Positions 1 to 64,000 of a DNA stretch of 64,000 nt are shown in pieces; the first letter of the stretch is position 1, and every line of letters starts with the position of its first letter. The stretch is taken from the NCBI RefSeq assembly GCF_003584565.2, contig NZ_CP031010.1, positions 992,001-1,056,000 on the forward strand, written 5' to 3'. The notes below the pieces were generated by a model. It saw nothing but the letters and a program-made list of their open reading frames with translations, had not been told where the DNA came from and did not search any database. Source of the stretch: Alteromonas sp. RKMC-009. Lineage in GTDB: Bacteria > Pseudomonadota > Gammaproteobacteria > Enterobacterales > Alteromonadaceae. The position numbers and the translations under genes were made by a program.

Positions 1-675
1 GGAAATGTCCATCTGGACAAAGCGCCAGTTGATTTAACCGATAAAGCGTCGTTACAGCGCGGTGCCAAAATCTTTATGAATTACTGCCTGGGTTGCCACT
101 CTATGCAATACCAGCGCTATCAGCGTACCTTCACCGATTTAGGTATTCCTGATGAGATTGGTCAGGAAAACCTCCAGTTTACCGGTGAGAAGGTGACGGA
201 TTACATCACCCGTTCTATGCCTGAAGAAGCAGCTGCTACCTGGTTTGGTGCGGCGCCGCCTGACCTGACGCTGGTGAACCGCGTCAGAGGCTCCGACTGG
301 ATTTATACTTACCTGCGCAGCTTTTATGTTGATGAAAGCCGTCCGTTTGGTGTGAACAATGTGGTATTTAAAGATGTAGGTATGCCTCATGTCCTTCAGC
401 CGCTTCAGGGCACGCCCCGTTTAACCCATGAAGAAACCATGGTTGACGGTGAAATGAAAGAGCAGTTTGTGGGTATTAAAACCGATGGTGACGGTGCGCT
501 GAGCACAGAAGAGTACGATCAGGCGATTGCTGACCTGGTTAACTTCCTTGCATACAGTGGCGAACCGTTCCGCCTGCAATCCGAAGCTATCGGAAAGTGG
601 GTACTGGTGTTCATTGTTGTGCTGTTCATCTTCGTTTTCTTACTGAAGAAAGAATACTGGAAGGAAGTGCACTAA
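1..675 (+). CDS. petC: cytochrome c1 of the bc1 complex, 3' part
   Basis: The reading frame is open from base 1, so the gene begins upstream of the window and the first ATG at 76 is internal. Cytochrome c1 passes electrons from the Rieske protein to soluble or membrane cytochrome c in the cytochrome bc1 complex of the inner membrane. A CLGCH haem c attachment motif is encoded at 85-99, a GMPHVL segment near 380-397 probably carries the axial methionine, and the protein ends in a hydrophobic anchor followed by KKEYWKEVH, the usual tail anchor of this subunit. It is the last gene of its operon: a strong terminator follows, then sspA. The petC-sspA-sspB order is common in Gammaproteobacteria that have a bc1 complex. 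Confidence 0.96.
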   Translation, partial: GNVHLDKAPVDLTDKASLQRGAKIFMNYCLGCHSMQYQRYQRTFTDLGIPDEIGQENLQFTGEKVTDYITRSMPEEAAATWFGAAPPDLTLVNRVRGSDWIYTYLRSFYVDESRPFGVNNVVFKDVGMPHVLQPLQGTPRLTHEETMVDGEMKEQFVGIKTDGDGALSTEEYDQAIADLVNFLAYSGEPFRLQSEAIGKWVLVFIVVLFIFVFLLKKEYWKEVH

Positions 676-703
676 TTTCTGTTAATTTGTGTATAATACG
701 CAA

Positions 704-726
704 GGGGGCATTCCGCCCCCTTTTTT
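704..726 (+). terminator. rho-independent terminator after petC
   Basis: GGGGGC at 704-709 pairs with GCCCCC at 715-720 around a five-base loop and is followed by six T. It separates the bc1 operon from sspA. Confidence 0.9.
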
Positions 727-787
727 AGCATTTGTTTCTGGTCGCAATACGGCCGGGCAAGGTAACACTCTCGACGGAGGAAAATGA

Positions 788-1420
788 ATGGCCGTAGCCG
801 CGAATAAGCGTTCAATCATGACGTTGTTCTCAGATACTATTGACATATATAGTCACCAGGTTCGTATTGTTTTGGCGGAAAAAGGTGTGGGTGTTGAAAT
901 TAGCTACACTGATCCAACTAACCTGCCTGAGGATCTGATTGATCTGAACCCCTACGGTACTGTGCCAACCCTCGTTGACAGAGAGTTAGTGTTATATAAA
1001 TCCCATATCATCATGGAATACTTAGATGAGCGTTTCCCTCATCCTCCATTGATGCCGGTATACCCTGTTTCCCGTGGTCAGAGCCGCTTGATGATGCACC
1101 GCATCGAACAGGACTGGTATTCTCTGGCTGCGCGTATTTTCCGTAATGAAGGTGATGTAGAAGCTGCACGTAATGAATTACGTGAAGCGTTGCTTTCATT
1201 AGGTCCTATCTTTGCTGAAATGCCATTCTTCATGAGTGAAGAATTCAGCCTGGTGGATTGCTACCTGGCACCGCTGTTGTGGCGTTTACCTGCGTTGGGG
1301 ATCACTCTGACCGGTAATGGCAGTAAAGAAGTGAATGCATACATGAACCGCATTTTCTCCCGCAGTTCTTTCAAAGCTTCTCTGACTGATCAGGAACGCG
1401 AAATTCATAATCCGTTATGA
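788..1420 (+). CDS. sspA: stringent starvation protein A
   Basis: SspA is a glutathione-S-transferase-fold protein that binds RNA polymerase and changes promoter use in stationary phase or starvation. The 210 residues start MAVAANKRS and run into the family's characteristic MTLFSDTIDIYSH segment; an N-terminal thioredoxin-like GST domain (about residues 11-85) is followed by an all-helical C-terminal domain. The start is supported by GGAGG at 776-780, seven bases before the ATG. It overlaps sspB by four bases (ATGA), so the two are translationally coupled. Length and order match other Gammaproteobacteria. Confidence 0.97.
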   Translation: MAVAANKRSIMTLFSDTIDIYSHQVRIVLAEKGVGVEISYTDPTNLPEDLIDLNPYGTVPTLVDRELVLYKSHIIMEYLDERFPHPPLMPVYPVSRGQSRLMMHRIEQDWYSLAARIFRNEGDVEAARNELREALLSLGPIFAEMPFFMSEEFSLVDCYLAPLLWRLPALGITLTGNGSKEVNAYMNRIFSRSSFKASLTDQEREIHNPL

Positions 1421-1875
1421 GTAAAATGACATCCAATCAGCCGTATTTGCTGCGTGCATTTTACGAATGGATTGTAGACAACCAGTTAACGCCCTACATT
1501 GTGGTAGATGCCACGGTGGATCGTGTTGATGTTCCGCAGGAATTCATTAAAGACGGCCAGATCGTGCTTAATGTTTCTCCTTCTGCGTGCGTTAACTTCT
1601 CGCTGGATCTGGACGCTATTTCGTTTCAGGCTCGTTTTGGTGGGCAACCCCGCCAGATCTATATGCCTTGCCATGCTGTACTGGCAATCTATGCCCGTGA
1701 GAATGGCGCAGGAACTGTTTTTGCCGTTGAAGATGAAATGCAGGCGCCTGAACAGTTGAGCGATGACGATACTGACACGCTGAACGGACCGTCTTCCGAC
1801 GTTACCGATGGCGATTCTGAGAACGCGCCGGTGCCGCCGAAGAAAGGCAAACCTACGCTGAAAATCATTAAATAA
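1417..1875 (+). CDS. sspB: ClpXP adaptor SspB
   Basis: SspB binds ssrA-tagged proteins and the N-terminus of ClpX, delivering tagged products of stalled ribosomes to the ClpXP protease in the cytoplasm. The 152-residue product has the SspB core (LLRAFYEWIVDNQLTPYIVVDA) in its first 110 residues, then an acidic, flexible linker and a C-terminal KKGKPTLKIIK tail, which is the known ClpX-docking module type (hydrophobic/basic end). Four-base overlap with sspA; terminator directly behind. Confidence 0.97.
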   Translation: MSKMTSNQPYLLRAFYEWIVDNQLTPYIVVDATVDRVDVPQEFIKDGQIVLNVSPSACVNFSLDLDAISFQARFGGQPRQIYMPCHAVLAIYARENGAGTVFAVEDEMQAPEQLSDDDTDTLNGPSSDVTDGDSENAPVPPKKGKPTLKIIK

Positions 1876-1879
1876 AAAA

Positions 1880-1904
1880 ATCCGGCCTCCGCGCCGGATT
1901 TTTT
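1880..1904 (+). terminator. rho-independent terminator after sspB
   Basis: TCCGGC at 1881-1886 pairs with GCCGGA at 1893-1898, followed by TTTTTT. It ends the sspAB transcript. Confidence 0.85.
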
Positions 1905-2017
1905 AATTCTGTTTAATACTGTTTCTTAAAAGTACTGCTGTTGTGATCTGGCCGTGAGCAAACCGGGAGGATCCTGCGCCAGGATAAATGCTCCATACAA
2001 CAACAGAGAGCTTTATC

Positions 2018-2728
2018 ATGGCAAACAGAACCCTTCGCTACACAACCCTCTGCATGGCCACCCTGCCGGCATTTACTTTAAGCGCCGCTGAAGTAGAAAT
2101 ATCAGTGGAAAACCTCACCCGGGGTATCGCATTCACACCTTTATTCATAGCAGCACACAGCAGCGACACCCATCTGTTCGTGACCGGTGAAGCAGCAAGC
2201 ACAGAATTGCAGGCTATGGCGGAAGGCGGTGATATCTCAGGGCTGGAAACAGTGGCGGCCGGAGCGTCTGCTGATATGGTCAGTAATCCCGCTGGCGGAT
2301 TACTTATGCCGGCAATGACCACATCTGCCATGCTGACCACCACTGACGGCAATACCCAACTGAGTCTGGTAGCCATGTTGTTGCCCACCAATGATGGCTT
2401 TGTTGGTTTAGACAGTTGGACCATACCGGAAACTCCCGGCACCTACATGATTTACCTGAATGCCTATGATGCCGGTACCGAGGCCAATGATGAAGTTCGC
2501 GGTAGCGGCGTACCCGGTGAAGCAGGTATGCCGGTTCCTCCTCCTCTGGAAGCGTTAGTCGGCACGGACGGCACCGGGGTGAATGCCACTATCACCAATG
2601 CGACCGTTCATATCCATCCCGGCAATCTGGGAGACGATATGCTAAGCGGTGGCATGAGTGATGTTCAAAACACGGTACAGCGCTGGCTCAATCCCGTAGC
2701 CAGAGTGGTTGTGACGGTAAGTGAATAG
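2018..2728 (+). CDS. exported spondin-domain protein
   Basis: A 236-residue protein with a Sec signal peptide (MANRTLRYTTLCMATLPAFTLSAA) and one spondin-N-like domain: ISVENLTRGIAFTP, FVTGEAAS, LAEGGD-like and NAYDAGTEANDE blocks recur in the family. The ORF is open to 1988, but the ATG at 2018 is preceded by a GAGAG-type ribosome site and gives a normal signal peptide. Bacterial spondin-domain proteins are periplasmic or outer-surface proteins without a settled function. The next gene encodes a lipoprotein with the same domain, nine bases away, so the two probably form an operon derived by duplication. Confidence 0.75.
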   Translation: MANRTLRYTTLCMATLPAFTLSAAEVEISVENLTRGIAFTPLFIAAHSSDTHLFVTGEAASTELQAMAEGGDISGLETVAAGASADMVSNPAGGLLMPAMTTSAMLTTTDGNTQLSLVAMLLPTNDGFVGLDSWTIPETPGTYMIYLNAYDAGTEANDEVRGSGVPGEAGMPVPPPLEALVGTDGTGVNATITNATVHIHPGNLGDDMLSGGMSDVQNTVQRWLNPVARVVVTVSE

Positions 2729-2736
2729 GAGTGGAT

Positions 2737-3441
2737 ATGATGAATCAACGGATAATACGCTTAAGCGCACTGACCGTCGCTTTATTCACCCTGGCGGCGT
2801 GTTCAGATGACGATGATGAAACCGTCGTTGAACCACCGGCACCAGAAATGCGCACTTATGAAATAACCGTAACCAATCTGACCGCTGCACAACTATTCTC
2901 GCCGGTCGCGGTGATTGCCAGTGACTCTGTGACTCTGTGGCAAACCGGCAGCGCTGCATCGGACGGGCTAGCCATGCTTGCCGAAGGAGGAGACAGCAGT
3001 GCACTGACAGCACAGGACGAGACGCTGGTTGCAGAAGCCGGTACTGAGCCATTGATGCCCGGAAGCAGCGAAACCTTTATGCTTACCATGGAAGCCAGTG
3101 ATTCTGCTTTGTTGAGTGTTGTCACTATGCTGGTAAATACCAATGACGGATTCACAGGAATAACCGGGTTGGATTTATCTGCGCTGGTGACAAATGACGC
3201 GCTTACCATGTTGCCCCATGTCTACGATGCGGGTACAGAAGACAATACGGAGGCGGCGGGCACTATACCCGGTCCGGCAGATGGCGGGGAAGGTGTCAGC
3301 GAAGGCAGAGAGGCCCTTGATGCTGTCACATTTCATGGCGGCGTTGTCAGTGCAGAGGATGGACTGACAGACTCTGTTCTGGGTTCAGAACACCGTTTTG
3401 ACAATCCGGCGATGAAATTAATTATCACCCGGGTGGAATAA
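2737..3441 (+). CDS. spondin-domain lipoprotein
   Basis: About 234 residues; the signal peptide ends in a LAAC lipobox, followed by an acidic DDDDE spacer, so the mature protein is probably lipid-anchored (Asp after Cys in an enterobacterial-type sorting rule favours inner-membrane retention, but the rule differs between genera). A spondin-N-like domain follows (VTNLTAAQLFSPVAV, LAEGGDSSAL, HVYDAGTEDN). It is clearly a divergent paralogue of the preceding gene. ATG codons at 2737 and 2740 and a GTG at 2731 are all possible; AGGAG at 2727-2731 makes one of the ATGs most likely. Confidence 0.72.
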   Translation: MMNQRIIRLSALTVALFTLAACSDDDDETVVEPPAPEMRTYEITVTNLTAAQLFSPVAVIASDSVTLWQTGSAASDGLAMLAEGGDSSALTAQDETLVAEAGTEPLMPGSSETFMLTMEASDSALLSVVTMLVNTNDGFTGITGLDLSALVTNDALTMLPHVYDAGTEDNTEAAGTIPGPADGGEGVSEGREALDAVTFHGGVVSAEDGLTDSVLGSEHRFDNPAMKLIITRVE

Positions 3442-3504
3442 AATACCGGCACCTCCGGTCTGTTTCTATGCGAGTCATTGCATATGAAAACAGCCGGAGG
3501 GAAG

Positions 3505-4251
3505 ATGATTTTGTTAACTCAGCATGATCAGGCTCAATCACAACGGATCCGCAAGTGTCTGGAGGCACTGGGACACCAGTGTGTGACAACGCTTAGCGAC
3601 CCCTGTGAGGCAATCTCGGCAAATCAATTTAGTCTGGTGGTTCTGGATATTGTATTGCCCGGCCGCTGCGGACTGGATGTATGCCGTCAAATCCGCCGGC
3701 AATACCCTCTGCTGCCTGTCATTATTGCTACCGCATCTCAAAGTGAAACTGACCATATCCTCGCGCTGGAACTCGGCGCAGACGATGTGGTGATGCTGTC
3801 GTGCCACGACAGGGTTTTACAGGCAAGAGTGAAAGTGCAGCTTCGCCGCTATCGTCCTGAATATGAGGAAAAGCCGCCGGAATGTCATCTTTTGCAGTCT
3901 GGCAGGTTATCTCTGGACATCAAATCCCATCAGGCAAGGATCGGCGAAAGGGCTCTGCCGCTTACCGCTACGGAATTTATGTTGCTTGCGCATTTTGTCC
4001 GTCATCCCAATCAGGTATTCAGCCGTAATCAGCTACTGGAAACAGTGTGGGGTCATCAGCTTGACTGCTATGAACATACCGTGGTGTCACACATCAACCG
4101 GTTGCGCAGTAAGCTGGCTGCAGATGAGAGCGTGGCCGCTATGCTGGAAACCGTGAGGGTAGTAGGATACCGCTTTACGCCCCGGCCGCCGGTAAGTAGT
4201 CTCCGGCAGCATCGTGCGTCTGCTGACAGATATTCTGCAGCCACGTATTAA
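3505..4251 (+). CDS. orphan OmpR/PhoB-type response regulator with degenerate receiver
   Basis: A receiver domain (about residues 1-118) is followed by a winged-helix DNA-binding domain (about 130-230; ending in the usual VRVVGYRF). The start at 3505 has GGAGGG at 3497-3501; the ORF is open further upstream but without a better ribosome site. Asp48 in VVLDIVLPG can be the phosphoacceptor. However, the acidic pair that binds magnesium is reduced to His7-Asp8, and the conserved Lys of the TKPF motif is Leu98 (GADDVVMLSC). Receivers lacking that lysine usually do not switch by normal phosphorylation. No histidine kinase gene is adjacent. It may control the spondin genes just upstream; that is only inferred from position. 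Confidence 0.8.
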   Translation: MILLTQHDQAQSQRIRKCLEALGHQCVTTLSDPCEAISANQFSLVVLDIVLPGRCGLDVCRQIRRQYPLLPVIIATASQSETDHILALELGADDVVMLSCHDRVLQARVKVQLRRYRPEYEEKPPECHLLQSGRLSLDIKSHQARIGERALPLTATEFMLLAHFVRHPNQVFSRNQLLETVWGHQLDCYEHTVVSHINRLRSKLAADESVAAMLETVRVVGYRFTPRPPVSSLRQHRASADRYSAATY

Positions 4252-4262
4252 GACGTGGCTGC
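4237..4262. terminator. inverted repeat between convergent genes, probable terminator
   Basis: GCAGCCACGT (4237-4246) and ACGTGGCTGC (4253-4262) form a 10-bp stem with the stop codon of the response regulator gene in its loop. There is no T tract on either side, so termination would be weak or Rho-assisted; position between two convergent genes fits a shared terminator. Confidence 0.5.
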
Positions 4263-4278
4263 CGGGGCGTGAATATGC

Positions 4279-5637
4279 TCAGGTTAAAAGCAGTGACGCA
4301 GTTCCCAGGAAGGCAAAAATACCCACCACATCGGTAATGGTTGTCAAAATAACGCTGCCGGCCAGCGCAGGGTCGATTTTCAGACGTTTCATGATCATGG
4401 GTAAGGTTGCACCGGATAGCGCAGCGGCAATCATGTTGACGAGCATGGCGAAGGCGATAACGAGGCCAAGCATAACATCCTGCTTCCACAGACCTATTAC
4501 AGAAGCGATAAGTACTGCCCACATTACGCCGTTTAACAGGCCGATTGCCAGCTCTTTATTAACCAGCCACTTTGCGTTGCTGCCATTGACATGGCCCAGT
4601 GCCATACCACGGATAACCAGCGTGAGTGTCTGATTACCGGCTACACCACCCATGCTGGGAACGATGGTATTCAGGATAGCAAGCACGGCCATCTGGCTCA
4701 GTGTTGCTTCAAATAAGTCGCTGACCGCTGCGGCAAGGAGGGCGGTAACCAGATTCACAGCCAGCCATACGGAGCGGCGCTGGGTAGATTGTAACACCGG
4801 CGCGAAAGTATCTTCTTCATCATCCAGACCGGCCATACTCATCATCGAGTGCTCCGCATCCTCGCGGATAATGTCGACTACGTCATCGATGGTAATTCGA
4901 CCGGCAAGGCGGTTTTTCTCGTCCACAACAGGGGCTGACAACCAGTTGTAACGTTCAAACAGACTGGCAACCTCACCGTCAGGCATATTAACAGGGATCG
5001 CTTCGGGATCATCATCCATGACCTCTGACACTTTATCGTCGGGATCCGCAGTCAGCAGGCGTGCTACCGGCACAATGCCCACCAGATTGTCTGTGCGGTT
5101 GACCACGTAAAATGTATCCGTGTTTTCCGGTAGATCCCCTTTCAGTCTGAGATAGCGCAACACCACATCAACAGTTACGTCAGGACGCAACGTAATGGTG
5201 TCGGTGTTCATGATAAAACCGGCGGTTTCTTCACCGTAAGACAGCGCCTGTTCTGCCCGGTGTCTGTCCTGAGTATCCATGGACTGCAGAATGTCCTGCA
5301 ATACTTCATCCGGCAGACTGCTTAACGTTTCCGCCAGGTCATCGGTGTCCATTTCTTCAAGGGCATCAACAACCTTCTCAGGCACCATCTTGCTGATAAT
5401 ACCGTTACGTACATCTTCTGACAGTTCTTCTAAAATATCGCCGTGAAAATCGCCGTCTATGAGGTCCCAAAGTTCATCACGGGTCCGGGTCGGGCTGGAT
5501 TCAAGGATCAGGGCAACATCGCTGGGTGGCAGCTCATGCAGCATTTTGCGCACAGAAACAAAACGGCCGTCATTTAACGCCGCATTCAGAGCCCATAGCT
5601 GGCTTTGTGCTGATTTGCTTTCGAGTGCTTCTGCCAC
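4279..5637 (-). CDS. mgtE: MgtE-type magnesium transporter
   Basis: MgtE proteins are dimeric Mg2+ channels of the inner membrane, closed by cytoplasmic Mg2+ binding. The order is complete: N-terminal helical domain (about 1-125), a CBS pair (about 130-255; ends GRITIDDVVDIIRE) and five membrane segments at the C-terminus with the conserved PSMGGVAGNQ pore signature. The open frame continues to 5757, but the extra 40 residues look unlike the family and a GTG at 5637 with AAAGGA upstream gives VAEALESKSAQ and 452 residues, the normal length. It is convergent with the response regulator and followed upstream by the HTH gene on the same strand. Confidence 0.9.
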   Translation of the reverse strand: MAEALESKSAQSQLWALNAALNDGRFVSVRKMLHELPPSDVALILESSPTRTRDELWDLIDGDFHGDILEELSEDVRNGIISKMVPEKVVDALEEMDTDDLAETLSSLPDEVLQDILQSMDTQDRHRAEQALSYGEETAGFIMNTDTITLRPDVTVDVVLRYLRLKGDLPENTDTFYVVNRTDNLVGIVPVARLLTADPDDKVSEVMDDDPEAIPVNMPDGEVASLFERYNWLSAPVVDEKNRLAGRITIDDVVDIIREDAEHSMMSMAGLDDEEDTFAPVLQSTQRRSVWLAVNLVTALLAAAVSDLFEATLSQMAVLAILNTIVPSMGGVAGNQTLTLVIRGMALGHVNGSNAKWLVNKELAIGLLNGVMWAVLIASVIGLWKQDVMLGLVIAFAMLVNMIAAALSGATLPMIMKRLKIDPALAGSVILTTITDVVGIFAFLGTASLLLT

Positions 5638-5777
5638 GGAAATCCTTTGAGAAACAAACAGGGAGGTAGATAAAGAATACCTTACCCTCCGGAAACTGTC
5701 ATCGGGAAAGCGGCGTATATCTGCCTGCGAATCGTCACAAACAGTCCGTTTGCACAAATTGTGAGCATCGGGGTGAT

Positions 5778-6533
5778 TTATTGCTGCTGCGCTTCGCTTT
5801 GCTCTCTGCGCATCTTTTCAAACAGGGAGGGTTCCCAGGGACGCATCGCCAGCAACATACCAATATGCGTTCGTTCTGAAACCGGTAAAGATGAATCAGC
5901 ATCGTTTAATTCTGCCGCTTCCGTTGACAGTTGCTTCAGGCGCTTCTCAATGATCCGGATGGATTCCTCTGAATAGCGGCCGCGGATGTATAGCCTGAAC
6001 AGCCAGGGCTCACCCCGCTTCGGCGCCATGAACTTCACCATAACTTCCTGTTCCATAAACTGTGCTAACGGTCCTCCCGGGATCCAGCGGAAATTCTGGC
6101 CAATGCGCAGACGGTACCGGTTGCCGGGCAAAAGTTCTATCAGCCTGAGTTTATCGAGCTTTGCCAGCAGCCTGACACCTTCCAGTGGGTCTATCTCATA
6201 ATGACCGGTGATATCGTCAAACTGCCATCCGTCCCTTACCAGCACGGCCATAAGCAAAAGCTTCGGGTTAGCCAGTAACTCTTTTTCCTGCTCTTCTGTT
6301 AACTGGGACAGGGCGGGCTGTTCCCGTTCGCTGAGTTGAAACAGTTCACTGAGGGTCAGGTCCATCACATCGCAAATTTGTGCCAGTCTCTCCAGAGTAA
6401 AGGCTTCCTGTGCAAAACATCTTTTAATGCTTGCCTCACTCAGGTCAAGGCGCTCCGCCAGTGATTTATAAGTAAAACCCCGCTGCTTCAAACTGCGTTT
6501 CAGGGTGCCGATGAGTTGCTTAATCTGCTGCAT
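5778..6533 (-). CDS. XRE-family HTH transcriptional regulator
   Basis: 251 residues. The N-terminal 65 residues form an XRE/Cro helix-turn-helix (YKSLAERLDLSEASIKRCFAQEAFTL with DLTLSELFQLSE at its end). The rest is a soluble domain of about 170 residues that I cannot assign; it contains a possible winged-helix-like stretch (AVLVRDGWQFDDI ... RLLAKLDKLRLIELLPGNRYRLR) and a C-terminal helix. This architecture is widespread in marine Gammaproteobacteria with unknown ligand and targets. It lies upstream of mgtE on the same strand with a 140-base gap. Confidence 0.8.
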   Translation of the reverse strand: MQQIKQLIGTLKRSLKQRGFTYKSLAERLDLSEASIKRCFAQEAFTLERLAQICDVMDLTLSELFQLSEREQPALSQLTEEQEKELLANPKLLLMAVLVRDGWQFDDITGHYEIDPLEGVRLLAKLDKLRLIELLPGNRYRLRIGQNFRWIPGGPLAQFMEQEVMVKFMAPKRGEPWLFRLYIRGRYSEESIRIIEKRLKQLSTEAAELNDADSSLPVSERTHIGMLLAMRPWEPSLFEKMRREQSEAQQQ

Positions 6534-6646
6534 AGTATTAATAAGTGATACTTTTGGTGTTGAAATAGTCTACATCAATTATTTGAGTTTATTAATGTTC
6601 TTCTCCGAACTACTGTGAATACACAGTCACTACTGAGGAACTGAAA

Positions 6647-6988
6647 ATGAAACATGGATTGATATCAGGTTTAGCAATACTGACACTGAGTTGCGGTGTA
6701 ATGGCCGACGACTCAATACAACACAGCGGTCAGGCAAGTAAACACAGTGTGCTTGCAGCAACGGAAAGTGTGCAAACAACAGCATCAGTGGCCAGCGCTG
6801 TATCGGTTGCACCGGTCGTGTTAAGTGTGGGAGTGGCAGTGATTGCGGCAGATTCAGCCCACTCCGTTCACCATAGCATTGAGAAAAGCAATAAACCTTT
6901 ACCGGTGACAAAACGGGTGATTACTGCAGACCCGGCCCCCAACGTGGTGATAAACCAGACTATCGTGACACAGGGGAAAACTCAATGA
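6647..6988 (+). CDS. small exported protein of unknown function
   Basis: 113 residues with a signal peptide (MKHGLISGLAILTLSCGVMA) and a mature part rich in Ser, Ala and Val, containing a hydrophobic Ala/Val stretch (VASAVSVAPVVLSVGVAVIAA). I recognise no catalytic motif. It overlaps the DUF2145 gene by four bases (ATGA), which strongly supports that it is translated and works with it. The start has GAGGAACTGAAA upstream. Confidence 0.7.
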   Translation: MKHGLISGLAILTLSCGVMADDSIQHSGQASKHSVLAATESVQTTASVASAVSVAPVVLSVGVAVIAADSAHSVHHSIEKSNKPLPVTKRVITADPAPNVVINQTIVTQGKTQ

Positions 6989-7758
6989 GGTCCGCGATAG
7001 CAATGCTTGCGTGTCTGGCGTTGCCTGTGTTTGCCGGCAGTCAGCAAGAAGCACCCCGCCGGCATGCGCCGGAGGCGATTATAAAGTTTGCAAAGCAAAC
7101 CGAGCATTATCTGGCTGAGCAGGGAGCCTATGCGGCGATCATTGCGCGGGTTGGACGGGCGTCTGAAGACTTGCCTGAAGGTATTTCATTTACCCATACG
7201 GCAATTGCACTGTATTCCGATGTTACGCTGGATGACGGCACGGTAGAGCAGGGGTATGCAATACACAATTTATATCAGCTGGCAGATAAGCCGGGTACAA
7301 GCGTACTGAAAACGGATTATCCGGTGGATTTCTTTTGGGGAGCGACGGAGTTAAAAGCCGGCATAATTATTCCCGATTGGGAAGTGCAGCAGAAAATTGT
7401 TGCCCTGTATGCGCAGGACAAAGCGAAATTGCTTCACGAACCGGCCTATTCCGTCATAGCGAGTCCGTTTACGGAAGGAAAGCAAAACTGCACTGAGTAC
7501 ACCCTTGATGTGCTGAATGCTGCTATTTACGACACCACTGACAGTCATCGCCTTAAAAACAATACGCAGGCATGGTTTAAAGCACAGCCGGTGAAGGTTA
7601 ACAAAATGAAGTTGCGGTTAGGCAGTTGGGTGAGCAGCGGTGTGTCGTTAAGCGACCATCCTGGCGCGATACAAACCGCTACGTTTACCACAATTGCTAA
7701 TTATCTGGAAAACAATCAACTGGTGGCACATCAAACCGTGCTGTATGCCAGTCACTGA
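6985..7758 (+). CDS. DUF2145 family exported protein
   Basis: 257 residues with a short signal peptide (MRSAIAMLACLALPVFAG). The sequence follows the DUF2145 pattern: FAKQTEHYLAEQGAYAAIIARVGR, then FTHTAIALYSD, GYAIHNLYQL, VDFFWGA, GIIIPDWEVQQKI and NCTEYTLDVLNAAIY. The conserved Cys in NCTEY and His in FTHTAI resemble the Cys-His arrangement of NlpC/P60-like hydrolases, so a periplasmic papain-fold hydrolase is possible; this is inference. It is the middle gene of a probable three-gene operon. Confidence 0.75.
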   Translation: MRSAIAMLACLALPVFAGSQQEAPRRHAPEAIIKFAKQTEHYLAEQGAYAAIIARVGRASEDLPEGISFTHTAIALYSDVTLDDGTVEQGYAIHNLYQLADKPGTSVLKTDYPVDFFWGATELKAGIIIPDWEVQQKIVALYAQDKAKLLHEPAYSVIASPFTEGKQNCTEYTLDVLNAAIYDTTDSHRLKNNTQAWFKAQPVKVNKMKLRLGSWVSSGVSLSDHPGAIQTATFTTIANYLENNQLVAHQTVLYASH

Positions 7759-7776
7759 TATAAAACGGAGATCATC

Positions 7777-8169
7777 ATGAACGCAAATAAACCAACGAAA
7801 GCCTTTTTTATTGCTTCTGTTATTGCACTGCTGACAGGATTTGCTGCTTACATCACCGGACTACTGAATGCCGATATGCCACTTAATGAAAAAGGCTACT
7901 ACTTTGCTGTATTTCTCTTTGGACTGTTTGCTGCCGTGTCTGTACAAAAAACAGTGCGGGACAAAATGGAAGGCATACAGACAACGAAAATATACCTGAT
8001 GTTGTGCTGGTTTGGCCTTGGTGCTGCTATTGCACTGTTAGTCATTGGTTTGGTAAACGCCAACCTGTTGCTGAGTGAAAAAGGATTTTATGGGATGGCT
8101 TTTGTACTGAGTTTGTTTGCCGCGACTACGGTGCAAAAAAATGTCAGGGATAATGCGGCAGCGGAATAA
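7777..8169 (+). CDS. YiaA/YiaB-family inner-membrane protein
   Basis: 130 residues with four membrane segments arranged as two copies of the YiaAB two-helix domain (each with a helix, a LNEKGYYF or LSEKGFYG loop, a second helix and a VQKTVRD or VQKNVRD end). The internal duplication is plain in the sequence. Family function is unknown. The gene follows the DUF2145 gene after 18 bases with GGAG before the start, so it belongs to the same transcript. Confidence 0.85.
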
Positions 8170-8186
8170 GATGTGAAGTTGAAAGC

Positions 8187-8930
8187 TCAGATCGCAGGAT
8201 CCGGGTCTTTAACATAGTCAGACAGGACGTGATTGAATTTATCTATGAAGCCCGGGTCCACAGATTGTTTACTGAACATGAAGTGGACGTCCTGTACGTT
8301 AACGGGCTTATTACTGATTTCCAGTTCGAGGTGCAACTGTTCAGCATTAAAGCTAATCACTCTGATATCGTCCAGCACCAAATCGACACGGCCTCTGTTC
8401 AGAAACTGTAACCGCCGTTTAACGGAATCCAGATGAATAAGCTGCGCGCTGTACTGCTCAGTGACTGTTTCATTAAACCAGTCGCCGAACCACCCACCGG
8501 TATTTAACGCCAGGGTTTTGCCTTCCCTTAGTAAGGTTTCAAGAGATTTGCCGGCATATTCGTTATGATGGGAAGGATGAAAGGCAAAGCTGATGGTTTC
8601 TTTGCGGTAAGGAACAGAAAAATAGTTTTTCAGTGCTCTCGCCGGTGTGAAAGCTGCACCTGTAACTACATCAATTTGCCCCAGTTCTATTTGCTGAGTG
8701 ACCCGTCTTTCAGGCAGGATCTGGCTTTCCAGTGCATAATCCAGCTTGCCTAAAACCGACTTCAACAATTGGTAGTCTTCACCGGCCGGCTCATTATTGT
8801 CTGTTATGTACAGATAAGGAGGCCAGGCTGTACCACCGGTTGTCAGACTTTTTCTGTGCTCAGCACACCATACAGAGCTTTGATAAGCCATCGCTGTCAA
8901 AAAGATGATTAAACTGATGAAACGTTTCAA
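8187..8930 (-). CDS. periplasmic solute-binding protein, amino-acid-binding (SBP family 3) type
   Basis: About 247 residues with signal peptide MKRFISLIIFLTAMAYQSSVWC and the type 3 extracellular solute-binding fold (AWPPYLYI ... PERRVTQQIELGQIDVVTGAAFTPAR ... VDLVLDDIRVI). No permease or ATPase gene is near, so it may serve a distant ABC transporter, or be one of the stand-alone binding-protein homologues frequent in Alteromonadales. The open frame reaches a GTG at 8966, but that codon sits inside a hairpin behind npr; the TTG at 8930 with AAAGG upstream gives a clean signal peptide. Confidence 0.7.
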   Translation of the reverse strand: MKRFISLIIFLTAMAYQSSVWCAEHRKSLTTGGTAWPPYLYITDNNEPAGEDYQLLKSVLGKLDYALESQILPERRVTQQIELGQIDVVTGAAFTPARALKNYFSVPYRKETISFAFHPSHHNEYAGKSLETLLREGKTLALNTGGWFGDWFNETVTEQYSAQLIHLDSVKRRLQFLNRGRVDLVLDDIRVISFNAEQLHLELEISNKPVNVQDVHFMFSKQSVDPGFIDKFNHVLSDYVKDPDPAI

Positions 8931-8950
8931 CGGGTTTGCCTTTAAGCCTT

Positions 8951-8983
8951 CGCCGGCACTACACACTCAGTGGTGTGCCGGCG
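8951..8983. repeat. inverted repeat after npr
   Basis: CGCCGGCAC (8951-8959) and GTGCCGGCG (8975-8983) form a 9-bp GC-rich stem directly behind the npr stop codon. There is no T tract, so it may protect the 3' end or act as a weak terminator of the rpoN-npr transcript. Confidence 0.55.
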
Positions 8984-9256
8984 CTATTCATCTTCGTTAA
9001 ATCTGCCTGCAATTAATGCCTCAACAGCATCCATTGCAGCTTCAGCATCAGGACCTTCAGAGATCACAGTAACCTGTTCCCCCTGATGACTTTCCATCAT
9101 CATCAGTCCCAGTACACTATTGGCATTAGCCTGCTTATCGCCTTTTTGTAAAATAACTTCGGCATCGAACTGATTCGCCAGTTGCACCAACTGCGTTGCA
9201 GCCCGGGCATGCAGGCCCAGTTTATTAACAATAGTCAGAGATTTCTCTATGCGCAT
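8984..9256 (-). CDS. npr: HPr-family phosphocarrier of the nitrogen PTS (NPr)
   Basis: 90 residues; accepts phosphate from EI-Ntr and passes it to EIIA-Ntr (ptsN, three genes upstream). The phosphorylated histidine is His16 in NKLGLHARAA; the family Ser region is NANSVLGLMMM. It overlaps rapZ by one base. Its place at the end of rpoN-hpf-ptsN-rapZ-npr identifies it as NPr rather than the sugar-PTS HPr. Confidence 0.95.
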   Translation of the reverse strand: MRIEKSLTIVNKLGLHARAATQLVQLANQFDAEVILQKGDKQANANSVLGLMMMESHQGEQVTVISEGPDAEAAMDAVEALIAGRFNEDE

Positions 9257-10101
9257 TATTTACTTTGCTCCCTGTGGCGGATCTGGACATCAGGATGAGA
9301 TTCCCGGAAGTTTTTCGCCAGTGATTCCGCTACATAAACTGAACGGTGCTGTCCGCCGGTACATCCGATAGCGACTGTCACATAACTGCGGTTATTCCGT
9401 TCAAGGTGCGGCAGCCAGGTCGTGATGAGGTTCTGAATCTGCCAGATAAATTTAGTCACAATAGGCTGGGAACTGAGGAAAACCTGAACCGGTGTATCCA
9501 GGCCTGTCAGGTGTTTTAAATCCGGCTCCCAGTGAGGGTTTGGCAGAAAACGGGCGTCAAATACATAGTCTGCATCTTTGGGAATACCGTGTTTAAAGCC
9601 GAATGATTCAAATACCAGAACAAGTCGTGAGCTTTTCTTACCGAGGATACGCTCGCGGATTAATTCTGCCAGCTGGTGGATGCTCAGAGAGTCGGTATCA
9701 ATATTCAAATCCGCTCTTTCTGCTACGGGGGCCAGTAATTCCCGTTCTGTCTGAATGGCATCAGACAATGATTTATTCAGTTTGGCCAGCGGGTGTAACC
9801 GGCGGGTTTCGCTGAACCGGCGCACCAGCATATCGTCACTTGCGTCAATATATACGATGGTGACAGTCCATGACTGAGGCAGGTAGTCGAGAATTTCAAC
9901 CAGCTCAGAAGGCTCTTTAGGCAAGTTCCTGACATCAATACTCACAGCTACCTGCTCGTATTCATCGGCGACAGTGTGTGTCAGGGCTGGTAGCAGATTA
10001 ACCGGAATATTATCGACGCAGTAATACCCCAGATCCTCAAGGGCACGAAGTGCTACTGATTTTCCTGAACCTGAACGTCCGCTGATGATAATTAACTTCA
10101 C
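9256..10101 (-). CDS. rapZ: RNase adapter RapZ
   Basis: RapZ binds nucleotides and, in enterobacteria, guides RNase E to the small RNA GlmZ, controlling glucosamine-6-phosphate synthase. The 281 residues have an N-terminal P-loop GRSGSGKS (residues 8-15), a [11 protein letters not shown] segment and the C-terminal [15 protein letters not shown] motif. Normal length. Cotranscribed with ptsN (46-base gap) and npr (one-base overlap). Confidence 0.96.
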
Positions 10102-10147
10102 GCCGTTTCTCCTGAAGTCACGTGTTGTCGGTGCGTATTACACTAAG

Positions 10148-10591
10148 TTACTGTAATGCGCGAATAATATCATCACTTGTCTGAGCTTTGCGGATAGTTT
10201 TTATGGTTTCTTTATCGCTGAGTTTCCCGGCAACCATGGCCAGAGTTTGTAAATGTCCTTCGGTTTGTTCCTGAGGGACAAGCAGAGTAAAGAAAATATC
10301 CACAGGTTTATTGTCGATTGCATCAAAATCGATGGCGGGCGTGCTGGTAACCACAATGGCGATGACTTTTTCCAGTCCGGCCAGACGACCATGGGGGAGG
10401 GCAATGCCGTTACCTATACCTGTGCTGCCCATTCGCTCACGGGCCAGCAGGCTACTTAACACGGTGGCTTCGTCTACATCGGGGTTATTTTTAGCTGCAA
10501 TCCCGCTGATGATTTCGAGAATGCGTTTTTTGCTATTGCACTGGACCGCACACTCGGTGCGGTCCAGGCTGACTATGGCTTGTATATCCAT
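10148..10591 (-). CDS. ptsN: EIIA-Ntr of the nitrogen PTS
   Basis: 147-residue PTS EIIA type 2 domain that receives phosphate from NPr and regulates potassium transport, nitrogen and envelope functions by protein contact. The active His67 lies in GNGIALPHGR. Eight bases separate it from hpf. Confidence 0.96.
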   Translation of the reverse strand: MDIQAIVSLDRTECAVQCNSKKRILEIISGIAAKNNPDVDEATVLSSLLARERMGSTGIGNGIALPHGRLAGLEKVIAIVVTSTPAIDFDAIDNKPVDIFFTLLVPQEQTEGHLQTLAMVAGKLSDKETIKTIRKAQTSDDIIRALQ

Positions 10592-10599
10592 GAATTCAA

Positions 10600-10887
10600 T
10601 TAGTGCTTTTTAAGCTTTTCCTTGTGTTTCAGGACCTGCCTGTCGAGTTTATCGACCATGCTGTCAATGGCAGCATACATGTCCTGATTTTCGGAAGAGG
10701 CGAAGACTTCCGCGCCGCTAAGATGAACCGTTGCTTCTGCTTTTTGGCTAAGCTTTTCAACATTTAAAATAACGTGCACATTTGATATGTGGTCAAAATG
10801 ACGTTCCAGTTTGCTGAACTTAGTATCGACATAATTACGCAAAGAATCAGTGATCTCAATGTGATGACCAGAAAGGTTGATTTGCAT
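10600..10887 (-). CDS. hpf: ribosome hibernation promoting factor
   Basis: 95 residues, the short HPF type, which binds the 30S decoding centre and promotes 100S dimers in stationary phase. Starts MQINLSGHHIEITDSLRNYV and ends KHKEKLKKH; the beta-alpha fold blocks (KLERHFDHISNVHVILNVEK, VHLSGAEVFASSE) are intact. Between rpoN and ptsN as in E. coli. Confidence 0.96.
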   Translation of the reverse strand: MQINLSGHHIEITDSLRNYVDTKFSKLERHFDHISNVHVILNVEKLSQKAEATVHLSGAEVFASSENQDMYAAIDSMVDKLDRQVLKHKEKLKKH

Positions 10888-10919
10888 ATTTCGTCTTCCT
10901 TATTTTGAGCAGCCTTAAG

Positions 10920-12404
<1,485 letters not shown>

Positions 12405-12499
12405 CTACGTCTTATATAAACTCTAAAAAGGACATCCGGTTGTAGCGGTGTGAGTGCCGGTGGCGAAATCTCCGCTAAATGCTCATCCCGATATCTTAA

Positions 12500-13225
12500 C
12501 TATAGCCTGAATTGCTCACCAAGGTATACATCACGAACTTTTTGATTACTTAATACCTGTTCTGCGGTGCCCTGAGCAATCAGTTCTCCATGACTGACGA
12601 TATAGGCCTCTTCACACACATCAAGGGTTTCCCTGACATTGTGGTCGGTGATGAGGATACCGATACCTCTGTCCCGTAAGTGCTGAATGATCTTCTTTAT
12701 ATCATTAACCGAAATCGGGTCAACTCCGGCGAAGGGTTCATCGAGCAAAATAAATTGCGGATTGGCTGCCAGTGCGCGGGCAATTTCAACCCGGCGGCGT
12801 TCGCCACCCGACAAACTCATACCTGTGCTATTACGTATATGGTTAATATTAAATTCATCAAGTAGTGCATCCGCTTCCTGCTCACGTTGATGACTTTTTA
12901 AGTCTTTACGCGTCTGCAATATCGCCATGATGTTTTCATGTACGGTCAGCTTGCGGAAAATGGATGCCTCCTGGGGCAAATAACCAATTCCCCGGCGGGC
13001 ACGTTCGTGCATTGGCTGGTGAGTCAGCTCCTGCTCATCTATGAGGATTTTGCCTTTATCCAGCGGCACAAGACCGACAATCATGTAAAACGTTGTGGTT
13101 TTACCTGCACCGTTAGGACCCAGCAGACCTACTATCTGTCCGGTAGAAACCGATAAACTAACGTCACGGACGACCTGGCGTGATTTATACGACTTTGCCA
13201 GATGAGTCGCACTCAGGGTTGCCAT
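12500..13225 (-). CDS. lptB: LPS export ABC ATPase LptB
   Basis: 241-residue cytoplasmic ATPase that with LptFG extracts lipopolysaccharide from the inner membrane. Walker [10 protein letters not shown] at about residues 36-44, signature [15 protein letters not shown], Walker [14 protein letters not shown], and the LptB-typical C-terminus VYLGEQFRL. Five bases from lptA. Confidence 0.97.
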
Positions 13226-13230
13226 GTAAC

Positions 13231-13800
13231 TCAGTTACCCTCGTTTTCGTTGCTGTCTGAAGTCTTGTTCTCTTCCTTCAACTCTTTAACTGTGTCAGGA
13301 CGGAAAACCGTGGTTACCCGGCCGTTGCTGTTACTTTCACCGCCGGTTGCCAGAAGTTGCTCTTTTGACATGTCATAGGTGATGCTATCTCCCTGGACCA
13401 TGCTGGTATCTTGCTGGATTTTCGCATCACCTTGCAAGGAAATAAGTTGTTTGGCGACTTCGTAGCGAATTTCATTTGCGCTGGCTTTTACCTTTGCACC
13501 GTCATCCAGGGTTTGAGAATAACTGGCTGGTTTTCCGCGGGCGATAAAAATTTCTTTTCCTTCGCCTTCACTGGCGATGGCTTCCACTTCATCTGCGGCA
13601 ATAATGAGTGAACCCTGGGTGATTTTCACATCGTCTTTAAAAACCGATTTTTTCTTCTTACCGTCGATAAACTGTGACTTGGCATCCACGGTAATCGGCT
13701 TTTCAAAATCACCGGAGCCGGCCATTGCCTCACCGGCAACAGCAAGCAGCGTTATTACTGCAAAAAGGCTAACTGCCCGGGGAATAAATTGTCTGCACAT
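13231..13800 (-). CDS. lptA: LPS transport periplasmic protein LptA
   Basis: About 189 residues; signal peptide (ending GEAMA), then the OstA-like beta-jellyroll that bridges LptC and LptD for LPS transport ([30 protein letters not shown]). C-terminal tail is hydrophilic ([14 protein letters not shown]). ATG at 13800 is preferred over the TTG two codons upstream. Its 5' end overlaps lptC by 32 bases. Confidence 0.94.
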
Positions 13801-14332
13801 GATCAATTAACTCATATTGTTGGGTACGCAGGTTCGCATTGAAACCGTTACTTTTAATGATGGTCTGTACGCCGCGTATATCTACCGGCTGGTCTGAAGT
13901 CATGGTTTTGTCATCCAGATTCACCTTAATAAAATTGGTTGTGATGGTCTGGATAAACTCTTCAGGGTTCAGGCTTTTTATCAGCACATTGTCTTCCAGC
14001 TGGATCAGGTCATCGTTGTAGAGTGTGCCTTCATCAGCGGTAACTTGCCATGGGGCCTCGTCATCATTCACATAGACAGTGTATTTGGGTTGGTCGAATA
14101 ACACAAAGCCTAGTTGGTCGTAATGCTCCATAGAGGCGGCAAAGACTTCGTGGTTGAGTTTGCCTTCTTCGTTGTACAGCGTGGTTGTCAAATTCTTTGC
14201 TTTATAGGCAGGGCGTAAGGCGTCTGCACCGGCTTTTTTCGCCGGTGCCTGCTCTTCTGCCATCCATACAGGAAGGTACATCAGCAGCGCCATAACAAAC
14301 AGCGCAGAAATACTGATCCCTAAACGGTTCAT
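13769..14332 (-). CDS. lptC: LPS export protein LptC
   Basis: 187 residues; one N-terminal membrane anchor (ISISALFVMALLMYLPVWM) and a periplasmic beta-jellyroll that receives LPS from LptB2FG and passes it to LptA. Overlaps kdsC by four bases (ATGA) and lptA by 32. Confidence 0.94.
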   Translation of the reverse strand: MNRLGISISALFVMALLMYLPVWMAEEQAPAKKAGADALRPAYKAKNLTTTLYNEEGKLNHEVFAASMEHYDQLGFVLFDQPKYTVYVNDDEAPWQVTADEGTLYNDDLIQLEDNVLIKSLNPEEFIQTITTNFIKVNLDDKTMTSDQPVDIRGVQTIIKSNGFNANLRTQQYELIDHVQTIYSPGS

Positions 14333-14883
14333 ACACTGGCCCCGTGTATGGTGTCCAGCGTACCGAGCGCTTGTAAAATTACATCACAGACTTCCCGTAC
14401 TGCCCCGAATCCACCATTTTTTGTGGTGATCCAGTTCGCTTCGCGGGTAACGGCCGGATGGGCATCTTTCACCGCAATTTTTGTTTCGGCAAACCGGTAC
14501 ATGCCAAGATCCGGCATATCATCACCGATAGCTGCGACCTCTGATGGCGCCAGATTCAACATTTCGCACAACTGAGCCATAGCCGTGGCTTTATCTTCCT
14601 GACCCTGAATAATGTGCTTCACATTCAGGGCGGTCATGCGATTCTTTACAATGGCCGAGTCGCGGCCGGTTATGACAGCAACGTCCACACCACTGTTTAT
14701 TAATGCTTTAACGCCATAGCCATCGCGGGTGTGAAAGGCTTTTAACTCTTCACCATTGTTGCCAAGGTAAATTCTGCCGTCAGAAAATACGCCGTCGATA
14801 TCACAAACGAGCAGTTTTAGCCCTTTGAGTTTTTCAAACCGCTCTTCACTGATCACACCGTAAAAAGTGACTTCATGTCCCAT
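14329..14883 (-). CDS. kdsC: 3-deoxy-D-manno-octulosonate 8-phosphate phosphatase
   Basis: 184-residue HAD-superfamily phosphatase of the Kdo pathway. The nucleophile pair is Asp28/Asp30 in LLVCDIDGVFSDG; VITGRDS and the late IGDDMPD motif complete the HAD site. Overlaps kdsD by one base and lptC by four. Confidence 0.96.
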   Translation of the reverse strand: MGHEVTFYGVISEERFEKLKGLKLLVCDIDGVFSDGRIYLGNNGEELKAFHTRDGYGVKALINSGVDVAVITGRDSAIVKNRMTALNVKHIIQGQEDKATAMAQLCEMLNLAPSEVAAIGDDMPDLGMYRFAETKIAVKDAHPAVTREANWITTKNGGFGAVREVCDVILQALGTLDTIHGASV

Positions 14884-15854
14884 CAGAGAACTCCTGCTTT
14901 AAGCAACATATGCATGTTGAATGCGCCCACTGGGTAATGATTTTCATCCACCACCATCAGCGCACTGATCTTGTGTTTTTCCATTAAATTTAACGCTTCC
15001 ACTGCCAGTGTACCGGAGCGGGTAGTTTTCCCGCCGCGGGTCATAACATTGGCTACCGGAGTAGTATGAATGTCGGTTCTGGCGTCCAGGATTCGTCTCA
15101 GATCGCCGTCGGTAAAAATACCGCTGAGTTTGCCGCTGTCATCTGTAATACCTGTCATTCCCAGACCTTTAGAAGATATTTCCAGCAGAGCCTGTGAAAT
15201 GGTCGCGGCAGACGATACAAGAGGAAGAGCGTCGCCGGTCAGCATGATATCGCCCACTTTGAGTAACAGTTTCCGGCCCAGACTGCCGCCCGGATGAGAG
15301 AGGGCGAAATCATCTGATGTGAATCCTTTAGCATCCAGTAGTGCAATGGCCAGCGCGTCACCCATTACCAGCGTTGCTGTAGTACTTGAGGTCGGTGCAA
15401 GCCCCAGCGAACAGGCTTCTTTTTCCACACTGATATTGAGTACCACATTGGCATGCTGGCCGAGGGTGCTTGATTCGCTGTTCGTCATCGCGATGACAGG
15501 CACAGACAACCGCTTGACCACGGGAAGCAGGTTCACCAGTTCGCCGGTTTCTCCGGAATTTGAAATAGCCAGCAATATGTCTGTCTGACTGAGCATGCCG
15601 AGATCGCCATGATTGGCTTCGCCCGGGTGCATGAAAAAGGCCGGTGTGCCTGTACTGGCAAGAGTCGCAGCAATTTTGCGTCCGATGTGGCCGGATTTCC
15701 CCATGCCGCACACGACGACTTTGCCTTTGCATTCGGACAACAAGGTGCAGGCTTGCTCAAATTTATTGTCCAGCCGGGATGCCAGCGCACTTACTGCGCT
15801 GGTTTCAATTTCTATGACCCGTCTGGCTGACGCGATATACGGTGAATTACTCAT
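14883..15854 (-). CDS. kdsD: D-arabinose 5-phosphate isomerase
   Basis: 323 residues; converts ribulose 5-phosphate to arabinose 5-phosphate, the first precursor of Kdo. N-terminal SIS domain (GKVVVCGMGKSGHIGRKIAA; SNSGETGELVNLLP) and two C-terminal CBS domains (GMTGITDDSGKLSGIFTDGDLRR; KISALMVVDENHYPVGAFNMH). Directly abuts yrbG. Confidence 0.96.
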   Translation of the reverse strand: MSNSPYIASARRVIEIETSAVSALASRLDNKFEQACTLLSECKGKVVVCGMGKSGHIGRKIAATLASTGTPAFFMHPGEANHGDLGMLSQTDILLAISNSGETGELVNLLPVVKRLSVPVIAMTNSESSTLGQHANVVLNISVEKEACSLGLAPTSSTTATLVMGDALAIALLDAKGFTSDDFALSHPGGSLGRKLLLKVGDIMLTGDALPLVSSAATISQALLEISSKGLGMTGITDDSGKLSGIFTDGDLRRILDARTDIHTTPVANVMTRGGKTTRSGTLAVEALNLMEKHKISALMVVDENHYPVGAFNMHMLLKAGVL

Positions 15855-16811
15855 TTAACCAAATAACCAGAATTGATACGCCACAAAGCATAGTACAAAG
15901 ATGCCACCTTCCAGGCGGCCTAACTGGCGTTTGCCGATAAAATTAAAGCTCAGGAAAAATAATAACACTGTGAGACCAAACATCACCCACATGTCTCTGT
16001 TATACACATTCTCGTCCAGTAGCCCGGGAGCAATGAGTCCCGGCATACCTAATACTGCCAGCAGATTAAAGATATTCGAGCCGATAACATTTCCCAGTGC
16101 CAGATCGCTTTCACCTTTCAGTACACCGGCCACACTGGCGGCCAGTTCCGGTAAGCTGGTGCCCAGCGCTATGATTGTCAGACCGATTACCAGGTCGGAC
16201 ACTCCGAAGAAATGGGCGATATCTACTGCTGCATTCACCATAAAATGGGCGCTGAGTGGCAGTAACACAATACCCACGCCAACCCACAACACCGCAGAAC
16301 CGGTATTTACACCATCGGGAATTTCTCCGTCAGTTTCTTTCACCAACGGATCTTCTTTATCTACCTGTAATGAAATCCAAGCCATACCTGCGAGTACAAA
16401 TACAAACAGGCCGAGGAGAATCATGCCTTCCAGGTGAGCCAGTTTGCCGTTATTAAGAAAGAACATGGCAAGCACGGTTACACCAAGCAGAACCGGGAAT
16501 TCACGTTTTAAAGTAGAGGAAGAGACGACGAGCGGTTTGACCAGGGCCGTGATACCCAGCACAAGGGCAACATTGGTAATATTCGAGCCCAGCGCATTAC
16601 CTACCGCTGTGTTCATATTGCCATTTGAAGAGGCGATAGCTGATACAACAATTTCCGGTGCTGATGACCCCATAGCGACAATGGTTAAACCAATCATCAT
16701 GGGGGAGATTCCGATATTTTTCGCCAGTGCGGAAGCGCCATAAACGAAGCGGTCGGCACTCCAGCTAAGTACAGCAAGACCCAGCAGGAAAATACAGATA
16801 GAAAGTATCAC
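15855..16811 (-). CDS. yrbG: calcium/sodium antiporter YrbG
   Basis: 318 residues, about ten membrane segments in two inverted halves, each with the exchanger alpha-repeat signature: MGSSAPEIVVSAIAS in the first and LGTSLPELAASVAGV in the second. Family: K+-independent CaCA exchangers. It is the first gene of the yrbG-kdsD-kdsC-lptCAB block, divergent from mlaF as in E. coli. Confidence 0.94.
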   Translation of the reverse strand: MILSICIFLLGLAVLSWSADRFVYGASALAKNIGISPMMIGLTIVAMGSSAPEIVVSAIASSNGNMNTAVGNALGSNITNVALVLGITALVKPLVVSSSTLKREFPVLLGVTVLAMFFLNNGKLAHLEGMILLGLFVFVLAGMAWISLQVDKEDPLVKETDGEIPDGVNTGSAVLWVGVGIVLLPLSAHFMVNAAVDIAHFFGVSDLVIGLTIIALGTSLPELAASVAGVLKGESDLALGNVIGSNIFNLLAVLGMPGLIAPGLLDENVYNRDMWVMFGLTVLLFFLSFNFIGKRQLGRLEGGIFVLCFVAYQFWLFG

Positions 16812-17321
16812 AAGTTACCATTCGTCCTTTGTTTTTTCGGATTGTCGCAAAAAGTACAGCATTTGCATACGGTTTAGATAGAATACCTGCTAATACGGTT
16901 GCAACTGGTTATAAGTGCAACAGTTGCTGTTGCTTTTCCGCTATCTGCAAGCATATTTCTGCTCTGTATCAACAACATCAATGTGATAAATCATCCGGAT
17001 TGTCAAAAACTGTCAGCATGATGACAAAAGTGTAATCGCGCTGTGACGGTTTTTTTTACGTACAAAAGAGAGTGGTCAGTCTTGAGGCTGGCTCTGATGG
17101 CATGATTCTCGCTGGCAAGCTTGCCGGAACCGGAGAAATTTGCGCAGACAGTGGCAATAAAAGCAAGCGTAAAGTTTTCGAAAAATGCGAACACACCTTG
17201 TAACTTTTTCGTTTTGGCGGCTGTCCTCAAATGAAGATACAATGGTGTATGTAAAATCGGGTAGTAGCATTTTCTGCTACCGCCGGCAAAGAACATAAAG
17301 GGAAGGCGCGTCTTCAAGAAT
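16812..17321. promoter_or_regulatory. divergent intergenic region yrbG/mlaF
   Basis: 510 bases without a supported gene; must hold the promoters of the lpt and mla operons. Visible structures: a 7-bp inverted repeat GCAACTG (16901-16907) / CAGTTGC (16921-16927) and a small hairpin GTAGCA/TGCTAC near 17265-17281 close to mlaF. Short ORFs here lack family resemblance and ribosome sites. Confidence 0.6.
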
Positions 17322-18122
17322 ATGGGAAATTTAGTGGAAATAGATAACATGACATTCCGGCGCGGATCCCGCGTTATCTATGACGGAGTGTCGATTGTTG
17401 TTCCCAAAGGCAAGATTACAGCGGTAATGGGCCCGAGCGGAATCGGCAAAACGACTTTGCTGAAATTGATTGGCGGGCAGCTCCCGCCGGATGAAGGCGA
17501 TATCCGCTTCGATGGCGACAGTATTGTTTCTATGAGTCGCAGCGAGTTATACAAAACCCGTCGTCGCATGAGCATGTTGTTTCAGAGCGGAGCGCTTTTT
17601 ACTGACATGACGGTACGCGACAACGTAGCGTTTCCGCTCAAAGAACATACAAAGCTAAGCGATGATATTATCAACACCATTGTCGCACTTAAGCTACAGG
17701 CTGTAGGGTTACGTGGTGCGGCAGATATGATGCCCAGTGAACTGTCCGGTGGTATGGCCAGACGTGCTGCACTGGCCCGTTCTATTTCTCTGGATCCGGA
17801 TCTCATCATGTATGACGAGCCTTTCGCTGGCCAGGACCCCATCTCCATGGGGGTGCTGGTGAAATTGATTCGTGAACTGAATGATGCCCTTGATGTCACC
17901 AGTATCGTAGTGACACACGATGTCACGGAAGTGCTTACCATTGCTGATTACATCTACATTCTGGCGGATAAGCGCATTATCGGTCAGGGCACTGCCGAAG
18001 AAATTCAAAACAGCGATTCTGCGCTGGTTCAGCAGTTTCTGAATGGTGAAGCCGATGGACCGGTGCCATTTCACTATCCGGCGAAAGACTTATCCGACAG
18101 TTTGTTCGGGGGTAAGTCATGA
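17322..18122 (+). CDS. mlaF: phospholipid ABC transporter ATPase MlaF
   Basis: 266 residues; ATPase of the MlaFEDB complex that moves phospholipids between the inner membrane and MlaC and keeps outer-membrane asymmetry. Walker [10 protein letters not shown], signature [14 protein letters not shown], Walker [18 protein letters not shown] overlap with mlaE. Confidence 0.96.
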
Positions 18123-18895
18123 AGTTTCTTCAACAAACCGGCGCTGCAACCATCGCCAAAGTCGCTGCAATTGGCCGTGCAGGCATCATGCTTTCCGGTG
18201 CCTTATTTGCAGCTCCCAAAGTTAAGAATATCTCACTGACCATTCGTCAGCTTTATGTTGTGGGTGTGCAATCACTGCTGATTATTCTGGTATCAGGCCT
18301 GTTCATTGGCATGGTAATGGCTTTGCAGGGCTATACCATTCTGGTGGGTTATGGAGCTGAAGGCAGCCTGGGGCCCATGGTCGCACTGTCATTGTTACGG
18401 GAATTGGGACCGGTGGTCACCGCATTACTATTTGCCGGTCGTGCAGGTTCTGCATTAACCGCCGAAATCGGGTTAATGAAAGCCACAGAGCAATTATCCA
18501 GTCTGGAAATGATGGCGGTGGATCCTCTTCGCAGAGTGGTTGCTCCCCGTTTCTGGGCCGGCATGATCGCTATGCCGTCACTGGCAATGATATTCAGTGC
18601 GGTTGGTATTCTGGGTGGTCACCTGGTTGGTGTCGACTGGCTGGGTGTTGATGGCGGTAGTTACTGGTCGTTGATGCAATCAACGGTTGAATGGCAAAAA
18701 GATGTGGTCAACGGCGTCATAAAAAGCCTCGTGTTTGCCCTGGTTGTGACCTGGATTGCCATATTTAAAGGATATGATTCGGTTCCGACCTCAGAAGGCA
18801 TCAGTAAAGCCACGACGGAAACCGTTGTTTTTTCATCATTAGCTGTATTGGGGTTGGACTTCGTACTCACTGCCCTGATGTTCGGAATTGAGTAG
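18119..18895 (+). CDS. mlaE: phospholipid ABC transporter permease MlaE
   Basis: 258 residues with about five membrane segments; MlaE/permease family motifs [22 protein letters not shown] and [13 protein letters not shown] are intact. Inner-membrane partner of MlaF, D and B. Nine bases to mlaD. Confidence 0.96.
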
Positions 18896-18904
18896 AGGAT
18901 AGAA

Positions 18905-19387
18905 ATGAATAAGTACAAAACGGAAGTGATGGTTGGTGTATTTGTGGTGCTGACTATTGCAGCCACCTTATTGCTGGCTTTGAAAGTGGCAAACCAGACC
19001 ATGACCAACGCAGGCGACACGTATAACCTCTACGCCAAATTCGACAATATTGGCGGCCTGAAAGTGCGCTCTGCGGTAAAAGTGGGCGGTGTGACAATTG
19101 GTCGTGTAACAGATATTCATCTGGATAAAGAAGACTACACGCCGGTTGTGACGCTGAGCATTTCGACCAGTTACGAAGGATTTCCTGATACCAGTTCGGT
19201 ATCCATTCTGACATCCGGCCTGCTGGGTGAGCAATACGTCGGATTTCAGCCCGGTTTTTCCTTCGACGGGGTTGAAGAGCTGAAAGACGGTGACTATTTA
19301 CAAGACACCAAGTCTGCGCTGGTGCTTGAGGATCTGATTGGTCAGTTCCTGTTCAACCGCGGCGGCAGCAGCGACAGTAACGAATAA
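18905..19387 (+). CDS. mlaD: MCE-domain phospholipid-binding protein MlaD
   Basis: 160 residues; one N-terminal membrane segment (VMVGVFVVLTIAATLLLALKVA) and a periplasmic MCE domain (YNLYAKFDNIGGLKVRSAVKVGGVTIGRV; LTSGLLGEQYVGFQPG). Forms the hexameric ring on the periplasmic face of MlaFEDB. GAGGAT before the start. Confidence 0.95.
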   Translation: MNKYKTEVMVGVFVVLTIAATLLLALKVANQTMTNAGDTYNLYAKFDNIGGLKVRSAVKVGGVTIGRVTDIHLDKEDYTPVVTLSISTSYEGFPDTSSVSILTSGLLGEQYVGFQPGFSFDGVEELKDGDYLQDTKSALVLEDLIGQFLFNRGGSSDSNE

Positions 19388-19467
19388 TTGAAACAATTTC
19401 CGTGATGCGGGGGTCTGATTCTTTAAGGCTACCGCACCACAATAAGGACACAATTTTAGGAGATTAA

Positions 19468-20130
19468 GTGTTGAAAAAGCTTTTATTGATTGCCGGCTTA
19501 CTGGTTGCAAGTGTAACTGGCGGGGTGCAGGCCCAGGAAGTTAACGAACAAAACCCGTACGCACTGGTTAAAGAAGCCGGTCAGAAAACCTTTGATCGCA
19601 TCAAAGCCAGTCAGGCGCAGATCGAGAAAGATCCTGAAGAACTGCGCACCATCATGAAAGAAGAGTTGTTGCCTCATATCGATTATCAGTTCGCGGCTTT
19701 TAAAGTGCTGGGTAAATACTTCAAGTCAGTACCCAAAGATAAATTATCAGAATACGTTCAGGTATTCAGACAGTACCTTATCACGACTTATGCGGTAGCA
19801 ATGGGCTACTACGACAATCAGAAAGTGACTTTCGAGCCTGAAGGAGACTTTTCAGATAAAAAGTCTGTAACTGTGCGCGCTGTGGTTCAGGATCCCGGTC
19901 GCCCGGACATTAAAGTGGCATTCCAGGTTCGTAAGGACAGCCGGACTAACGAATGGAAAGCCTATGACATGGTCGCTGAAGGCATTAGCCTGCTGGACAG
20001 CAAGCGCAGTGAATTCGAACCTATTCTGCGTCAGGAAGGCATTGATGCCGTGCTGAAATTAATGCGTGAGAAAATCGAACAGCCTGTAGGCGAGCAAGTT
20101 AAGCAGGCACAAGATAAGGATGCTGCGTGA
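19468..20130 (+). CDS. mlaC: periplasmic phospholipid carrier MlaC
   Basis: 220 residues with a signal peptide (LKKLLLIAGLLVASVTGGVQA) and the MlaC/Tol-Ttg2 fold (LLPHIDYQFAAFKVLGKYFK; YDMVAEGISLLDSKRSEF). Shuttles phospholipid between MlaA-porin and MlaFEDB. GTG at 19468 or TTG at 19471; TAGGAG upstream suits both. Confidence 0.95.
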   Translation: MLKKLLLIAGLLVASVTGGVQAQEVNEQNPYALVKEAGQKTFDRIKASQAQIEKDPEELRTIMKEELLPHIDYQFAAFKVLGKYFKSVPKDKLSEYVQVFRQYLITTYAVAMGYYDNQKVTFEPEGDFSDKKSVTVRAVVQDPGRPDIKVAFQVRKDSRTNEWKAYDMVAEGISLLDSKRSEFEPILRQEGIDAVLKLMREKIEQPVGEQVKQAQDKDAA

Positions 20131-20435
20131 GTCTTTTTCAGCTAGGTGAAAATGGTATTGTGCATATTCACGGTCACCTCGACCGTGATACACTCGCTAA
20201 AAATTGGTGGGACATGTTAAGTTCCGCTGAAAAATCCGCTCTGGCAAAGCAGGGGCGCTGCATACTCGATTTAGGGGATGTAGAGCGAATCGACAGTGCC
20301 GGTCTCGCCTGGTTGATAAACGCTGTGCGTGACGGCAAAGGCAATCACGTAGATGTAGTACTGGCACAGGTGCCGGAGAAACTACTGAAACTGGCTAAAA
20401 TCAGCGACGTCGATACCCTGTTGCCCGTAGAATAA
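20127..20435 (+). CDS. mlaB: STAS-domain protein MlaB
   Basis: 102 residues; single STAS domain (CILDLGDVERIDSAGLAWLINAVRD), the cytoplasmic stabilising subunit of the Mla transporter. GTG start overlapping the mlaC stop (GTGA). Confidence 0.93.
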   Translation: MSLFQLGENGIVHIHGHLDRDTLAKNWWDMLSSAEKSALAKQGRCILDLGDVERIDSAGLAWLINAVRDGKGNHVDVVLAQVPEKLLKLAKISDVDTLLPVE

Positions 20436-20465
20436 TACGTTTCCAAATCTAAGAGTTAGCAGACC

Positions 20466-22000
<1,535 letters not shown>

Positions 22001-22043
22001 CCAGACAAGAACATCGTTACAGTTTACCTGTTTACGATTGCTC

Positions 22044-23288
22044 TTACCGGATCTTCGGAAAACGTAATAAAAAGTCAGCGCCACCAAGCTGACTTTTTTG
22101 TACCTCACATTCCCCGTCATGCCACAGCATAATGCGCCTGACGATGGCCAGACCCAAACCGGCCCCGCCACGCTCACGGCTTCTTGCTGCATCAGGCCGG
22201 TAGAATGGGACAAAAATCTTCTCTATGTTTTCTTCGCTTACCCCGGGCCCGTCATCTTCTACATGCAAAACAATGTGGTTACGGTTGTCACTTACCCGGA
22301 GCCGCACTTCCGTGCGGGCGTAGTGGATGGCATTTAGCAGCAGATTTTCAATAGCCCTGCCAATGTAATAATCGTCCCCCAGAACCACTAAACCGTCATT
22401 GTCCGCAGTAACTGAAACTGAGATGGCGGTATTTCCGGCAGTACGTTCTGCTAAATTTTCCGCCATTGCCCTTAACGGGATCTGACTGACATTCAGTTCA
22501 GGCTGACGTCCGTCGTGGCGCAAATAGTCCAGCATTTCCTGCACCATACGCTCAAGTTCATTCACGTCTTCCCGCATCGCCTTCCACCCTTCTTCATCAG
22601 CGGGACGTTCTGTTGCCAGCGCAAACTTAAGCCGCGCCAGCGGGGTACGCAGTTCGTGCGCGACTGCACCGGTCATTTCTTTATGCCGGTTAAATAATTC
22701 GGTTACCTGTGCACTGAGCTGATTTAACGCTTTAGCGATAGGCGCAACCACCGAGCGTTTAGGCAGCCATATTTTCCCGAAAGATCCATCGGCGTTAACG
22801 TTGCTCAGGCCGCGGGTAATGGTGGTGAGATCCCGCCAGAGTGGCCAGAGCCAGAGTGCAATCAATGCCCCGAGCAGAACGTAGAAAACCGTTGAATACC
22901 AAAGGGCACGTGAAAGAGAGCCGGTAACCGGCAGGGTCAGTTCATACAACGTGGTGTCGTCTGCGCGGGCGTATAACTGTATTGAGTCCTGATAGAACAG
23001 GGGAACGACTTCGCCGTTTTCCAGCGCCTGTTCCGATGCCGGACTGAAAGCCAGTGAGGCGGCAGGGATCACTCTGGGTTCCAGTTTTGCGCCGGCAAGC
23101 CAGGCGGCTCTTTCCTCCGGTTTCCTGGCAACAGTTTCCAGTGCAAGGACTATATCCGTTGCCTCGTCACTCAGGCCTTCGTCTGATGTAAAAAATAACG
23201 GTTCCAGCGCGGCACTTAACCCCGCCAGAGCAAGCGCGATAAAAAGATAAAGGCTCAGGAAAAGGCGGGTCACTTTAATCCCACGCAT
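22044..23288 (-). CDS. sensor histidine kinase, RstB-like
   Basis: 414 residues: membrane segment (about 8-28), periplasmic domain (about 29-130), second membrane segment (about 131-150), HAMP-like linker, HisKA with His211 in GAVAHELRTPLARLKF, and HATPase_c with a DDGPGV ATP-lid motif and GGAGLGLAIV. Overall order and the RstB-like membrane part fit the RstB family. It overlaps the response regulator gene by 14 bases; the ATG at 23288 has no good ribosome site, while a GTG five codons inside (23273) follows GGGA and may be the true start. Confidence 0.88.
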   Translation of the reverse strand: MRGIKVTRLFLSLYLFIALALAGLSAALEPLFFTSDEGLSDEATDIVLALETVARKPEERAAWLAGAKLEPRVIPAASLAFSPASEQALENGEVVPLFYQDSIQLYARADDTTLYELTLPVTGSLSRALWYSTVFYVLLGALIALWLWPLWRDLTTITRGLSNVNADGSFGKIWLPKRSVVAPIAKALNQLSAQVTELFNRHKEMTGAVAHELRTPLARLKFALATERPADEEGWKAMREDVNELERMVQEMLDYLRHDGRQPELNVSQIPLRAMAENLAERTAGNTAISVSVTADNDGLVVLGDDYYIGRAIENLLLNAIHYARTEVRLRVSDNRNHIVLHVEDDGPGVSEENIEKIFVPFYRPDAARSRERGGAGLGLAIVRRIMLWHDGECEVQKSQLGGADFLLRFPKIR

Positions 23289-23979
23289 CTGCGACGAAGA
23301 AAAAGCCTTTACCCCAAATCGTTTTTATACGGTAAGGGTTGCTGGGATTATCGTGAAGCTTTTTCCTGAGTCTCGACACCCGAACGTCAGCGGAACGGTC
23401 GAGGCCATCATATTCTCTGCCGATGATCTCTTCGTAAATGGTGTTCCTGTCCACCACTTCAGAGGGGTGACTGGCGAGCAACCATAACATATCGAATTCG
23501 TGACTGGTCAGGGTGATTTCTTCACCGTGTAATAATACCTGTCTGGCCGCTTTGTCGACGGTAAGGTTCCCATACGTCAGAACCGGTTCACGTCCCGCTT
23601 CATTGGGCCGTCCGGCAGATTTGATACGACGCAGGAGTGCATGAACACGTGCCAGCAGAACTCTGGGTTCTATGGGTTTGGTGACATAATCGTCTGCGCC
23701 GATTTCCAGTCCAAGCACCTGGTCGAAATCATCATCCCTGGCAGTCATAAACAGCAGCGGGCCTTCATAATGACGTCTCAGATGCTTGCAGAGTGTAAAG
23801 CCATCATCACCCGGTAACATCACATCCAAAATGACCAGTGACGGCTTTTGCAGCTTTACTGTTGAAATAAGCTGACTACCGTCAGCCATTGCAGTAACGT
23901 CAAAATGATGCTGCTGAAGAAAATCTTTGACCAGCGTGCGTAAACGGGCGTCATCTTCCACAAGGACAATATGTGACAT
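23275..23979 (-). CDS. OmpR-family response regulator, RstA-like
   Basis: About 234 residues; intact receiver (acidic pair in VLVEDDAR, Asp52 in VILDVMLPG, Lys in DDYVTKPI) and winged-helix output domain ending IKTIWGKGFFF. The ATG at 23979 overlaps the stop of the DUF3019 gene by one base (TGATG), better than the longer frame starting at 23994. Its kinase follows immediately. It may regulate the mipA-DUF3019 genes in its own operon; that is inferred from position. Confidence 0.9.
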   Translation of the reverse strand: MSHIVLVEDDARLRTLVKDFLQQHHFDVTAMADGSQLISTVKLQKPSLVILDVMLPGDDGFTLCKHLRRHYEGPLLFMTARDDDFDQVLGLEIGADDYVTKPIEPRVLLARVHALLRRIKSAGRPNEAGREPVLTYGNLTVDKAARQVLLHGEEITLTSHEFDMLWLLASHPSEVVDRNTIYEEIIGREYDGLDRSADVRVSRLRKKLHDNPSNPYRIKTIWGKGFFFVADAWD

Positions 23980-24347
23980 CAGAACAGACTCCATGGATCA
24001 CGAACCCGTTTTCGCTTTTCTTTTTGTTTCCATTTCACCAGCAATTTTTGGGAATAGATAACATCGCCACGGGTATTTTTTATAAAAATCCAGCTGTCAT
24101 GCTTTAGCCGGACAGTCTGAGGCGGCAGGCTCCCTGTACCGCAGAAAAGCTGCTTCTCATCTGCATAAACACAAAATTCATTATCAACGGCATGCTGTGG
24201 TACATGAATAGTGATGCGCATTTCACAGGGCTCTGTTTGTTGCTCTCCAACACATATCTGGGGCATGATCTCCCAGCTTTCTCCCCGTGCCGTGTTGCAG
24301 AGCAGAAAAGTAAATACGAGTATTATTGTTATGATCTTCCCTGACAC
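23979..24347 (-). CDS. DUF3019 exported protein
   Basis: 122 residues with signal peptide (MSGKIITIILVFTFLLCNTARG). DUF3019 pattern: QICVGEQQTEPCEMRITI, four Cys that could form two disulfides (C32/C41 and C58/C69 region), a KHDSWIFIKNTRG block and a basic C-terminus. Such proteins are typical neighbours of MipA and a two-component pair in Alteromonadales and Shewanella; role unknown, perhaps a periplasmic signal input for the kinase. Confidence 0.8.
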   Translation of the reverse strand: MSGKIITIILVFTFLLCNTARGESWEIMPQICVGEQQTEPCEMRITIHVPQHAVDNEFCVYADEKQLFCGTGSLPPQTVRLKHDSWIFIKNTRGDVIYSQKLLVKWKQKEKRKRVRDPWSLF

Positions 24348-24358
24348 ACCCGGCTCCG

Positions 24359-25222
24359 CTAAAACTGGTATGTCAGGCCGGTGAAGACCGTGAGAATATC
24401 ATGACCGGTCAACAACGGGCTTTCCGTCACCGCGTCGGGAAGATACTGATAACGGGTAAAGGCCAGTAAGCCCCAGTGTTTGTTAAACTGCCTGGTTACC
24501 GCTACATTGACACCCGGCCTGAATCCGCTGCCGGCACTGTACCAGAGCCGCTTATCTGGAGTGTCCTTTCCATCAATACCATAGTAATAGTCGTTAAATG
24601 TCCTGTTGTTCCATACCAGTTGCGGACTGACACTGAACAGCCATTTCTGCCAGCGGTGACTGAAACGCCAGGCAATACGGGCCTTTACACCCTGGTGGAT
24701 CCCTGCGATGTCTTTCTCTACAGAAAATTGCCACTCGTTGGCGGGTGAGCTGCCGGCATGGAGCCGTACTCCTGCATGTCCGCCATTTCTGCGATCTGCA
24801 ATACTGTCTACGTTGATCTCTGTATTGGCTTCGGCGGCCGGAGTGACAGCCAACTGCTCACGGGAAAACAGCTCTGCCGGGGTGGCATCGAAACCTTCAT
24901 AGGAAAAGAAAGGACGGGCTTCACGATCGATAACCAGATAGGCATCAACAGACAAACCCGGCTGGTTGCTTTGCCATTGATAACCGAATTCAAAATTATC
25001 AAAATAAAAGGACTCAGCGTACCAGGCTATATCGCCAATCAGAACGAGTGACTGTGTACTGCCGCCCCTCAACGGATTAGTCCGGCCGCCAGCACCAACG
25101 GCCGCGGCTACCCGCCACTGACCAGTATCAATGCATTCACCTTTACTGTTGCATCCGCTCGCTGCGAGGGCCGGGCCTGTGAAAAGGGTGCAAATAAGAA
25201 TGAACAAACGAATTTTCAACAA
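24359..25222 (-). CDS. MipA/OmpV-family outer-membrane protein
   Basis: 287 residues; signal peptide (MLKIRLFILICTLFTGPALA) and a beta-barrel with alternating pattern ending in LTGLTYQF-like aromatic terminus (VFTGLTYQF). MipA/OmpV proteins are outer-membrane scaffolds or porin-like proteins often induced by antibiotics or osmotic change through an adjacent two-component system. First gene of the four-gene operon. Confidence 0.82.
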   Translation of the reverse strand: MLKIRLFILICTLFTGPALAASGCNSKGECIDTGQWRVAAAVGAGGRTNPLRGGSTQSLVLIGDIAWYAESFYFDNFEFGYQWQSNQPGLSVDAYLVIDREARPFFSYEGFDATPAELFSREQLAVTPAAEANTEINVDSIADRRNGGHAGVRLHAGSSPANEWQFSVEKDIAGIHQGVKARIAWRFSHRWQKWLFSVSPQLVWNNRTFNDYYYGIDGKDTPDKRLWYSAGSGFRPGVNVAVTRQFNKHWGLLAFTRYQYLPDAVTESPLLTGHDILTVFTGLTYQF

Positions 25223-25248
25223 ACAAAACTCTTCAGGTGACGTACCGG

Positions 25249-25272
25249 TAATCTGATGCAGCCATCAGATTA
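25249..25272. promoter_or_regulatory. perfect 10-bp inverted repeat upstream of mipA
   Basis: TAATCTGATG (25249-25258) and CATCAGATTA (25263-25272) with a CAGC spacer, 27-50 bases before the mipA start. No T tract follows, so an operator or a 5'-UTR hairpin is more likely than a terminator. Confidence 0.5.
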
Positions 25273-25752
25273 GCCTGCCGGCGGATTGCAAGAAAGGGGC
25301 AGTTACAATTTAAAACAAATCTGTACGCTTTGGATCTGACGAATTGTGTCAGGGCAGGTATGCTGGCTGCATATTTTCTCAATCAGAATTAACAAGTGGT
25401 TTACATCGTCAGTAAACGTTACGGGATAGTTCGGGAAAATCACTGAAAAGAATATTAAATAATACTGAATTGCTTTTGCCGGCTGTCAATTTTTTGCAAT
25501 CTGTGGTACATATACTTTTGCCTGAGTTGACAGTTATCTTTTTAATCTGTCTACCGGTCGAAAAAGACAAAAAAATAACAAGTCCATAGGCATTTCTGGT
25601 TTGTATTAAGAGGTAACTGATTACCCGGTTAAGCATTTCAGAGATAGACCTGACGAATCCATCTCAATTTGTTTGTATAGACACAATACAAGTATGTGGT
25701 TCAGGGAAGTGTCAAAATTAATGGATAAGATTGAATTTATTGGGGTTCGCGC
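25273..25752. other. AT-rich intergenic region
   Basis: About 480 bases without a convincing gene. It should contain the mipA promoter and that of the small plus-strand gene at 25753. One operator-like element is visible: TTGTAT (25673-25678) and ATACAA (25686-25691) with a 7-base spacer. Confidence 0.5.
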
Positions 25753-25977
25753 GTGAGTAATGTAATTTCAGTCCGGCAACAGTTCCGGCGGGTACTGAGT
25801 ACTGATCCAAAGGATGCTATACCAGCAGTGTTGTTCAGCCTGATGGTGGCCACTATCGTATTTATCGGTGAGCCGCCTTATGCACTGGCTAAAGAGCCTG
25901 ATTTAGAAAAAACAGCACAGACAGAGAGGCATTGTCCTGACAATCTTCCCTGCCAGACAATGAAAAACCGGAGTTAA
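25753..25977 (+). CDS. small protein of unknown function with one membrane segment
   Basis: 74 residues from a GTG start, MSNVISVRQQFRRVLSTD..., with a single hydrophobic segment (AIPAVLFSLMVATIVFIG) and a hydrophilic C-terminus with two Cys (CPDNLPC). Alternative starts are few. The stop codon lies inside the loop of a strong terminator, which argues that the transcript ends here and that this short frame is real. I do not recognise the family. Confidence 0.45.
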   Translation: MSNVISVRQQFRRVLSTDPKDAIPAVLFSLMVATIVFIGEPPYALAKEPDLEKTAQTERHCPDNLPCQTMKNRS

Positions 25978-25992
25978 ACTCCGGTTTTTTTT
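25966..25992 (+). terminator. rho-independent terminator containing a stop codon
   Basis: AACCGGAG / CTCCGGTT stem with the TAA of the preceding small gene in the loop and a run of eight T. Confidence 0.85.
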
Positions 25993-26040
25993 GTGTCAGA
26001 CGAACGTCTCCGGCAACAACCGGAAAGCATGAGGAGGTCT

Positions 26041-27114
26041 TTATGAAGCCGGTTGCCCCAGCTCTGCCACTGTTGCTGAAATCATCATATTTTCCCCGCC
26101 ACGGCTGATGTTCAGCTCGAGTGTTGTACCGGGATCTGTTTCGGCAATCATATCCAGTGTTTTCGATGCACTTTCCAACTGTATACCGTCAATAGCCAGA
26201 ATCACATCTCCGGCCCGCAAACCGGCCTGATCTGCAGGGCTGCCGTTGGCCACTGCCGTGACTTCGATACCGGGCGTTCCACGATATTCGCTTCCAAGGA
26301 AGCCCAGTTGTCCGCGGATCACCTTGCCATTCTGGATGATGTCATCCATTACCCGTCGCGCCAGTTCATAAGGGACCGCAAAGTTGATACCGTCCACGTT
26401 ACGCACGCCGTTACGGGAATCCCTGACCTGGAAGTTGGCGTTGGTAATGCCTACCAGAGTACCGTTGCTGTCGACCAGTGCGCCGCCGGAGTTCCCCTGA
26501 TTCAGTACCGCATCTGTCTGAATAAAATCAACGTAATTAGACAGTCCGTTTCGTCCGGCGCGGCTGACAATACCATGAGTAATAGTTTGGCCGAGATCGA
26601 AAGGGTTGCCGATGGCCATGACCATGTCACCGACGTGCAAATCAGGCTCGTCCATCTGAGGAATAACATGCAGGCTGTCCGCATTCACTTTAAGCACGGC
26701 AAGGTCAGTAAGCTGATCAGTACCAACAATCTGGGCTTCCAGTACACGGCCGTCCTGCACAGCAACAAAAATGCTGTCGGCATTTTCAACGACGTGGTTA
26801 CAGGTTAACAGGTAACCGTTCTCTGTCATGATGACGCCGGAACCCAAACTGGCCCGTTCACGTGCACGGTTACGGAAAATGCCGGTGTCGTTTTCAATAC
26901 TGACACTGTAGATGTTTACAACAGCAGGCGCGGAGCGGCTTAATGCTGTGTAATGAGATTGCCTTGCCGGACGGGTAGTGTTGCCGGAGAAAAAGTTGTC
27001 ACCAAAGCCTGTACCGCTTCTTAAATCCGGCATGAAGACCAGCATAAGTGCTGCTACTACAAGGCCCAGTACGATAGATTTGATGATAAATAAAAAGAAT
27101 TGCTTGCCTGCCAC
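26041..27114 (-). CDS. degS: site-2-cascade serine protease DegS
   Basis: 357 residues; N-terminal membrane anchor (about 8-28), trypsin-like domain with His107 (LLTCNHVVENAD), Asp137 (QLTDLAVL) and Ser209 (NQGNSGGAL), one PDZ domain (about 255-350). One PDZ plus a membrane anchor marks DegS, the protease that senses misfolded porin C-termini and starts RseA cleavage in the sigma-E response. Downstream of degQ in the same direction, the usual pairing. Confidence 0.93.
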   Translation of the reverse strand: MAGKQFFLFIIKSIVLGLVVAALMLVFMPDLRSGTGFGDNFFSGNTTRPARQSHYTALSRSAPAVVNIYSVSIENDTGIFRNRARERASLGSGVIMTENGYLLTCNHVVENADSIFVAVQDGRVLEAQIVGTDQLTDLAVLKVNADSLHVIPQMDEPDLHVGDMVMAIGNPFDLGQTITHGIVSRAGRNGLSNYVDFIQTDAVLNQGNSGGALVDSNGTLVGITNANFQVRDSRNGVRNVDGINFAVPYELARRVMDDIIQNGKVIRGQLGFLGSEYRGTPGIEVTAVANGSPADQAGLRAGDVILAIDGIQLESASKTLDMIAETDPGTTLELNISRGGENMMISATVAELGQPAS

Positions 27115-27221
27115 GCCTGACTCATTCCATTTTGCCTCTTAACATTATGAACGAGGCGGGGTTCATTAATGTTAAGGATATCACCTAAATGATTGAATAC
27201 CAATCAGGTCATCGGTTTAGC

Positions 27222-27259
27222 AAAAACAAAACGGGCCGGCAGTATTCGCTGCCGGCCCG
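27222..27259 (-). terminator. rho-independent terminator after degQ
   Basis: CGGGCCGGCAG / CTGCCGGCCCG 11-bp stem (27232-27242 and 27249-27259) followed on the minus strand by TTTTGTTTTTG. Confidence 0.9.
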
Positions 27260-27285
27260 CTGTATCTTCACTGCATTTTAATTGC

Positions 27286-28656
27286 TTAGCGAATGACCAG
27301 ATAAATGGTGGCGGAGCCCCGTCTGACATTCAGTGCAATGACATTTTCACCGGAATCATCCAGTTTCTCACGGAATTCCGCGACAGTGGTCACTCGTTGG
27401 CGGTTAACACCAATGATCACGTCTTCAGGCTGAAGGCCGATACGTGCTGCAGGCGTGTTGCGCTCGATTTCAGACACTTTCACACCATCGTTGCCGGCTT
27501 CGTCTTTTCCGTTCACCAGTGTTGCACCTTCAAGCGCAGGGTGAATGGTTGCGGCAGTCACTTTGCTGTCAGCTGCATCGTCGAGCACCACGTTCACGGT
27601 TTTTTCTTCGCCGTCACGAATAATCGTCAGCTCAACTTCAGCGCCGGCACCCATACTGGCAATTTTGGCAGCCATTTCACGGAAACTGTGAAGACCACGA
27701 CCATTCACTTCAGTGATAATATCACCGGCTTTCAGGCCACCTTTTTCAGCCGCAGACTCCGGCGTTACTTCACGAACGAAGGCTCCGCGGTTAGCACTTA
27801 CGCCCATCGCTTTTGCCAGTCCGGCATCAACATCATTGCCGGTAATTCCCAGCAGTCCGCGACGCACTTCACCAAATTCAGCAATCTGATCCACGAGGTT
27901 TTTCATCATATTGCTTGGAATAGCAAATCCGATACCTACGTTGCCACCGTTAGGCCCGAAAATGGCCGTGTTGATACCCACCAGCTCACCGCGCAGGTTC
28001 ACCAGCGCACCACCGGAATTACCACGGTTGATGGCTGCATCGGTCTGAATGTAGTCTTCATAACCGCCAATGTTCAGGCCGGAGCGGCCCATGGCTGAAA
28101 TGATACCGGAAGTAACGGTTTGTGACAGACCGAACGGATTACCGATAGCTACTACGTAGTCGCCAACACGCATTTCATCTGAGTCAGACAGGGGCAATGC
28201 CGTCAGTTTTTCCGCTTCAATTTTCAAAAGTGCGATATCACTTTGTTCATCAGCACCCAGCTTTTTGGCTTTAAATTCGCGGCCGTCACTCAGTTTTACG
28301 GTAATCTCGTCGGCGTTCTCAACGACATGGTTATTCGTAACTACGTAGCCTTTTTCCGAATCGATAATGACGCCGGAACCTAGCCCTTTAAATGGTCTTT
28401 CCTGAACCTGCTCCTGCGGGCCGCCAAAGAAGTAGCGGAACATTTCCGGTACCTGCCGCGTGGCAGTTTGCGTACCTTCTACGGAAATGCTCACCACAGC
28501 CGGCATGGCTTCTTCAAGCATGGGTGCCAGTGAAGGCACTTCCTGTTTTTTATCATCGCCGAAGAAAGGTAACGCAGCGCCTGCCGTGGCAGACATACCC
28601 AAAGTACTGGCGACAACACTGGAGACAACCAACATCTGGCGTAGAGATTTCTTCAT
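27286..28656 (-). CDS. degQ: periplasmic serine endoprotease/chaperone DegQ-like (Do family)
   Basis: 456 residues; signal peptide (ending TAGA), protease domain with His110, Asp140 and Ser214 (NRGNSGGALVN), and two PDZ domains (about 255-345 and 365-455). Length and position next to degS fit DegQ; Alteromonadales often have a single DegP/DegQ that covers both roles. Confidence 0.92.
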   Translation of the reverse strand: MKKSLRQMLVVSSVVASTLGMSATAGAALPFFGDDKKQEVPSLAPMLEEAMPAVVSISVEGTQTATRQVPEMFRYFFGGPQEQVQERPFKGLGSGVIIDSEKGYVVTNNHVVENADEITVKLSDGREFKAKKLGADEQSDIALLKIEAEKLTALPLSDSDEMRVGDYVVAIGNPFGLSQTVTSGIISAMGRSGLNIGGYEDYIQTDAAINRGNSGGALVNLRGELVGINTAIFGPNGGNVGIGFAIPSNMMKNLVDQIAEFGEVRRGLLGITGNDVDAGLAKAMGVSANRGAFVREVTPESAAEKGGLKAGDIITEVNGRGLHSFREMAAKIASMGAGAEVELTIIRDGEEKTVNVVLDDAADSKVTAATIHPALEGATLVNGKDEAGNDGVKVSEIERNTPAARIGLQPEDVIIGVNRQRVTTVAEFREKLDDSGENVIALNVRRGSATIYLVIR

Positions 28657-28736
28657 ATTCGCTTACACTCCTCATGTTTCATGCGATATGGTTACTATCA
28701 CTGACAGACTCAGGTAAGTGAGAAAAAGTTCCTGAA

Positions 28737-29177
28737 TCAGTCCTTTTCTGCGGTAGAACGACCGGCGTTGCCGACAAACAAACCGGAACTTGCGTTAGCA
28801 AAGTCTTTAGGCTGAGTGTCAGAAACCGGTGCAGGTTTGCTCTTTTCTCTCCCCTGCATATTGTTACGTAAATAGGTAGTAGCCTGCTCACCATAGAAAG
28901 GTACGCCCGGCGCATCGCCGTCTTCGCCCTGAGTAAGCAAGGTTTCATAATCAGCAACCTGTTGCTTTAATGCCTGGCATTGCTTTTCAATAGACTCAAC
29001 CGCCTGACGGGTCTGGTGAATGTGATGTGTCGCTTGCTGAGACATCAGTTCCTTAATATTTTGCTCTGCCTGTTTAGCCGAACCGGAAGCGCCGTCACGG
29101 GTATACATATAACGGGCAACAAAGAAGCCGATAATCAGGCCCGCAATCAGCAGGGCAACAGGAATTAAAACGTCCAT
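28737..29177 (-). CDS. zapG: DUF1043 membrane protein, YhcB/ZapG type
   Basis: 146 residues; one N-terminal membrane segment (LIPVALLIAGLIIGFFVARYM), a coiled-coil region (about 30-85) and a low-complexity tail ending ASSGLFVGNAGRSTAEKD. YhcB/ZapG takes part in cell-envelope synthesis and division. Upstream of degQ and divergent from zapE, as in E. coli. Confidence 0.88.
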   Translation of the reverse strand: MDVLIPVALLIAGLIIGFFVARYMYTRDGASGSAKQAEQNIKELMSQQATHHIHQTRQAVESIEKQCQALKQQVADYETLLTQGEDGDAPGVPFYGEQATTYLRNNMQGREKSKPAPVSDTQPKDFANASSGLFVGNAGRSTAEKD

Positions 29178-29573
29178 TCATTTCTCCAAAAATCTCTGTG
29201 TTCATAACTATTTGAGTTAAGCACAGTAAAACAATCACTCATGCCGACTATAGCAAGTAATGAGCGTGAATGCGCATTGCGAATTGTTGCAAAATGCGGA
29301 TATGGCGATAAAGTTTGATTTCGTCGTTTTTTTCGACGATTCAAAGCAAATCATTGCCTGTAAACCTTATCTGCAGCCCGGCATTGCGTTATGATAGTGT
29401 CTTATTCAGGTTTATACGGTATTTGGTTTTACTTCGACCAATACCACCCCGCATAACACACAGCGCTGCGATTCTACCTGTATTTATCCGGAATTTAAGA
29501 TCAGATTTTGTTTTTTCAAGGAGGTCGGTGCAGCGGACCTTCTGCCTACCTTCTATCGGGAGTAGTTTCGGCG
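29178..29573. promoter_or_regulatory. divergent zapG/zapE intergenic region
   Basis: About 395 bases between the divergent starts. The zapE frame is open back to 29508 but without family resemblance before 29574. I see no clear hairpin or operator; it presumably contains both promoters. Confidence 0.5.
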
Positions 29574-30671
29574 ATGACGCCATGGGAAAAATATCAGCAA
29601 GATTTGCAGTTGCCCACGTTTAAACATGATCCTGCGCAGGAAAATGCAGTCAGAGCGCTTCAGCGGTTATACGATGATCTCATCAAAGCGCCGCCATCTT
29701 CCGGATTCGGTGCAAGCATCAAAAAACTGTTCGGCAAGCAGCCAGTATCAAAGCCGGTAACCGGTATTTATTTTTACGGCGGTGTAGGCCGGGGTAAAAC
29801 GTATCTGGTCGATACCTTTTTTGAATGTCTGCCTTTCAGTAAAAAATCACGGGTGCATTTTCACCGTTTTATGCACCGCGTTCATGACGAGCTGAAAACC
29901 CTTCCTAATGAACCGGATCCGCTGAAAATTGTGGCTGACAGACTGGCCAGTGAAGCCCGTGTAATCTGTTTCGATGAATTCTTTGTGTCCGACATCACCG
30001 ATGCCATGATTCTTGGCACCCTGATGCAGGAGTTGTTTTCCCGTGGGATAACCCTGGTAGCGACATCGAATATTGTGCCTGATGAACTGTATAAGAACGG
30101 CTTACAGCGGGCCCGCTTCTTACCGGCTATTGATCTCATTAATAAACACACTGAAGTGATTAATGTGGACAGTGGTATTGATTACCGGCTTCGTACTCTG
30201 GAGCAGGCAGAAATTTTTCATTCACCGCTGGATGCCGATGGCGATAAGCACCTGCATGAGTATTTTGAGCAACTGGCACCGGAAAATTATCAGACCGGCG
30301 AGATGATAGAGGTGAACAACCGTAAAATACCTACCCGCCGCAGTGCTGAAGGGGTGTTGTCTATCGAGTTTTCCGCACTTTGTGAAGGGCCGCGCAGCCA
30401 GAGCGACTACATTGAATTGAGCCGCTGTTATCATTCGGTGCTGGTTGCCAACGTGAAGCAAATGGGAGCAAATAACGATGACACCGCCCGCCGTTTCATT
30501 GCGATGGTGGATGAATTCTACGAACGCCACGTTAAACTTATAATGACCGCCGAAGTGGGACTGGAGCAGCTGTACACTGAAGGCCGGCTGAATTTTGAGT
30601 TTCGCCGGTGCCTGAGCCGCCTGAAAGAAATGCAATCCAGAGAATATCTGGGCAGGGAACATTTACCCTGA
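29574..30671 (+). CDS. zapE: cell-division ATPase ZapE (AFG1-like)
   Basis: About 365 residues from MTPWEKYQQDL, the usual family start. P-loop ATPase with GGVGRGKT Walker A, VICFDEFFVSDITDA Walker B and TSNIVPDELYKNGLQRARFLP; ends in ECLSRLKEMQSREYL-like RRCLSRLKEMQS. ZapE associates with the Z-ring and influences constriction. Start chosen because GGGAG precedes and the 22 residues upstream are not conserved in the family. Confidence 0.92.
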   Translation: MTPWEKYQQDLQLPTFKHDPAQENAVRALQRLYDDLIKAPPSSGFGASIKKLFGKQPVSKPVTGIYFYGGVGRGKTYLVDTFFECLPFSKKSRVHFHRFMHRVHDELKTLPNEPDPLKIVADRLASEARVICFDEFFVSDITDAMILGTLMQELFSRGITLVATSNIVPDELYKNGLQRARFLPAIDLINKHTEVINVDSGIDYRLRTLEQAEIFHSPLDADGDKHLHEYFEQLAPENYQTGEMIEVNNRKIPTRRSAEGVLSIEFSALCEGPRSQSDYIELSRCYHSVLVANVKQMGANNDDTARRFIAMVDEFYERHVKLIMTAEVGLEQLYTEGRLNFEFRRCLSRLKEMQSREYLGREHLP

Positions 30672-30791
30672 GTTAGCGGGCGAACACTGTTAACTCAGCG
30701 GCAAAGCCGGTAAACTGCACGACAATTTTTAAACTGTGCCTGAATTTTTTCACGGGCATTGTCAGATAAAAGTACGATACAGAGACCTAAG

Positions 30792-31514
30792 ATGGGCAGA
30801 GCATTTGAAGTAAGAAAGAACGCCATGGCCAAAACGGCTGGCGCAAAAACCAAAGTTTATTCTAAATACGGTAAAGAAATTTACGTGTGCGCGAAGAACG
30901 GTGGTCCTGACCCGGATACCAACCTGTCGCTCAAGCGTCTGATGGAAAAAGCGAAAAAAGATCAGGTGCCGAGCCACGTTATCGAAAAAGCCATTGATAA
31001 AGCTGTAGGTGGTGCCGGTGAAGATTTTGTGCCTGCACGTTACGAAGGCTTCGGTCCGGGTAACTGCATGGTGATTGTTGACTGTCTGACTGACAACAAT
31101 AACCGCACCATTACCGACGTTCGTAATTGCTTCACTAAAACTAATGCCAAAATCGGTGGTCCCGGTGCAGTAGCTCACATGTTCGACCATCAGGCGATTT
31201 TCCAGTTTGCCGGTGATGATGAAGATGCCGTGCTGGAAGTATTAATGGAAGCCGATGTAGACGTGACTGAAGTGGAATGTGAAGACGGTAAAATTACTGT
31301 TTATGCACCCCATACAGAGTTCTACAGTGTGAAAACTGCATTGACTGAAGCGTATCCTGATATCACCTTAGATGCCGAAGAAATCAGTTTTATTCCACAG
31401 ACTGAAGTAGAGATCAGTGAAGAAGATATGCCCATGTTTGAGAAATTCATGGACATGCTGAACGACTGTGATGACGTGCAGGACGTTTATCACAACGCCA
31501 TCACGCCAAACTAA
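30792..31514 (+). CDS. YebC/PmpR-family protein of the YeeN type
   Basis: 240 residues. YebC/TACO1 proteins help ribosomes through proline stretches and have also been described as transcription regulators. Start taken at [35 protein letters not shown]-start and the ...SKYGKEIY block match the YeeN branch rather than the canonical MAGHSKWANI YebC branch. Central [24 protein letters not shown] and C-terminal DDVQDVYHN are typical. Terminator directly behind. Confidence 0.88.
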
Positions 31515-31532
31515 GCTGTACAAGACAATTTA

Positions 31533-31560
31533 AAAAGGACTTCCGTTTGAAGTCCTTTTT
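31533..31560 (+). terminator. rho-independent terminator after the yebC-like gene
   Basis: AAAAAGGACTT / AAGTCCTTTTT stem with a seven-base loop and T run. Confidence 0.88.
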
Positions 31561-31619
31561 TTGTTTGTGAACAAGTATTATGGTCGCTTACGTGTAAAAA
31601 CTTCTGTAGAATGCGCGCC

Positions 31620-31967
<348 letters not shown>

Positions 31968-32194
31968 TTCTAAAAACTCCAAAAAATCTTTTAGATCCTA
32001 TCTCGTTGAATTGGCTGGTTTTCGGTCGATAGTTCATAATAAAGTATCAGTTAAGATAATATTTACCTGTAGAGAACTAATACAAATCGCGCTTTAATAC
32101 GTAGGCATCGGGACAAATTAATTTGCAGGACAGAATAGCCAGAGGTTATCTGAAGCAAATTACTACAATAAGTATTTACCCATAAGGAGATCTC

Positions 32195-33817
32195 ATGGGA
32201 CAGGCAAAGTTAAGCATTCTCGCTACCGCAGTTGTGTTGGGATTAACCGGTTGTGGTGGTTCAAGTTCAAGTGTTGATGATACCCGCGAACCGACAAACA
32301 CCGCGCCGGTTGCCGAAGCCGGCAGTGCGCAGGACGTGGCGACAGGCACCGAAGTTTCTCTGTCAGGCGCAGGCAGCTCTGATGCCGATGGTGATTCTTT
32401 AACATACACGTGGGCATTTACATCTGTGCCTTCAGGCAGTGATGCAACCCTATCCGGCGCGTCCGCTGTTTCTGCTGCATTCACACCGGATGTAGACGGT
32501 GAGTACATCGTTTCTCTGGTGGTTAACGACGGCACAGTAAACAGTGCTTCCGACACTGTCGTGGTAACTGCCACCGCTGCGAATACCGCGCCGGTTGCTG
32601 ATGCCGGTGCCGATCAAAACGTTCCGACTTCTTCAGTTGTTACTTTAAATGGTGGAGACAGTACAGATGCAGATGGCGACAGTCTGACTTTCAGCTGGTC
32701 GTTTTCTTCCCAACCTGCCGGCAGCACTGCTGAATTAAGTAATGCTGCGTCTGCATCACCTACCTTTACACCGGATGTTGACGGTGAATATACCATTGCT
32801 CTGACAGTCAACGACGGCACTACAGACAGTGAAAGTGACGACGTAATTGTCACGGCCAGTACCGAAAATTCTGCGCCTGTAGCAGAAGCCGGTGCTACTC
32901 AGAACGTTACACTGGCAACCCTGGTAACATTAGACGGTTCCGCCAGTAGTGATGCTGACGGTGATACACTGACTTATTCCTGGACCATTGCTTCAGCACC
33001 TGAAGCTAACACCGCAGTACTTGGCGGAGCAACGACAGCTGCCCCGACCTTTACGCCGGATGCAGAAGGTGAATATGTTGTTTCACTTATTGTAAATGAC
33101 GGCACAGTTGATAGTGCTGAAGACAGTGTGACTATTAATGTGGCGAGTGGTAACTCGGCACCTGTAGCGAATGCGGGTGAAGATCAGAATGTTGCAACTG
33201 GCGATACTGTTCAACTTGACGGTGCGGCAAGTACTGACTCGGATAATGATGCATTAACTTACGCATGGAGCTTTGTTTCAAAACCCACAGACAGTACAGC
33301 GACACTGAATGACGATACTGCTGCAGATCCTACATTCACTGCGGATTTGGCGGGTAGCTATGTATTGTCGCTTGTGGTTAACGATGGCACGGTCAGCAGT
33401 GCTGCAGACAACGTGCAAATTGAAGCCGTTGATCCACGGGTGAGATTATTCCGTAAGAGCGGTTCGTCGGATACATATAATGAGTTCAGCGTAAGCTCTC
33501 AGTTTGCCGGTAACTTCTCCCGTGAAGTCTCTGATCCGCCTCCTGAGTCTGTTACTCTGGTTACCCTGAAGTTGCTTGCTGAAGGTGGCGATTTCACCGT
33601 AACAAATGTGTCAGCCTCAGATTCACGAAACGTAGTTGTCCCATTCTTTACTGGTATCGAAAACGGTACGGTACTGACTAAGGGCACCGAAGTGATTGTG
33701 ACTCTGGACTCTCCGCCTACAGGTGGTCAGGCAACCTCACTGACCTACACATTTGAGATTGAAGAAACAGGCGAAACATTCCTGGCGGTATACCAGTTCA
33801 GTACCACTACACCATAA
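32195..33817 (+). CDS. PKD-repeat lipoprotein
   Basis: 540 residues. Lipobox LTGC at residues 17-20 followed by GGSSSS, so a cell-envelope lipoprotein. Four PKD-like repeats of about 90 residues each occupy residues 35-410, recognised by APVAEAG/APVADAGADQNV starts, SSDADGDSLTYTW cores and GEYVVSLVVNDGTV ends. The last 130 residues are a separate beta-rich domain. PKD repeats mediate binding or spacing at the surface. AAGGAG before the ATG supports the start; the low divergence between repeats suggests recent duplication. Confidence 0.85.
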   Translation: MGQAKLSILATAVVLGLTGCGGSSSSVDDTREPTNTAPVAEAGSAQDVATGTEVSLSGAGSSDADGDSLTYTWAFTSVPSGSDATLSGASAVSAAFTPDVDGEYIVSLVVNDGTVNSASDTVVVTATAANTAPVADAGADQNVPTSSVVTLNGGDSTDADGDSLTFSWSFSSQPAGSTAELSNAASASPTFTPDVDGEYTIALTVNDGTTDSESDDVIVTASTENSAPVAEAGATQNVTLATLVTLDGSASSDADGDTLTYSWTIASAPEANTAVLGGATTAAPTFTPDAEGEYVVSLIVNDGTVDSAEDSVTINVASGNSAPVANAGEDQNVATGDTVQLDGAASTDSDNDALTYAWSFVSKPTDSTATLNDDTAADPTFTADLAGSYVLSLVVNDGTVSSAADNVQIEAVDPRVRLFRKSGSSDTYNEFSVSSQFAGNFSREVSDPPPESVTLVTLKLLAEGGDFTVTNVSASDSRNVVVPFFTGIENGTVLTKGTEVIVTLDSPPTGGQATSLTYTFEIEETGETFLAVYQFSTTTP

Positions 33818-33842
33818 TGTGATACTCACTGAAAAACTAACG

Positions 33843-33870
33843 AAAATGCGCTCTTATGAGCGCATTTTTT
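33843..33870. terminator. bidirectional terminator
   Basis: AAAATGCGCTC / GAGCGCATTTTTT hairpin between the PKD lipoprotein gene and a convergent gene; A/T runs on both sides suit both directions. Confidence 0.85.
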
Positions 33871-34399
33871 ATTGGAAGCGTTTGTGATGAATAGTGTTGT
33901 CGTTTGCGCTGTTGAGCATGAAATCAGGCACTGAACGATAGCGGGGTGAATTGGTTGCACCGTTGTTTTGTTTAGCACTGTGCCAGCTGAATTGGAATAA
34001 TGTCATCTTTCCATCCTGACCGGATGCAATAATAACCGGCGTTTTCTTTGTCAGTGCGCCGCAACTTTCCGTAATTAAATCCTGAACCTTTTCCTCAATA
34101 ACAGCTTGTAACGAGGTATTAAGGAAGACGGCATTACATACATTAACTTGTGCGGCTAATGAAAGTGCACTGGTGGCACTAAGAGGCATAACACGGCTGG
34201 TCAGTAGCAAAGGGTCATTGTCTTCAGTGGCTCTCAGCTCATTTATCCAGTCGATATTCACCGGGAGCCAGTGGATGTCGTGCTGAGACGGGGTTAACTG
34301 CCGGCAGGTTTGTTTGACTGTGCTCATAAGATTGCCTGCAAACGCCCTGTGATGCTCACCAAAACCGTGAATAACAACTGCTATAACGTGGTTTGACAT
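33869..34399 (-). CDS. hypothetical protein with an alpha/beta-hydrolase-like start
   Basis: 176 residues, no signal peptide. The first strand and turn, VIAVVIHGFGEHH, look like the oxyanion HG-motif of an alpha/beta hydrolase, but no GxSxG nucleophile elbow is seen later and the length is short, so it may be a degenerate or unrelated Rossmann-like fold. I do not recognise the family. Isolated, convergent with the lipoprotein. Confidence 0.55.
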   Translation of the reverse strand: MSNHVIAVVIHGFGEHHRAFAGNLMSTVKQTCRQLTPSQHDIHWLPVNIDWINELRATEDNDPLLLTSRVMPLSATSALSLAAQVNVCNAVFLNTSLQAVIEEKVQDLITESCGALTKKTPVIIASGQDGKMTLFQFSWHSAKQNNGATNSPRYRSVPDFMLNSANDNTIHHKRFQ

Positions 34400-34744
34400 C
34401 TTGTCCTCTCTGACATTCTTATTTATTTAAAGTGTTTATGCAGATACCAGTGAGCCATTCAGGCGGTTTCTCTCACACTTTTTAAGAATAAATCTCATTA
34501 ATTTTCAAATAATCAATGGTGATTGAAATTTGTGCTTTCTCTGCAGGTGTTGTGTTTCAATGGCTTAGCTGACACAAGATAGCCATATTGTGCTTTTTTT
34601 CTTATATATAGAGTGCTGTAAATAAGCCTTTAAGAAGCGGTCGCGATCTGCGATAGGCATTGATTTAACTGGCGTTAGCCGATATGGTTGGAAGCACAAA
34701 AGCAATAAAGTACTCAAAAATTTTTACCCGGATTAGGAACACCC
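34400..34744 (+). promoter_or_regulatory. upstream region of the ECF sigma operon
   Basis: 345 AT-rich bases without a gene. It must hold the promoter of the operon starting at 34745. A loose inverted repeat TTGTGT / ACACAA spans about 34549-34577. I found no convincing -24/-12 element and no clear ECF -35 AAC motif. Confidence 0.4.
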
Positions 34745-35497
34745 GTGACGCACCCCGCCGCACTTATTGAACGCATCGTTCAGGGTGATAAAAATGCAGA
34801 AAGGCAGCTCGTAGAAAATTACTATCAGGGGCTGCTTTTTATTTTATACCGACAAACCGATTCATTATCGCTGGCTGAAGATCTCACTCAGGATACATTC
34901 GTCGTTGTTCTCAGAAAATTGCGCGATGGTGATCTCCGCAATCCGGATGCGCTGTCTTCTTTTATTCGCCAGACAGGTATTAATACGCTGATTGCCTACC
35001 GGCGTTTGCAAACCCGCAGACAAACTGATGTTTCACATCTTACCGACACGTTTGCTGCGCAAAACCCTACTTTGCTGCACCAACTGCACGAGCGTGATGC
35101 GTCAAATCTGGTTCTCCGGGTGTTAAATCAACTGGGTACAGAAAGAGATCGGGAAATTCTCAGTCGTTTTTATCTGCATGATGAGGACAAAAGCACCATT
35201 TGCGACAGTCTGGATTTGACGCCGGCTCACTTTGACCGTGTATTATTTCGTGCAAGACAGCGTCTCAGACAACTTATCGAAGGTGATGATGAAGCTGCTT
35301 CCAATGTCAGGCAGATTATCGATGGTGTCATCGTGCTGATGCTGCTTGCGCCTGTAGGCGGGCAGAATGCTTTTTCTCCGCAATTTATCTCTTTTACGGA
35401 AGAGGTGAGAGTTTCCGTCTCTCACAAGCACTTTAATGGACAGAATGGCCGGATACCACAATCAGGCCAAAAAACTGACCAGGCCTTTTATGTCTGA
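34745..35497 (+). CDS. ECF-type RNA polymerase sigma factor
   Basis: 250 residues from GTG with TTAGGAA upstream. Sigma region 2 (about residues 18-85; EDLTQDTFVVVLRKLRDG) and region 4 (about 125-180; ILSRFYLHDEDKSTICDSLDLTPAHFDRVLFRARQRLRQLI) are clear. A C-terminal extension of about 65 residues contains a hydrophobic patch (GVIVLMLLAPVGG) not found in ordinary ECF factors. It overlaps the next gene by eight bases. The following genes (membrane-anchored protein, peroxidase, CHAT protein) are probably its regulon. Confidence 0.88.
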   Translation: MTHPAALIERIVQGDKNAERQLVENYYQGLLFILYRQTDSLSLAEDLTQDTFVVVLRKLRDGDLRNPDALSSFIRQTGINTLIAYRRLQTRRQTDVSHLTDTFAAQNPTLLHQLHERDASNLVLRVLNQLGTERDREILSRFYLHDEDKSTICDSLDLTPAHFDRVLFRARQRLRQLIEGDDEAASNVRQIIDGVIVLMLLAPVGGQNAFSPQFISFTEEVRVSVSHKHFNGQNGRIPQSGQKTDQAFYV

Positions 35498-36101
35498 AAA
35501 ATATAATGATGAATTCACCCGGCGTTATCTTGCTAAGCAGCTGACTCTTGATGAAGAAATTGCCTTTGAAGTTGCTATGCTCGATTCAAATGAGCTGACG
35601 GAACAAGTGATACTTAGCCAGTCACTAAGTCAGGCTGTACCTGATGTGGCCGTATTACCTCAGAAAGTCAGAAAGACAGCCTCGTTGCCAGCATGGGGAG
35701 CTTTTGCTCTCGCCGCCGGAATCTCAGCCTGGATTTGGCTACCGGCAGCTCTGGTAACATCCGGACCGGAAGTGAGTCCGGCAATTGTTTATCTTGAAGA
35801 TTTTCGTAGTCACGTGACTCAACCTGTGACTTTACATTTCAATGACGGTGAGCAATTTAAAGTCATCGTCAGTGATGCACCGCCAGACTTTAGCGGCTCT
35901 GTTTACGCACTCCTGACCAATGCAAAGGGAGAAGAAATTGAGTCGCGGCTATTGAAGCCGAATGATAATAATGAAATCACGCTGGTTATCCGTGCCGGAG
36001 ATATCGATAACGGAAATTATCAGCTGATTCTGTCCCGTCATGGTGGCAATAATGATAATACTGAGATCAACCGGTTCTCCCTGGAAGTAAAAAAGGACTA
36101 A
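35490..36101 (+). CDS. membrane-anchored anti-sigma-like protein
   Basis: About 203 residues from MSEKYNDEFTRRYL; the N-terminal 80 residues are acidic and cytoplasmic, followed by one membrane segment (LPAWGAFALAAGISAWIWLPAALV) and a periplasmic beta-rich domain of about 110 residues. This layout, and the eight-base overlap with an ECF sigma gene, fits an anti-sigma factor, but no HxxxCxxC zinc-binding anti-sigma motif is present, so the assignment is by position and topology only. The longer frame from 35436 lacks a ribosome site. Confidence 0.65.
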   Translation: MSEKYNDEFTRRYLAKQLTLDEEIAFEVAMLDSNELTEQVILSQSLSQAVPDVAVLPQKVRKTASLPAWGAFALAAGISAWIWLPAALVTSGPEVSPAIVYLEDFRSHVTQPVTLHFNDGEQFKVIVSDAPPDFSGSVYALLTNAKGEEIESRLLKPNDNNEITLVIRAGDIDNGNYQLILSRHGGNNDNTEINRFSLEVKKD

Positions 36102-36104
36102 AAA

Positions 36105-37580
36105 ATGGGTGGTGAAGATAGGGATTATCTTTTCGGAAAAACACGGATGCCGCTGCCTGCTAAAGAGGAAATTGCAGAGATGGTCGCTGCAATTATTCCC
36201 TGGTCCGATCCCATTTCCGAAACGCCTGAGGCTCCTTACACCTCTGCTGGCATGCAAGCGTTACTGACACCGGTCAGTGAAAACCCTGTTCACCCTCCGG
36301 AGCAGTCAGTAAGCGAAAATGTTGTCAAAATTCCTCTGAATCCCGGCAAGTTACCGGCAGGATTTACTTATTGGGGGCAGTGGATAGCCCACGACATTAT
36401 TTCACCCACTCATCCGGCACAGAATCACTATTCATCAAGGCAAGTCTCTCCGGCTTTGAATATGGACAGCCTCTACGGTGAATCAGGAAGTTTACCTCCG
36501 CACTGGCTTACCGATGAGCAGGGCTTTTTCAGATTGCCTGATAATGACTGGGATTGTTTGCGCGATAATTGTGGTACGCCCCTGCTGTTCGAACCCCGTA
36601 ACAATGACAATGCGATAATTCTTCAATTTCACAGTCAGTGGCAGCGCATTCACAACCGTATACTGGGAAGCTTATGCCAATCGCCGGAGCGCGAGTTACC
36701 TCACCTCTGCGAGGACGTGTCATGGTTTCGTAAAGCGCAACAAATTACCGTCGCTTTATTTCACCATCTGGTTATTCATGAATGGTTGCCTGCCATTCTG
36801 GACCGGCAGGTTTATGACTATTACTTTTCTGAACAGCCGCCCGCTGTCACCATACTCGGGAGCGACGAATACATATCAAGAGTGCCCTATGAATTCAGTC
36901 ACGCAGCGTTTCGTTTCGGGCACAGTATGGTGCGCGAAACCTATAAACTTCGTGGAAATGACAGTTTCACATTACATGCACTGCTGACTCATCAGGCTGA
37001 AAGAGGAAAGGCCATTCCGCCCATTGACTGGTCATTGTTTTTCGGCGAGTTTGCTCAGGAAGTTCAGCCTATTAACTTAATTGTAGTGTCCGGCATGGGT
37101 GGGATACCGGTTTCCCGTAATATCGCAGAGCGCAATATTGCCGCTGGCATGAAAGCAGAATTGATGACAGTTCAGGAGTGTAAACAGTATCTTGAGGGAG
37201 AATACCCTGAACTGTTTAAGGGCTGCGGATTGACAATGGACGACAGCGAGTCACTGCTGACAGAGTTGAAGATGGATCCGATGAATCAGGCATCACTGTT
37301 TTATACCCTTCACAGGGAAAACCGCCTGCCGCTCTGGCCATTTCTGCTCGCCGAATCTTCCGCTCAGGAGGACAATCCGGGGCACAGAATGGGAAAACTG
37401 GGCAGCGTAATTATCGCTGATGTATTACTGCATGCCATCAATGCCGCGAAAAAACAGTTATTCCCGCTAAAAGAAACACAACAAGAACTCGCCATTTGTC
37501 TGGATCAGTTCAGCAAGCAGTGTGGCGTAGAAAACGCAGCATCTCTTACTATGTCTGCAATTTTATGTAAAAAGGAGTAA
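36105..37580 (+). CDS. animal-type haem peroxidase
   Basis: 491 residues. The animal haem peroxidase (peroxidase-cyclooxygenase) fold is shown by the distal His96 in YWGQWIAHDI, a LQFHSQWQRIHNRI helix (family: LxxxREHNR; the catalytic Arg is not in its normal place) and the proximal His273 in AFRFGHSMVRETY. Such enzymes use H2O2 to oxidise halides or organic substrates. No signal peptide is seen, which is unusual for bacterial members. AAGGA lies before the ATG, three bases behind the anti-sigma-like gene. Substrate unknown. Confidence 0.85.
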   Translation: MGGEDRDYLFGKTRMPLPAKEEIAEMVAAIIPWSDPISETPEAPYTSAGMQALLTPVSENPVHPPEQSVSENVVKIPLNPGKLPAGFTYWGQWIAHDIISPTHPAQNHYSSRQVSPALNMDSLYGESGSLPPHWLTDEQGFFRLPDNDWDCLRDNCGTPLLFEPRNNDNAIILQFHSQWQRIHNRILGSLCQSPERELPHLCEDVSWFRKAQQITVALFHHLVIHEWLPAILDRQVYDYYFSEQPPAVTILGSDEYISRVPYEFSHAAFRFGHSMVRETYKLRGNDSFTLHALLTHQAERGKAIPPIDWSLFFGEFAQEVQPINLIVVSGMGGIPVSRNIAERNIAAGMKAELMTVQECKQYLEGEYPELFKGCGLTMDDSESLLTELKMDPMNQASLFYTLHRENRLPLWPFLLAESSAQEDNPGHRMGKLGSVIIADVLLHAINAAKKQLFPLKETQQELAICLDQFSKQCGVENAASLTMSAILCKKE

Positions 37581-37586
37581 ACCACC

Positions 37587-38054
37587 GTGGAGTCTTTGAA
37601 AGACGGATACTGGCAAACCAGTAAAGCCGGCGTCAACTATGTTAATCACCGCACAATTGTCCCTTCGTTAAGTAGTTATCACCCTGAAGGGCTGGGACAA
37701 AACTATCCGGTAAAGTTCATCTTTGATGAGAAAAAAGGCACTTACCAGGTGGTTCTTGGCGGGTTATGGAATGGTACCGCGCAAGCTATTATGAAACTCA
37801 GCGAATTTAAGGTCATTGATAAATCGGGTATTTTTATTTCTAACACCATTCCTTTAGATGCAGCGCAGGGCACCGATGTGGCAGGTTTTAAATCGGTACG
37901 GGTTTCTATTGTAGCCTATGAATATGAGCATGAAGAAAAAACGGTACGGGAGTACACGTCAACACTCGCCTGGTTGAGAGATGGCCCGGCGGTCAACGAC
38001 GGTGATCCGTCAGAGCTCATTCTGACAAGCTATCGCTGGAAACACGACGACTGA
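37587..38054 (+). CDS. hypothetical protein between peroxidase and CHAT genes
   Basis: 155 residues from GTG with AAGGAG upstream (at the end of the peroxidase gene). Soluble, beta-rich, no signal peptide, no family motif that I recognise. Segments YPVKFIFDEKKGTYQVVLGG and LILTSYRWKHDD suggest a beta-sandwich. Its tight placement (6 bases after the peroxidase gene, 21 before the next) implies a shared function. Confidence 0.7.
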   Translation: MESLKDGYWQTSKAGVNYVNHRTIVPSLSSYHPEGLGQNYPVKFIFDEKKGTYQVVLGGLWNGTAQAIMKLSEFKVIDKSGIFISNTIPLDAAQGTDVAGFKSVRVSIVAYEYEHEEKTVREYTSTLAWLRDGPAVNDGDPSELILTSYRWKHDD

Positions 38055-38075
38055 AAAAACGGCAGGAACTGACGA

Positions 38076-41012
38076 ATGCGTTTTTCTACAAGGAATTCAT
38101 TTATTGCAGGTATGCTCCGCAGAGCAGGCCTTGCAGCACCGGTCTTCTTTGTATTTGCGACGTCAGTTTTTGCTTCTTCTTCAGCTCCGCACACGTTGTG
38201 TGGGGAGCCTGCCGGATGGGCTGCGCTTAATCAGGTTTATGAGCAGGATGGTGTTTTCTTTCAATGTACCGGCCTTTCCGCGTCGGCATTAAACGTTAAT
38301 GACGTTAAGCAGGCCTCTTTGTTGGCTTTGCTGGCTAAGTTTGATACCGGGTATGTTCAGCAAGGCCTGTCGCTGCCTGATGACTTAGCGGATCAAATCG
38401 GGGCGCAGTCTGTCAGTATTAATGACCCTTACTATCATGAGTGGTTGATAAGAAATCTGCTGATAAAACTGGAAAATATGGCCTACAGGGAAACAGCTTC
38501 GCTTGCGGCGGAAGCTATTTCAAGGGATGTTTTCGCCGGGTCTGCTTATGAAAACACAGTCAGGCTGATATACCTTCAAAGCACGTTTTCTATAGACCAA
38601 TACGATAAAGTGAAGCAGATTTGTACTTCCCCGGATCTGCTGGCCAGCGTCAAAAATAATCAGCAGGAAGCTGTATTCTACGGGTTTTGTGGCTTTAATG
38701 ATGTATTGTCTGAGGACTCGTCAATCAGAGAGTCCGGATACGCACAGTTGCAACTTGGTAGCGCGAGGATAATGGCTGATACCGATCCTCATCTTTGTGC
38801 ACAAATAAATAATGGTCTGGCGAGTTATTTTCAGTCGGTGGCAGATTTACCCCGCACTGAACAGTTTCTGGAAGAGGGCATTGCCTGTTTACCAGCTCCG
38901 GAAAATTTGCAACAGCAGGAGATGCTGGACGATCTCACCAATAATCTGGCCTGGGTATACCGGCATCAGGGGAAGCTGCCTGAGTATCTTGCCACGCTCA
39001 GAGAGTCGGTTTACCGCCATACTTATAATCTGGCACCGGAAAAGCTTATCGTCAGCTATGCTAACCTGGGTCGGGCTTATATGCTGGTGGGAGATATTGA
39101 GAAATCTGAACGATATTATCAGCAGGTATTGCAGGTAAGTAATGCAGAAAACTTCACTACCGATTTCGTGGATACACTTATCTCTCTTGCCGGCATCGCG
39201 ATTTCGAAGAATGATCTGGCATCCGCTCAAAGCTGGCTGGACGAACTGGCTCCTCTGCAGCACACCAGACTTCAGGAATCACGATACGAGGTTTTGTTGG
39301 CAAGAATAAGAGCAAGATTGTCGCCTGCAGAGTTTGACGAAGATGCCTGTGTAAGAGCATTAGGACATCTCACCGGCCAGTATTCTGTGACTCAACGTTC
39401 ACAACTGATGAGTGACTGGCTGGAGGTGCTGTTACTGGTTAAGCGTTACGGGATGGCTAAAACTCTGATAGAAGACATCAGCCAGCATCGCCGGATGACA
39501 TTGTCAGTGAGCCTGGCGCTTGCGAATGCCAGAATGACTCTGTTAAAGGCCGGTGGTGGCGAGCATCTTCCTGAAATCGCCGGAATTTTTTACGATGCAT
39601 TCGCCAGTATTACGGAAGCTTCAACACGGTTCAGCAGTAATGAAACCGGGATGAGCTGGTTAAGTCAGTCCCGCAGACTGATCAACAATTACTTATCGGC
39701 CATTCTGCCTTCAGACGATGAGCGCATTATAGAGGAAGCTTTGTTTATCTCTGAAAGGTTCTCCGCGATCGTTTTCAACCGTCACAGAATGGCTCTGGCC
39801 AGCCAGAGTTATGAAAAAGTGGATGAGACATTGCAAAGCGAGTGGATGTTGGCAAACGCCGCTATGCCTGACCCCCAATCTTCAGCAGTTAATGATGATA
39901 AGCAATTTCTCAAAGATAAACTCTGGGAGCGTGTTCAACTGGCCGGTCAGCAAAGGGAGCTTAATGATAGTGAGCCTGTGCAGACATTCTCGTTAGATAA
40001 AATCCGTCAAGGTCTCGGAAATAAGCGGGCTATCCTGAAAATTTTTGCACTGGAGAATAAGAGTTGCGCCTATCTTATTTCAGGCCCTTACATAGAACAA
40101 CAATGCGCATTCAGCCCGGATGCGCTGACTGCGTGGATAAGCGGCAGGCTGACGGAGTATCATGGCTTTGAAACCCTGTATTTACTGCCTGAAGGGCCGT
40201 GGAGAAATAGTTCTTTTGCCGCTTTGAATGATAAAACCGGAACCCGCTATCTGGGATTTGAAATGGGGCTCGTCAGGATCTTGTCTCTGATGGACTACCA
40301 GAGCGCCGGAGATGAAAACAGCGCCGCCGGTAATATTGTTGCTTTTACCAACCCCTCGAATCCGTCACCTGAATATATGTCTGATAGTGAGGCAATGCAG
40401 TGGCGCGCAGGGTTTCCTCCATTACCATGGACAGCGAGAGCAGCAGATGTACTGGCAACTTCCTTTCCTACAGTCCCCTTACAAGTGTTTACCGGTGATG
40501 ATGCAACAAACGAAAGCATCACTTCCGCGGCTGCAAGAGATGCTTCCTTATTGCATGTAGGCAGTCATGCCTGGTATTCGCCGGAGTCGCCGGAAACCGT
40601 GGGGCTGGTTACTGCAACAGGCGATGAAAATGAACATCAGGGCTATATCTCCTATGAAAATCTGTTCTCTCATGTTTTTCACAACCGTTTGGTGGTTATC
40701 AGTGCCTGTGAAACGGAAATGGGCAAATCCTATCAGGGGATCGGGATGAGAAGTTTAAGCCACGGATTTCTCTATCAGGGGGCCGGAGCAACCATTTCAA
40801 CGCTCTGGAAAGTGCCGGACCGGGCAACAGCTGAATTTATGCAACATTTCTATGTTTCTTTGGCCGGTAACGGAGGCGACATCGCGGATGCCATGCGAAA
40901 TGCCAGGGTGCTGCTGGCGTCAAAGCGTCGATTCCGCGATCCGAGATATTGGGGGGCCTTTGTGTTTACTGTTACCGGTCCTGACTACGAATTCCTGTCA
41001 TTAGAGCATTGA
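38076..41012 (+). CDS. exported TPR-CHAT domain protein
   Basis: 978 residues; signal peptide (about 1-33, ending SVFASSS), then tetratricopeptide-like helices (about 130-470) and a C-terminal CHAT domain (about 700-978). CHAT is a caspase-like peptidase fold; the catalytic pair is His831 (SLLHVGSHAWYS) and Cys878 (VVISACETEMGKSYQGIG), followed by the typical GAGATISTLWKVPDRAT. Most studied CHAT proteases are cytoplasmic (e.g. gasdermin- or Craspase-linked); a Sec signal puts this one in the periplasm or outside. Its 3' end overlaps the convergent polymerase gene by 28 bases. Confidence 0.88.
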   Translation: MRFSTRNSFIAGMLRRAGLAAPVFFVFATSVFASSSAPHTLCGEPAGWAALNQVYEQDGVFFQCTGLSASALNVNDVKQASLLALLAKFDTGYVQQGLSLPDDLADQIGAQSVSINDPYYHEWLIRNLLIKLENMAYRETASLAAEAISRDVFAGSAYENTVRLIYLQSTFSIDQYDKVKQICTSPDLLASVKNNQQEAVFYGFCGFNDVLSEDSSIRESGYAQLQLGSARIMADTDPHLCAQINNGLASYFQSVADLPRTEQFLEEGIACLPAPENLQQQEMLDDLTNNLAWVYRHQGKLPEYLATLRESVYRHTYNLAPEKLIVSYANLGRAYMLVGDIEKSERYYQQVLQVSNAENFTTDFVDTLISLAGIAISKNDLASAQSWLDELAPLQHTRLQESRYEVLLARIRARLSPAEFDEDACVRALGHLTGQYSVTQRSQLMSDWLEVLLLVKRYGMAKTLIEDISQHRRMTLSVSLALANARMTLLKAGGGEHLPEIAGIFYDAFASITEASTRFSSNETGMSWLSQSRRLINNYLSAILPSDDERIIEEALFISERFSAIVFNRHRMALASQSYEKVDETLQSEWMLANAAMPDPQSSAVNDDKQFLKDKLWERVQLAGQQRELNDSEPVQTFSLDKIRQGLGNKRAILKIFALENKSCAYLISGPYIEQQCAFSPDALTAWISGRLTEYHGFETLYLLPEGPWRNSSFAALNDKTGTRYLGFEMGLVRILSLMDYQSAGDENSAAGNIVAFTNPSNPSPEYMSDSEAMQWRAGFPPLPWTARAADVLATSFPTVPLQVFTGDDATNESITSAAARDASLLHVGSHAWYSPESPETVGLVTATGDENEHQGYISYENLFSHVFHNRLVVISACETEMGKSYQGIGMRSLSHGFLYQGAGATISTLWKVPDRATAEFMQHFYVSLAGNGGDIADAMRNARVLLASKRRFRDPRYWGAFVFTVTGPDYEFLSLEH

Positions 41013-42364
41013 TCTGCTTTTATTCCGGAGTCCGGTACGGCAAACTTTTCGCACAGTACGAATGCTGCTGTCAGTACCGTTATAAACAGCAAAGGCAGGA
41101 AGTATATTCCTGCATTAGTATCATAAGCGGCCTGAATTAAATAAGTCGCTATCGCTGCCCTGCAACCTGTCAGCAGGCCATTGAAAGCACAATCTACAGG
41201 CCTGAAAATCCGCCAGAGCATGTACCCCAAAGGCATCGCCAGTATCAGGAAACCCACAATACCTGTTGTCGCCATGGTTTCGAGGTAGTCATTGTGAGCC
41301 CGCTTAGACATCTTAGAAATGCCCAGTGCCATCGGTTTGTAGACATGCTGAATATAAGGGTAAGTACCGGGACCTGTGCCTGTCACCGGATGATCACTGA
41401 TAACACTGATAGCAGTATTTCTGAGGTGCATTCTGCCATTGTCGGCCATTTTCTGGTGAGCAAAACGGTCATATACCGATGACTGCATGAAAAGAACAGC
41501 AGCTGCGAGTAACATTACCGCACCGGCAGCAATGCGCTTTACAGACAACCATTCTTTTACAAGTGATTTATGACGCAGCAGGAACATCGCGCCGGCGAGT
41601 CCTGATCCGCCGGCTAAGGCGACAATAACGCCACGACTGCTGGTATTGATAAGGGTAAGAGTAAGCACTATCAGAGTCAGAATCAGCGTTACAGTAACCA
41701 TTCGGTTGCGGCGGCCCCTGATATTATCGGCCAGCACACCTGCAGAAAGTGCAATACCAAAAGCAATGTAAAGTGCATATTGGTTTTTATAGCTGAAGGT
41801 CCCTCTTATGCCGTCTTGCCACTTCAAATCCCATGGCGGAATGTTACCCACCAGTTCAAATTGACCTCCACTGAAGAAATTGAGCAAAGAATACAGTGCT
41901 GTGATGGTGCATCCGGTCACCAGAATAATAATTAGTTTGTGCAATCTCTCTTCTGAATGGCAGAGAAGCCATACCGAAGGCAAAAGTAGTGCTATTCCGA
42001 GAAATTTTATCCATTCAATCAGACTGGCCTGATAGTAAACAGACAGCCGTACTTCATTTTCCTGGCCATTTAACGTGTACCAGTGGCTCATGTGCGGGGA
42101 CAAAAAGTCAGTGACGGTAGCGGGAAGCGGGATCAGATACAAGGCTGCGTATAAAAGCCATGCCGCGAACATTATTAAAACGTAACGGATGCTGCCTTTA
42201 AAATGGAATGAGGATGAGAGAACGGAGAGTGCAAAAAAAATACTGATACAAGCCGCGGCAAGCACCTGCTCCCATTTTAAATCAAGTCCGTGAAACCAGG
42301 GGAAAACAACAAACAGACTACCCAGTAATACAAGAGCGGCGCGATTTACAAACCTGTTTATCAT
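40985..42364 (-). CDS. O-antigen ligase/polymerase-family membrane protein
   Basis: 459 residues, about 11 membrane segments; the Wzy_C/O-antigen ligase signature around residues 235-270 (NTSSRGVIVALAGGSGLAGA) and a later periplasmic loop with TGTGPGTYPYIQHVYKP and AHNDYLETMATTGIVGF are typical. Probably polymerises or ligates an exopolysaccharide, consistent with the sugar-transferase gene nearby. Overlaps the preceding gene by four bases. Confidence 0.82.
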   Translation of the reverse strand: MINRFVNRAALVLLGSLFVVFPWFHGLDLKWEQVLAAACISIFFALSVLSSSFHFKGSIRYVLIMFAAWLLYAALYLIPLPATVTDFLSPHMSHWYTLNGQENEVRLSVYYQASLIEWIKFLGIALLLPSVWLLCHSEERLHKLIIILVTGCTITALYSLLNFFSGGQFELVGNIPPWDLKWQDGIRGTFSYKNQYALYIAFGIALSAGVLADNIRGRRNRMVTVTLILTLIVLTLTLINTSSRGVIVALAGGSGLAGAMFLLRHKSLVKEWLSVKRIAAGAVMLLAAAVLFMQSSVYDRFAHQKMADNGRMHLRNTAISVISDHPVTGTGPGTYPYIQHVYKPMALGISKMSKRAHNDYLETMATTGIVGFLILAMPLGYMLWRIFRPVDCAFNGLLTGCRAAIATYLIQAAYDTNAGIYFLPLLFITVLTAAFVLCEKFAVPDSGIKADQCSNDRNS

Positions 42365-43131
42365 TGATTTGTACCCGGATTGCCGGTAATCGCTTTTAAT
42401 TTCGCCGTTGTTGCTCTGTCAGGTGAAATTTTTAAAAAAGGGCGTATCACATTATGGGTTTTCATGGCCTGAATCAGAATACGTTTCACCGGCTGTTGTC
42501 TTAATCCGCTTTGAATAACAGGAAGGGCGAGCTCGTTAATATCGGCAGGTAATTCCTCCCAGTGCGCAATCAGATAGCTACCCGCATTAATTTGCACTTC
42601 TTCTTCATTTGGCGCCAGCGGTAGCCATGTTCTGAGTAAATCATGATATGCGGTGACAGGTTGATCGTTTAGAGATGCATTCGCCATGGTAAGGGCAAAT
42701 GCCTGATAATGTGCCGGCTGTAGTGCATGGATTCTGTTGATAAACGCGTTAAAAAACTCCGGCACGTTGTTTTCACCGCCAACCCGTGCAATCTGCAATT
42801 TGTGCAGGGCAAGTGAAGCCTGCAGATACGGGATCTCTGCTTCTCCCGGTTGCCGCATTGATAATCCGGTTAATGCTTCGCTGTAGTTTTCAAACGGAAT
42901 GAGTGAATCTCCGGGACCCGGAAGCGCTGACCGGGACAACGCTTTTTCACCGGAAATCGTTTCAGTCAGCCGGTGCAGTTCGACATAATCTGACGCTAAA
43001 AACAAACACCAGCCGGCAAAAAGTAATGAGCCCGAAGCCAAAATTAGCCTTGTAAGCGATAGGGTAAGCGGCCCGAGTCCTTGATTTTCTTTGTTATCCA
43101 GAGTGACCTGATTCAAAATAGGGTACGCCAT
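42361..43131 (-). CDS. membrane-anchored protein of the polysaccharide block
   Basis: 256 residues with one N-terminal membrane segment (LTRLILASGSLLFAGWCLFLA) and a helical periplasmic part with TPR-like spacing (IPYLQASLALHKLQIARV; AHYQAFALTMANASL). I cannot assign a family. Four-base overlap with the polymerase gene suggests a partner protein. A sigma-54 element lies about 80 bases upstream. Confidence 0.65.
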   Translation of the reverse strand: MAYPILNQVTLDNKENQGLGPLTLSLTRLILASGSLLFAGWCLFLASDYVELHRLTETISGEKALSRSALPGPGDSLIPFENYSEALTGLSMRQPGEAEIPYLQASLALHKLQIARVGGENNVPEFFNAFINRIHALQPAHYQAFALTMANASLNDQPVTAYHDLLRTWLPLAPNEEEVQINAGSYLIAHWEELPADINELALPVIQSGLRQQPVKRILIQAMKTHNVIRPFLKISPDRATTAKLKAITGNPGTNQ

Positions 43132-43210
43132 AAGTAAGACTGATGAGGCAACCGGCGGGACAGCGACCGGTTTACCTCGTTTATCTGTATTCTTGCAATT
43201 TGTATTTCAG

Positions 43211-43226
43211 TGCAACGAGTATTCCA
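43211..43226 (-). promoter_or_regulatory. sigma-54 promoter before polymerase operon
   Basis: On the minus strand the sequence TGGAATACTCGTTGCA matches TGGCACGNNNNTTGCW at TGG, the following A, TTGC and the final W; GG and GC are exactly 10 bases apart. Transcription would start near 43199 and reach the ATG at 43131. Confidence 0.6.
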
Positions 43227-43766
43227 ACTTTCGCAGTTCGGGAAAAGATTTAAAAGGTTGCGCTTCAGGTGAAAGGTATAGGTAAAGAGCAAATGTAATT
43301 AAATTACACACTTTATATCTCTAAGTAGGATCTGTATCCTCAAAGTGTCGTAAAAATTTACACTGGTAACATTAAAGTCCCAAAGAAAATTGTTTTTAGG
43401 AAAATTGAATATTCGCCTTGATAGCCCTTTAAACGTCCAACATTTGTTACTTGCCAGCTACTAAACGGCAAGTATTTAATTGAGGCTATCTGTTTTACGT
43501 TTATAAATGTTTCATAAAACAATGCAAAATGTTCTTATTTTGTTAATTTTTGGTGCATCTTTCAGCTTGTTGTCAGCATTCTTTACAAAGCGAATTAAAG
43601 ATACAAAGCTTAGGCAGTAAAACACGCCGAAAATGGTCAGTTTTTGATGCTTACATCAATATGTAACAATATGCTGTCAGGTTCACTTTATTATAAATAA
43701 AATAATTCACGCAGTTACTTCATGGGTTTTTCACGGAAGAGAGGAATAGCCTTTAATTGAAAAAGT

Positions 43767-43782
43767 TGGTATTTGTTTTGCT
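43767..43782 (+). promoter_or_regulatory. sigma-54 promoter before sugar transferase and lasso operon
   Basis: TGGTATTTGTTTTGCT: TGG, A at the right place, TTGC and T match the -24/-12 consensus, with exactly 10 bases between GG (43768-43769) and GC (43780-43781). The start would lie near 43793, about 100 bases before the ATG at 43891. Confidence 0.65.
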
Positions 43783-43890
43783 TTGCTTAGACTAATGGAG
43801 CAAGCGCATTCACGAGACTTCAAACAAATACCGTGAGTAACCGAATTATAGTTACCCAAAAATTAACGTTACACGCAAGGATGGTTCATC

Positions 43891-45288
43891 ATGGGAAACG
43901 GCTTCGTTAGAAACAATATTAATCAATTTGCCGTAGTATACCGCTTTGTTGATTTTCTGATCATTCAGCTCACTTTACTGGCTGCATGTAATCTGTATGG
44001 TGTGCCCATTGACGTGCACTATCATTTGCTTGGCCTGATCGGAAGTACTACCTACCTGCTGTCTGCAGAACTGTTCTGGCTGTATCGTTCCTGGCGCTCA
44101 GGTACCTCTAAAGAACTGATTTTTTACACCGTTGTAAGCTGGTTTGTCAGTACTGTCGTGGTGCTTTCCTATCTCTTCCTGTCTAAAACGTCTGACGACT
44201 ATTCCCGCGTTGCGTTGTCAGCATGGGTTATCGTTGCCCCTGTTTTCCTGTGCTCCTGGCGTATGTTTATGCGGGCATTTTTGTATCATGTGCGCAAGAA
44301 GGGCTTTAACAGCCGCTCTGTTGGCATTATTGGTATGAATGAGAATGCTGTTGCGCTGGCCAATGAGTTGAAACGTAACCCTCATACAGGTTTCAGGATT
44401 GACGGTATCTTTGATGATCGTGATACAGACCGTCTGGCTATTCCCGATGGTATGAAAGTAGAGGGCTCAATTAACGACGCTATTGCTGCGGTCAGAAATG
44501 GTGAGTTTGATCAAATCTTCATAACATTGCCGATGACAGCCAACAAACGCATTGAACAAATTCTGCATCAGTTAGGTGATACAAACGCTGAAGTTCACTT
44601 TGTTCCGAATTTCTTCATGTACAACATGGTGCATTCCCGTCTTTGTAATATTGGTAATTTACAAACAATCAGTGTGTTCGACACGCCCATGCGCGGAGCA
44701 ACGACTGCGATTAAACGTGCTGAAGATATTTTCCTCGCAACGTGCATTCTGGCTGTCATTGCCGTCCCGATGCTATTTATCGCAGCGGCTGTGAAGCTGA
44801 CATCTAAAGGTCCGGTCATTTTCAAACAGAACCGGTACGGGGTAGACGGGAAGAAAATTAAAGTATGGAAATTCCGTTCTATGACCGTTACTGAAGATGG
44901 TGATAAGGTCACTCAGGCAACCAAAGGCGACGCCCGGATTACCAAAGTCGGTGCATTTTTACGCCGCACCTCGTTGGATGAATTACCCCAGTTTATTAAC
45001 GTTTTGCAGGGCTCAATGTCTGTTGTCGGTCCCCGTCCTCATGCTGTCGCGCACAATGAGATGTACCGCAAAACTGTTAAATATTACATGCTGCGTCACA
45101 GAATCAAGCCGGGTATCACGGGGTGGGCGCAGGTAAATGGCTGGCGTGGTGAAACAGACACCGTTGAAAAAATGCAAATGCGTGTGCAGTACGATCTGGA
45201 ATATATTCGAAACTGGTCTTTGTGGCTCGACTTTAAAATTGTTATCTTTACTTTCTTTAAAGGCTTCGTGGGCAAAAACGTTTATTAA
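43891..45288 (+). CDS. undecaprenyl-phosphate sugar phosphotransferase (WcaJ-like)
   Basis: 465 residues; polyprenyl-glycosylphosphotransferase that loads the first sugar-phosphate, usually glucose, on undecaprenyl phosphate to start an exopolysaccharide unit. Membrane segments in the first 130 residues, a CoA-binding-like domain (about 140-260; SVGIIGMNENAVALANEL), another membrane segment and the catalytic bacterial sugar transferase domain (KVWKFRSMTV; RRTSLDELPQFINVLQGSMSVVGPRPH; HRIKPGITGWAQVNGWRGET). Only 45 bases separate it from the lasso exporter gene, so both are likely on the same transcript from the sigma-54 promoter at 43767. Confidence 0.9.
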   Translation: MGNGFVRNNINQFAVVYRFVDFLIIQLTLLAACNLYGVPIDVHYHLLGLIGSTTYLLSAELFWLYRSWRSGTSKELIFYTVVSWFVSTVVVLSYLFLSKTSDDYSRVALSAWVIVAPVFLCSWRMFMRAFLYHVRKKGFNSRSVGIIGMNENAVALANELKRNPHTGFRIDGIFDDRDTDRLAIPDGMKVEGSINDAIAAVRNGEFDQIFITLPMTANKRIEQILHQLGDTNAEVHFVPNFFMYNMVHSRLCNIGNLQTISVFDTPMRGATTAIKRAEDIFLATCILAVIAVPMLFIAAAVKLTSKGPVIFKQNRYGVDGKKIKVWKFRSMTVTEDGDKVTQATKGDARITKVGAFLRRTSLDELPQFINVLQGSMSVVGPRPHAVAHNEMYRKTVKYYMLRHRIKPGITGWAQVNGWRGETDTVEKMQMRVQYDLEYIRNWSLWLDFKIVIFTFFKGFVGKNVY

Positions 45289-45333
45289 CGGGTCTTCTCC
45301 CGAAGTCAGTTGCAGTAACAGTATCGGATAAAC

Positions 45334-47007
45334 ATGTGGACTAAAAGCCTGTACTTTGGCAGGAACATATTTCGGCACTACAGGCTTAGTTTTCTGTTTA
45401 TCTTCGCCATCCTGATGGCAGAAACTGCTCTCAATCTTGCTATTCCTTATGTTGTTGGTAAGCAGTCAGCCGCCGCGGTAAACAGCAGTTTCACTTCTTT
45501 AAACGAACTCACACTTTACCTTGCTGCATGGTGTGTGCTTTTCGCTGTTCAGTCACTTCTGAAATTCTTTTCTACTTATCAGTTGAATGTATTGGGGGCC
45601 AGATTAATGGCCAACCTTAGCTGCAGGTTATATGACCACGTGCAAATCATGCCTATGAAGTATTTTCAGAATACGAATAAGGGTGATGTGTTGTCGCTGC
45701 TTACCTATGATTTAGGAACAGTGAGTTATTTCGTTACCAGTGTTCTGACAACCTTACTCCCCAATATACTGGTGCTGGTGGGAAGTGTGATCATGATGTA
45801 TCTGATTGAACCACTGGTCGCCGTGCTTATCATCACCCTTGTGCCTCTGGTTTATGTCGTGACCAAACTGGTTGGCAGGCAGATTCATCCTTTGTCCAAA
45901 CAAATCGTCCAGAAGCAGGCCGATACTCTGGCGATTGCCAGTGAGAATATCAGCACAATTTCCCTGATAAAGTCGTTTAACCGCGAAGAGGCAGAGTCCA
46001 GCAGGTATAAATCTCATACAGGTGAAGTACTGTCATTAAGAACCAGACAATTTCGTTATCAGGCCATGCTGCCGCCGCTGATTCAGTTTCTCGCCTCAGT
46101 GTGTATTATCACAATTATCGGGGTATGTTTGTTGCAGTTTAAAGCGGGCAAGATTGATGTATCAGATATTGTCAGTTTGCTTCTTTACGGCATGATTTTT
46201 ACACGGCCCGTAAGTGCGCTCGCCGGGTTATACGGACAGACGATGCAGATGAGTGGTGCTTTATCGCGGTTACTCGCTATGCACGCTCAGGAAAGGGAGC
46301 CTACAGAAACAGGGCTTGCTGAACTGGCTGCAGAAAGAGGTGAGGTGCGGTTCGACAATGTCTGTTTTTCCTATCAGGACAATGCAGATATATTGTCTGG
46401 TATTTCTTTTACATTAAAAGCCGGTGAAACGGCGTTGATAACGGGTGAGAACGGAGCAGGTAAATCTACCTTGTTGCACTTGCTCATGCGCTTCTTTGAG
46501 CCGTCCCGGGGGCAGATCAGCATTGACGGACAGGATATATTTAAAGTCACCACCACGTCAGTGCGCGCTTGTATAGGTCATGTCTCTCAGGATGTCGTAT
46601 TATGCAATGGCAGTATTCTTGATAACATTACTTACGGTGTTGAGAAACCAGAACCGGATGATATCGACAAGGTATGCAAATTGTCCGGACTTACTCAGAT
46701 TGTGGCGAAAATGCCGGCAGGAATGAGCACATTAGTCGGCGAGGGCGGTATCAGGCTATCTGGCGGGCAAAGGCAACGTATCGCTCTGGCCAGAGCATTA
46801 CTGAAGCGGCCAAAAATCTTATTGTTCGACGAACCTACATCGATGCTGGATGAGGGAGGAAGGCACCGTTTTAAAGACGAATTTGAACATCTCTTTAAGC
46901 ACTATACGGTATTGATGATTTCCCATGACCCTACAATTGCCGATGTGGCAGACCGGTTGTTTGAATTGCAAAACCGGACATTAACTGAATTGGTAGTAAA
47001 GGAATAA
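45334..47007 (+). CDS. lasso-peptide ABC exporter (type D protein)
   Basis: 557 residues; exporter-type ABC protein with six membrane segments (about 1-320) and a nucleotide-binding domain: Walker A GENGAGKST at 371-379, signature LSGGQRQRIALARA near 475 and Walker B ILLFDEPTS. No C39 peptidase domain, as expected when leader removal is done by separate B1/B2 proteins. It is followed after one base by the B1 gene, so it presumably exports the mature lasso peptide and confers self-immunity. RBS GGAT close to the ATG. Confidence 0.85.
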   Translation: MWTKSLYFGRNIFRHYRLSFLFIFAILMAETALNLAIPYVVGKQSAAAVNSSFTSLNELTLYLAAWCVLFAVQSLLKFFSTYQLNVLGARLMANLSCRLYDHVQIMPMKYFQNTNKGDVLSLLTYDLGTVSYFVTSVLTTLLPNILVLVGSVIMMYLIEPLVAVLIITLVPLVYVVTKLVGRQIHPLSKQIVQKQADTLAIASENISTISLIKSFNREEAESSRYKSHTGEVLSLRTRQFRYQAMLPPLIQFLASVCIITIIGVCLLQFKAGKIDVSDIVSLLLYGMIFTRPVSALAGLYGQTMQMSGALSRLLAMHAQEREPTETGLAELAAERGEVRFDNVCFSYQDNADILSGISFTLKAGETALITGENGAGKSTLLHLLMRFFEPSRGQISIDGQDIFKVTTTSVRACIGHVSQDVVLCNGSILDNITYGVEKPEPDDIDKVCKLSGLTQIVAKMPAGMSTLVGEGGIRLSGGQRQRIALARALLKRPKILLFDEPTSMLDEGGRHRFKDEFEHLFKHYTVLMISHDPTIADVADRLFELQNRTLTELVVKE

Positions 47008-47008
47008 C

Positions 47009-47272
47009 ATGACAGCTTATAAATTGAAAGAAGACGTCCTGGCTCAAAAAGTCGTCGATGAAATGGTGATCCTTGAGCCGGAGAACGGTGAATATTTTAC
47101 AGTTAACGGTGTCGGCACCGAGATGATTTCACTACTTGAAGAGGGCAAAGATGAGGATGATGTGGTATCAGCAATGGTATCCCGTTTTGATGTATCTGAA
47201 GATGAAGTCAGGAAGGACTACGCTGAGCTTGTGGCTTCGCTCCTTGAACAGGGTCTGATTGAGAAAGCGTAA
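47009..47272 (+). CDS. lasso B1 protein, PqqD-like leader-binding (RRE)
   Basis: 87 residues; winged-helix PqqD-like RiPP recognition element that grips the precursor's leader and hands it to the B2 peptidase and cyclase. The LEPENGEYFTVNGVGTEMISLLEEGKD block is typical of PqqD/B1 proteins. Two bases from the next gene. Confidence 0.88.
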   Translation: MTAYKLKEDVLAQKVVDEMVILEPENGEYFTVNGVGTEMISLLEEGKDEDDVVSAMVSRFDVSEDEVRKDYAELVASLLEQGLIEKA

Positions 47273-47274
47273 GC

Positions 47275-47724
47275 ATGATGGCAGATGCTTTCTTTCGATT
47301 ACCGTCGAGCCATAAAAAGCTTTTTATTAAGGCGTGGCTGATGTTTCTGATATGGGACTGGCGTATTTCAAAACAGCCGTATCAAAAATGGAAAGGACAT
47401 ATTTTTACCCCGGATCAATTTCAAAGTACGAAAACGCCAGTTCCTGAATCGTTTATCTCTGTCATTGAGAAGGCGGGCAGGCATCATATCCGGAAAATGA
47501 ATTGCCTGAGAAGGTGCCTGGTGACCATGTCATTACTCAACGACCTTCAAATTTATCCCGGGTTACATTTCGGGGTGAGAGTAACGGCAGGGAAAACGGA
47601 GGCCCACTGCTGGCTGACACATGACGGCATAATCATTAATGATAGTCATGATGTTGTCAGCACTTATACAGAATTGAGAACGAAAAAAGGAAGTGAACAG
47701 GCTTTTCTCAGCGCGTTGACCTAG
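47275..47724 (+). CDS. lasso B2 leader peptidase (transglutaminase-like)
   Basis: 149 residues; cysteine protease of the stand-alone lasso B2 family that cuts the leader from the core. The likely catalytic Cys77 (MNCLRRCLVTMSLL), His111 (EAHCWLTHDG) and an Asp in the following IINDS (Asp123) are in the family order. ATG codons at 47275 and 47278 are both possible. The stop overlaps that of the convergent cyclase gene by four bases. Confidence 0.87.
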   Translation: MMADAFFRLPSSHKKLFIKAWLMFLIWDWRISKQPYQKWKGHIFTPDQFQSTKTPVPESFISVIEKAGRHHIRKMNCLRRCLVTMSLLNDLQIYPGLHFGVRVTAGKTEAHCWLTHDGIIINDSHDVVSTYTELRTKKGSEQAFLSALT

Positions 47725-49409
47725 ACATGAAATGCCTGAATCCAGCGCTGGGTGAGGATGACAAACAACAGGTCCACATGCACACCGCCATGCCGGTTAT
47801 ATACCGCATCATCAAAAGCTTTAAGCACTTTCTTATTGTCAATCAGTCCACGATCGCTCAGATACGGGTGAGACAAACATTCCCGGAGTTCACCAGCATT
47901 TTCTCTGACAAGATTGCCGAAATGATGATCAAAGGTGGTTTTCGTTTGACGCCAGCATACTGAATCCGGTAAGTGGCGGCTCATCGCATTACGTAAAACG
48001 AATTTGGGATAAGGCCCGCGTATCAGTTGCGAGGGTGGCACAGCGAAAGAAAACTCAGCAAGCCGGTAATCGAAGAAAGGATGCTTCACCTCTATATCAA
48101 ACTCGGCAGCGATGGCATCGTAGGATCTGACAGAATTAAACGTGGTAGTTGTTTTGAGCGCAAAGTATCTGGCATGGCTGGCTGGTTCTTTGACAGGATC
48201 AAAGGGATTATGGAACCCGAAAGCTTCGTTGGCCAGCAGGCGTGATTTGTCTGTCAACCAGGCTGGCAGTGGCAGCACACCGGGTGTTTTTCCTTTCAGA
48301 CGTTTGGCCATATTCAACATGGCAGTGGGTACGAAAGGTTTAATGAAGAGTTCACGGGCAACAGATTTAAAAGACATGCCAGTTTCTACGCAGGCTTTGT
48401 ACACTTCAGTTAGAACACCCCATTCCCCTTCACGTAAACGCTGGGTGTATGCACTGGCATGACCCCAGCAAATTTCGTCGCCCCCGTTTCCGGTAAACAG
48501 TTTACTGATACCCATTTGCTTTAAATCTGAGAGTTCATCCCGGTAACGGGGAGACAGAACAATACCCGGATGATCAAAATGTGGCGGGTAAAGACTTAGA
48601 AAATTACGATATCGTGATTTGTCCACATCCTGAAAATGAAACTCTTCTAACTGAAGATATTCGCGCATGTCACGGATCAATTCAGTCTCATCTGATTTAG
48701 GATCGTGCTTATAGTAATGCGAAACCGCAATACAGCGGCGTTTATGCTGCTTCTGATACTGGTGTACAAGAGAGGTAACCGAGGTAGAGTCCATCCCGCC
48801 GCTCATCTGGCAGCCCGCTACTTCTGTCGTTCCAGTGTATTCTTCCACCACAGAAGTAAAGAGCTCGCGAAAGGCAGTTGCATACTCATCATCACTGGTG
48901 AGTCTGATCCGGTTTTCCGGATCAATATCCCAATATTGATGACTTGTTACCTTATCCTTACTGCATCGCAGGTAGTGGCCTGCCGGCAATATCTGCAGCC
49001 CTGAATAAATACTTAGCTGAGGGACTGGCTGACCGGCAAGCCATCCGGCTATGGCAGTGTCTGAAAGTACCGGCTTTAGTCCGGATACATCCAGCGCATG
49101 GGCAGCACTGTTACTGATGACGGTGAAATCAGGTGTAGACACGAAGTACAGAGTAGTCAGAGAAAGCGCGTCCGTACCGATGATAACAGCATCATTTTCA
49201 GACTGTATAAAAAACGGACAGTTTATAGATGCTAACTTTTCTGCAGTCCGCTCATCTGCCTGAACGGGTAATTTTGTGTCACCACTGTTTGAAAAACCAC
49301 TGAGTCTGCCGTTGCGAACAAAGCAATGGGTAAAAAACTGGCTTTCAAGCCCGCCGGACTGAAGCGGACCCGGGGACTTATGGCTGTATATGAAGAGAAA
49401 TGGTTTCAC
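47721..49409 (-). CDS. lasso cyclase (asparagine-synthetase-like, type C)
   Basis: 562 residues; an AsnB homologue whose amidotransferase half has lost the N-terminal Cys2 nucleophile (it starts MKPFLFIYSH), while the ATP-binding SGGMDSTS at 203-210 and FTGNGGDE are kept. In lasso pathways this enzyme adenylates the Asp/Glu side chain so that the core's N-terminal amine closes the ring. It faces the exporter-B1-B2 genes instead of following them, and starts with GTG preceded by GGAAC. Together with B1, B2 and the precursor it identifies the cluster. Confidence 0.88.
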   Translation of the reverse strand: MKPFLFIYSHKSPGPLQSGGLESQFFTHCFVRNGRLSGFSNSGDTKLPVQADERTAEKLASINCPFFIQSENDAVIIGTDALSLTTLYFVSTPDFTVISNSAAHALDVSGLKPVLSDTAIAGWLAGQPVPQLSIYSGLQILPAGHYLRCSKDKVTSHQYWDIDPENRIRLTSDDEYATAFRELFTSVVEEYTGTTEVAGCQMSGGMDSTSVTSLVHQYQKQHKRRCIAVSHYYKHDPKSDETELIRDMREYLQLEEFHFQDVDKSRYRNFLSLYPPHFDHPGIVLSPRYRDELSDLKQMGISKLFTGNGGDEICWGHASAYTQRLREGEWGVLTEVYKACVETGMSFKSVARELFIKPFVPTAMLNMAKRLKGKTPGVLPLPAWLTDKSRLLANEAFGFHNPFDPVKEPASHARYFALKTTTTFNSVRSYDAIAAEFDIEVKHPFFDYRLAEFSFAVPPSQLIRGPYPKFVLRNAMSRHLPDSVCWRQTKTTFDHHFGNLVRENAGELRECLSHPYLSDRGLIDNKKVLKAFDDAVYNRHGGVHVDLLFVILTQRWIQAFHV

Positions 49410-49503
49410 AAAGTTCCGTCTTGTTGCGTAAATGCACCATTACTGAGCGATCAGACATAGTAACAGGTTCTGCTGAGTATGCCTGAATGCTAACATTAAT
49501 AAA

Positions 49504-49581
49504 TTCAGGAGAAAAATTAACATTGCCAATTTAACTTCATAATTTATAATCTGTTTTCTGCATCAGTTCGGGAGAAAAATT
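49504..49581 (+). repeat. pair of 15-base direct repeats, possible activator site
   Basis: TTCAGGAGAAAAATT at 49504-49518 and TTCGGGAGAAAAATT at 49567-49581 differ by one base and start 63 bases apart, six helical turns. They lie about 130-205 bases upstream of the sigma-54 element, the usual place of enhancer-binding-protein sites. Confidence 0.5.
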
Positions 49582-49709
49582 GGTGCAGCAGATATGATCT
49601 AAAAGGATCTGTCTGAATTTTTTACAGATCTGTTTGTAAATATCATTCATTAACATCAAATTCACATCATTATTTTTTAAATAATTGAAAATACTCATTT
49701 TTTTAAATG

Positions 49710-49725
49710 TGGCGTGATGCTTGCT
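49710..49725 (+). promoter_or_regulatory. sigma-54 promoter of PEP-CTERM/lasso precursor operon
   Basis: TGGCGTGATGCTTGCT matches TGGCACGNNNNTTGCW in all but two positions; GG (49711-49712) and GC (49723-49724) are exactly 10 bases apart. Transcription would begin near 49736, giving a leader of about 50 bases before the ATG at 49786. Confidence 0.78.
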
Positions 49726-49785
49726 TTTCTATTGTGTACAACAATAATTTATACCACGTAGTTTTATACTTACAAGGAATATGGA

Positions 49786-50433
49786 ATGAAAAAGTCGGCT
49801 TTACTTGGGGCAGCAGCAGCCCTGCTTTTAAGCGGTCAAGCTTCAGCTAGCTACATCAGCACTGTCACCGGCGCTGACATGGCAGGCATGGAAGTGACTG
49901 TTACTTACTCTGACCTGAGCACTGAGACGTTAACTTGGGGTGTAACCTCAAGCGACGCGACTGTACCTTATATGGAAGGTTACAGCGGCGGCGTTACCGG
50001 TACTTCGTGGTCTTTAACACAAACTGGCGATACTATCGCTGATCAGCCTCCTGGTGCCGCATATGTTTACGGTGCATGGACTTTCACCTATGACGGTACT
50101 GGCCTGAGCATTGCATCTGTTTATGTTGATGCATATGCTGCTGATGTTGTTTTTGATACTGTTTCAGGCGATGCGAGTGCTAATGGTTCTCTTGCTGGTC
50201 GTGAACTGGTTACAGACGGTTATGTGTTAGATGCTTCATATTCAATGAATATTGAAGATGAGCTTTTTGGTGGTTTAACACTGAGTGGCGTTAGCGGCAA
50301 CCTGATGGACGCTGCAGGCAGCTTCCAGTTTGTTGTTGATACAGACAAAGTGGCTGTACCAGCACCTGCAACTCTGGGTATCTTTGCCGCTGCTCTAGGA
50401 TTTATGGGCTTCAACCGCCGTAAAAAGGCATAA
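49786..50433 (+). CDS. PEP-CTERM protein
   Basis: 215 residues; signal peptide (MKKSALLGAAAALLLSGQASA), a beta-rich Ser/Thr-rich body, and a C-terminal sorting signal VPAPATLGIFAAALGFMG followed by FNRRKKA: a PEP-like motif (here PAP), a membrane helix and a basic end, the exosortase recognition signal. Such proteins are processed by an exosortase and go to the cell surface or polysaccharide matrix. No exosortase gene lies in the window. The lasso precursor gene starts 11 bases after its stop, so both are expressed from the sigma-54 promoter. Confidence 0.88.
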   Translation: MKKSALLGAAAALLLSGQASASYISTVTGADMAGMEVTVTYSDLSTETLTWGVTSSDATVPYMEGYSGGVTGTSWSLTQTGDTIADQPPGAAYVYGAWTFTYDGTGLSIASVYVDAYAADVVFDTVSGDASANGSLAGRELVTDGYVLDASYSMNIEDELFGGLTLSGVSGNLMDAAGSFQFVVDTDKVAVPAPATLGIFAAALGFMGFNRRKKA

Positions 50434-50444
50434 GGATAGAAAAC

Positions 50445-50600
50445 ATGAAAACTTTTGAAAATGCTTCTGAAAGCAAACAAGAGTATGTAAAGCCGGAACT
50501 GCAAAAAGTAGGTACCCTGGCTGAACTGACTGAAGGTTTCGCAGGTAGCATTCCTGACGAACAAGGCGGTCAGACTAAGCGTAACCCATTCCAGGGTTAA
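50445..50600 (+). CDS. lasso peptide precursor
   Basis: 51 residues, MKTFENASESKQEYVKPELQ..., with AAGGA eight bases before the ATG. The leader carries YVKPELQKVGTLAELT (residues 14-29), an exact YxxPxLxxxGxxxxxT motif, the hallmark of proteobacterial lasso precursors, with the required Thr at the second last leader position (Thr29, Glu30). The core therefore starts at Gly31 (GFAGSIPDE...) and is 21 residues, ending RNPFQG. Gly31 could close a ring on Asp38 (8 residues) or Glu39 (9 residues). It is too short for typical gene finders. A strong terminator follows. Confidence 0.88.
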   Translation: MKTFENASESKQEYVKPELQKVGTLAELTEGFAGSIPDEQGGQTKRNPFQG

Positions 50601-50611
50601 GCTGATCGGAT

Positions 50612-50643
50612 AAAAAAAGGCCAGTCATACGACTGGCCTTTTT
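50612..50643. terminator. terminator after lasso precursor
   Basis: AAAAAGGCCAGTC / GACTGGCCTTTTT hairpin with ATAC loop; A/T runs on both sides also serve the convergent kinase-like gene. Confidence 0.9.
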
Positions 50644-50691
50644 GTTTTGCTCTGAGCATGTATCCGTACCCATCACTCGAGCGCTGCGTCT

Positions 50692-51657
50692 CTACCCGTT
50701 CTTCGCTGAAATCCATTCATTAATTTGCCTGCAAACTTCAGTCAGTCGTTCAAGTCCATCAGGATATTTTATTTCATAAACCGGAAGCGTATTTATCAAC
50801 GTAGCAAGTGAGCCAACCCGTTGTTTGTCGATTCCCAGCGCTTTATAAGCGTCACCCAGCATGCTGTTTTGCATGAGTAATATGAGCGCTTTACTATTGG
50901 CTATGCGTGTTATTTCAACAGGTCCGGTATAATTCTCAGCTCTGTTCAGAAAATACAATGCACTTATTTGAGCGGGTTTATCTTCTGACATCTGCCCGGT
51001 GAAAGTGATTTCATTTTTTGCGAAGCGATCGTGTACTTTTTTAACTGTTGTTTTATCGAATGATGCACTGTCTGCAAAATACTCTGTGCTATCTGGCCAC
51101 AGACGAACTTTAGGCCAGCTGGGATATACTGAAAAAGCATTGCCGTCAGAAAACAGGGCTGCCATGTCATCAGTCGTGAGAGTAAATCCTTCGTGAGTTA
51201 ATGCTGTGGTTAATGTCGACTTCCCGGTCCTGCTGGGAGCAAGAAACAGATGCGCCTGTCCTTCTTTTACCAGCGTATTAGCATGCAGGCAAAGGTGACC
51301 TTTTTGTTCAAGAAAAACAGATAAACCGATAGTTTGCAGGTAGTGAGCAGGTCCTGTGCCGTTAGCATGCCAGTCTACTTTAATACCTTCTTCAGTGAAT
51401 TCGAATGCGCCTTTGCCTTCGCAATCAATCATCAGCACCTGCCGGTCATTTTCCCGGTGAAGCTCTATAACTGACTTATACCTTTCACCTTTGTCGGTCA
51501 GTTTCCATATCGCACTTTCTTGTGATGGTGATTCGACTTTGCCACTACTGAGCCGCAGTGCGTATTTGTTCTTTATTGCCGGCTTTGAATCCGTAAATAA
51601 ACTCACCCCGTGCAAGGGCACACTGCAAAGTGAATAAAGCGCCGTATTGTTATCCAT
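50692..51657 (-). CDS. HprK-like kinase of the lasso cluster
   Basis: 321 residues; C-terminal half resembles HPr kinase/phosphorylase: P-loop APSRTGKSTLT at about 140-150, a following LTTDDMAAL, and HANTLV ahead of the P-loop. Such kinases recur in lasso clusters; in the paeninodin type they phosphorylate the C-terminal Ser of the precursor. Here the core ends in Gly, so that reaction is not possible; Ser35 and Thr44 of the precursor are other candidates, or the protein may have a different substrate. Convergent with the precursor gene, divergent from the TonB receptor gene. Confidence 0.8.
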   Translation of the reverse strand: MDNNTALYSLCSVPLHGVSLFTDSKPAIKNKYALRLSSGKVESPSQESAIWKLTDKGERYKSVIELHRENDRQVLMIDCEGKGAFEFTEEGIKVDWHANGTGPAHYLQTIGLSVFLEQKGHLCLHANTLVKEGQAHLFLAPSRTGKSTLTTALTHEGFTLTTDDMAALFSDGNAFSVYPSWPKVRLWPDSTEYFADSASFDKTTVKKVHDRFAKNEITFTGQMSEDKPAQISALYFLNRAENYTGPVEITRIANSKALILLMQNSMLGDAYKALGIDKQRVGSLATLINTLPVYEIKYPDGLERLTEVCRQINEWISAKNG

Positions 51658-51921
51658 TCCATTTCTACTTCAGATATTGAATTGCCGCAACACACTTAGC
51701 AGTGCTACTCCGTAAAGCGCGCATCAATGTGCTTTTGATTGATTGTACAGTAATTAAATCAGGAATGATCCGCTGAAGCCACAGGAAGGAAGCTTTCTTG
51801 CAGATCCGGGCGTCAAGTTTTCGTAATCAAACAGTCAACGAATCAAAACAACCTTGTCACATTCCCTGCGTACGCTCTTCGCGATTTACTTTTATCAAAA
51901 GAATAAGCGCAAGGAAAACAC

Positions 51922-54282
51922 ATGAAACACACTCTCACTCGTAAGAAGCATATACTGGCGATGTCTGTACTGTCAGCAATCGCAGCAAGCACCTCAAATG
52001 CGTTTGCCGAAGAGATGGCTGCAGAGTCACGTGAAGGCGAAGTTATTGAAGAAATTCAGGTTATCGGCCGCAGCGTGTCTTATGCCAACAACGCCACCGA
52101 CGAAAACATGAAACAGCAGCAAACAGCAATGACCAGCGTGCTGGCGACAATTGATAACCTGCCGGGTGTTCTGATTAACGAAGGCGATACATTCGGTGCC
52201 GATGACTGGTCTACCAGTATTTCCATCCGTGGTTTTCAGGTGGATCTGGATCAGCAACAAATCGGTATGACGGTAGACGGTATCGCTAACGGTAATTCCA
52301 ACTACGGTGGCGGCTCGAAGGCCAACCGTTATATGGATACAGAAAACCTGCGGGCGGTCGAGGTGTCTCAGGGAACGGCTGATATCGCTTCCCGTTCAAA
52401 CGAAGCACTGGGCGGTACGCTTAACTTCACAACCATTAACCCCGGTACAGAAGAAGGTCTTATCCTGAGTGGTACGCTGGCTGAATATGAAGGTCAGAAA
52501 ATCTATGCCCGTTATGAAACCGGAGAGCTGGTAAAAGACACCTACGCATGGGTGAGTGTATCGTCACAGGACAGTTCAGACTGGATGGATCAGGCGGCTG
52601 AAAATACCCGTGACCACTTTGCAGCCAAAGTTATCAGCTATGTGAGTGGTATCGATTTTACCGGCTATGCCTCTTACGACGATACTCACGAAGACAACTA
52701 TCAGCGCATTTATGGCAACGAACAATTTGCCCAAAATCCGGAATGGGACCAGCTTACCAGTGACTGGTCGGGTGTGCCTTATCAGGATCAGGCATATCGC
52801 CGGGGATGGTCAACACTGCGTGAGAACTTTTTCACCTATCTGAAAGCTGATATGTCGGTAGGCGCAGTGGATTTCAGTGCCAACGTTTATTACCACAATC
52901 AGGAAGGGCGGGGCGACTGGTTGCCACCTTACGTGGTCGATGTTACAGACGACGGGCTGAATCAGCCTAATTCTGAACTGGTTTCGGGTAACACGGTATA
53001 CGGCGGTTCTCAGTTAGGTCAGCTTTTCTATGTGTCTCCTGAAGGCGCGGCGTTATCGCCTGCAACAGGCTGTGTCAGCTCGCTTAAATTCCCTTATGGC
53101 GGCAGTTCTGCCGAATACGACCCTGCCTGTTACGACAGCAGCGCAGTGCCGGTTGGCTCTTACCGTCATACACATTACAAAAAGGAACGCACCGGCTTCA
53201 ACGCTGACATGATCTGGAATACGCAGATTGGCGATATGGACAACGTGTTACGTGCAGGCTTGTGGTACGAAGATTACAACCGCGAAGAATCACGTGACTG
53301 GCACAAGATCATCGATTCGAAAACCAGTTTCTATTATGACCACATTCCTTACTGGGTACAGTACAGCCGTGAATTCCCGGTTGAAACCATAATGTATTAC
53401 CTTGAAGACGAGCTGGACTTGGGCGTAGCAAAAGTACGCCTTGGAGCTAAGCAATTCAATGTAGACGTAAAGAAAAACGATTTGTTTGATGCCAATAACA
53501 ACCAAGCTGTATCGTCTGATTCTGATGTGCTGTTCTCTGCCGGTTTTGTTGCGCCTCTGGCTGACAATCTGGAATTCTTCGGTGGCTTCGCGCAAAACTA
53601 CGCGGCAATCAAAGATGCAGTGCTTGAGCGTGATGACGCTGACTTGTCGGTAATTGAACCTGAAACGGCTGACAACATTGACCTGGGTGTGCGCTACTCA
53701 ACCCCGGGCTTTAACGCCAGCCTGACGTACTACACAATTAAATTTGATAACCGCATTCGTTTTGTTAGTGCTGAACAGTCTGAAGGGATCGACTTCCTTG
53801 AAGAAGGTGCCGGTGGTTATGTTAATGACGGTGGTGTTGAGTCAGACGGCATTGAAGCATCTGCACAATGGCAGGCGACGGAATACCTGAGCGTGTATGC
53901 ATCGTATACCTACAACAATTCTGAATATGCAGAATCCCGTTATGAAGATATTGAAGGCAATACTGTTCTTGGCACCGCAAAAGACATGGCTGTTCTGAGC
54001 CTGGACTATGCGAAAAGCAATTACATTGCCGGTCTGAGCACAAAGTATGTCGGCCCCCGGTTTATGGATCAGGCGAATCTGACAGAAGTTGAGGAGTATG
54101 TGGTCAGCGATTTCTACGCAGGCGTTGTACTGGATAACGTGGCAAGTGGCATTAAATCACTGGATGTACGCTTAACGGTGAATAACCTTTTTGACGAAAG
54201 CTATCTGGGCACAGTGGTTGCCGGTGCAGGCTGGATTGGTGCACCAAGAACAGCCGCGATAAATGTGAAAGCGGCATTTTAA
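51922..54282 (+). CDS. TonB-dependent outer-membrane receptor
   Basis: 786 residues; signal peptide (ending SNAFA), a TonB-box-like EEIQVIG, plug domain (about 50-165) and 22-strand barrel ending in the aromatic ...INVKAAF. Lasso clusters of Sphingomonads and relatives often carry a TonB receptor for uptake of the peptide or of an iron ligand. Its place 260 bases from the kinase gene suggests the same link, but its ligand is not visible in the sequence. AAGGAAAA lies before the ATG. Confidence 0.88.
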   Translation: MKHTLTRKKHILAMSVLSAIAASTSNAFAEEMAAESREGEVIEEIQVIGRSVSYANNATDENMKQQQTAMTSVLATIDNLPGVLINEGDTFGADDWSTSISIRGFQVDLDQQQIGMTVDGIANGNSNYGGGSKANRYMDTENLRAVEVSQGTADIASRSNEALGGTLNFTTINPGTEEGLILSGTLAEYEGQKIYARYETGELVKDTYAWVSVSSQDSSDWMDQAAENTRDHFAAKVISYVSGIDFTGYASYDDTHEDNYQRIYGNEQFAQNPEWDQLTSDWSGVPYQDQAYRRGWSTLRENFFTYLKADMSVGAVDFSANVYYHNQEGRGDWLPPYVVDVTDDGLNQPNSELVSGNTVYGGSQLGQLFYVSPEGAALSPATGCVSSLKFPYGGSSAEYDPACYDSSAVPVGSYRHTHYKKERTGFNADMIWNTQIGDMDNVLRAGLWYEDYNREESRDWHKIIDSKTSFYYDHIPYWVQYSREFPVETIMYYLEDELDLGVAKVRLGAKQFNVDVKKNDLFDANNNQAVSSDSDVLFSAGFVAPLADNLEFFGGFAQNYAAIKDAVLERDDADLSVIEPETADNIDLGVRYSTPGFNASLTYYTIKFDNRIRFVSAEQSEGIDFLEEGAGGYVNDGGVESDGIEASAQWQATEYLSVYASYTYNNSEYAESRYEDIEGNTVLGTAKDMAVLSLDYAKSNYIAGLSTKYVGPRFMDQANLTEVEEYVVSDFYAGVVLDNVASGIKSLDVRLTVNNLFDESYLGTVVAGAGWIGAPRTAAINVKAAF

Positions 54283-54298
54283 ATCGCTTTGACAATGT

Positions 54299-54331
54299 AA
54301 CAAAGGCCGGGAATTCCGGCCTTTGTTTTTT
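54299..54331 (+). terminator. terminator after TonB receptor
   Basis: AACAAAGGCCGG / CCGGCCTTTGTT 12-bp stem followed by TTTT. Confidence 0.9.
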
Positions 54332-54386
54332 CTGAAAAACTGTCCGGCAGTTTTCATGACCTGAACGCGGATAAAAAAGCTAACCT

Positions 54387-57236
54387 TCAGCACATCCGTG
54401 CAACAGCACTCAGCAAGTCTTCTGCGGAAAAAGGTTTGCTTATATAATCGTCCATCCCGGCCGCTTCACAGCGTTCTCTGTCACCTTTCATGGCATTGGC
54501 GGTAAGAGCAATTACCGGCACATTCAGGTATTTCTCGCCGGCGTCTCCGGCGCGAATACGCCGGGTTGTTTCAAATCCGTCCATTTCAGGCATGTGACAA
54601 TCCATCAGGATCACATCAAAAGTCAGCTTCATTCTGTTCAACGCTTCCAGCGCTTCTTTACCGTTGCGGGCTGTCATGGTTTTATGCTGGCTCAGGTGTT
54701 CTCTGGCAATAAGCTGGTTTATTTCATTGTCTTCGACGATGAGAATTTTGGCGCAGAAGTCTTTAGCCGGAAGCAGAGGGGCAGGGGCCTGAGAGTCGTT
54801 GTGGCTTTGTACCGGTTGTGTACCTTCAGCATTACCCTGAAGCATCACAAAGCTGAAACAGCTGCCACGGCCCTTCTCGCTGGTGACGGTTAAATCTCCG
54901 CCCATCAACTGACATAACTGCCTGCTGATGGATAATCCCAGCCCGGTACCACCAAATTTACGGGTTGTGGACACGTCTTCCTGGCTGAATACTTCAAAAA
55001 TGCTGTCCAGATTCTCAGGCGCAATACCTATACCGGTATCTTCAACATCTCCCCGTAAGGTCCATTTCTGTTTATCACCAACAGTCAGAGCAAGACGCAG
55101 AGTAATGGTACCTTCTGATGTAAATTTCACTGCATTGCTTAGCAGATTACCCAGTACCTGTCGTAATCTTACCGGATCGCCGGTGACCATAGTCTGACCA
55201 TTCAGATCACTTTCCAGTTTCAGTGTCAGTCCTTTCTCACCACAACTGATACAGAACTGGTCGTATATGGTTTTTATCAGTAATTCCAGATTAAACGGAA
55301 TGGCTTCCAGATTGAGCTGTCCCGCCTCGATTTTTGAGAAATCGAGTATATCATCCACAATGTGCTGCAAGTTCTTCAGACTGTCTTTTGCCAAATCGAC
55401 ATAACGTTTCTGTGTACTGTCCAGCGGCGTCTTATTCACCAGTTGCAATGCACCAGATACACCATGCAGCGGGGTGCGGACTTCATGACTCATGCTGGCA
55501 AGGAAGCCGGATTTCAAACGGGCAGATTCTTCTGCCTTTAAGCGGGCGTCTTCAAGGTACTGCCGTGTTCGCTCCCGGTCTGTAACATCCTGAAAGAAAG
55601 CCACGAAATGCGTTAACTTATCCTCAGTGTAGACGGGTGTCAGGATCAACTGGTTGTAGAAAACAGAACCGTCTTTCTTGTGACAAATCAGCATTTCGTC
55701 AAAGGCATGACCATGTCTGAGGGCATATTTGATTTTATGCAGCTGGCTTGCTTCAGCTTTCATCTGATTTAACATCAGGAACGTTTGTCCCATGACTTCA
55801 TCTTCATCAAAGCCGGTGATCAGACTAAAATGAGGATTAACGTAGATGGCTGGGAAGCCTGCTTCCTGAGCATCAACAATGAGTATCGACACGGTGGCAG
55901 ATTTCATGGCATGACTGATTACGTTTATCTGATTTTCCAGCACCCGCCGCTGAGTCAGGTCATTGCCCACCAGAATACTGCCAACCTGCTTACGCTCATC
56001 GTCTATCAGAGGAAGCACCCGCCAGCTTAACGTGACCGGCCTCTTGTCACTTAAAGAGGCGTAGTGGCCGGTAAGAGACTGTTTGTCAGCAGATAAGTCA
56101 GCTTTTATATCTCTGAGCGTGTTGTCTGATAAATCATAATAGAGGGCGTATCGCTTATAAGCGCGGTTCGCCAGAATGTTCTCACCGGTTTCGTCCTGTA
56201 CAACCAGGATCTCTTCCAGTGAATCCAGCACATTAGAAAATTGTCTGTTGGACAGGGAGATAGTAGATAAATTAATGATTAACTGATTAAACGCTGTCCG
56301 GATTTCGTTAAGTTCCGCAGGTTCATTTTCACTGCCGGTGCTGGTTCCCCCTTTCTTCCGGCTGGTACTGCGCTGAATATCATCGTGAAGCTGGCGCAGA
56401 GTTACTGCGCTCAGTTTTGCAGCGTGACTGGATGCGTAAACACTTACGATCACAGCAAAGGCCAGGGTGATCAAAATTGCCGGAATTAACCAGAGTACAT
56501 TAGAGTAAGCTTCCAGCGCCGGCGCCTGACTGATAAGAGTCAGTCCCCGCCATTGCTCTGATTCAGACTCCCAACCGGAATAGGCTGCATGGTCAAATAG
56601 ACTGCCTGGTCTGAACATCGCCGGTTTATTTGAATAAAGGATCTTCCCTTCATTGTCGAGAATTAACTGGTTTGCATCACTGTCCCGTTGATAAATTAAT
56701 GCCTGCAGAGCCGGAATATGGAGTACCAGCGCACCTTCTGCTGAATCCGCGAGTAATACCGGTACCGCGATAATTGCACCGTCACCGGAAATATTATTAT
56801 AAGGTTTCGATTCGTTCAGCACCGTTTCCTGCCACGCATTGGCCATCGATGCCGGCACCTGACCTTCCCAGTTGTTTGTGATGAGCGGTTCACCATTAAA
56901 CTGAAACAATCCGAGACTGAAAGATCGGGCACGGGTAAAGCGCAAAGACTCAAAAAAGATGGGCAGGTAATTCTGCCGCTGCTGAATATCAATAAAACTG
57001 TTTATCAGCAGGTCGTTAGCCGCGATACCCTCCATTAACTGCTGCGTGCTGTCGAGGGTAAATGTGAGATCTGCCTTGAGGTGTGAGATATAAGTGCGCT
57101 GTTCATTCGCCACCTGCTTCTGTGCCACATAAAAAATACACAGGCACAAGATTATGCTGACAGCAATCAGTGCGACTAAAAGCCGTGGGAGTATGGTTTG
57201 CTGCAGTTGGGTATACAGCGAGGGGCGGGTACTCAC
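54387..57236 (-). CDS. hybrid sensor histidine kinase with receiver
   Basis: 949 residues: membrane segment (about 20-38), periplasmic sensor (about 39-245), second membrane segment (about 247-268), two PAS domains (about 330-430 and 435-555), HisKA with His584 in ASMSHEVRTPLHGV, HATPase_c (DPVRLRQVLGNLLSNAVKFT; GGTGLGLSIS) and a C-terminal receiver (KILIVEDNEINQ; VILMDCHMPEMDG; DDYISKPF). It overlaps the upstream binding-protein gene by four bases, so the two probably form a ligand-sensing unit. No separate output protein gene is adjacent. Confidence 0.92.
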   Translation of the reverse strand: MSTRPSLYTQLQQTILPRLLVALIAVSIILCLCIFYVAQKQVANEQRTYISHLKADLTFTLDSTQQLMEGIAANDLLINSFIDIQQRQNYLPIFFESLRFTRARSFSLGLFQFNGEPLITNNWEGQVPASMANAWQETVLNESKPYNNISGDGAIIAVPVLLADSAEGALVLHIPALQALIYQRDSDANQLILDNEGKILYSNKPAMFRPGSLFDHAAYSGWESESEQWRGLTLISQAPALEAYSNVLWLIPAILITLAFAVIVSVYASSHAAKLSAVTLRQLHDDIQRSTSRKKGGTSTGSENEPAELNEIRTAFNQLIINLSTISLSNRQFSNVLDSLEEILVVQDETGENILANRAYKRYALYYDLSDNTLRDIKADLSADKQSLTGHYASLSDKRPVTLSWRVLPLIDDERKQVGSILVGNDLTQRRVLENQINVISHAMKSATVSILIVDAQEAGFPAIYVNPHFSLITGFDEDEVMGQTFLMLNQMKAEASQLHKIKYALRHGHAFDEMLICHKKDGSVFYNQLILTPVYTEDKLTHFVAFFQDVTDRERTRQYLEDARLKAEESARLKSGFLASMSHEVRTPLHGVSGALQLVNKTPLDSTQKRYVDLAKDSLKNLQHIVDDILDFSKIEAGQLNLEAIPFNLELLIKTIYDQFCISCGEKGLTLKLESDLNGQTMVTGDPVRLRQVLGNLLSNAVKFTSEGTITLRLALTVGDKQKWTLRGDVEDTGIGIAPENLDSIFEVFSQEDVSTTRKFGGTGLGLSISRQLCQLMGGDLTVTSEKGRGSCFSFVMLQGNAEGTQPVQSHNDSQAPAPLLPAKDFCAKILIVEDNEINQLIAREHLSQHKTMTARNGKEALEALNRMKLTFDVILMDCHMPEMDGFETTRRIRAGDAGEKYLNVPVIALTANAMKGDRERCEAAGMDDYISKPFSAEDLLSAVARMC

Positions 57237-58411
57237 CGGATATCTGAAACCGGGATAAGGTGTCCGTCTTCGTTAAACATCGCCATAAAATAATCCTCCG
57301 CCATTAATGCGTCATGCATATTTTCCGTAAACGCCGGCGCATATTGTTTCACTGCGCCTTGCAACACCGGCAAGTTCTCAAGGGCCTGACGAACAGCATC
57401 AGCTTCAACAGAGCCGGCTTTTTTCACTGCAGCAGTCAAAATATGGACCAGGTCATAGCTATGAGCAAGGCCCACAACAGCCGGAATTGCCTGTGGAGCA
57501 ATATCGTCATAACGTTGGCGGTACGCTTTCAGTAAATAAGCAGAGCGGCTATTGTTCTGATATAAAAAGCTGAAAGTTTGAATGACAGACAAGTCGAGTT
57601 TAGATAGATCTGTCAGACCGACTTCCGCGACAAAATCACCACCTGCCAGACCCCAGTGAGCAATTAACGGCATTTCTGCCGCTTCCAGTTTGAGCAGAGC
57701 TTTGCTGACAACAGCTGCTTCAGGCGCATTAGAGACAAGAATAATAGCCCCGGCACCAGACTGGATAATCGCCGACATCTCATTGGTAAAATCTGTCTGG
57801 CGCCAGTTTATCCATTGTGTGCTCACGATTTTCAGGCCCTGATGTTCAGCCGCTTTAGATAATGATGTTAAATTTGAACGACCCCAGCCTGTACGCTCAA
57901 GTACCAGGGCAATTTCTTTAACTCCCCGTTCTCTGGCTGTTTTAATCAGAACTTCTCCGGCCTGCTCATCACGGATAGAGACACGAAAAACGTTATTTGG
58001 CGTGTAATGATTATCGACCAGTGATGTACCGGCGGCCCAGGGGCTCAGGAACAAGAGGTTGTTCTTATGCACTGCATCCAGTTCGGCCACAGCTACCGGT
58101 GTATGTACACCGCCAAAGATAGCCAGTAAATCCTGCCGCTTTGCCAGTTGTTCGACGTTATACACGCCGCGGGCCGGGTTTCCACGGTGATCCGTTGTGA
58201 CCAGTGAGAGTTGGTGACCAAGAACGCCGCCATTGTTGTTAACTTCCGCGATGGCAATTTCCATTCCCCGGCGTATCGCGGTTCCGCCTTCCACGGCAAC
58301 AGCACTGAGATCGGCATCAAGTGCCAGTACCAGCGGCGCTTTTTCCTGTGCCACGGCCAGGCTGCCGGCACCTGTCAGAGTAAGCAGAAAGATTAAGAGA
58401 AATCTGGTCAT
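57233..58411 (-). CDS. periplasmic binding protein (branched-chain/urea/amide type) partnered with the kinase
   Basis: 392 residues; signal peptide (MTRFLLIFLLTLTGAGSLAVA) and a Peripla_BP_6 fold (GTAIRRGMEIAIAEVNNNGGVLGH; LVTTDHRGNPARGV; FGGVHTPVAVAEL; HYTPNNVFRVSIRDEQAGEVL). No ABC permease or ATPase gene is near, and it is translationally coupled to the hybrid kinase; it is likely the ligand-presenting component of the sensor. Ligand unknown. Confidence 0.82.
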   Translation of the reverse strand: MTRFLLIFLLTLTGAGSLAVAQEKAPLVLALDADLSAVAVEGGTAIRRGMEIAIAEVNNNGGVLGHQLSLVTTDHRGNPARGVYNVEQLAKRQDLLAIFGGVHTPVAVAELDAVHKNNLLFLSPWAAGTSLVDNHYTPNNVFRVSIRDEQAGEVLIKTARERGVKEIALVLERTGWGRSNLTSLSKAAEHQGLKIVSTQWINWRQTDFTNEMSAIIQSGAGAIILVSNAPEAAVVSKALLKLEAAEMPLIAHWGLAGGDFVAEVGLTDLSKLDLSVIQTFSFLYQNNSRSAYLLKAYRQRYDDIAPQAIPAVVGLAHSYDLVHILTAAVKKAGSVEADAVRQALENLPVLQGAVKQYAPAFTENMHDALMAEDYFMAMFNEDGHLIPVSDIR

Positions 58412-58587
58412 ATTCAGTCACGTAAACGTAAAGGAAAACGGTTGTTTTAAAAGGGCTCGGGATAATATTAGTATTTGCATGCGATTCTGCAATTAGACAA
58501 AGGATGGTGGAATTTATCAGAATAAAAACTTGCACCTTTCAGGTTAGAGACTTAGTTTTAACGTATAACGAATAAATCAAAATTAGC

Positions 58588-59103
58588 GTGCAAAATCATT
58601 ATCCTCCTACCATTTTGGATGTCGAAGCCAGCGGGTTCGGCAGCGACAGTTTTCCCATCGAAATCGGTGTGAAGCGTTCTGATGGTGCGCGCTTTTGTCG
58701 TCTGATAAAGCCCTATCAGCGCTGGACGCACTGGAACAGCGAGGCCGAATCTCTACACGGTATTACCCGCGATGTGCTTTCCCGATACGGCATTGACGGC
58801 AGGGAAGTGTGCATTCAGCTCAATGCCTTCATGCAAAACAGCACCGCCTATTCAGACGGCTGGGTGGTGGATTATCCCTGGCTGATCAAACTCTACGCAG
58901 AAGCCGGCATAGAAATGGACTTTAAGCTGACAGCGCTGGAATACCTGTTATCTGAAAACCAGATGCAACACTGGCATGAAGTGAAGCAGACTCTGGTCAA
59001 TCAGCAGTGTGTTAAACGCCATCGTGCCAGTGTAGATGCGGAGCTCATCCAGCAAACCTTCATGACTACAGCATCCATGCCGATGCCGGCACTGGCAAGA
59101 TAG
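58588..59103 (+). CDS. DEDDh-type 3'-5' exonuclease-like protein
   Basis: 171 residues from GTG. RNase T/DnaQ fold: Asp11 and Glu13 in LDVEASGFG, SLHGITRDVL, a third acidic residue in YSDGWVVDYPWL, and the final His/Asp in KRHRASVDAEL. Lacks any extra domain. Could degrade RNA or DNA 3' ends; target unknown. Eighteen bases before the racemase gene. Confidence 0.75.
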   Translation: MQNHYPPTILDVEASGFGSDSFPIEIGVKRSDGARFCRLIKPYQRWTHWNSEAESLHGITRDVLSRYGIDGREVCIQLNAFMQNSTAYSDGWVVDYPWLIKLYAEAGIEMDFKLTALEYLLSENQMQHWHEVKQTLVNQQCVKRHRASVDAELIQQTFMTTASMPMPALAR

Positions 59104-59121
59104 TACGTACAGGGAACTTCA

Positions 59122-59811
59122 ATGAAGCAGATTGGTATTATCGGTGGCATGAGCTGGGAATCATCGGCAATGTATTACCGCCTGATTAACAGCTATGTGA
59201 AACAACGTCTGGGCGGGCTGCACAGTGCACGCATATTACTGAACAGCGTGGATTTCGCAGAGATTAGCCAGTGGCAGCATGAAAATAACTGGGATGCACT
59301 TACCCGGGCGATGGTTCAGGCTGCAAAACAACTGGAAGTCGGCGGCGCAGACGGCGTTGCTATTGCGACTAATACGATGCACAAAGTCGCTCCTGAAGTA
59401 GAAAAGGCCCTGAACATACCCTTACTCCATATTGCTGATGCGACAGCCAGTGTGTGCGAGCGCGGGGGCATAAATAAAGCAGCCCTGACAGGCACCCGGT
59501 TCACCATGGAGCAAGCATTCTATACTGAACGGCTGCAAGGGTATGGGATCACTGTCCTGACACCGGATATGGCCGGCCGGCAGGTCATTCATGACATTAT
59601 TTATAATGAACTGTGCAAAGGCGAAACACGGGCATCCTCAAAAGAGATTTATCAGCAAATCATTGAGCAAATGGCAGCAGACGGTGCGCAGGCTGTCATT
59701 CTCGGCTGCACGGAAATTGGTATGTTGATAAAGTCCGGAGATGTCAGTATTCCGGTACTGGACACCACGGAAATTCATTGCGAAAGCATTGTGGATTTTA
59801 TGCTGGGGTAA
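59122..59811 (+). CDS. aspartate/glutamate racemase-family enzyme
   Basis: 229 residues. Cofactor-independent amino-acid racemase with IGIIGGMSWESS, Thr83 in the first active loop (IATNTMHK, where most relatives have Cys) and Cys196 in LGCTEIG; Thr83/Cys196 correspond to the pattern of E. coli YgeA, a broad-range racemase. So a YgeA-like amino-acid racemase is likely. AGGGAAC precedes the start. Confidence 0.88.
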   Translation: MKQIGIIGGMSWESSAMYYRLINSYVKQRLGGLHSARILLNSVDFAEISQWQHENNWDALTRAMVQAAKQLEVGGADGVAIATNTMHKVAPEVEKALNIPLLHIADATASVCERGGINKAALTGTRFTMEQAFYTERLQGYGITVLTPDMAGRQVIHDIIYNELCKGETRASSKEIYQQIIEQMAADGAQAVILGCTEIGMLIKSGDVSIPVLDTTEIHCESIVDFMLG

Positions 59812-59835
59812 CGCAGGCCGTTGTCTGAGTAAGGG

Positions 59836-60333
59836 TCAGAAATAGTACTGCACGCCGAGCAACAATGAATTGATGTCTTTATCACTCACTTCCCTATACT
59901 GGTACTCCACTGCCATTTTCACCGAATTTAATTCTCCGATTTGCCAGCCGACGCTGGCGGCGGTGCCTGCATTGTAAGGCAGATAAAGCCAGTCAGAATA
60001 GGCGGCCTGTTGATCGTTACTGGTTTGCAGAGCTGCGAAAACGCGTTGACTGGAGTCTTTTACCAGGGAGCGGCTGGCCGAGACCCTCACGGAGTCTACG
60101 GAGTGATACGTACTAATCTTGTCAACCCACTGGTCGTGATAAGGCAGCTCGCGGTTGTAGCGCACCCCAAATCGCCAGGCTGGCAGGCGCTGACTGCGAA
60201 ATGAAATTTCAGACTGATAGGGGGAGGCAACGTATACCGGCTGACTTTTTTTCGTAGCAGAAAGTACACTGTCGCCTGCATGACACAGCGTACTTAATAA
60301 AGTCAGACAACTCACTAGCCAGAAGCATTTCAT
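59836..60333 (-). CDS. hypothetical exported protein, possible small beta-barrel
   Basis: 165 residues; signal peptide (MKCFWLVSCLTLLSTLCHA) and alternating polar/hydrophobic strands (WRFGVRYNREL; VRVSASRSLV; KMAVEYQYREV) ending LGVQYYF, a C-terminal aromatic as in outer-membrane barrels. Family not recognised. Convergent with the racemase gene. Confidence 0.65.
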   Translation of the reverse strand: MKCFWLVSCLTLLSTLCHAGDSVLSATKKSQPVYVASPYQSEISFRSQRLPAWRFGVRYNRELPYHDQWVDKISTYHSVDSVRVSASRSLVKDSSQRVFAALQTSNDQQAAYSDWLYLPYNAGTAASVGWQIGELNSVKMAVEYQYREVSDKDINSLLLGVQYYF

Positions 60334-60475
60334 GGCATGGTTCCTATGTGTGTGCCTGAGTCTGCAGCTCAGTTAGGGATTGATTATCGGGCAGGCAATG
60401 CGATTTATACTTAAGTGTAGTTGGTTTGGATGATTATCCCAGTGGGAAAATGTAATTATTTTTAAAATAATTTAA

Positions 60476-60509
60476 ATAAAAAAAGCGGCATGTTCCCACA
60501 TGCCGCTTT
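60476..60509 (-). terminator. rho-independent terminator after metK
   Basis: AAAGCGGCATG (60482-60492) and CATGCCGCTTT (60499-60509) stem followed on the minus strand by a T run. Confidence 0.88.
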
Positions 60510-60525
60510 CCTTTTATCTTTGTTT

Positions 60526-61671
60526 TTATACAGAGGCTTTAAGCGCTTCTGCTTTGTCAGTGGCTTCCCACGGGAATTCATCACGGCCGAAGTGACCGTA
60601 AGCAGCCGTCGGACGGTAAATCGGACGTTCCAGATCAAGCATCTTGATCAGGCCGTAAGGACGTAAGTCAAAGTGTTCACGTACCAGTGCCACCAGTGTT
60701 TTCTCATCAACCACGCCTGTACCAAACGTTTCAATACTGATAGATGTTGGCTCTGCTACACCGATAGCGTAAGACACCTGAATTTCACAACGCTTCGCCA
60801 GACCGGCTGCAACGATATTCTTCGCCACATAACGACCTGCATATGCCGCCGAGCGGTCTACTTTTGACGGATCTTTGCCGGAGAATGCACCACCACCGTG
60901 ACGGGCCATACCGCCGTAGGTATCTACGATAATTTTACGGCCAGTCAGACCACAGTCACCCATTGGGCCGCCAATTACAAAACGACCAGTCGGGTTAATG
61001 TGGAATTGAGTATTTTTGGTCAGCCATTCCGAAGGCAGTACAGGCTTAATCACTTCTTCCATAACGGCTTCGCGAAGTTGCTCTGTGGTGACCTTTTCAT
61101 TGTGCTGAGTAGACAGAACAACGGCATCAATACCCACCGGCTTGTCGTTCTCATAAATAAAAGTCACCTGACTTTTCGCATCAGGGCGCAGGAAATCGAG
61201 CTGGCCGGATTTTCTGACTTCAGCCTGCTTTTGTACCAGGCGGTGTGCGTAGGTGATCGGTGCCGGCATTAATACGTCAGTTTCGTCACTGGCATAGCCG
61301 AACATCAGACCCTGGTCACCGGCACCCTGTTCTTCAGGGCGGGCACGGTCAACACCCTGATTAATGTCAGGAGATTGCTTACCAATCGCATTCAGCACAG
61401 CACAGGAGTCAGCATCAAAGCCTACATCTGAGTGGTTGTAACCAATTTCTTTTACCGTCTGACGGGTCAATTCTTCAATATCGACCCAGGCGGATGTGGT
61501 GATCTCACCACCTACCAGTACCATACCGGTTTTTACATACGTTTCGCAGGCAACCCGTGCTTTGGGATCCTGTTCTAATATGGCGTCAAGCACAGCATCT
61601 GAAATCTGGTCGGCAATTTTATCCGGATGTCCTTCTGAGACTGATTCCGATGTGAATAAATGTGCGGCCAT
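60526..61671 (-). CDS. metK: S-adenosylmethionine synthetase
   Basis: 381 residues; makes S-adenosylmethionine from methionine and ATP. Family motifs [26 protein letters not shown] and [20 protein letters not shown] are intact; normal length. A MetJ operator lies upstream (61829-61844), so methionine repression is expected. Confidence 0.97.
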
Positions 61672-61736
61672 AAATCCTCCGTTATTTCTGGGTTAACCAA
61701 TACATCACTATCATAAGCTTAAGTGACTGGCTGGTT

Positions 61737-61776
61737 GGGTATATTCGTTCGCCCCCGGGTATATTCTGTCGTCCCG
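61737..61776. repeat. 20-base tandem near-repeat in the metK leader
   Basis: GGGTATATTCGTTCGCCCC (61737-61755) is followed directly by GGGTATATTCTGTCGTCCC (61757-61775); 15 of the 19 bases agree. Confidence 0.55.
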
Positions 61777-61828
61777 GACGATGAACAGCATTGTACCGGG
61801 TTCGTGTAAAAATACCATCTTTACTTCT

Positions 61829-61844
61829 GGACGTCTAAAAGTCT
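61829..61844. promoter_or_regulatory. MetJ operator (two tandem met boxes)
   Basis: GGACGTCTAAAAGTCT consists of two adjacent 8-base met boxes; the first matches AGACGTCT at seven of eight positions, the second at six. It lies about 160 bases before the metK start. Confidence 0.65.
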
Positions 61845-62135
61845 ATTTGTTACGTTTCGTTGACAGTCCGGTTCGTTATTACGTGAGTAAGACGAAAAAC
61901 GATTTCTGTCAGCAGAGAACCTGTTTTGCGCAACGACTATCCGAATAATTGTTATAAGTTAACTAAATTCGATAAGTGCACCCGGTATAAAACACATTGA
62001 ACTGGTTATGCGCTTAGGTAAGAATAGTCGCCAGTTTGAAAATTCATAGTCGGCAGCAGGAATTCCTATCCGTTTCCGGATTAATGTCCGGGTTGTCAGT
62101 GTCAAAGTTTTAAGCAAATTATTAAAGGAGTTAGC

Positions 62136-64000
62136 ATGCCAACTCGTCGTGAACTTGCCAACGCTATCCGCGCACTAAGCATGGATGCAGTTCAGCAAGC
62201 CAAATCAGGCCACCCGGGCGCCCCTATGGGTATGGCGGATATCGCGCAGGTTTTGTGGTGCGATTATCTTTCTCATAACCCGTCTAATCCTAACTGGGCG
62301 AACCGCGACCGTTTTGTGCTTTCAAACGGTCACGGCTCTATGCTGCTTTATTCATTGCTGCATCTTACGGGTTACGATCTGCCGTTAGAAGAGCTGAAAA
62401 ATTTCCGTCAGTTACATTCTAAAACCCCTGGTCACCCTGAATATGGCTATGCGCCGGGTGTTGAAACCACCACCGGCCCGCTGGGACAAGGGATCAGCAA
62501 CGCCGTAGGTATGGCGCTGGCAGAGAAAGTGCTGGCTGCACAGTTTAATCAGGACGGCCACGATATCGTCGACCATTACACCTACACGTTCCTGGGTGAC
62601 GGCTGTCTGATGGAAGGTATTTCTCATGAAGTTTGCTCATTAGCCGGCACTTTAGGTCTTGGCAAGCTGGTGGCGTTCTACGATGACAACGGCATCTCTA
62701 TCGACGGCGAAGTGGAAGGATGGTTCACCGACGATACTGTGAAGCGTTTCGAATCATACGGCTGGCATGTCATTGCCGGAGTTGATGGTCACAACCCTGA
62801 TCAAATCCGTAAAGCGGTTGATGAAGCCCGCGCGAATACCACACAGCCTACACTTATCTGCTGCAAAACCATTATCGGTTTTGGTTCCCCTAACAAGCAG
62901 GGCAAAGAAGATTGTCACGGCGCCCCGCTGGGTGATGACGAAATTGCATTAACCCGCAAAGAACTTGGCTGGACCCACGGTGCCTTCGAAGTACCACAGG
63001 ATATTTACGCTGAGTGGGATGGTAAAGAAAAGGGCAGTGCGGCAGAAGCGAGCTGGAACGAAGCGTTTGCAGCCTATGAAAAAGCGTTCCCTGAACTGGC
63101 AGCAGAATTCAGCCGCCGCGTAAACGGTGATGTTCCGGCTGACTTCGTTGAAAAAGCGGATGCTTACATTGCAAAACTGCAAGCTAATCCTGATGCCCCG
63201 GCAACCCGTAAAGCATCGCAGAATGCACTGAATGCATATGGTCCGTTACTGCCGGAATTGCTGGGCGGTTCTGCTGACCTTGCCGGTTCTAACCTGACAA
63301 TCTGGTCAGGCTCAAAAGGTGTTGATGAGAAAGACGCATCCGGTAACTACATCTATTACGGTGTACGTGAGTTCGGTATGTCGGCAATGATGAACGGCAT
63401 TACCCTGCACGGCGGCTTTAAAGCGTACGGCGCGACCTTCCTGATGTTTATGGAATATGCACGCAACGCAGTGCGAATGGCCGCGCTGATGAAAGCGCCG
63501 TCTATCTTTGTCTATACCCACGATTCTATTGGTCTGGGTGAAGATGGTCCTACGCACCAGCCGGTTGAGCAACTGGTGGCATTACGCTCTACGCCTAACC
63601 TTGACAACTGGCGGCCTTGTGACCAGGTTGAGTCTGCGGTTGCCTGGAAAGAAGCAATTTTACGCACCGAAGGTCCTACCACCTTAATTTTTACCCGTCA
63701 GGGTTTACCGCAGCAAGCACGCTCTGCTGAGCAGGTTGCTGACATCGCTAAAGGTGGTTATATCCTTAAGGATACTGAAGGTACACCGGATGTACTGCTG
63801 ATCGGCACCGGCTCTGAAGTGCAACTGGCTGTCGCTGCCAGCGAGCAACTGGCTGAGAAGGGTGTTAAAGCCCGTGTGGTTTCTATGCCTTGTACTGATG
63901 CGTTTGACCGTCAGGATGCTGAATATCGTGAAGCTGTTCTGCCTTCAAGTGTTACTAAGCGTGTTGCAGTTGAAGCATTAGCGAAAGATTCCTGGTATAA
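62136..64000 (+). CDS. tkt: transketolase, 5' part
   Basis: Open from ATG 62136 (AAAGGAG five bases upstream) to the window end, about 621 of roughly 660 codons. Thiamine-diphosphate enzyme of the pentose phosphate pathway. TPP-binding and family motifs: [13 protein letters not shown] near the start, [24 protein letters not shown] and the pyrimidine-domain [10 protein letters not shown] and [15 protein letters not shown]. Directly follows the metK divergent region, as in many relatives. The last part of the gene is outside the window. Confidence 0.96.

Follow-up and report, generated by a model that had tools for sequence, protein, structure and literature searches.

The locus and its lasso peptide biosynthesis genes

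The window, the whole 64,000-nt stretch of DNA that was analysed, comes from the marine bacterium Alteromonas sp. RKMC-009 and contains a lasso peptide cluster with an ABC exporter, B1, B2, a cyclase, a 51-codon precursor and an HprK-fold kinase:

45334..47007, + strand: ABC exporter (D); PF00664 and PF00005
47009..47272, + strand: B1, PqqD-type leader-binding protein; PF05402, 65 bits (cut-off 23.4)
47275..47724, + strand: B2, transglutaminase-fold leader peptidase; NF033537 lasso_biosyn_B2, 53.2 bits (cut-off 33)
47721..49409, - strand: C, Asn-synthase-type macrolactam cyclase; PF00733, 131.5 bits (cut-off 21)
50445..50600, + strand: precursor gene; NF033521 lasso_leader_L3, 23.9 bits (cut-off 19)
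50692..51657, - strand: K, HprK/PEPCK-fold kinase; His, GK[ST] and DD motif

These components, together with a TonB receptor, had been named in a preliminary description of the locus, and profile matches confirmed each of them in its place. B1 also matched lasso_PqqD_Strm, with 57.2 bits, which is under the cut-off of 70. In B2, the residues Cys77, His111 and Asp123, which we take to be the catalytic triad, were kept in 25 of 25 homologues. The cyclase had been described as AsnB-like and lacking the glutaminase Cys, and indeed there was no Cys at position 2 of the window protein, which contained the ATP motif SGGMDS. All 29 cyclases of the family, with mechanically chosen starts, likewise had no Cys2 and carried SGG[ML]DS. 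Lasso biosynthesis was supported by all of the sequence tests run, and we judge it almost certain that a class II lasso pathway is encoded here.

The precursor, its leader and its core

The precursor gene is divided into a leader and a core, and is flanked by two candidate signals:

49523..49550, + strand: promoter-like site 5' of the PEP-CTERM gene and precursor; consensus matched at 11 of 12 bases
50445..50534, + strand: precursor leader, codons 1-30; YxxPxLxxxGxxxxxT with Thr at -2, NF033521
50535..50600, + strand: precursor core GFAGSIPDEQGGQTKRNPFQG, 21 residues, and stop codon; translation and conservation
50614..50643, + strand: intrinsic-terminator-like hairpin directly 3' of the precursor; 13-pair stem and T tail

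The leader (YVKPELQKVGTLAELT) exactly fits YxxPxLxxxGxxxxxT, the motif by which B1 and B2 recognise their substrate, as was first noted from the letters, and is the single match to this motif in all six frames of the window; 300 mononucleotide shuffles yielded a total of 19 matches, or 0.06 per window. The motif was present in 40 of the 42 locus precursors with Leu or Ile at its sixth place, the other two having Phe, and Ala replaced Thr(-2) in one protein among the 120 homologues listed. The window core has Gly at position 1. Asp8 and Glu9, a Ser at residue 5 and a C-terminal Gly were found in every one of the 42 locus precursors and in 120 of the 120 homologues listed. The predicted mass of the window core minus water is 2172.035 Da, or 2252.001 Da if phosphorylated. 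The promoter-like site is weak, since chance alone would give 4.5 such sites in the region, where two were present; terminator-like sites numbered four, with 2.5 expected.

Six fragments of the core had no match in the openly accessible literature searched, and among solved structures the precursor matched nothing better than plant receptor repeats, and those weakly (E 0.015). Based on these searches the product looks undescribed, which agrees with the initial proposal of a new peptide, although novelty confined to one strain is too narrow a claim for a core present in many genera. The precursor, at first called overlooked, is not so in relatives: the NCBI name "lasso RiPP family leader peptide-containing protein" is carried by 12 of the 120 homologues listed.

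The PEP-CTERM partner and the nearby polysaccharide gene

Two further genes of the locus are its conserved companions, and both had been passed over in the earlier reading:

43891..45288, + strand: undecaprenyl-phosphate glucose phosphotransferase (WcaJ type), exopolysaccharide start enzyme; TIGR03023, 548.7 bits (cut-off 410.75)
49786..50433, + strand: PEP-CTERM protein, the precursor's partner; PF07589, 20.8 bits (cut-off 20.7), and TIGR02595, 20.9 bits (cut-off 16)

The stop codon of the PEP-CTERM gene lies 11 nt from the start of the precursor, which is apparently the second gene of a two-gene unit led by this gene for a predicted exosortase-type surface protein. A PEP-CTERM homologue was directly upstream of 38 of the 42 precursors, and each of the four precursors without one was an additional copy in a genome where such pairs are present as well. 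This adjacency was kept in tandem copies (L020, L022 and L023) and in an isolated extra pair of Alteromonas lipolytica (L010/L026) with neither B nor C nearby. The PEP-CTERM protein has an N-terminal signal-peptide-like helix, a beta-rich domain, a VPAPATL motif, a C-terminal helix and a basic tail; both helices were visible in its structure model (pLDDT 87), and a comparison of the predicted fold with solved structures returned no significant relative.

The genome encodes one exosortase (TIGR02602, 162.5 bits, cut-off 105.55), located beside a TIGR03013 glycosyltransferase at a distance of approximately 2.3 Mb from the window. In a survey of 295 genomes of the family, an exosortase was listed for 17 of the 18 genomes with a matching cyclase and for 191 of the 277 others (Fisher p 0.014, kinship ignored); the cyclase-bearing genome absent from that list, G532, is 99% complete.

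Of 36 loci, 28 had a homologue of the phosphotransferase near the precursor, in two cases as a partial frame; none was found in the other eight, some of which are short contigs. Glycosyltransferase genes were nearby in four loci (L009, L013, L014 and L021). A nucleotidyltransferase-like protein was encoded in nine related loci, in six of which the profile PF14907 was tested and matched.

Conservation of the core across relatives

The same or a near-same predicted core is found in many genera. Across 43 precursors, comprising the 42 locus precursors, all of which passed the search pattern, and L093, mean identity was 89% in the core and 67% in the leader, and identity at core codon positions 1, 2 and 3 was 92, 98 and 44%, respectively, with the search pattern of this test fixing several core columns. 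As third codon positions were only 44% identical, it is the protein and not the DNA that is conserved, and DNA-level conservation was ruled out as the cause of the frozen core. Mean identities of the partner proteins were 40% for C (29 cyclases), 37% for the PEP-CTERM protein and 34% for B2. The trend was the reverse in a small control set of five other lasso precursors, in which leader and core identities were 1.00 and 0.75–0.88, or 0.76 and 0.29.

The genome contigs had been scanned with core patterns, and we therefore considered whether the frozen core was an artefact of ascertainment. This was rejected, as the 18 matches obtained with a cyclase query in the 295 family genomes all had the PEP-CTERM gene and a family core adjoining (E 1e-30, one query, one bacterial family, best-scoring candidates per genome), most of these 18 genomes having also been part of the core-pattern scan. 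An absence of homologous precursors next to B1, B2 and C in relatives would, according to the preliminary description, have weakened the call, and such precursors do lie there.

The kinase and its proposed substrate residue

A homologue of K was identified in 31 of the 36 loci. None was found in L018, L031 and L045, where the sequence continues for about 10 kb downstream, and phosphorylation therefore cannot be indispensable everywhere. In the P-loop of all 29 K proteins the first of the two leading glycines is Ala, and the second position is seldom Gly. In the accessible text of the relevant reports, the known lasso kinases PadeK, ThcoK, SyanK and PsmK target a C-terminal Ser (PMC9266682, PMC8498205), and BsfK acts on the ring residue Ser3 although the C-terminus of its substrate is not Ser (PMC10368454). 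There was no C-terminal core Ser among the 42 locus precursors and the 120 homologues listed. K would thus be a kinase whose substrate cannot be the C-terminal serine of this lasso peptide, and since Gly is the last core residue, the most plausible site would be the ring residue Ser5.

Proposed pathway and role of the peptide

By analogy with known pathways, B1 would bind the precursor leader, B2 would cleave after Thr(-2)-Glu(-1), and the cyclase would join Gly1 to Asp8 or Glu9, closing a ring around the threaded tail. K would add a phosphate to the precursor, with the invariant Ser5 as its likeliest target, and the ABC protein would export the peptide. The mature peptide could then serve a conserved surface or exopolysaccharide role, as a matrix component, a regulator or a signal acting on a single target that does not change. 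We consider it probable that this is a class II pathway devoted to one near-invariant product with such a role; for the surface role of the mature lasso peptide taken by itself, we put the chances at about even. The PEP-CTERM pairing, the nearby exopolysaccharide start gene and the frozen core are the reasons for favoring this role over that of a rapidly diversifying antibiotic.

Three genes downstream of the precursor bear on other explanations:

51922..54282, + strand: TonB-dependent receptor, non-conserved neighbour; profile matches
54387..57236, - strand: hybrid histidine kinase, neighbour in a few close relatives; profile matches
57233..58411, - strand: periplasmic binding protein, neighbour in a few close relatives

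Most known lasso peptides have been studied for antimicrobial activity, and an ABC exporter is present here. Antimicrobial activity was also inferred, but untested, for a Colwellia metagenome-assembled genome with a lasso cluster, according to the accessible text (PMC8125074). The peptide could accordingly be a conventional antibacterial whose core hits an essential, invariant target in competitors, with the TonB, ABC and kinase proteins acting in uptake, immunity and tailoring; a conserved antibiotic with a single conserved target would likewise freeze its core. The receptor adjoins the cluster in the window and in L016, but these are the only two of the 36 loci with a homologue at E 1e-80, so that it was rejected as a core part of the system, and the earlier assignment of lasso-pathway parts holds for the lasso genes and not for this receptor. 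In addition, leader and enzymes have diverged further than the core, opposite to the small control set, and an antibacterial role leaves the pairing with the PEP-CTERM and polysaccharide genes unexplained. We regard it as unlikely.

We see an equally low chance that the invariant peptide is an interspecies extracellular cue, sensed by a two-component system and controlling exopolysaccharide or the PEP-CTERM protein. A shared receptor would fit an invariant core, and the hybrid histidine kinase and the periplasmic binding protein adjoin the cluster in the window, L015 and L016. However, the histidine kinase occurred in only these three of 36 loci at E 1e-80, with the binding-protein family in the same three, and was rejected as a core part; at the thresholds applied, none of the remaining 33 loci was found to have the sensor pair alongside, L014 has one weaker histidine-kinase match beyond the exporter, and no receptor gene emerged as a conserved companion of the system. 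LuxQ was the third-best NCBIfam match of the hybrid kinase, with 335 bits, far under the cut-off of 1200.

It is more doubtful still that the PEP-CTERM and polysaccharide genes merely happen to share a genomic slot with the cluster, the frozen core having causes unrelated to the surface: gene order beyond the two-gene unit is variable among loci, the cyclase of one genome is about 35 kb from the pair, and pairwise distance correlations among seven tested gene families, including the polysaccharide gene (r 0.47–0.78), are as simple co-inheritance would give, but the adjacency of PEP-CTERM gene and precursor outlasts changed surroundings, as in the isolated Alteromonas lipolytica pair and the tandem copies.

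Returning to the surface role, the PEP-CTERM pairing points to a partner and to a place of action, the cell surface and its exopolysaccharide. We speculate, and think it improbable in this specific form, that the peptide is a built-in surface part, phosphorylated at Ser5 and held on or linked to exopolysaccharide with its PEP-CTERM partner, and modified with sugar in some lineages by the nucleotidyltransferase. If this speculation is correct, the extracellular matrix would contain a lasso peptide as a conserved component, structural or regulatory, to our knowledge the first of its kind. The native role of most lasso peptides for their producers is poorly known, and the present family is a good case for native function because its core stays the same while leader, enzymes and partner diverge. 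A role in phenanthrene use has been proposed for a Sphingomonas lasso peptide, in the text available (PMC11006600).

Comparison with known systems

The system shares with the split B1/B2 class II lasso peptides, which have no cysteine, the leader motif, B1, B2, cyclase and ABC exporter, as well as Gly1 and acidic core positions 8 and 9; it differs in its near-invariant core across genera, its PEP-CTERM two-gene unit and the polysaccharide gene nearby. Astexin-type clusters have a TonB receptor and an isopeptidase, whereas here the receptor is restricted to two of 36 loci and a Pfam scan of ten proteins (43.9–57.2 kb) found no isopeptidase, the sole peptidase-family match being the transglutaminase fold of B2.

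The phosphorylated lasso peptide systems of paeninodin (PadeK), ThcoK, SyanK and pseudomycoidin (PsmK and PsmN) likewise have an HprK-type kinase within the cluster or next to it, in the accessible text, and a nucleotidyltransferase-like protein is a further shared feature in the nine related loci (PMC9266682, PMC8498205). Those kinases, as described there, use a C-terminal Ser, in contrast to the Gly-ending cores found here. A further parallel is BsfA/BsfK of Bradymonas, in which the kinase acts on a ring Ser without a C-terminal Ser and shares the His, GK[ST] and DD motifs with K; its site is Ser3 rather than the proposed Ser5, and the accessible portion of the report mentions no PEP-CTERM partner (PMC10368454). 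The terms "lasso peptide" and "PEP-CTERM" co-occur in two papers of the literature searched, with one mention of each per paper. With PEP-CTERM/exosortase systems, the locus has in common the PEP-CTERM tail and a single genomic exosortase beside a TIGR03013 glycosyltransferase, and it is distinguished from them by having a RiPP precursor as the constant neighbour.

Lasso Cluster of RKMC-009

Translation and profile scans confirmed the positions of the ABC exporter, the PqqD-type leader-binding protein (B1), the transglutaminase-fold leader peptidase (B2), the asparagine synthase-type cyclase (C), the HprK-related kinase (K), the TonB receptor and the 51-codon precursor, which the preliminary description had read as a complete lasso-peptide cluster. 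The precursor scored 23.9 bits against the lasso leader model (curated cut-off 19), and its leader motif was unique across the six frames of the window, with 0.06 expected by chance. The claimed genes were all present; a PEP-CTERM gene and a phosphotransferase gene had gone unnoticed. These and other features of the window are as follows.

36105-37580, animal-type haem peroxidase match, just before the TPR-CHAT protein
38076-41012, TPR-CHAT protein (CHAT, 144.9 bits)
43891-45288, undecaprenyl-phosphate glucose phosphotransferase (exopolysaccharide start enzyme; profile match), upstream of the exporter
49786-50433, PEP-CTERM protein, 215 residues, gene ending 11 nt 5' of the precursor
50614-50643, terminator-like hairpin with a 13-pair stem, 3' of the precursor

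At sequence level, the cluster has all the components of a class II lasso pathway with split B, dedicated to one core family.

Conservation of the Core

The 21-residue core G-[FY]-[ASQ]-G-S-[IVL]-P-D-E-x-G-G-x-[TA]-K-[RQ]-N-P-F-x-G was found in 42/42 precursors from the surveyed loci and in 120/120 listed proteins. Among 43 precursors, mean pairwise identity was 0.89 for the core versus 0.67 for the 17-residue leader motif, and identity at core codon positions 1, 2 and 3 was 0.92, 0.98 and 0.44, respectively. The enzymes diverge far more than the core (mean identity of C 0.40, B2 0.34, B1 0.39 and K 0.41, with 0.37 for the PEP-CTERM protein). Control precursors, picked up when 269 genomes from the phylum were scanned with the lasso leader model, ran opposite, the leader being kept better than the core (1.00 and 0.75-0.88 within one genus, 0.76 and 0.29 within one family), in a small control of six distinct precursors, our own included. 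An ordinary lasso cluster with a related kinase was also seen in another gammaproteobacterium (L099:8778-8951, genome G899); its core is different and ends in Thr, and no PEP-CTERM gene occurred within the stretch read.

Distribution of the Cluster

In a search of 60 relatives, matches with E of at most 0.1 came from eight genomes. Six of these, counting that of the window itself, reached E 3.3e-16 or lower, and these six all belong to a single genus. A protein search identified 301 precursors with E of at most 0.01, and 12 among the 120 matches listed were named by NCBI as lasso leader-containing proteins. When named genomes were scanned with core patterns as query, 34 loci were recovered, in Alteromonas, Paraglaciecola, Aestuariibacter, Marisediminitalea, Aliiglaciecola, Glaciecola, Catenovulum, Colwellia, Pseudocolwellia, Reinekea and several MAGs. 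Because that scan used core patterns, the search was repeated with the cyclase as query; 18/295 family genomes matched at E 1e-30, and in 18/18 a PEP-CTERM gene and a core of the same family lay beside the cyclase.

The locus survey (n = 36; the window, L015-L048 and L013) held 42 precursors. A cyclase of at least 450 residues was found in 29/36 loci, B1 and B2 in 25/36 each, the kinase in 31/36 and the phosphotransferase in 28/36 (two as partial frames), several absences reflecting second copies or the ends of contigs; one MAG has its cyclase ~35 kb off on the same contig. At E 1e-80, the TonB receptor was found in 2/36 loci and the histidine kinase in 3/36. In L013 (12277-13964) the ABC exporter reads as two open frames of 70 and 486 residues.

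PEP-CTERM Gene and Exosortase

The 215-residue protein exceeded the cut-off of PEP-CTERM models, PF07589 only just, and its structure is predicted with good confidence (pLDDT 87), with helices at the N and C termini on either side of a beta-rich domain. Since the terminator-like hairpin follows the precursor, the two genes look like one transcription unit. A PEP-CTERM gene was directly upstream of 38/42 precursors in the 36 loci; the other four (one each in L022, L023, L025 and L048) were additional copies, each in a genome that has such pairs as well. The gene order indicates that the PEP-CTERM gene is a nearly constant partner of the lasso pathway.

Five genomes (L020, L022, L023, L025 and L048) had two or three precursors whose cores are identical or almost so, and in such genomes the copy adjoining the kinase had no PEP-CTERM gene directly upstream. 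Alteromonas lipolytica (L010/L026) carried an additional PEP-CTERM-precursor pair that has neither B nor C genes in its vicinity and lies on a different contig from the full cluster.

The window's genome has one exosortase, ~2.3 Mb away and adjoining an XrtA/PEP-CTERM-type glycosyltransferase, and nine PEP-CTERM matches over cut-off, including the 49786-50433 protein. An exosortase was present in 17/18 cyclase genomes versus 191/277 others (p 0.014, kinship ignored); no match was listed for cyclase genome G532.

Neighboring Genes

Glycosyltransferases were near the unit in L009, L013, L014 and L021, a sugar-nucleotide epimerase/dehydratase in L009 and sulfotransferases in L009 and L034; two of the neighboring proteins scanned in relatives had no Pfam match. 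Members of a single protein cluster resembling nucleotidyltransferases were seen ~1-5 kb after the precursor in nine loci (L033, L036, L037, L038, L040, L042, L045, L046 and L047), downstream of the phosphotransferase in 8/9, and 6/6 tested passed PF14907. In L045 this protein was present and the kinase and phosphotransferase were not found. A hybrid histidine kinase (its top profile matches include LuxQ, below cut-off) and a periplasmic binding protein (54387-58411) adjoin the lasso locus, as they do in L015 and L016, the three being close relatives.

Proposed Role

By analogy with known pathways, the leader would be bound by B1 and cleaved by B2, the ring closed to Asp8 or Glu9, and the peptide exported; our analysis suggests that Ser5 may be phosphorylated. 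We infer that the lasso peptide has a conserved role at the surface or in exopolysaccharide. Alternatively, it may be an antibiotic or a signal, or the PEP-CTERM gene and the polysaccharide neighbors may be passengers. In the papers searched, no lasso family turned up whose nearly invariant core is linked to a PEP-CTERM gene close to a polysaccharide gene; the lasso pathway type itself is already known.
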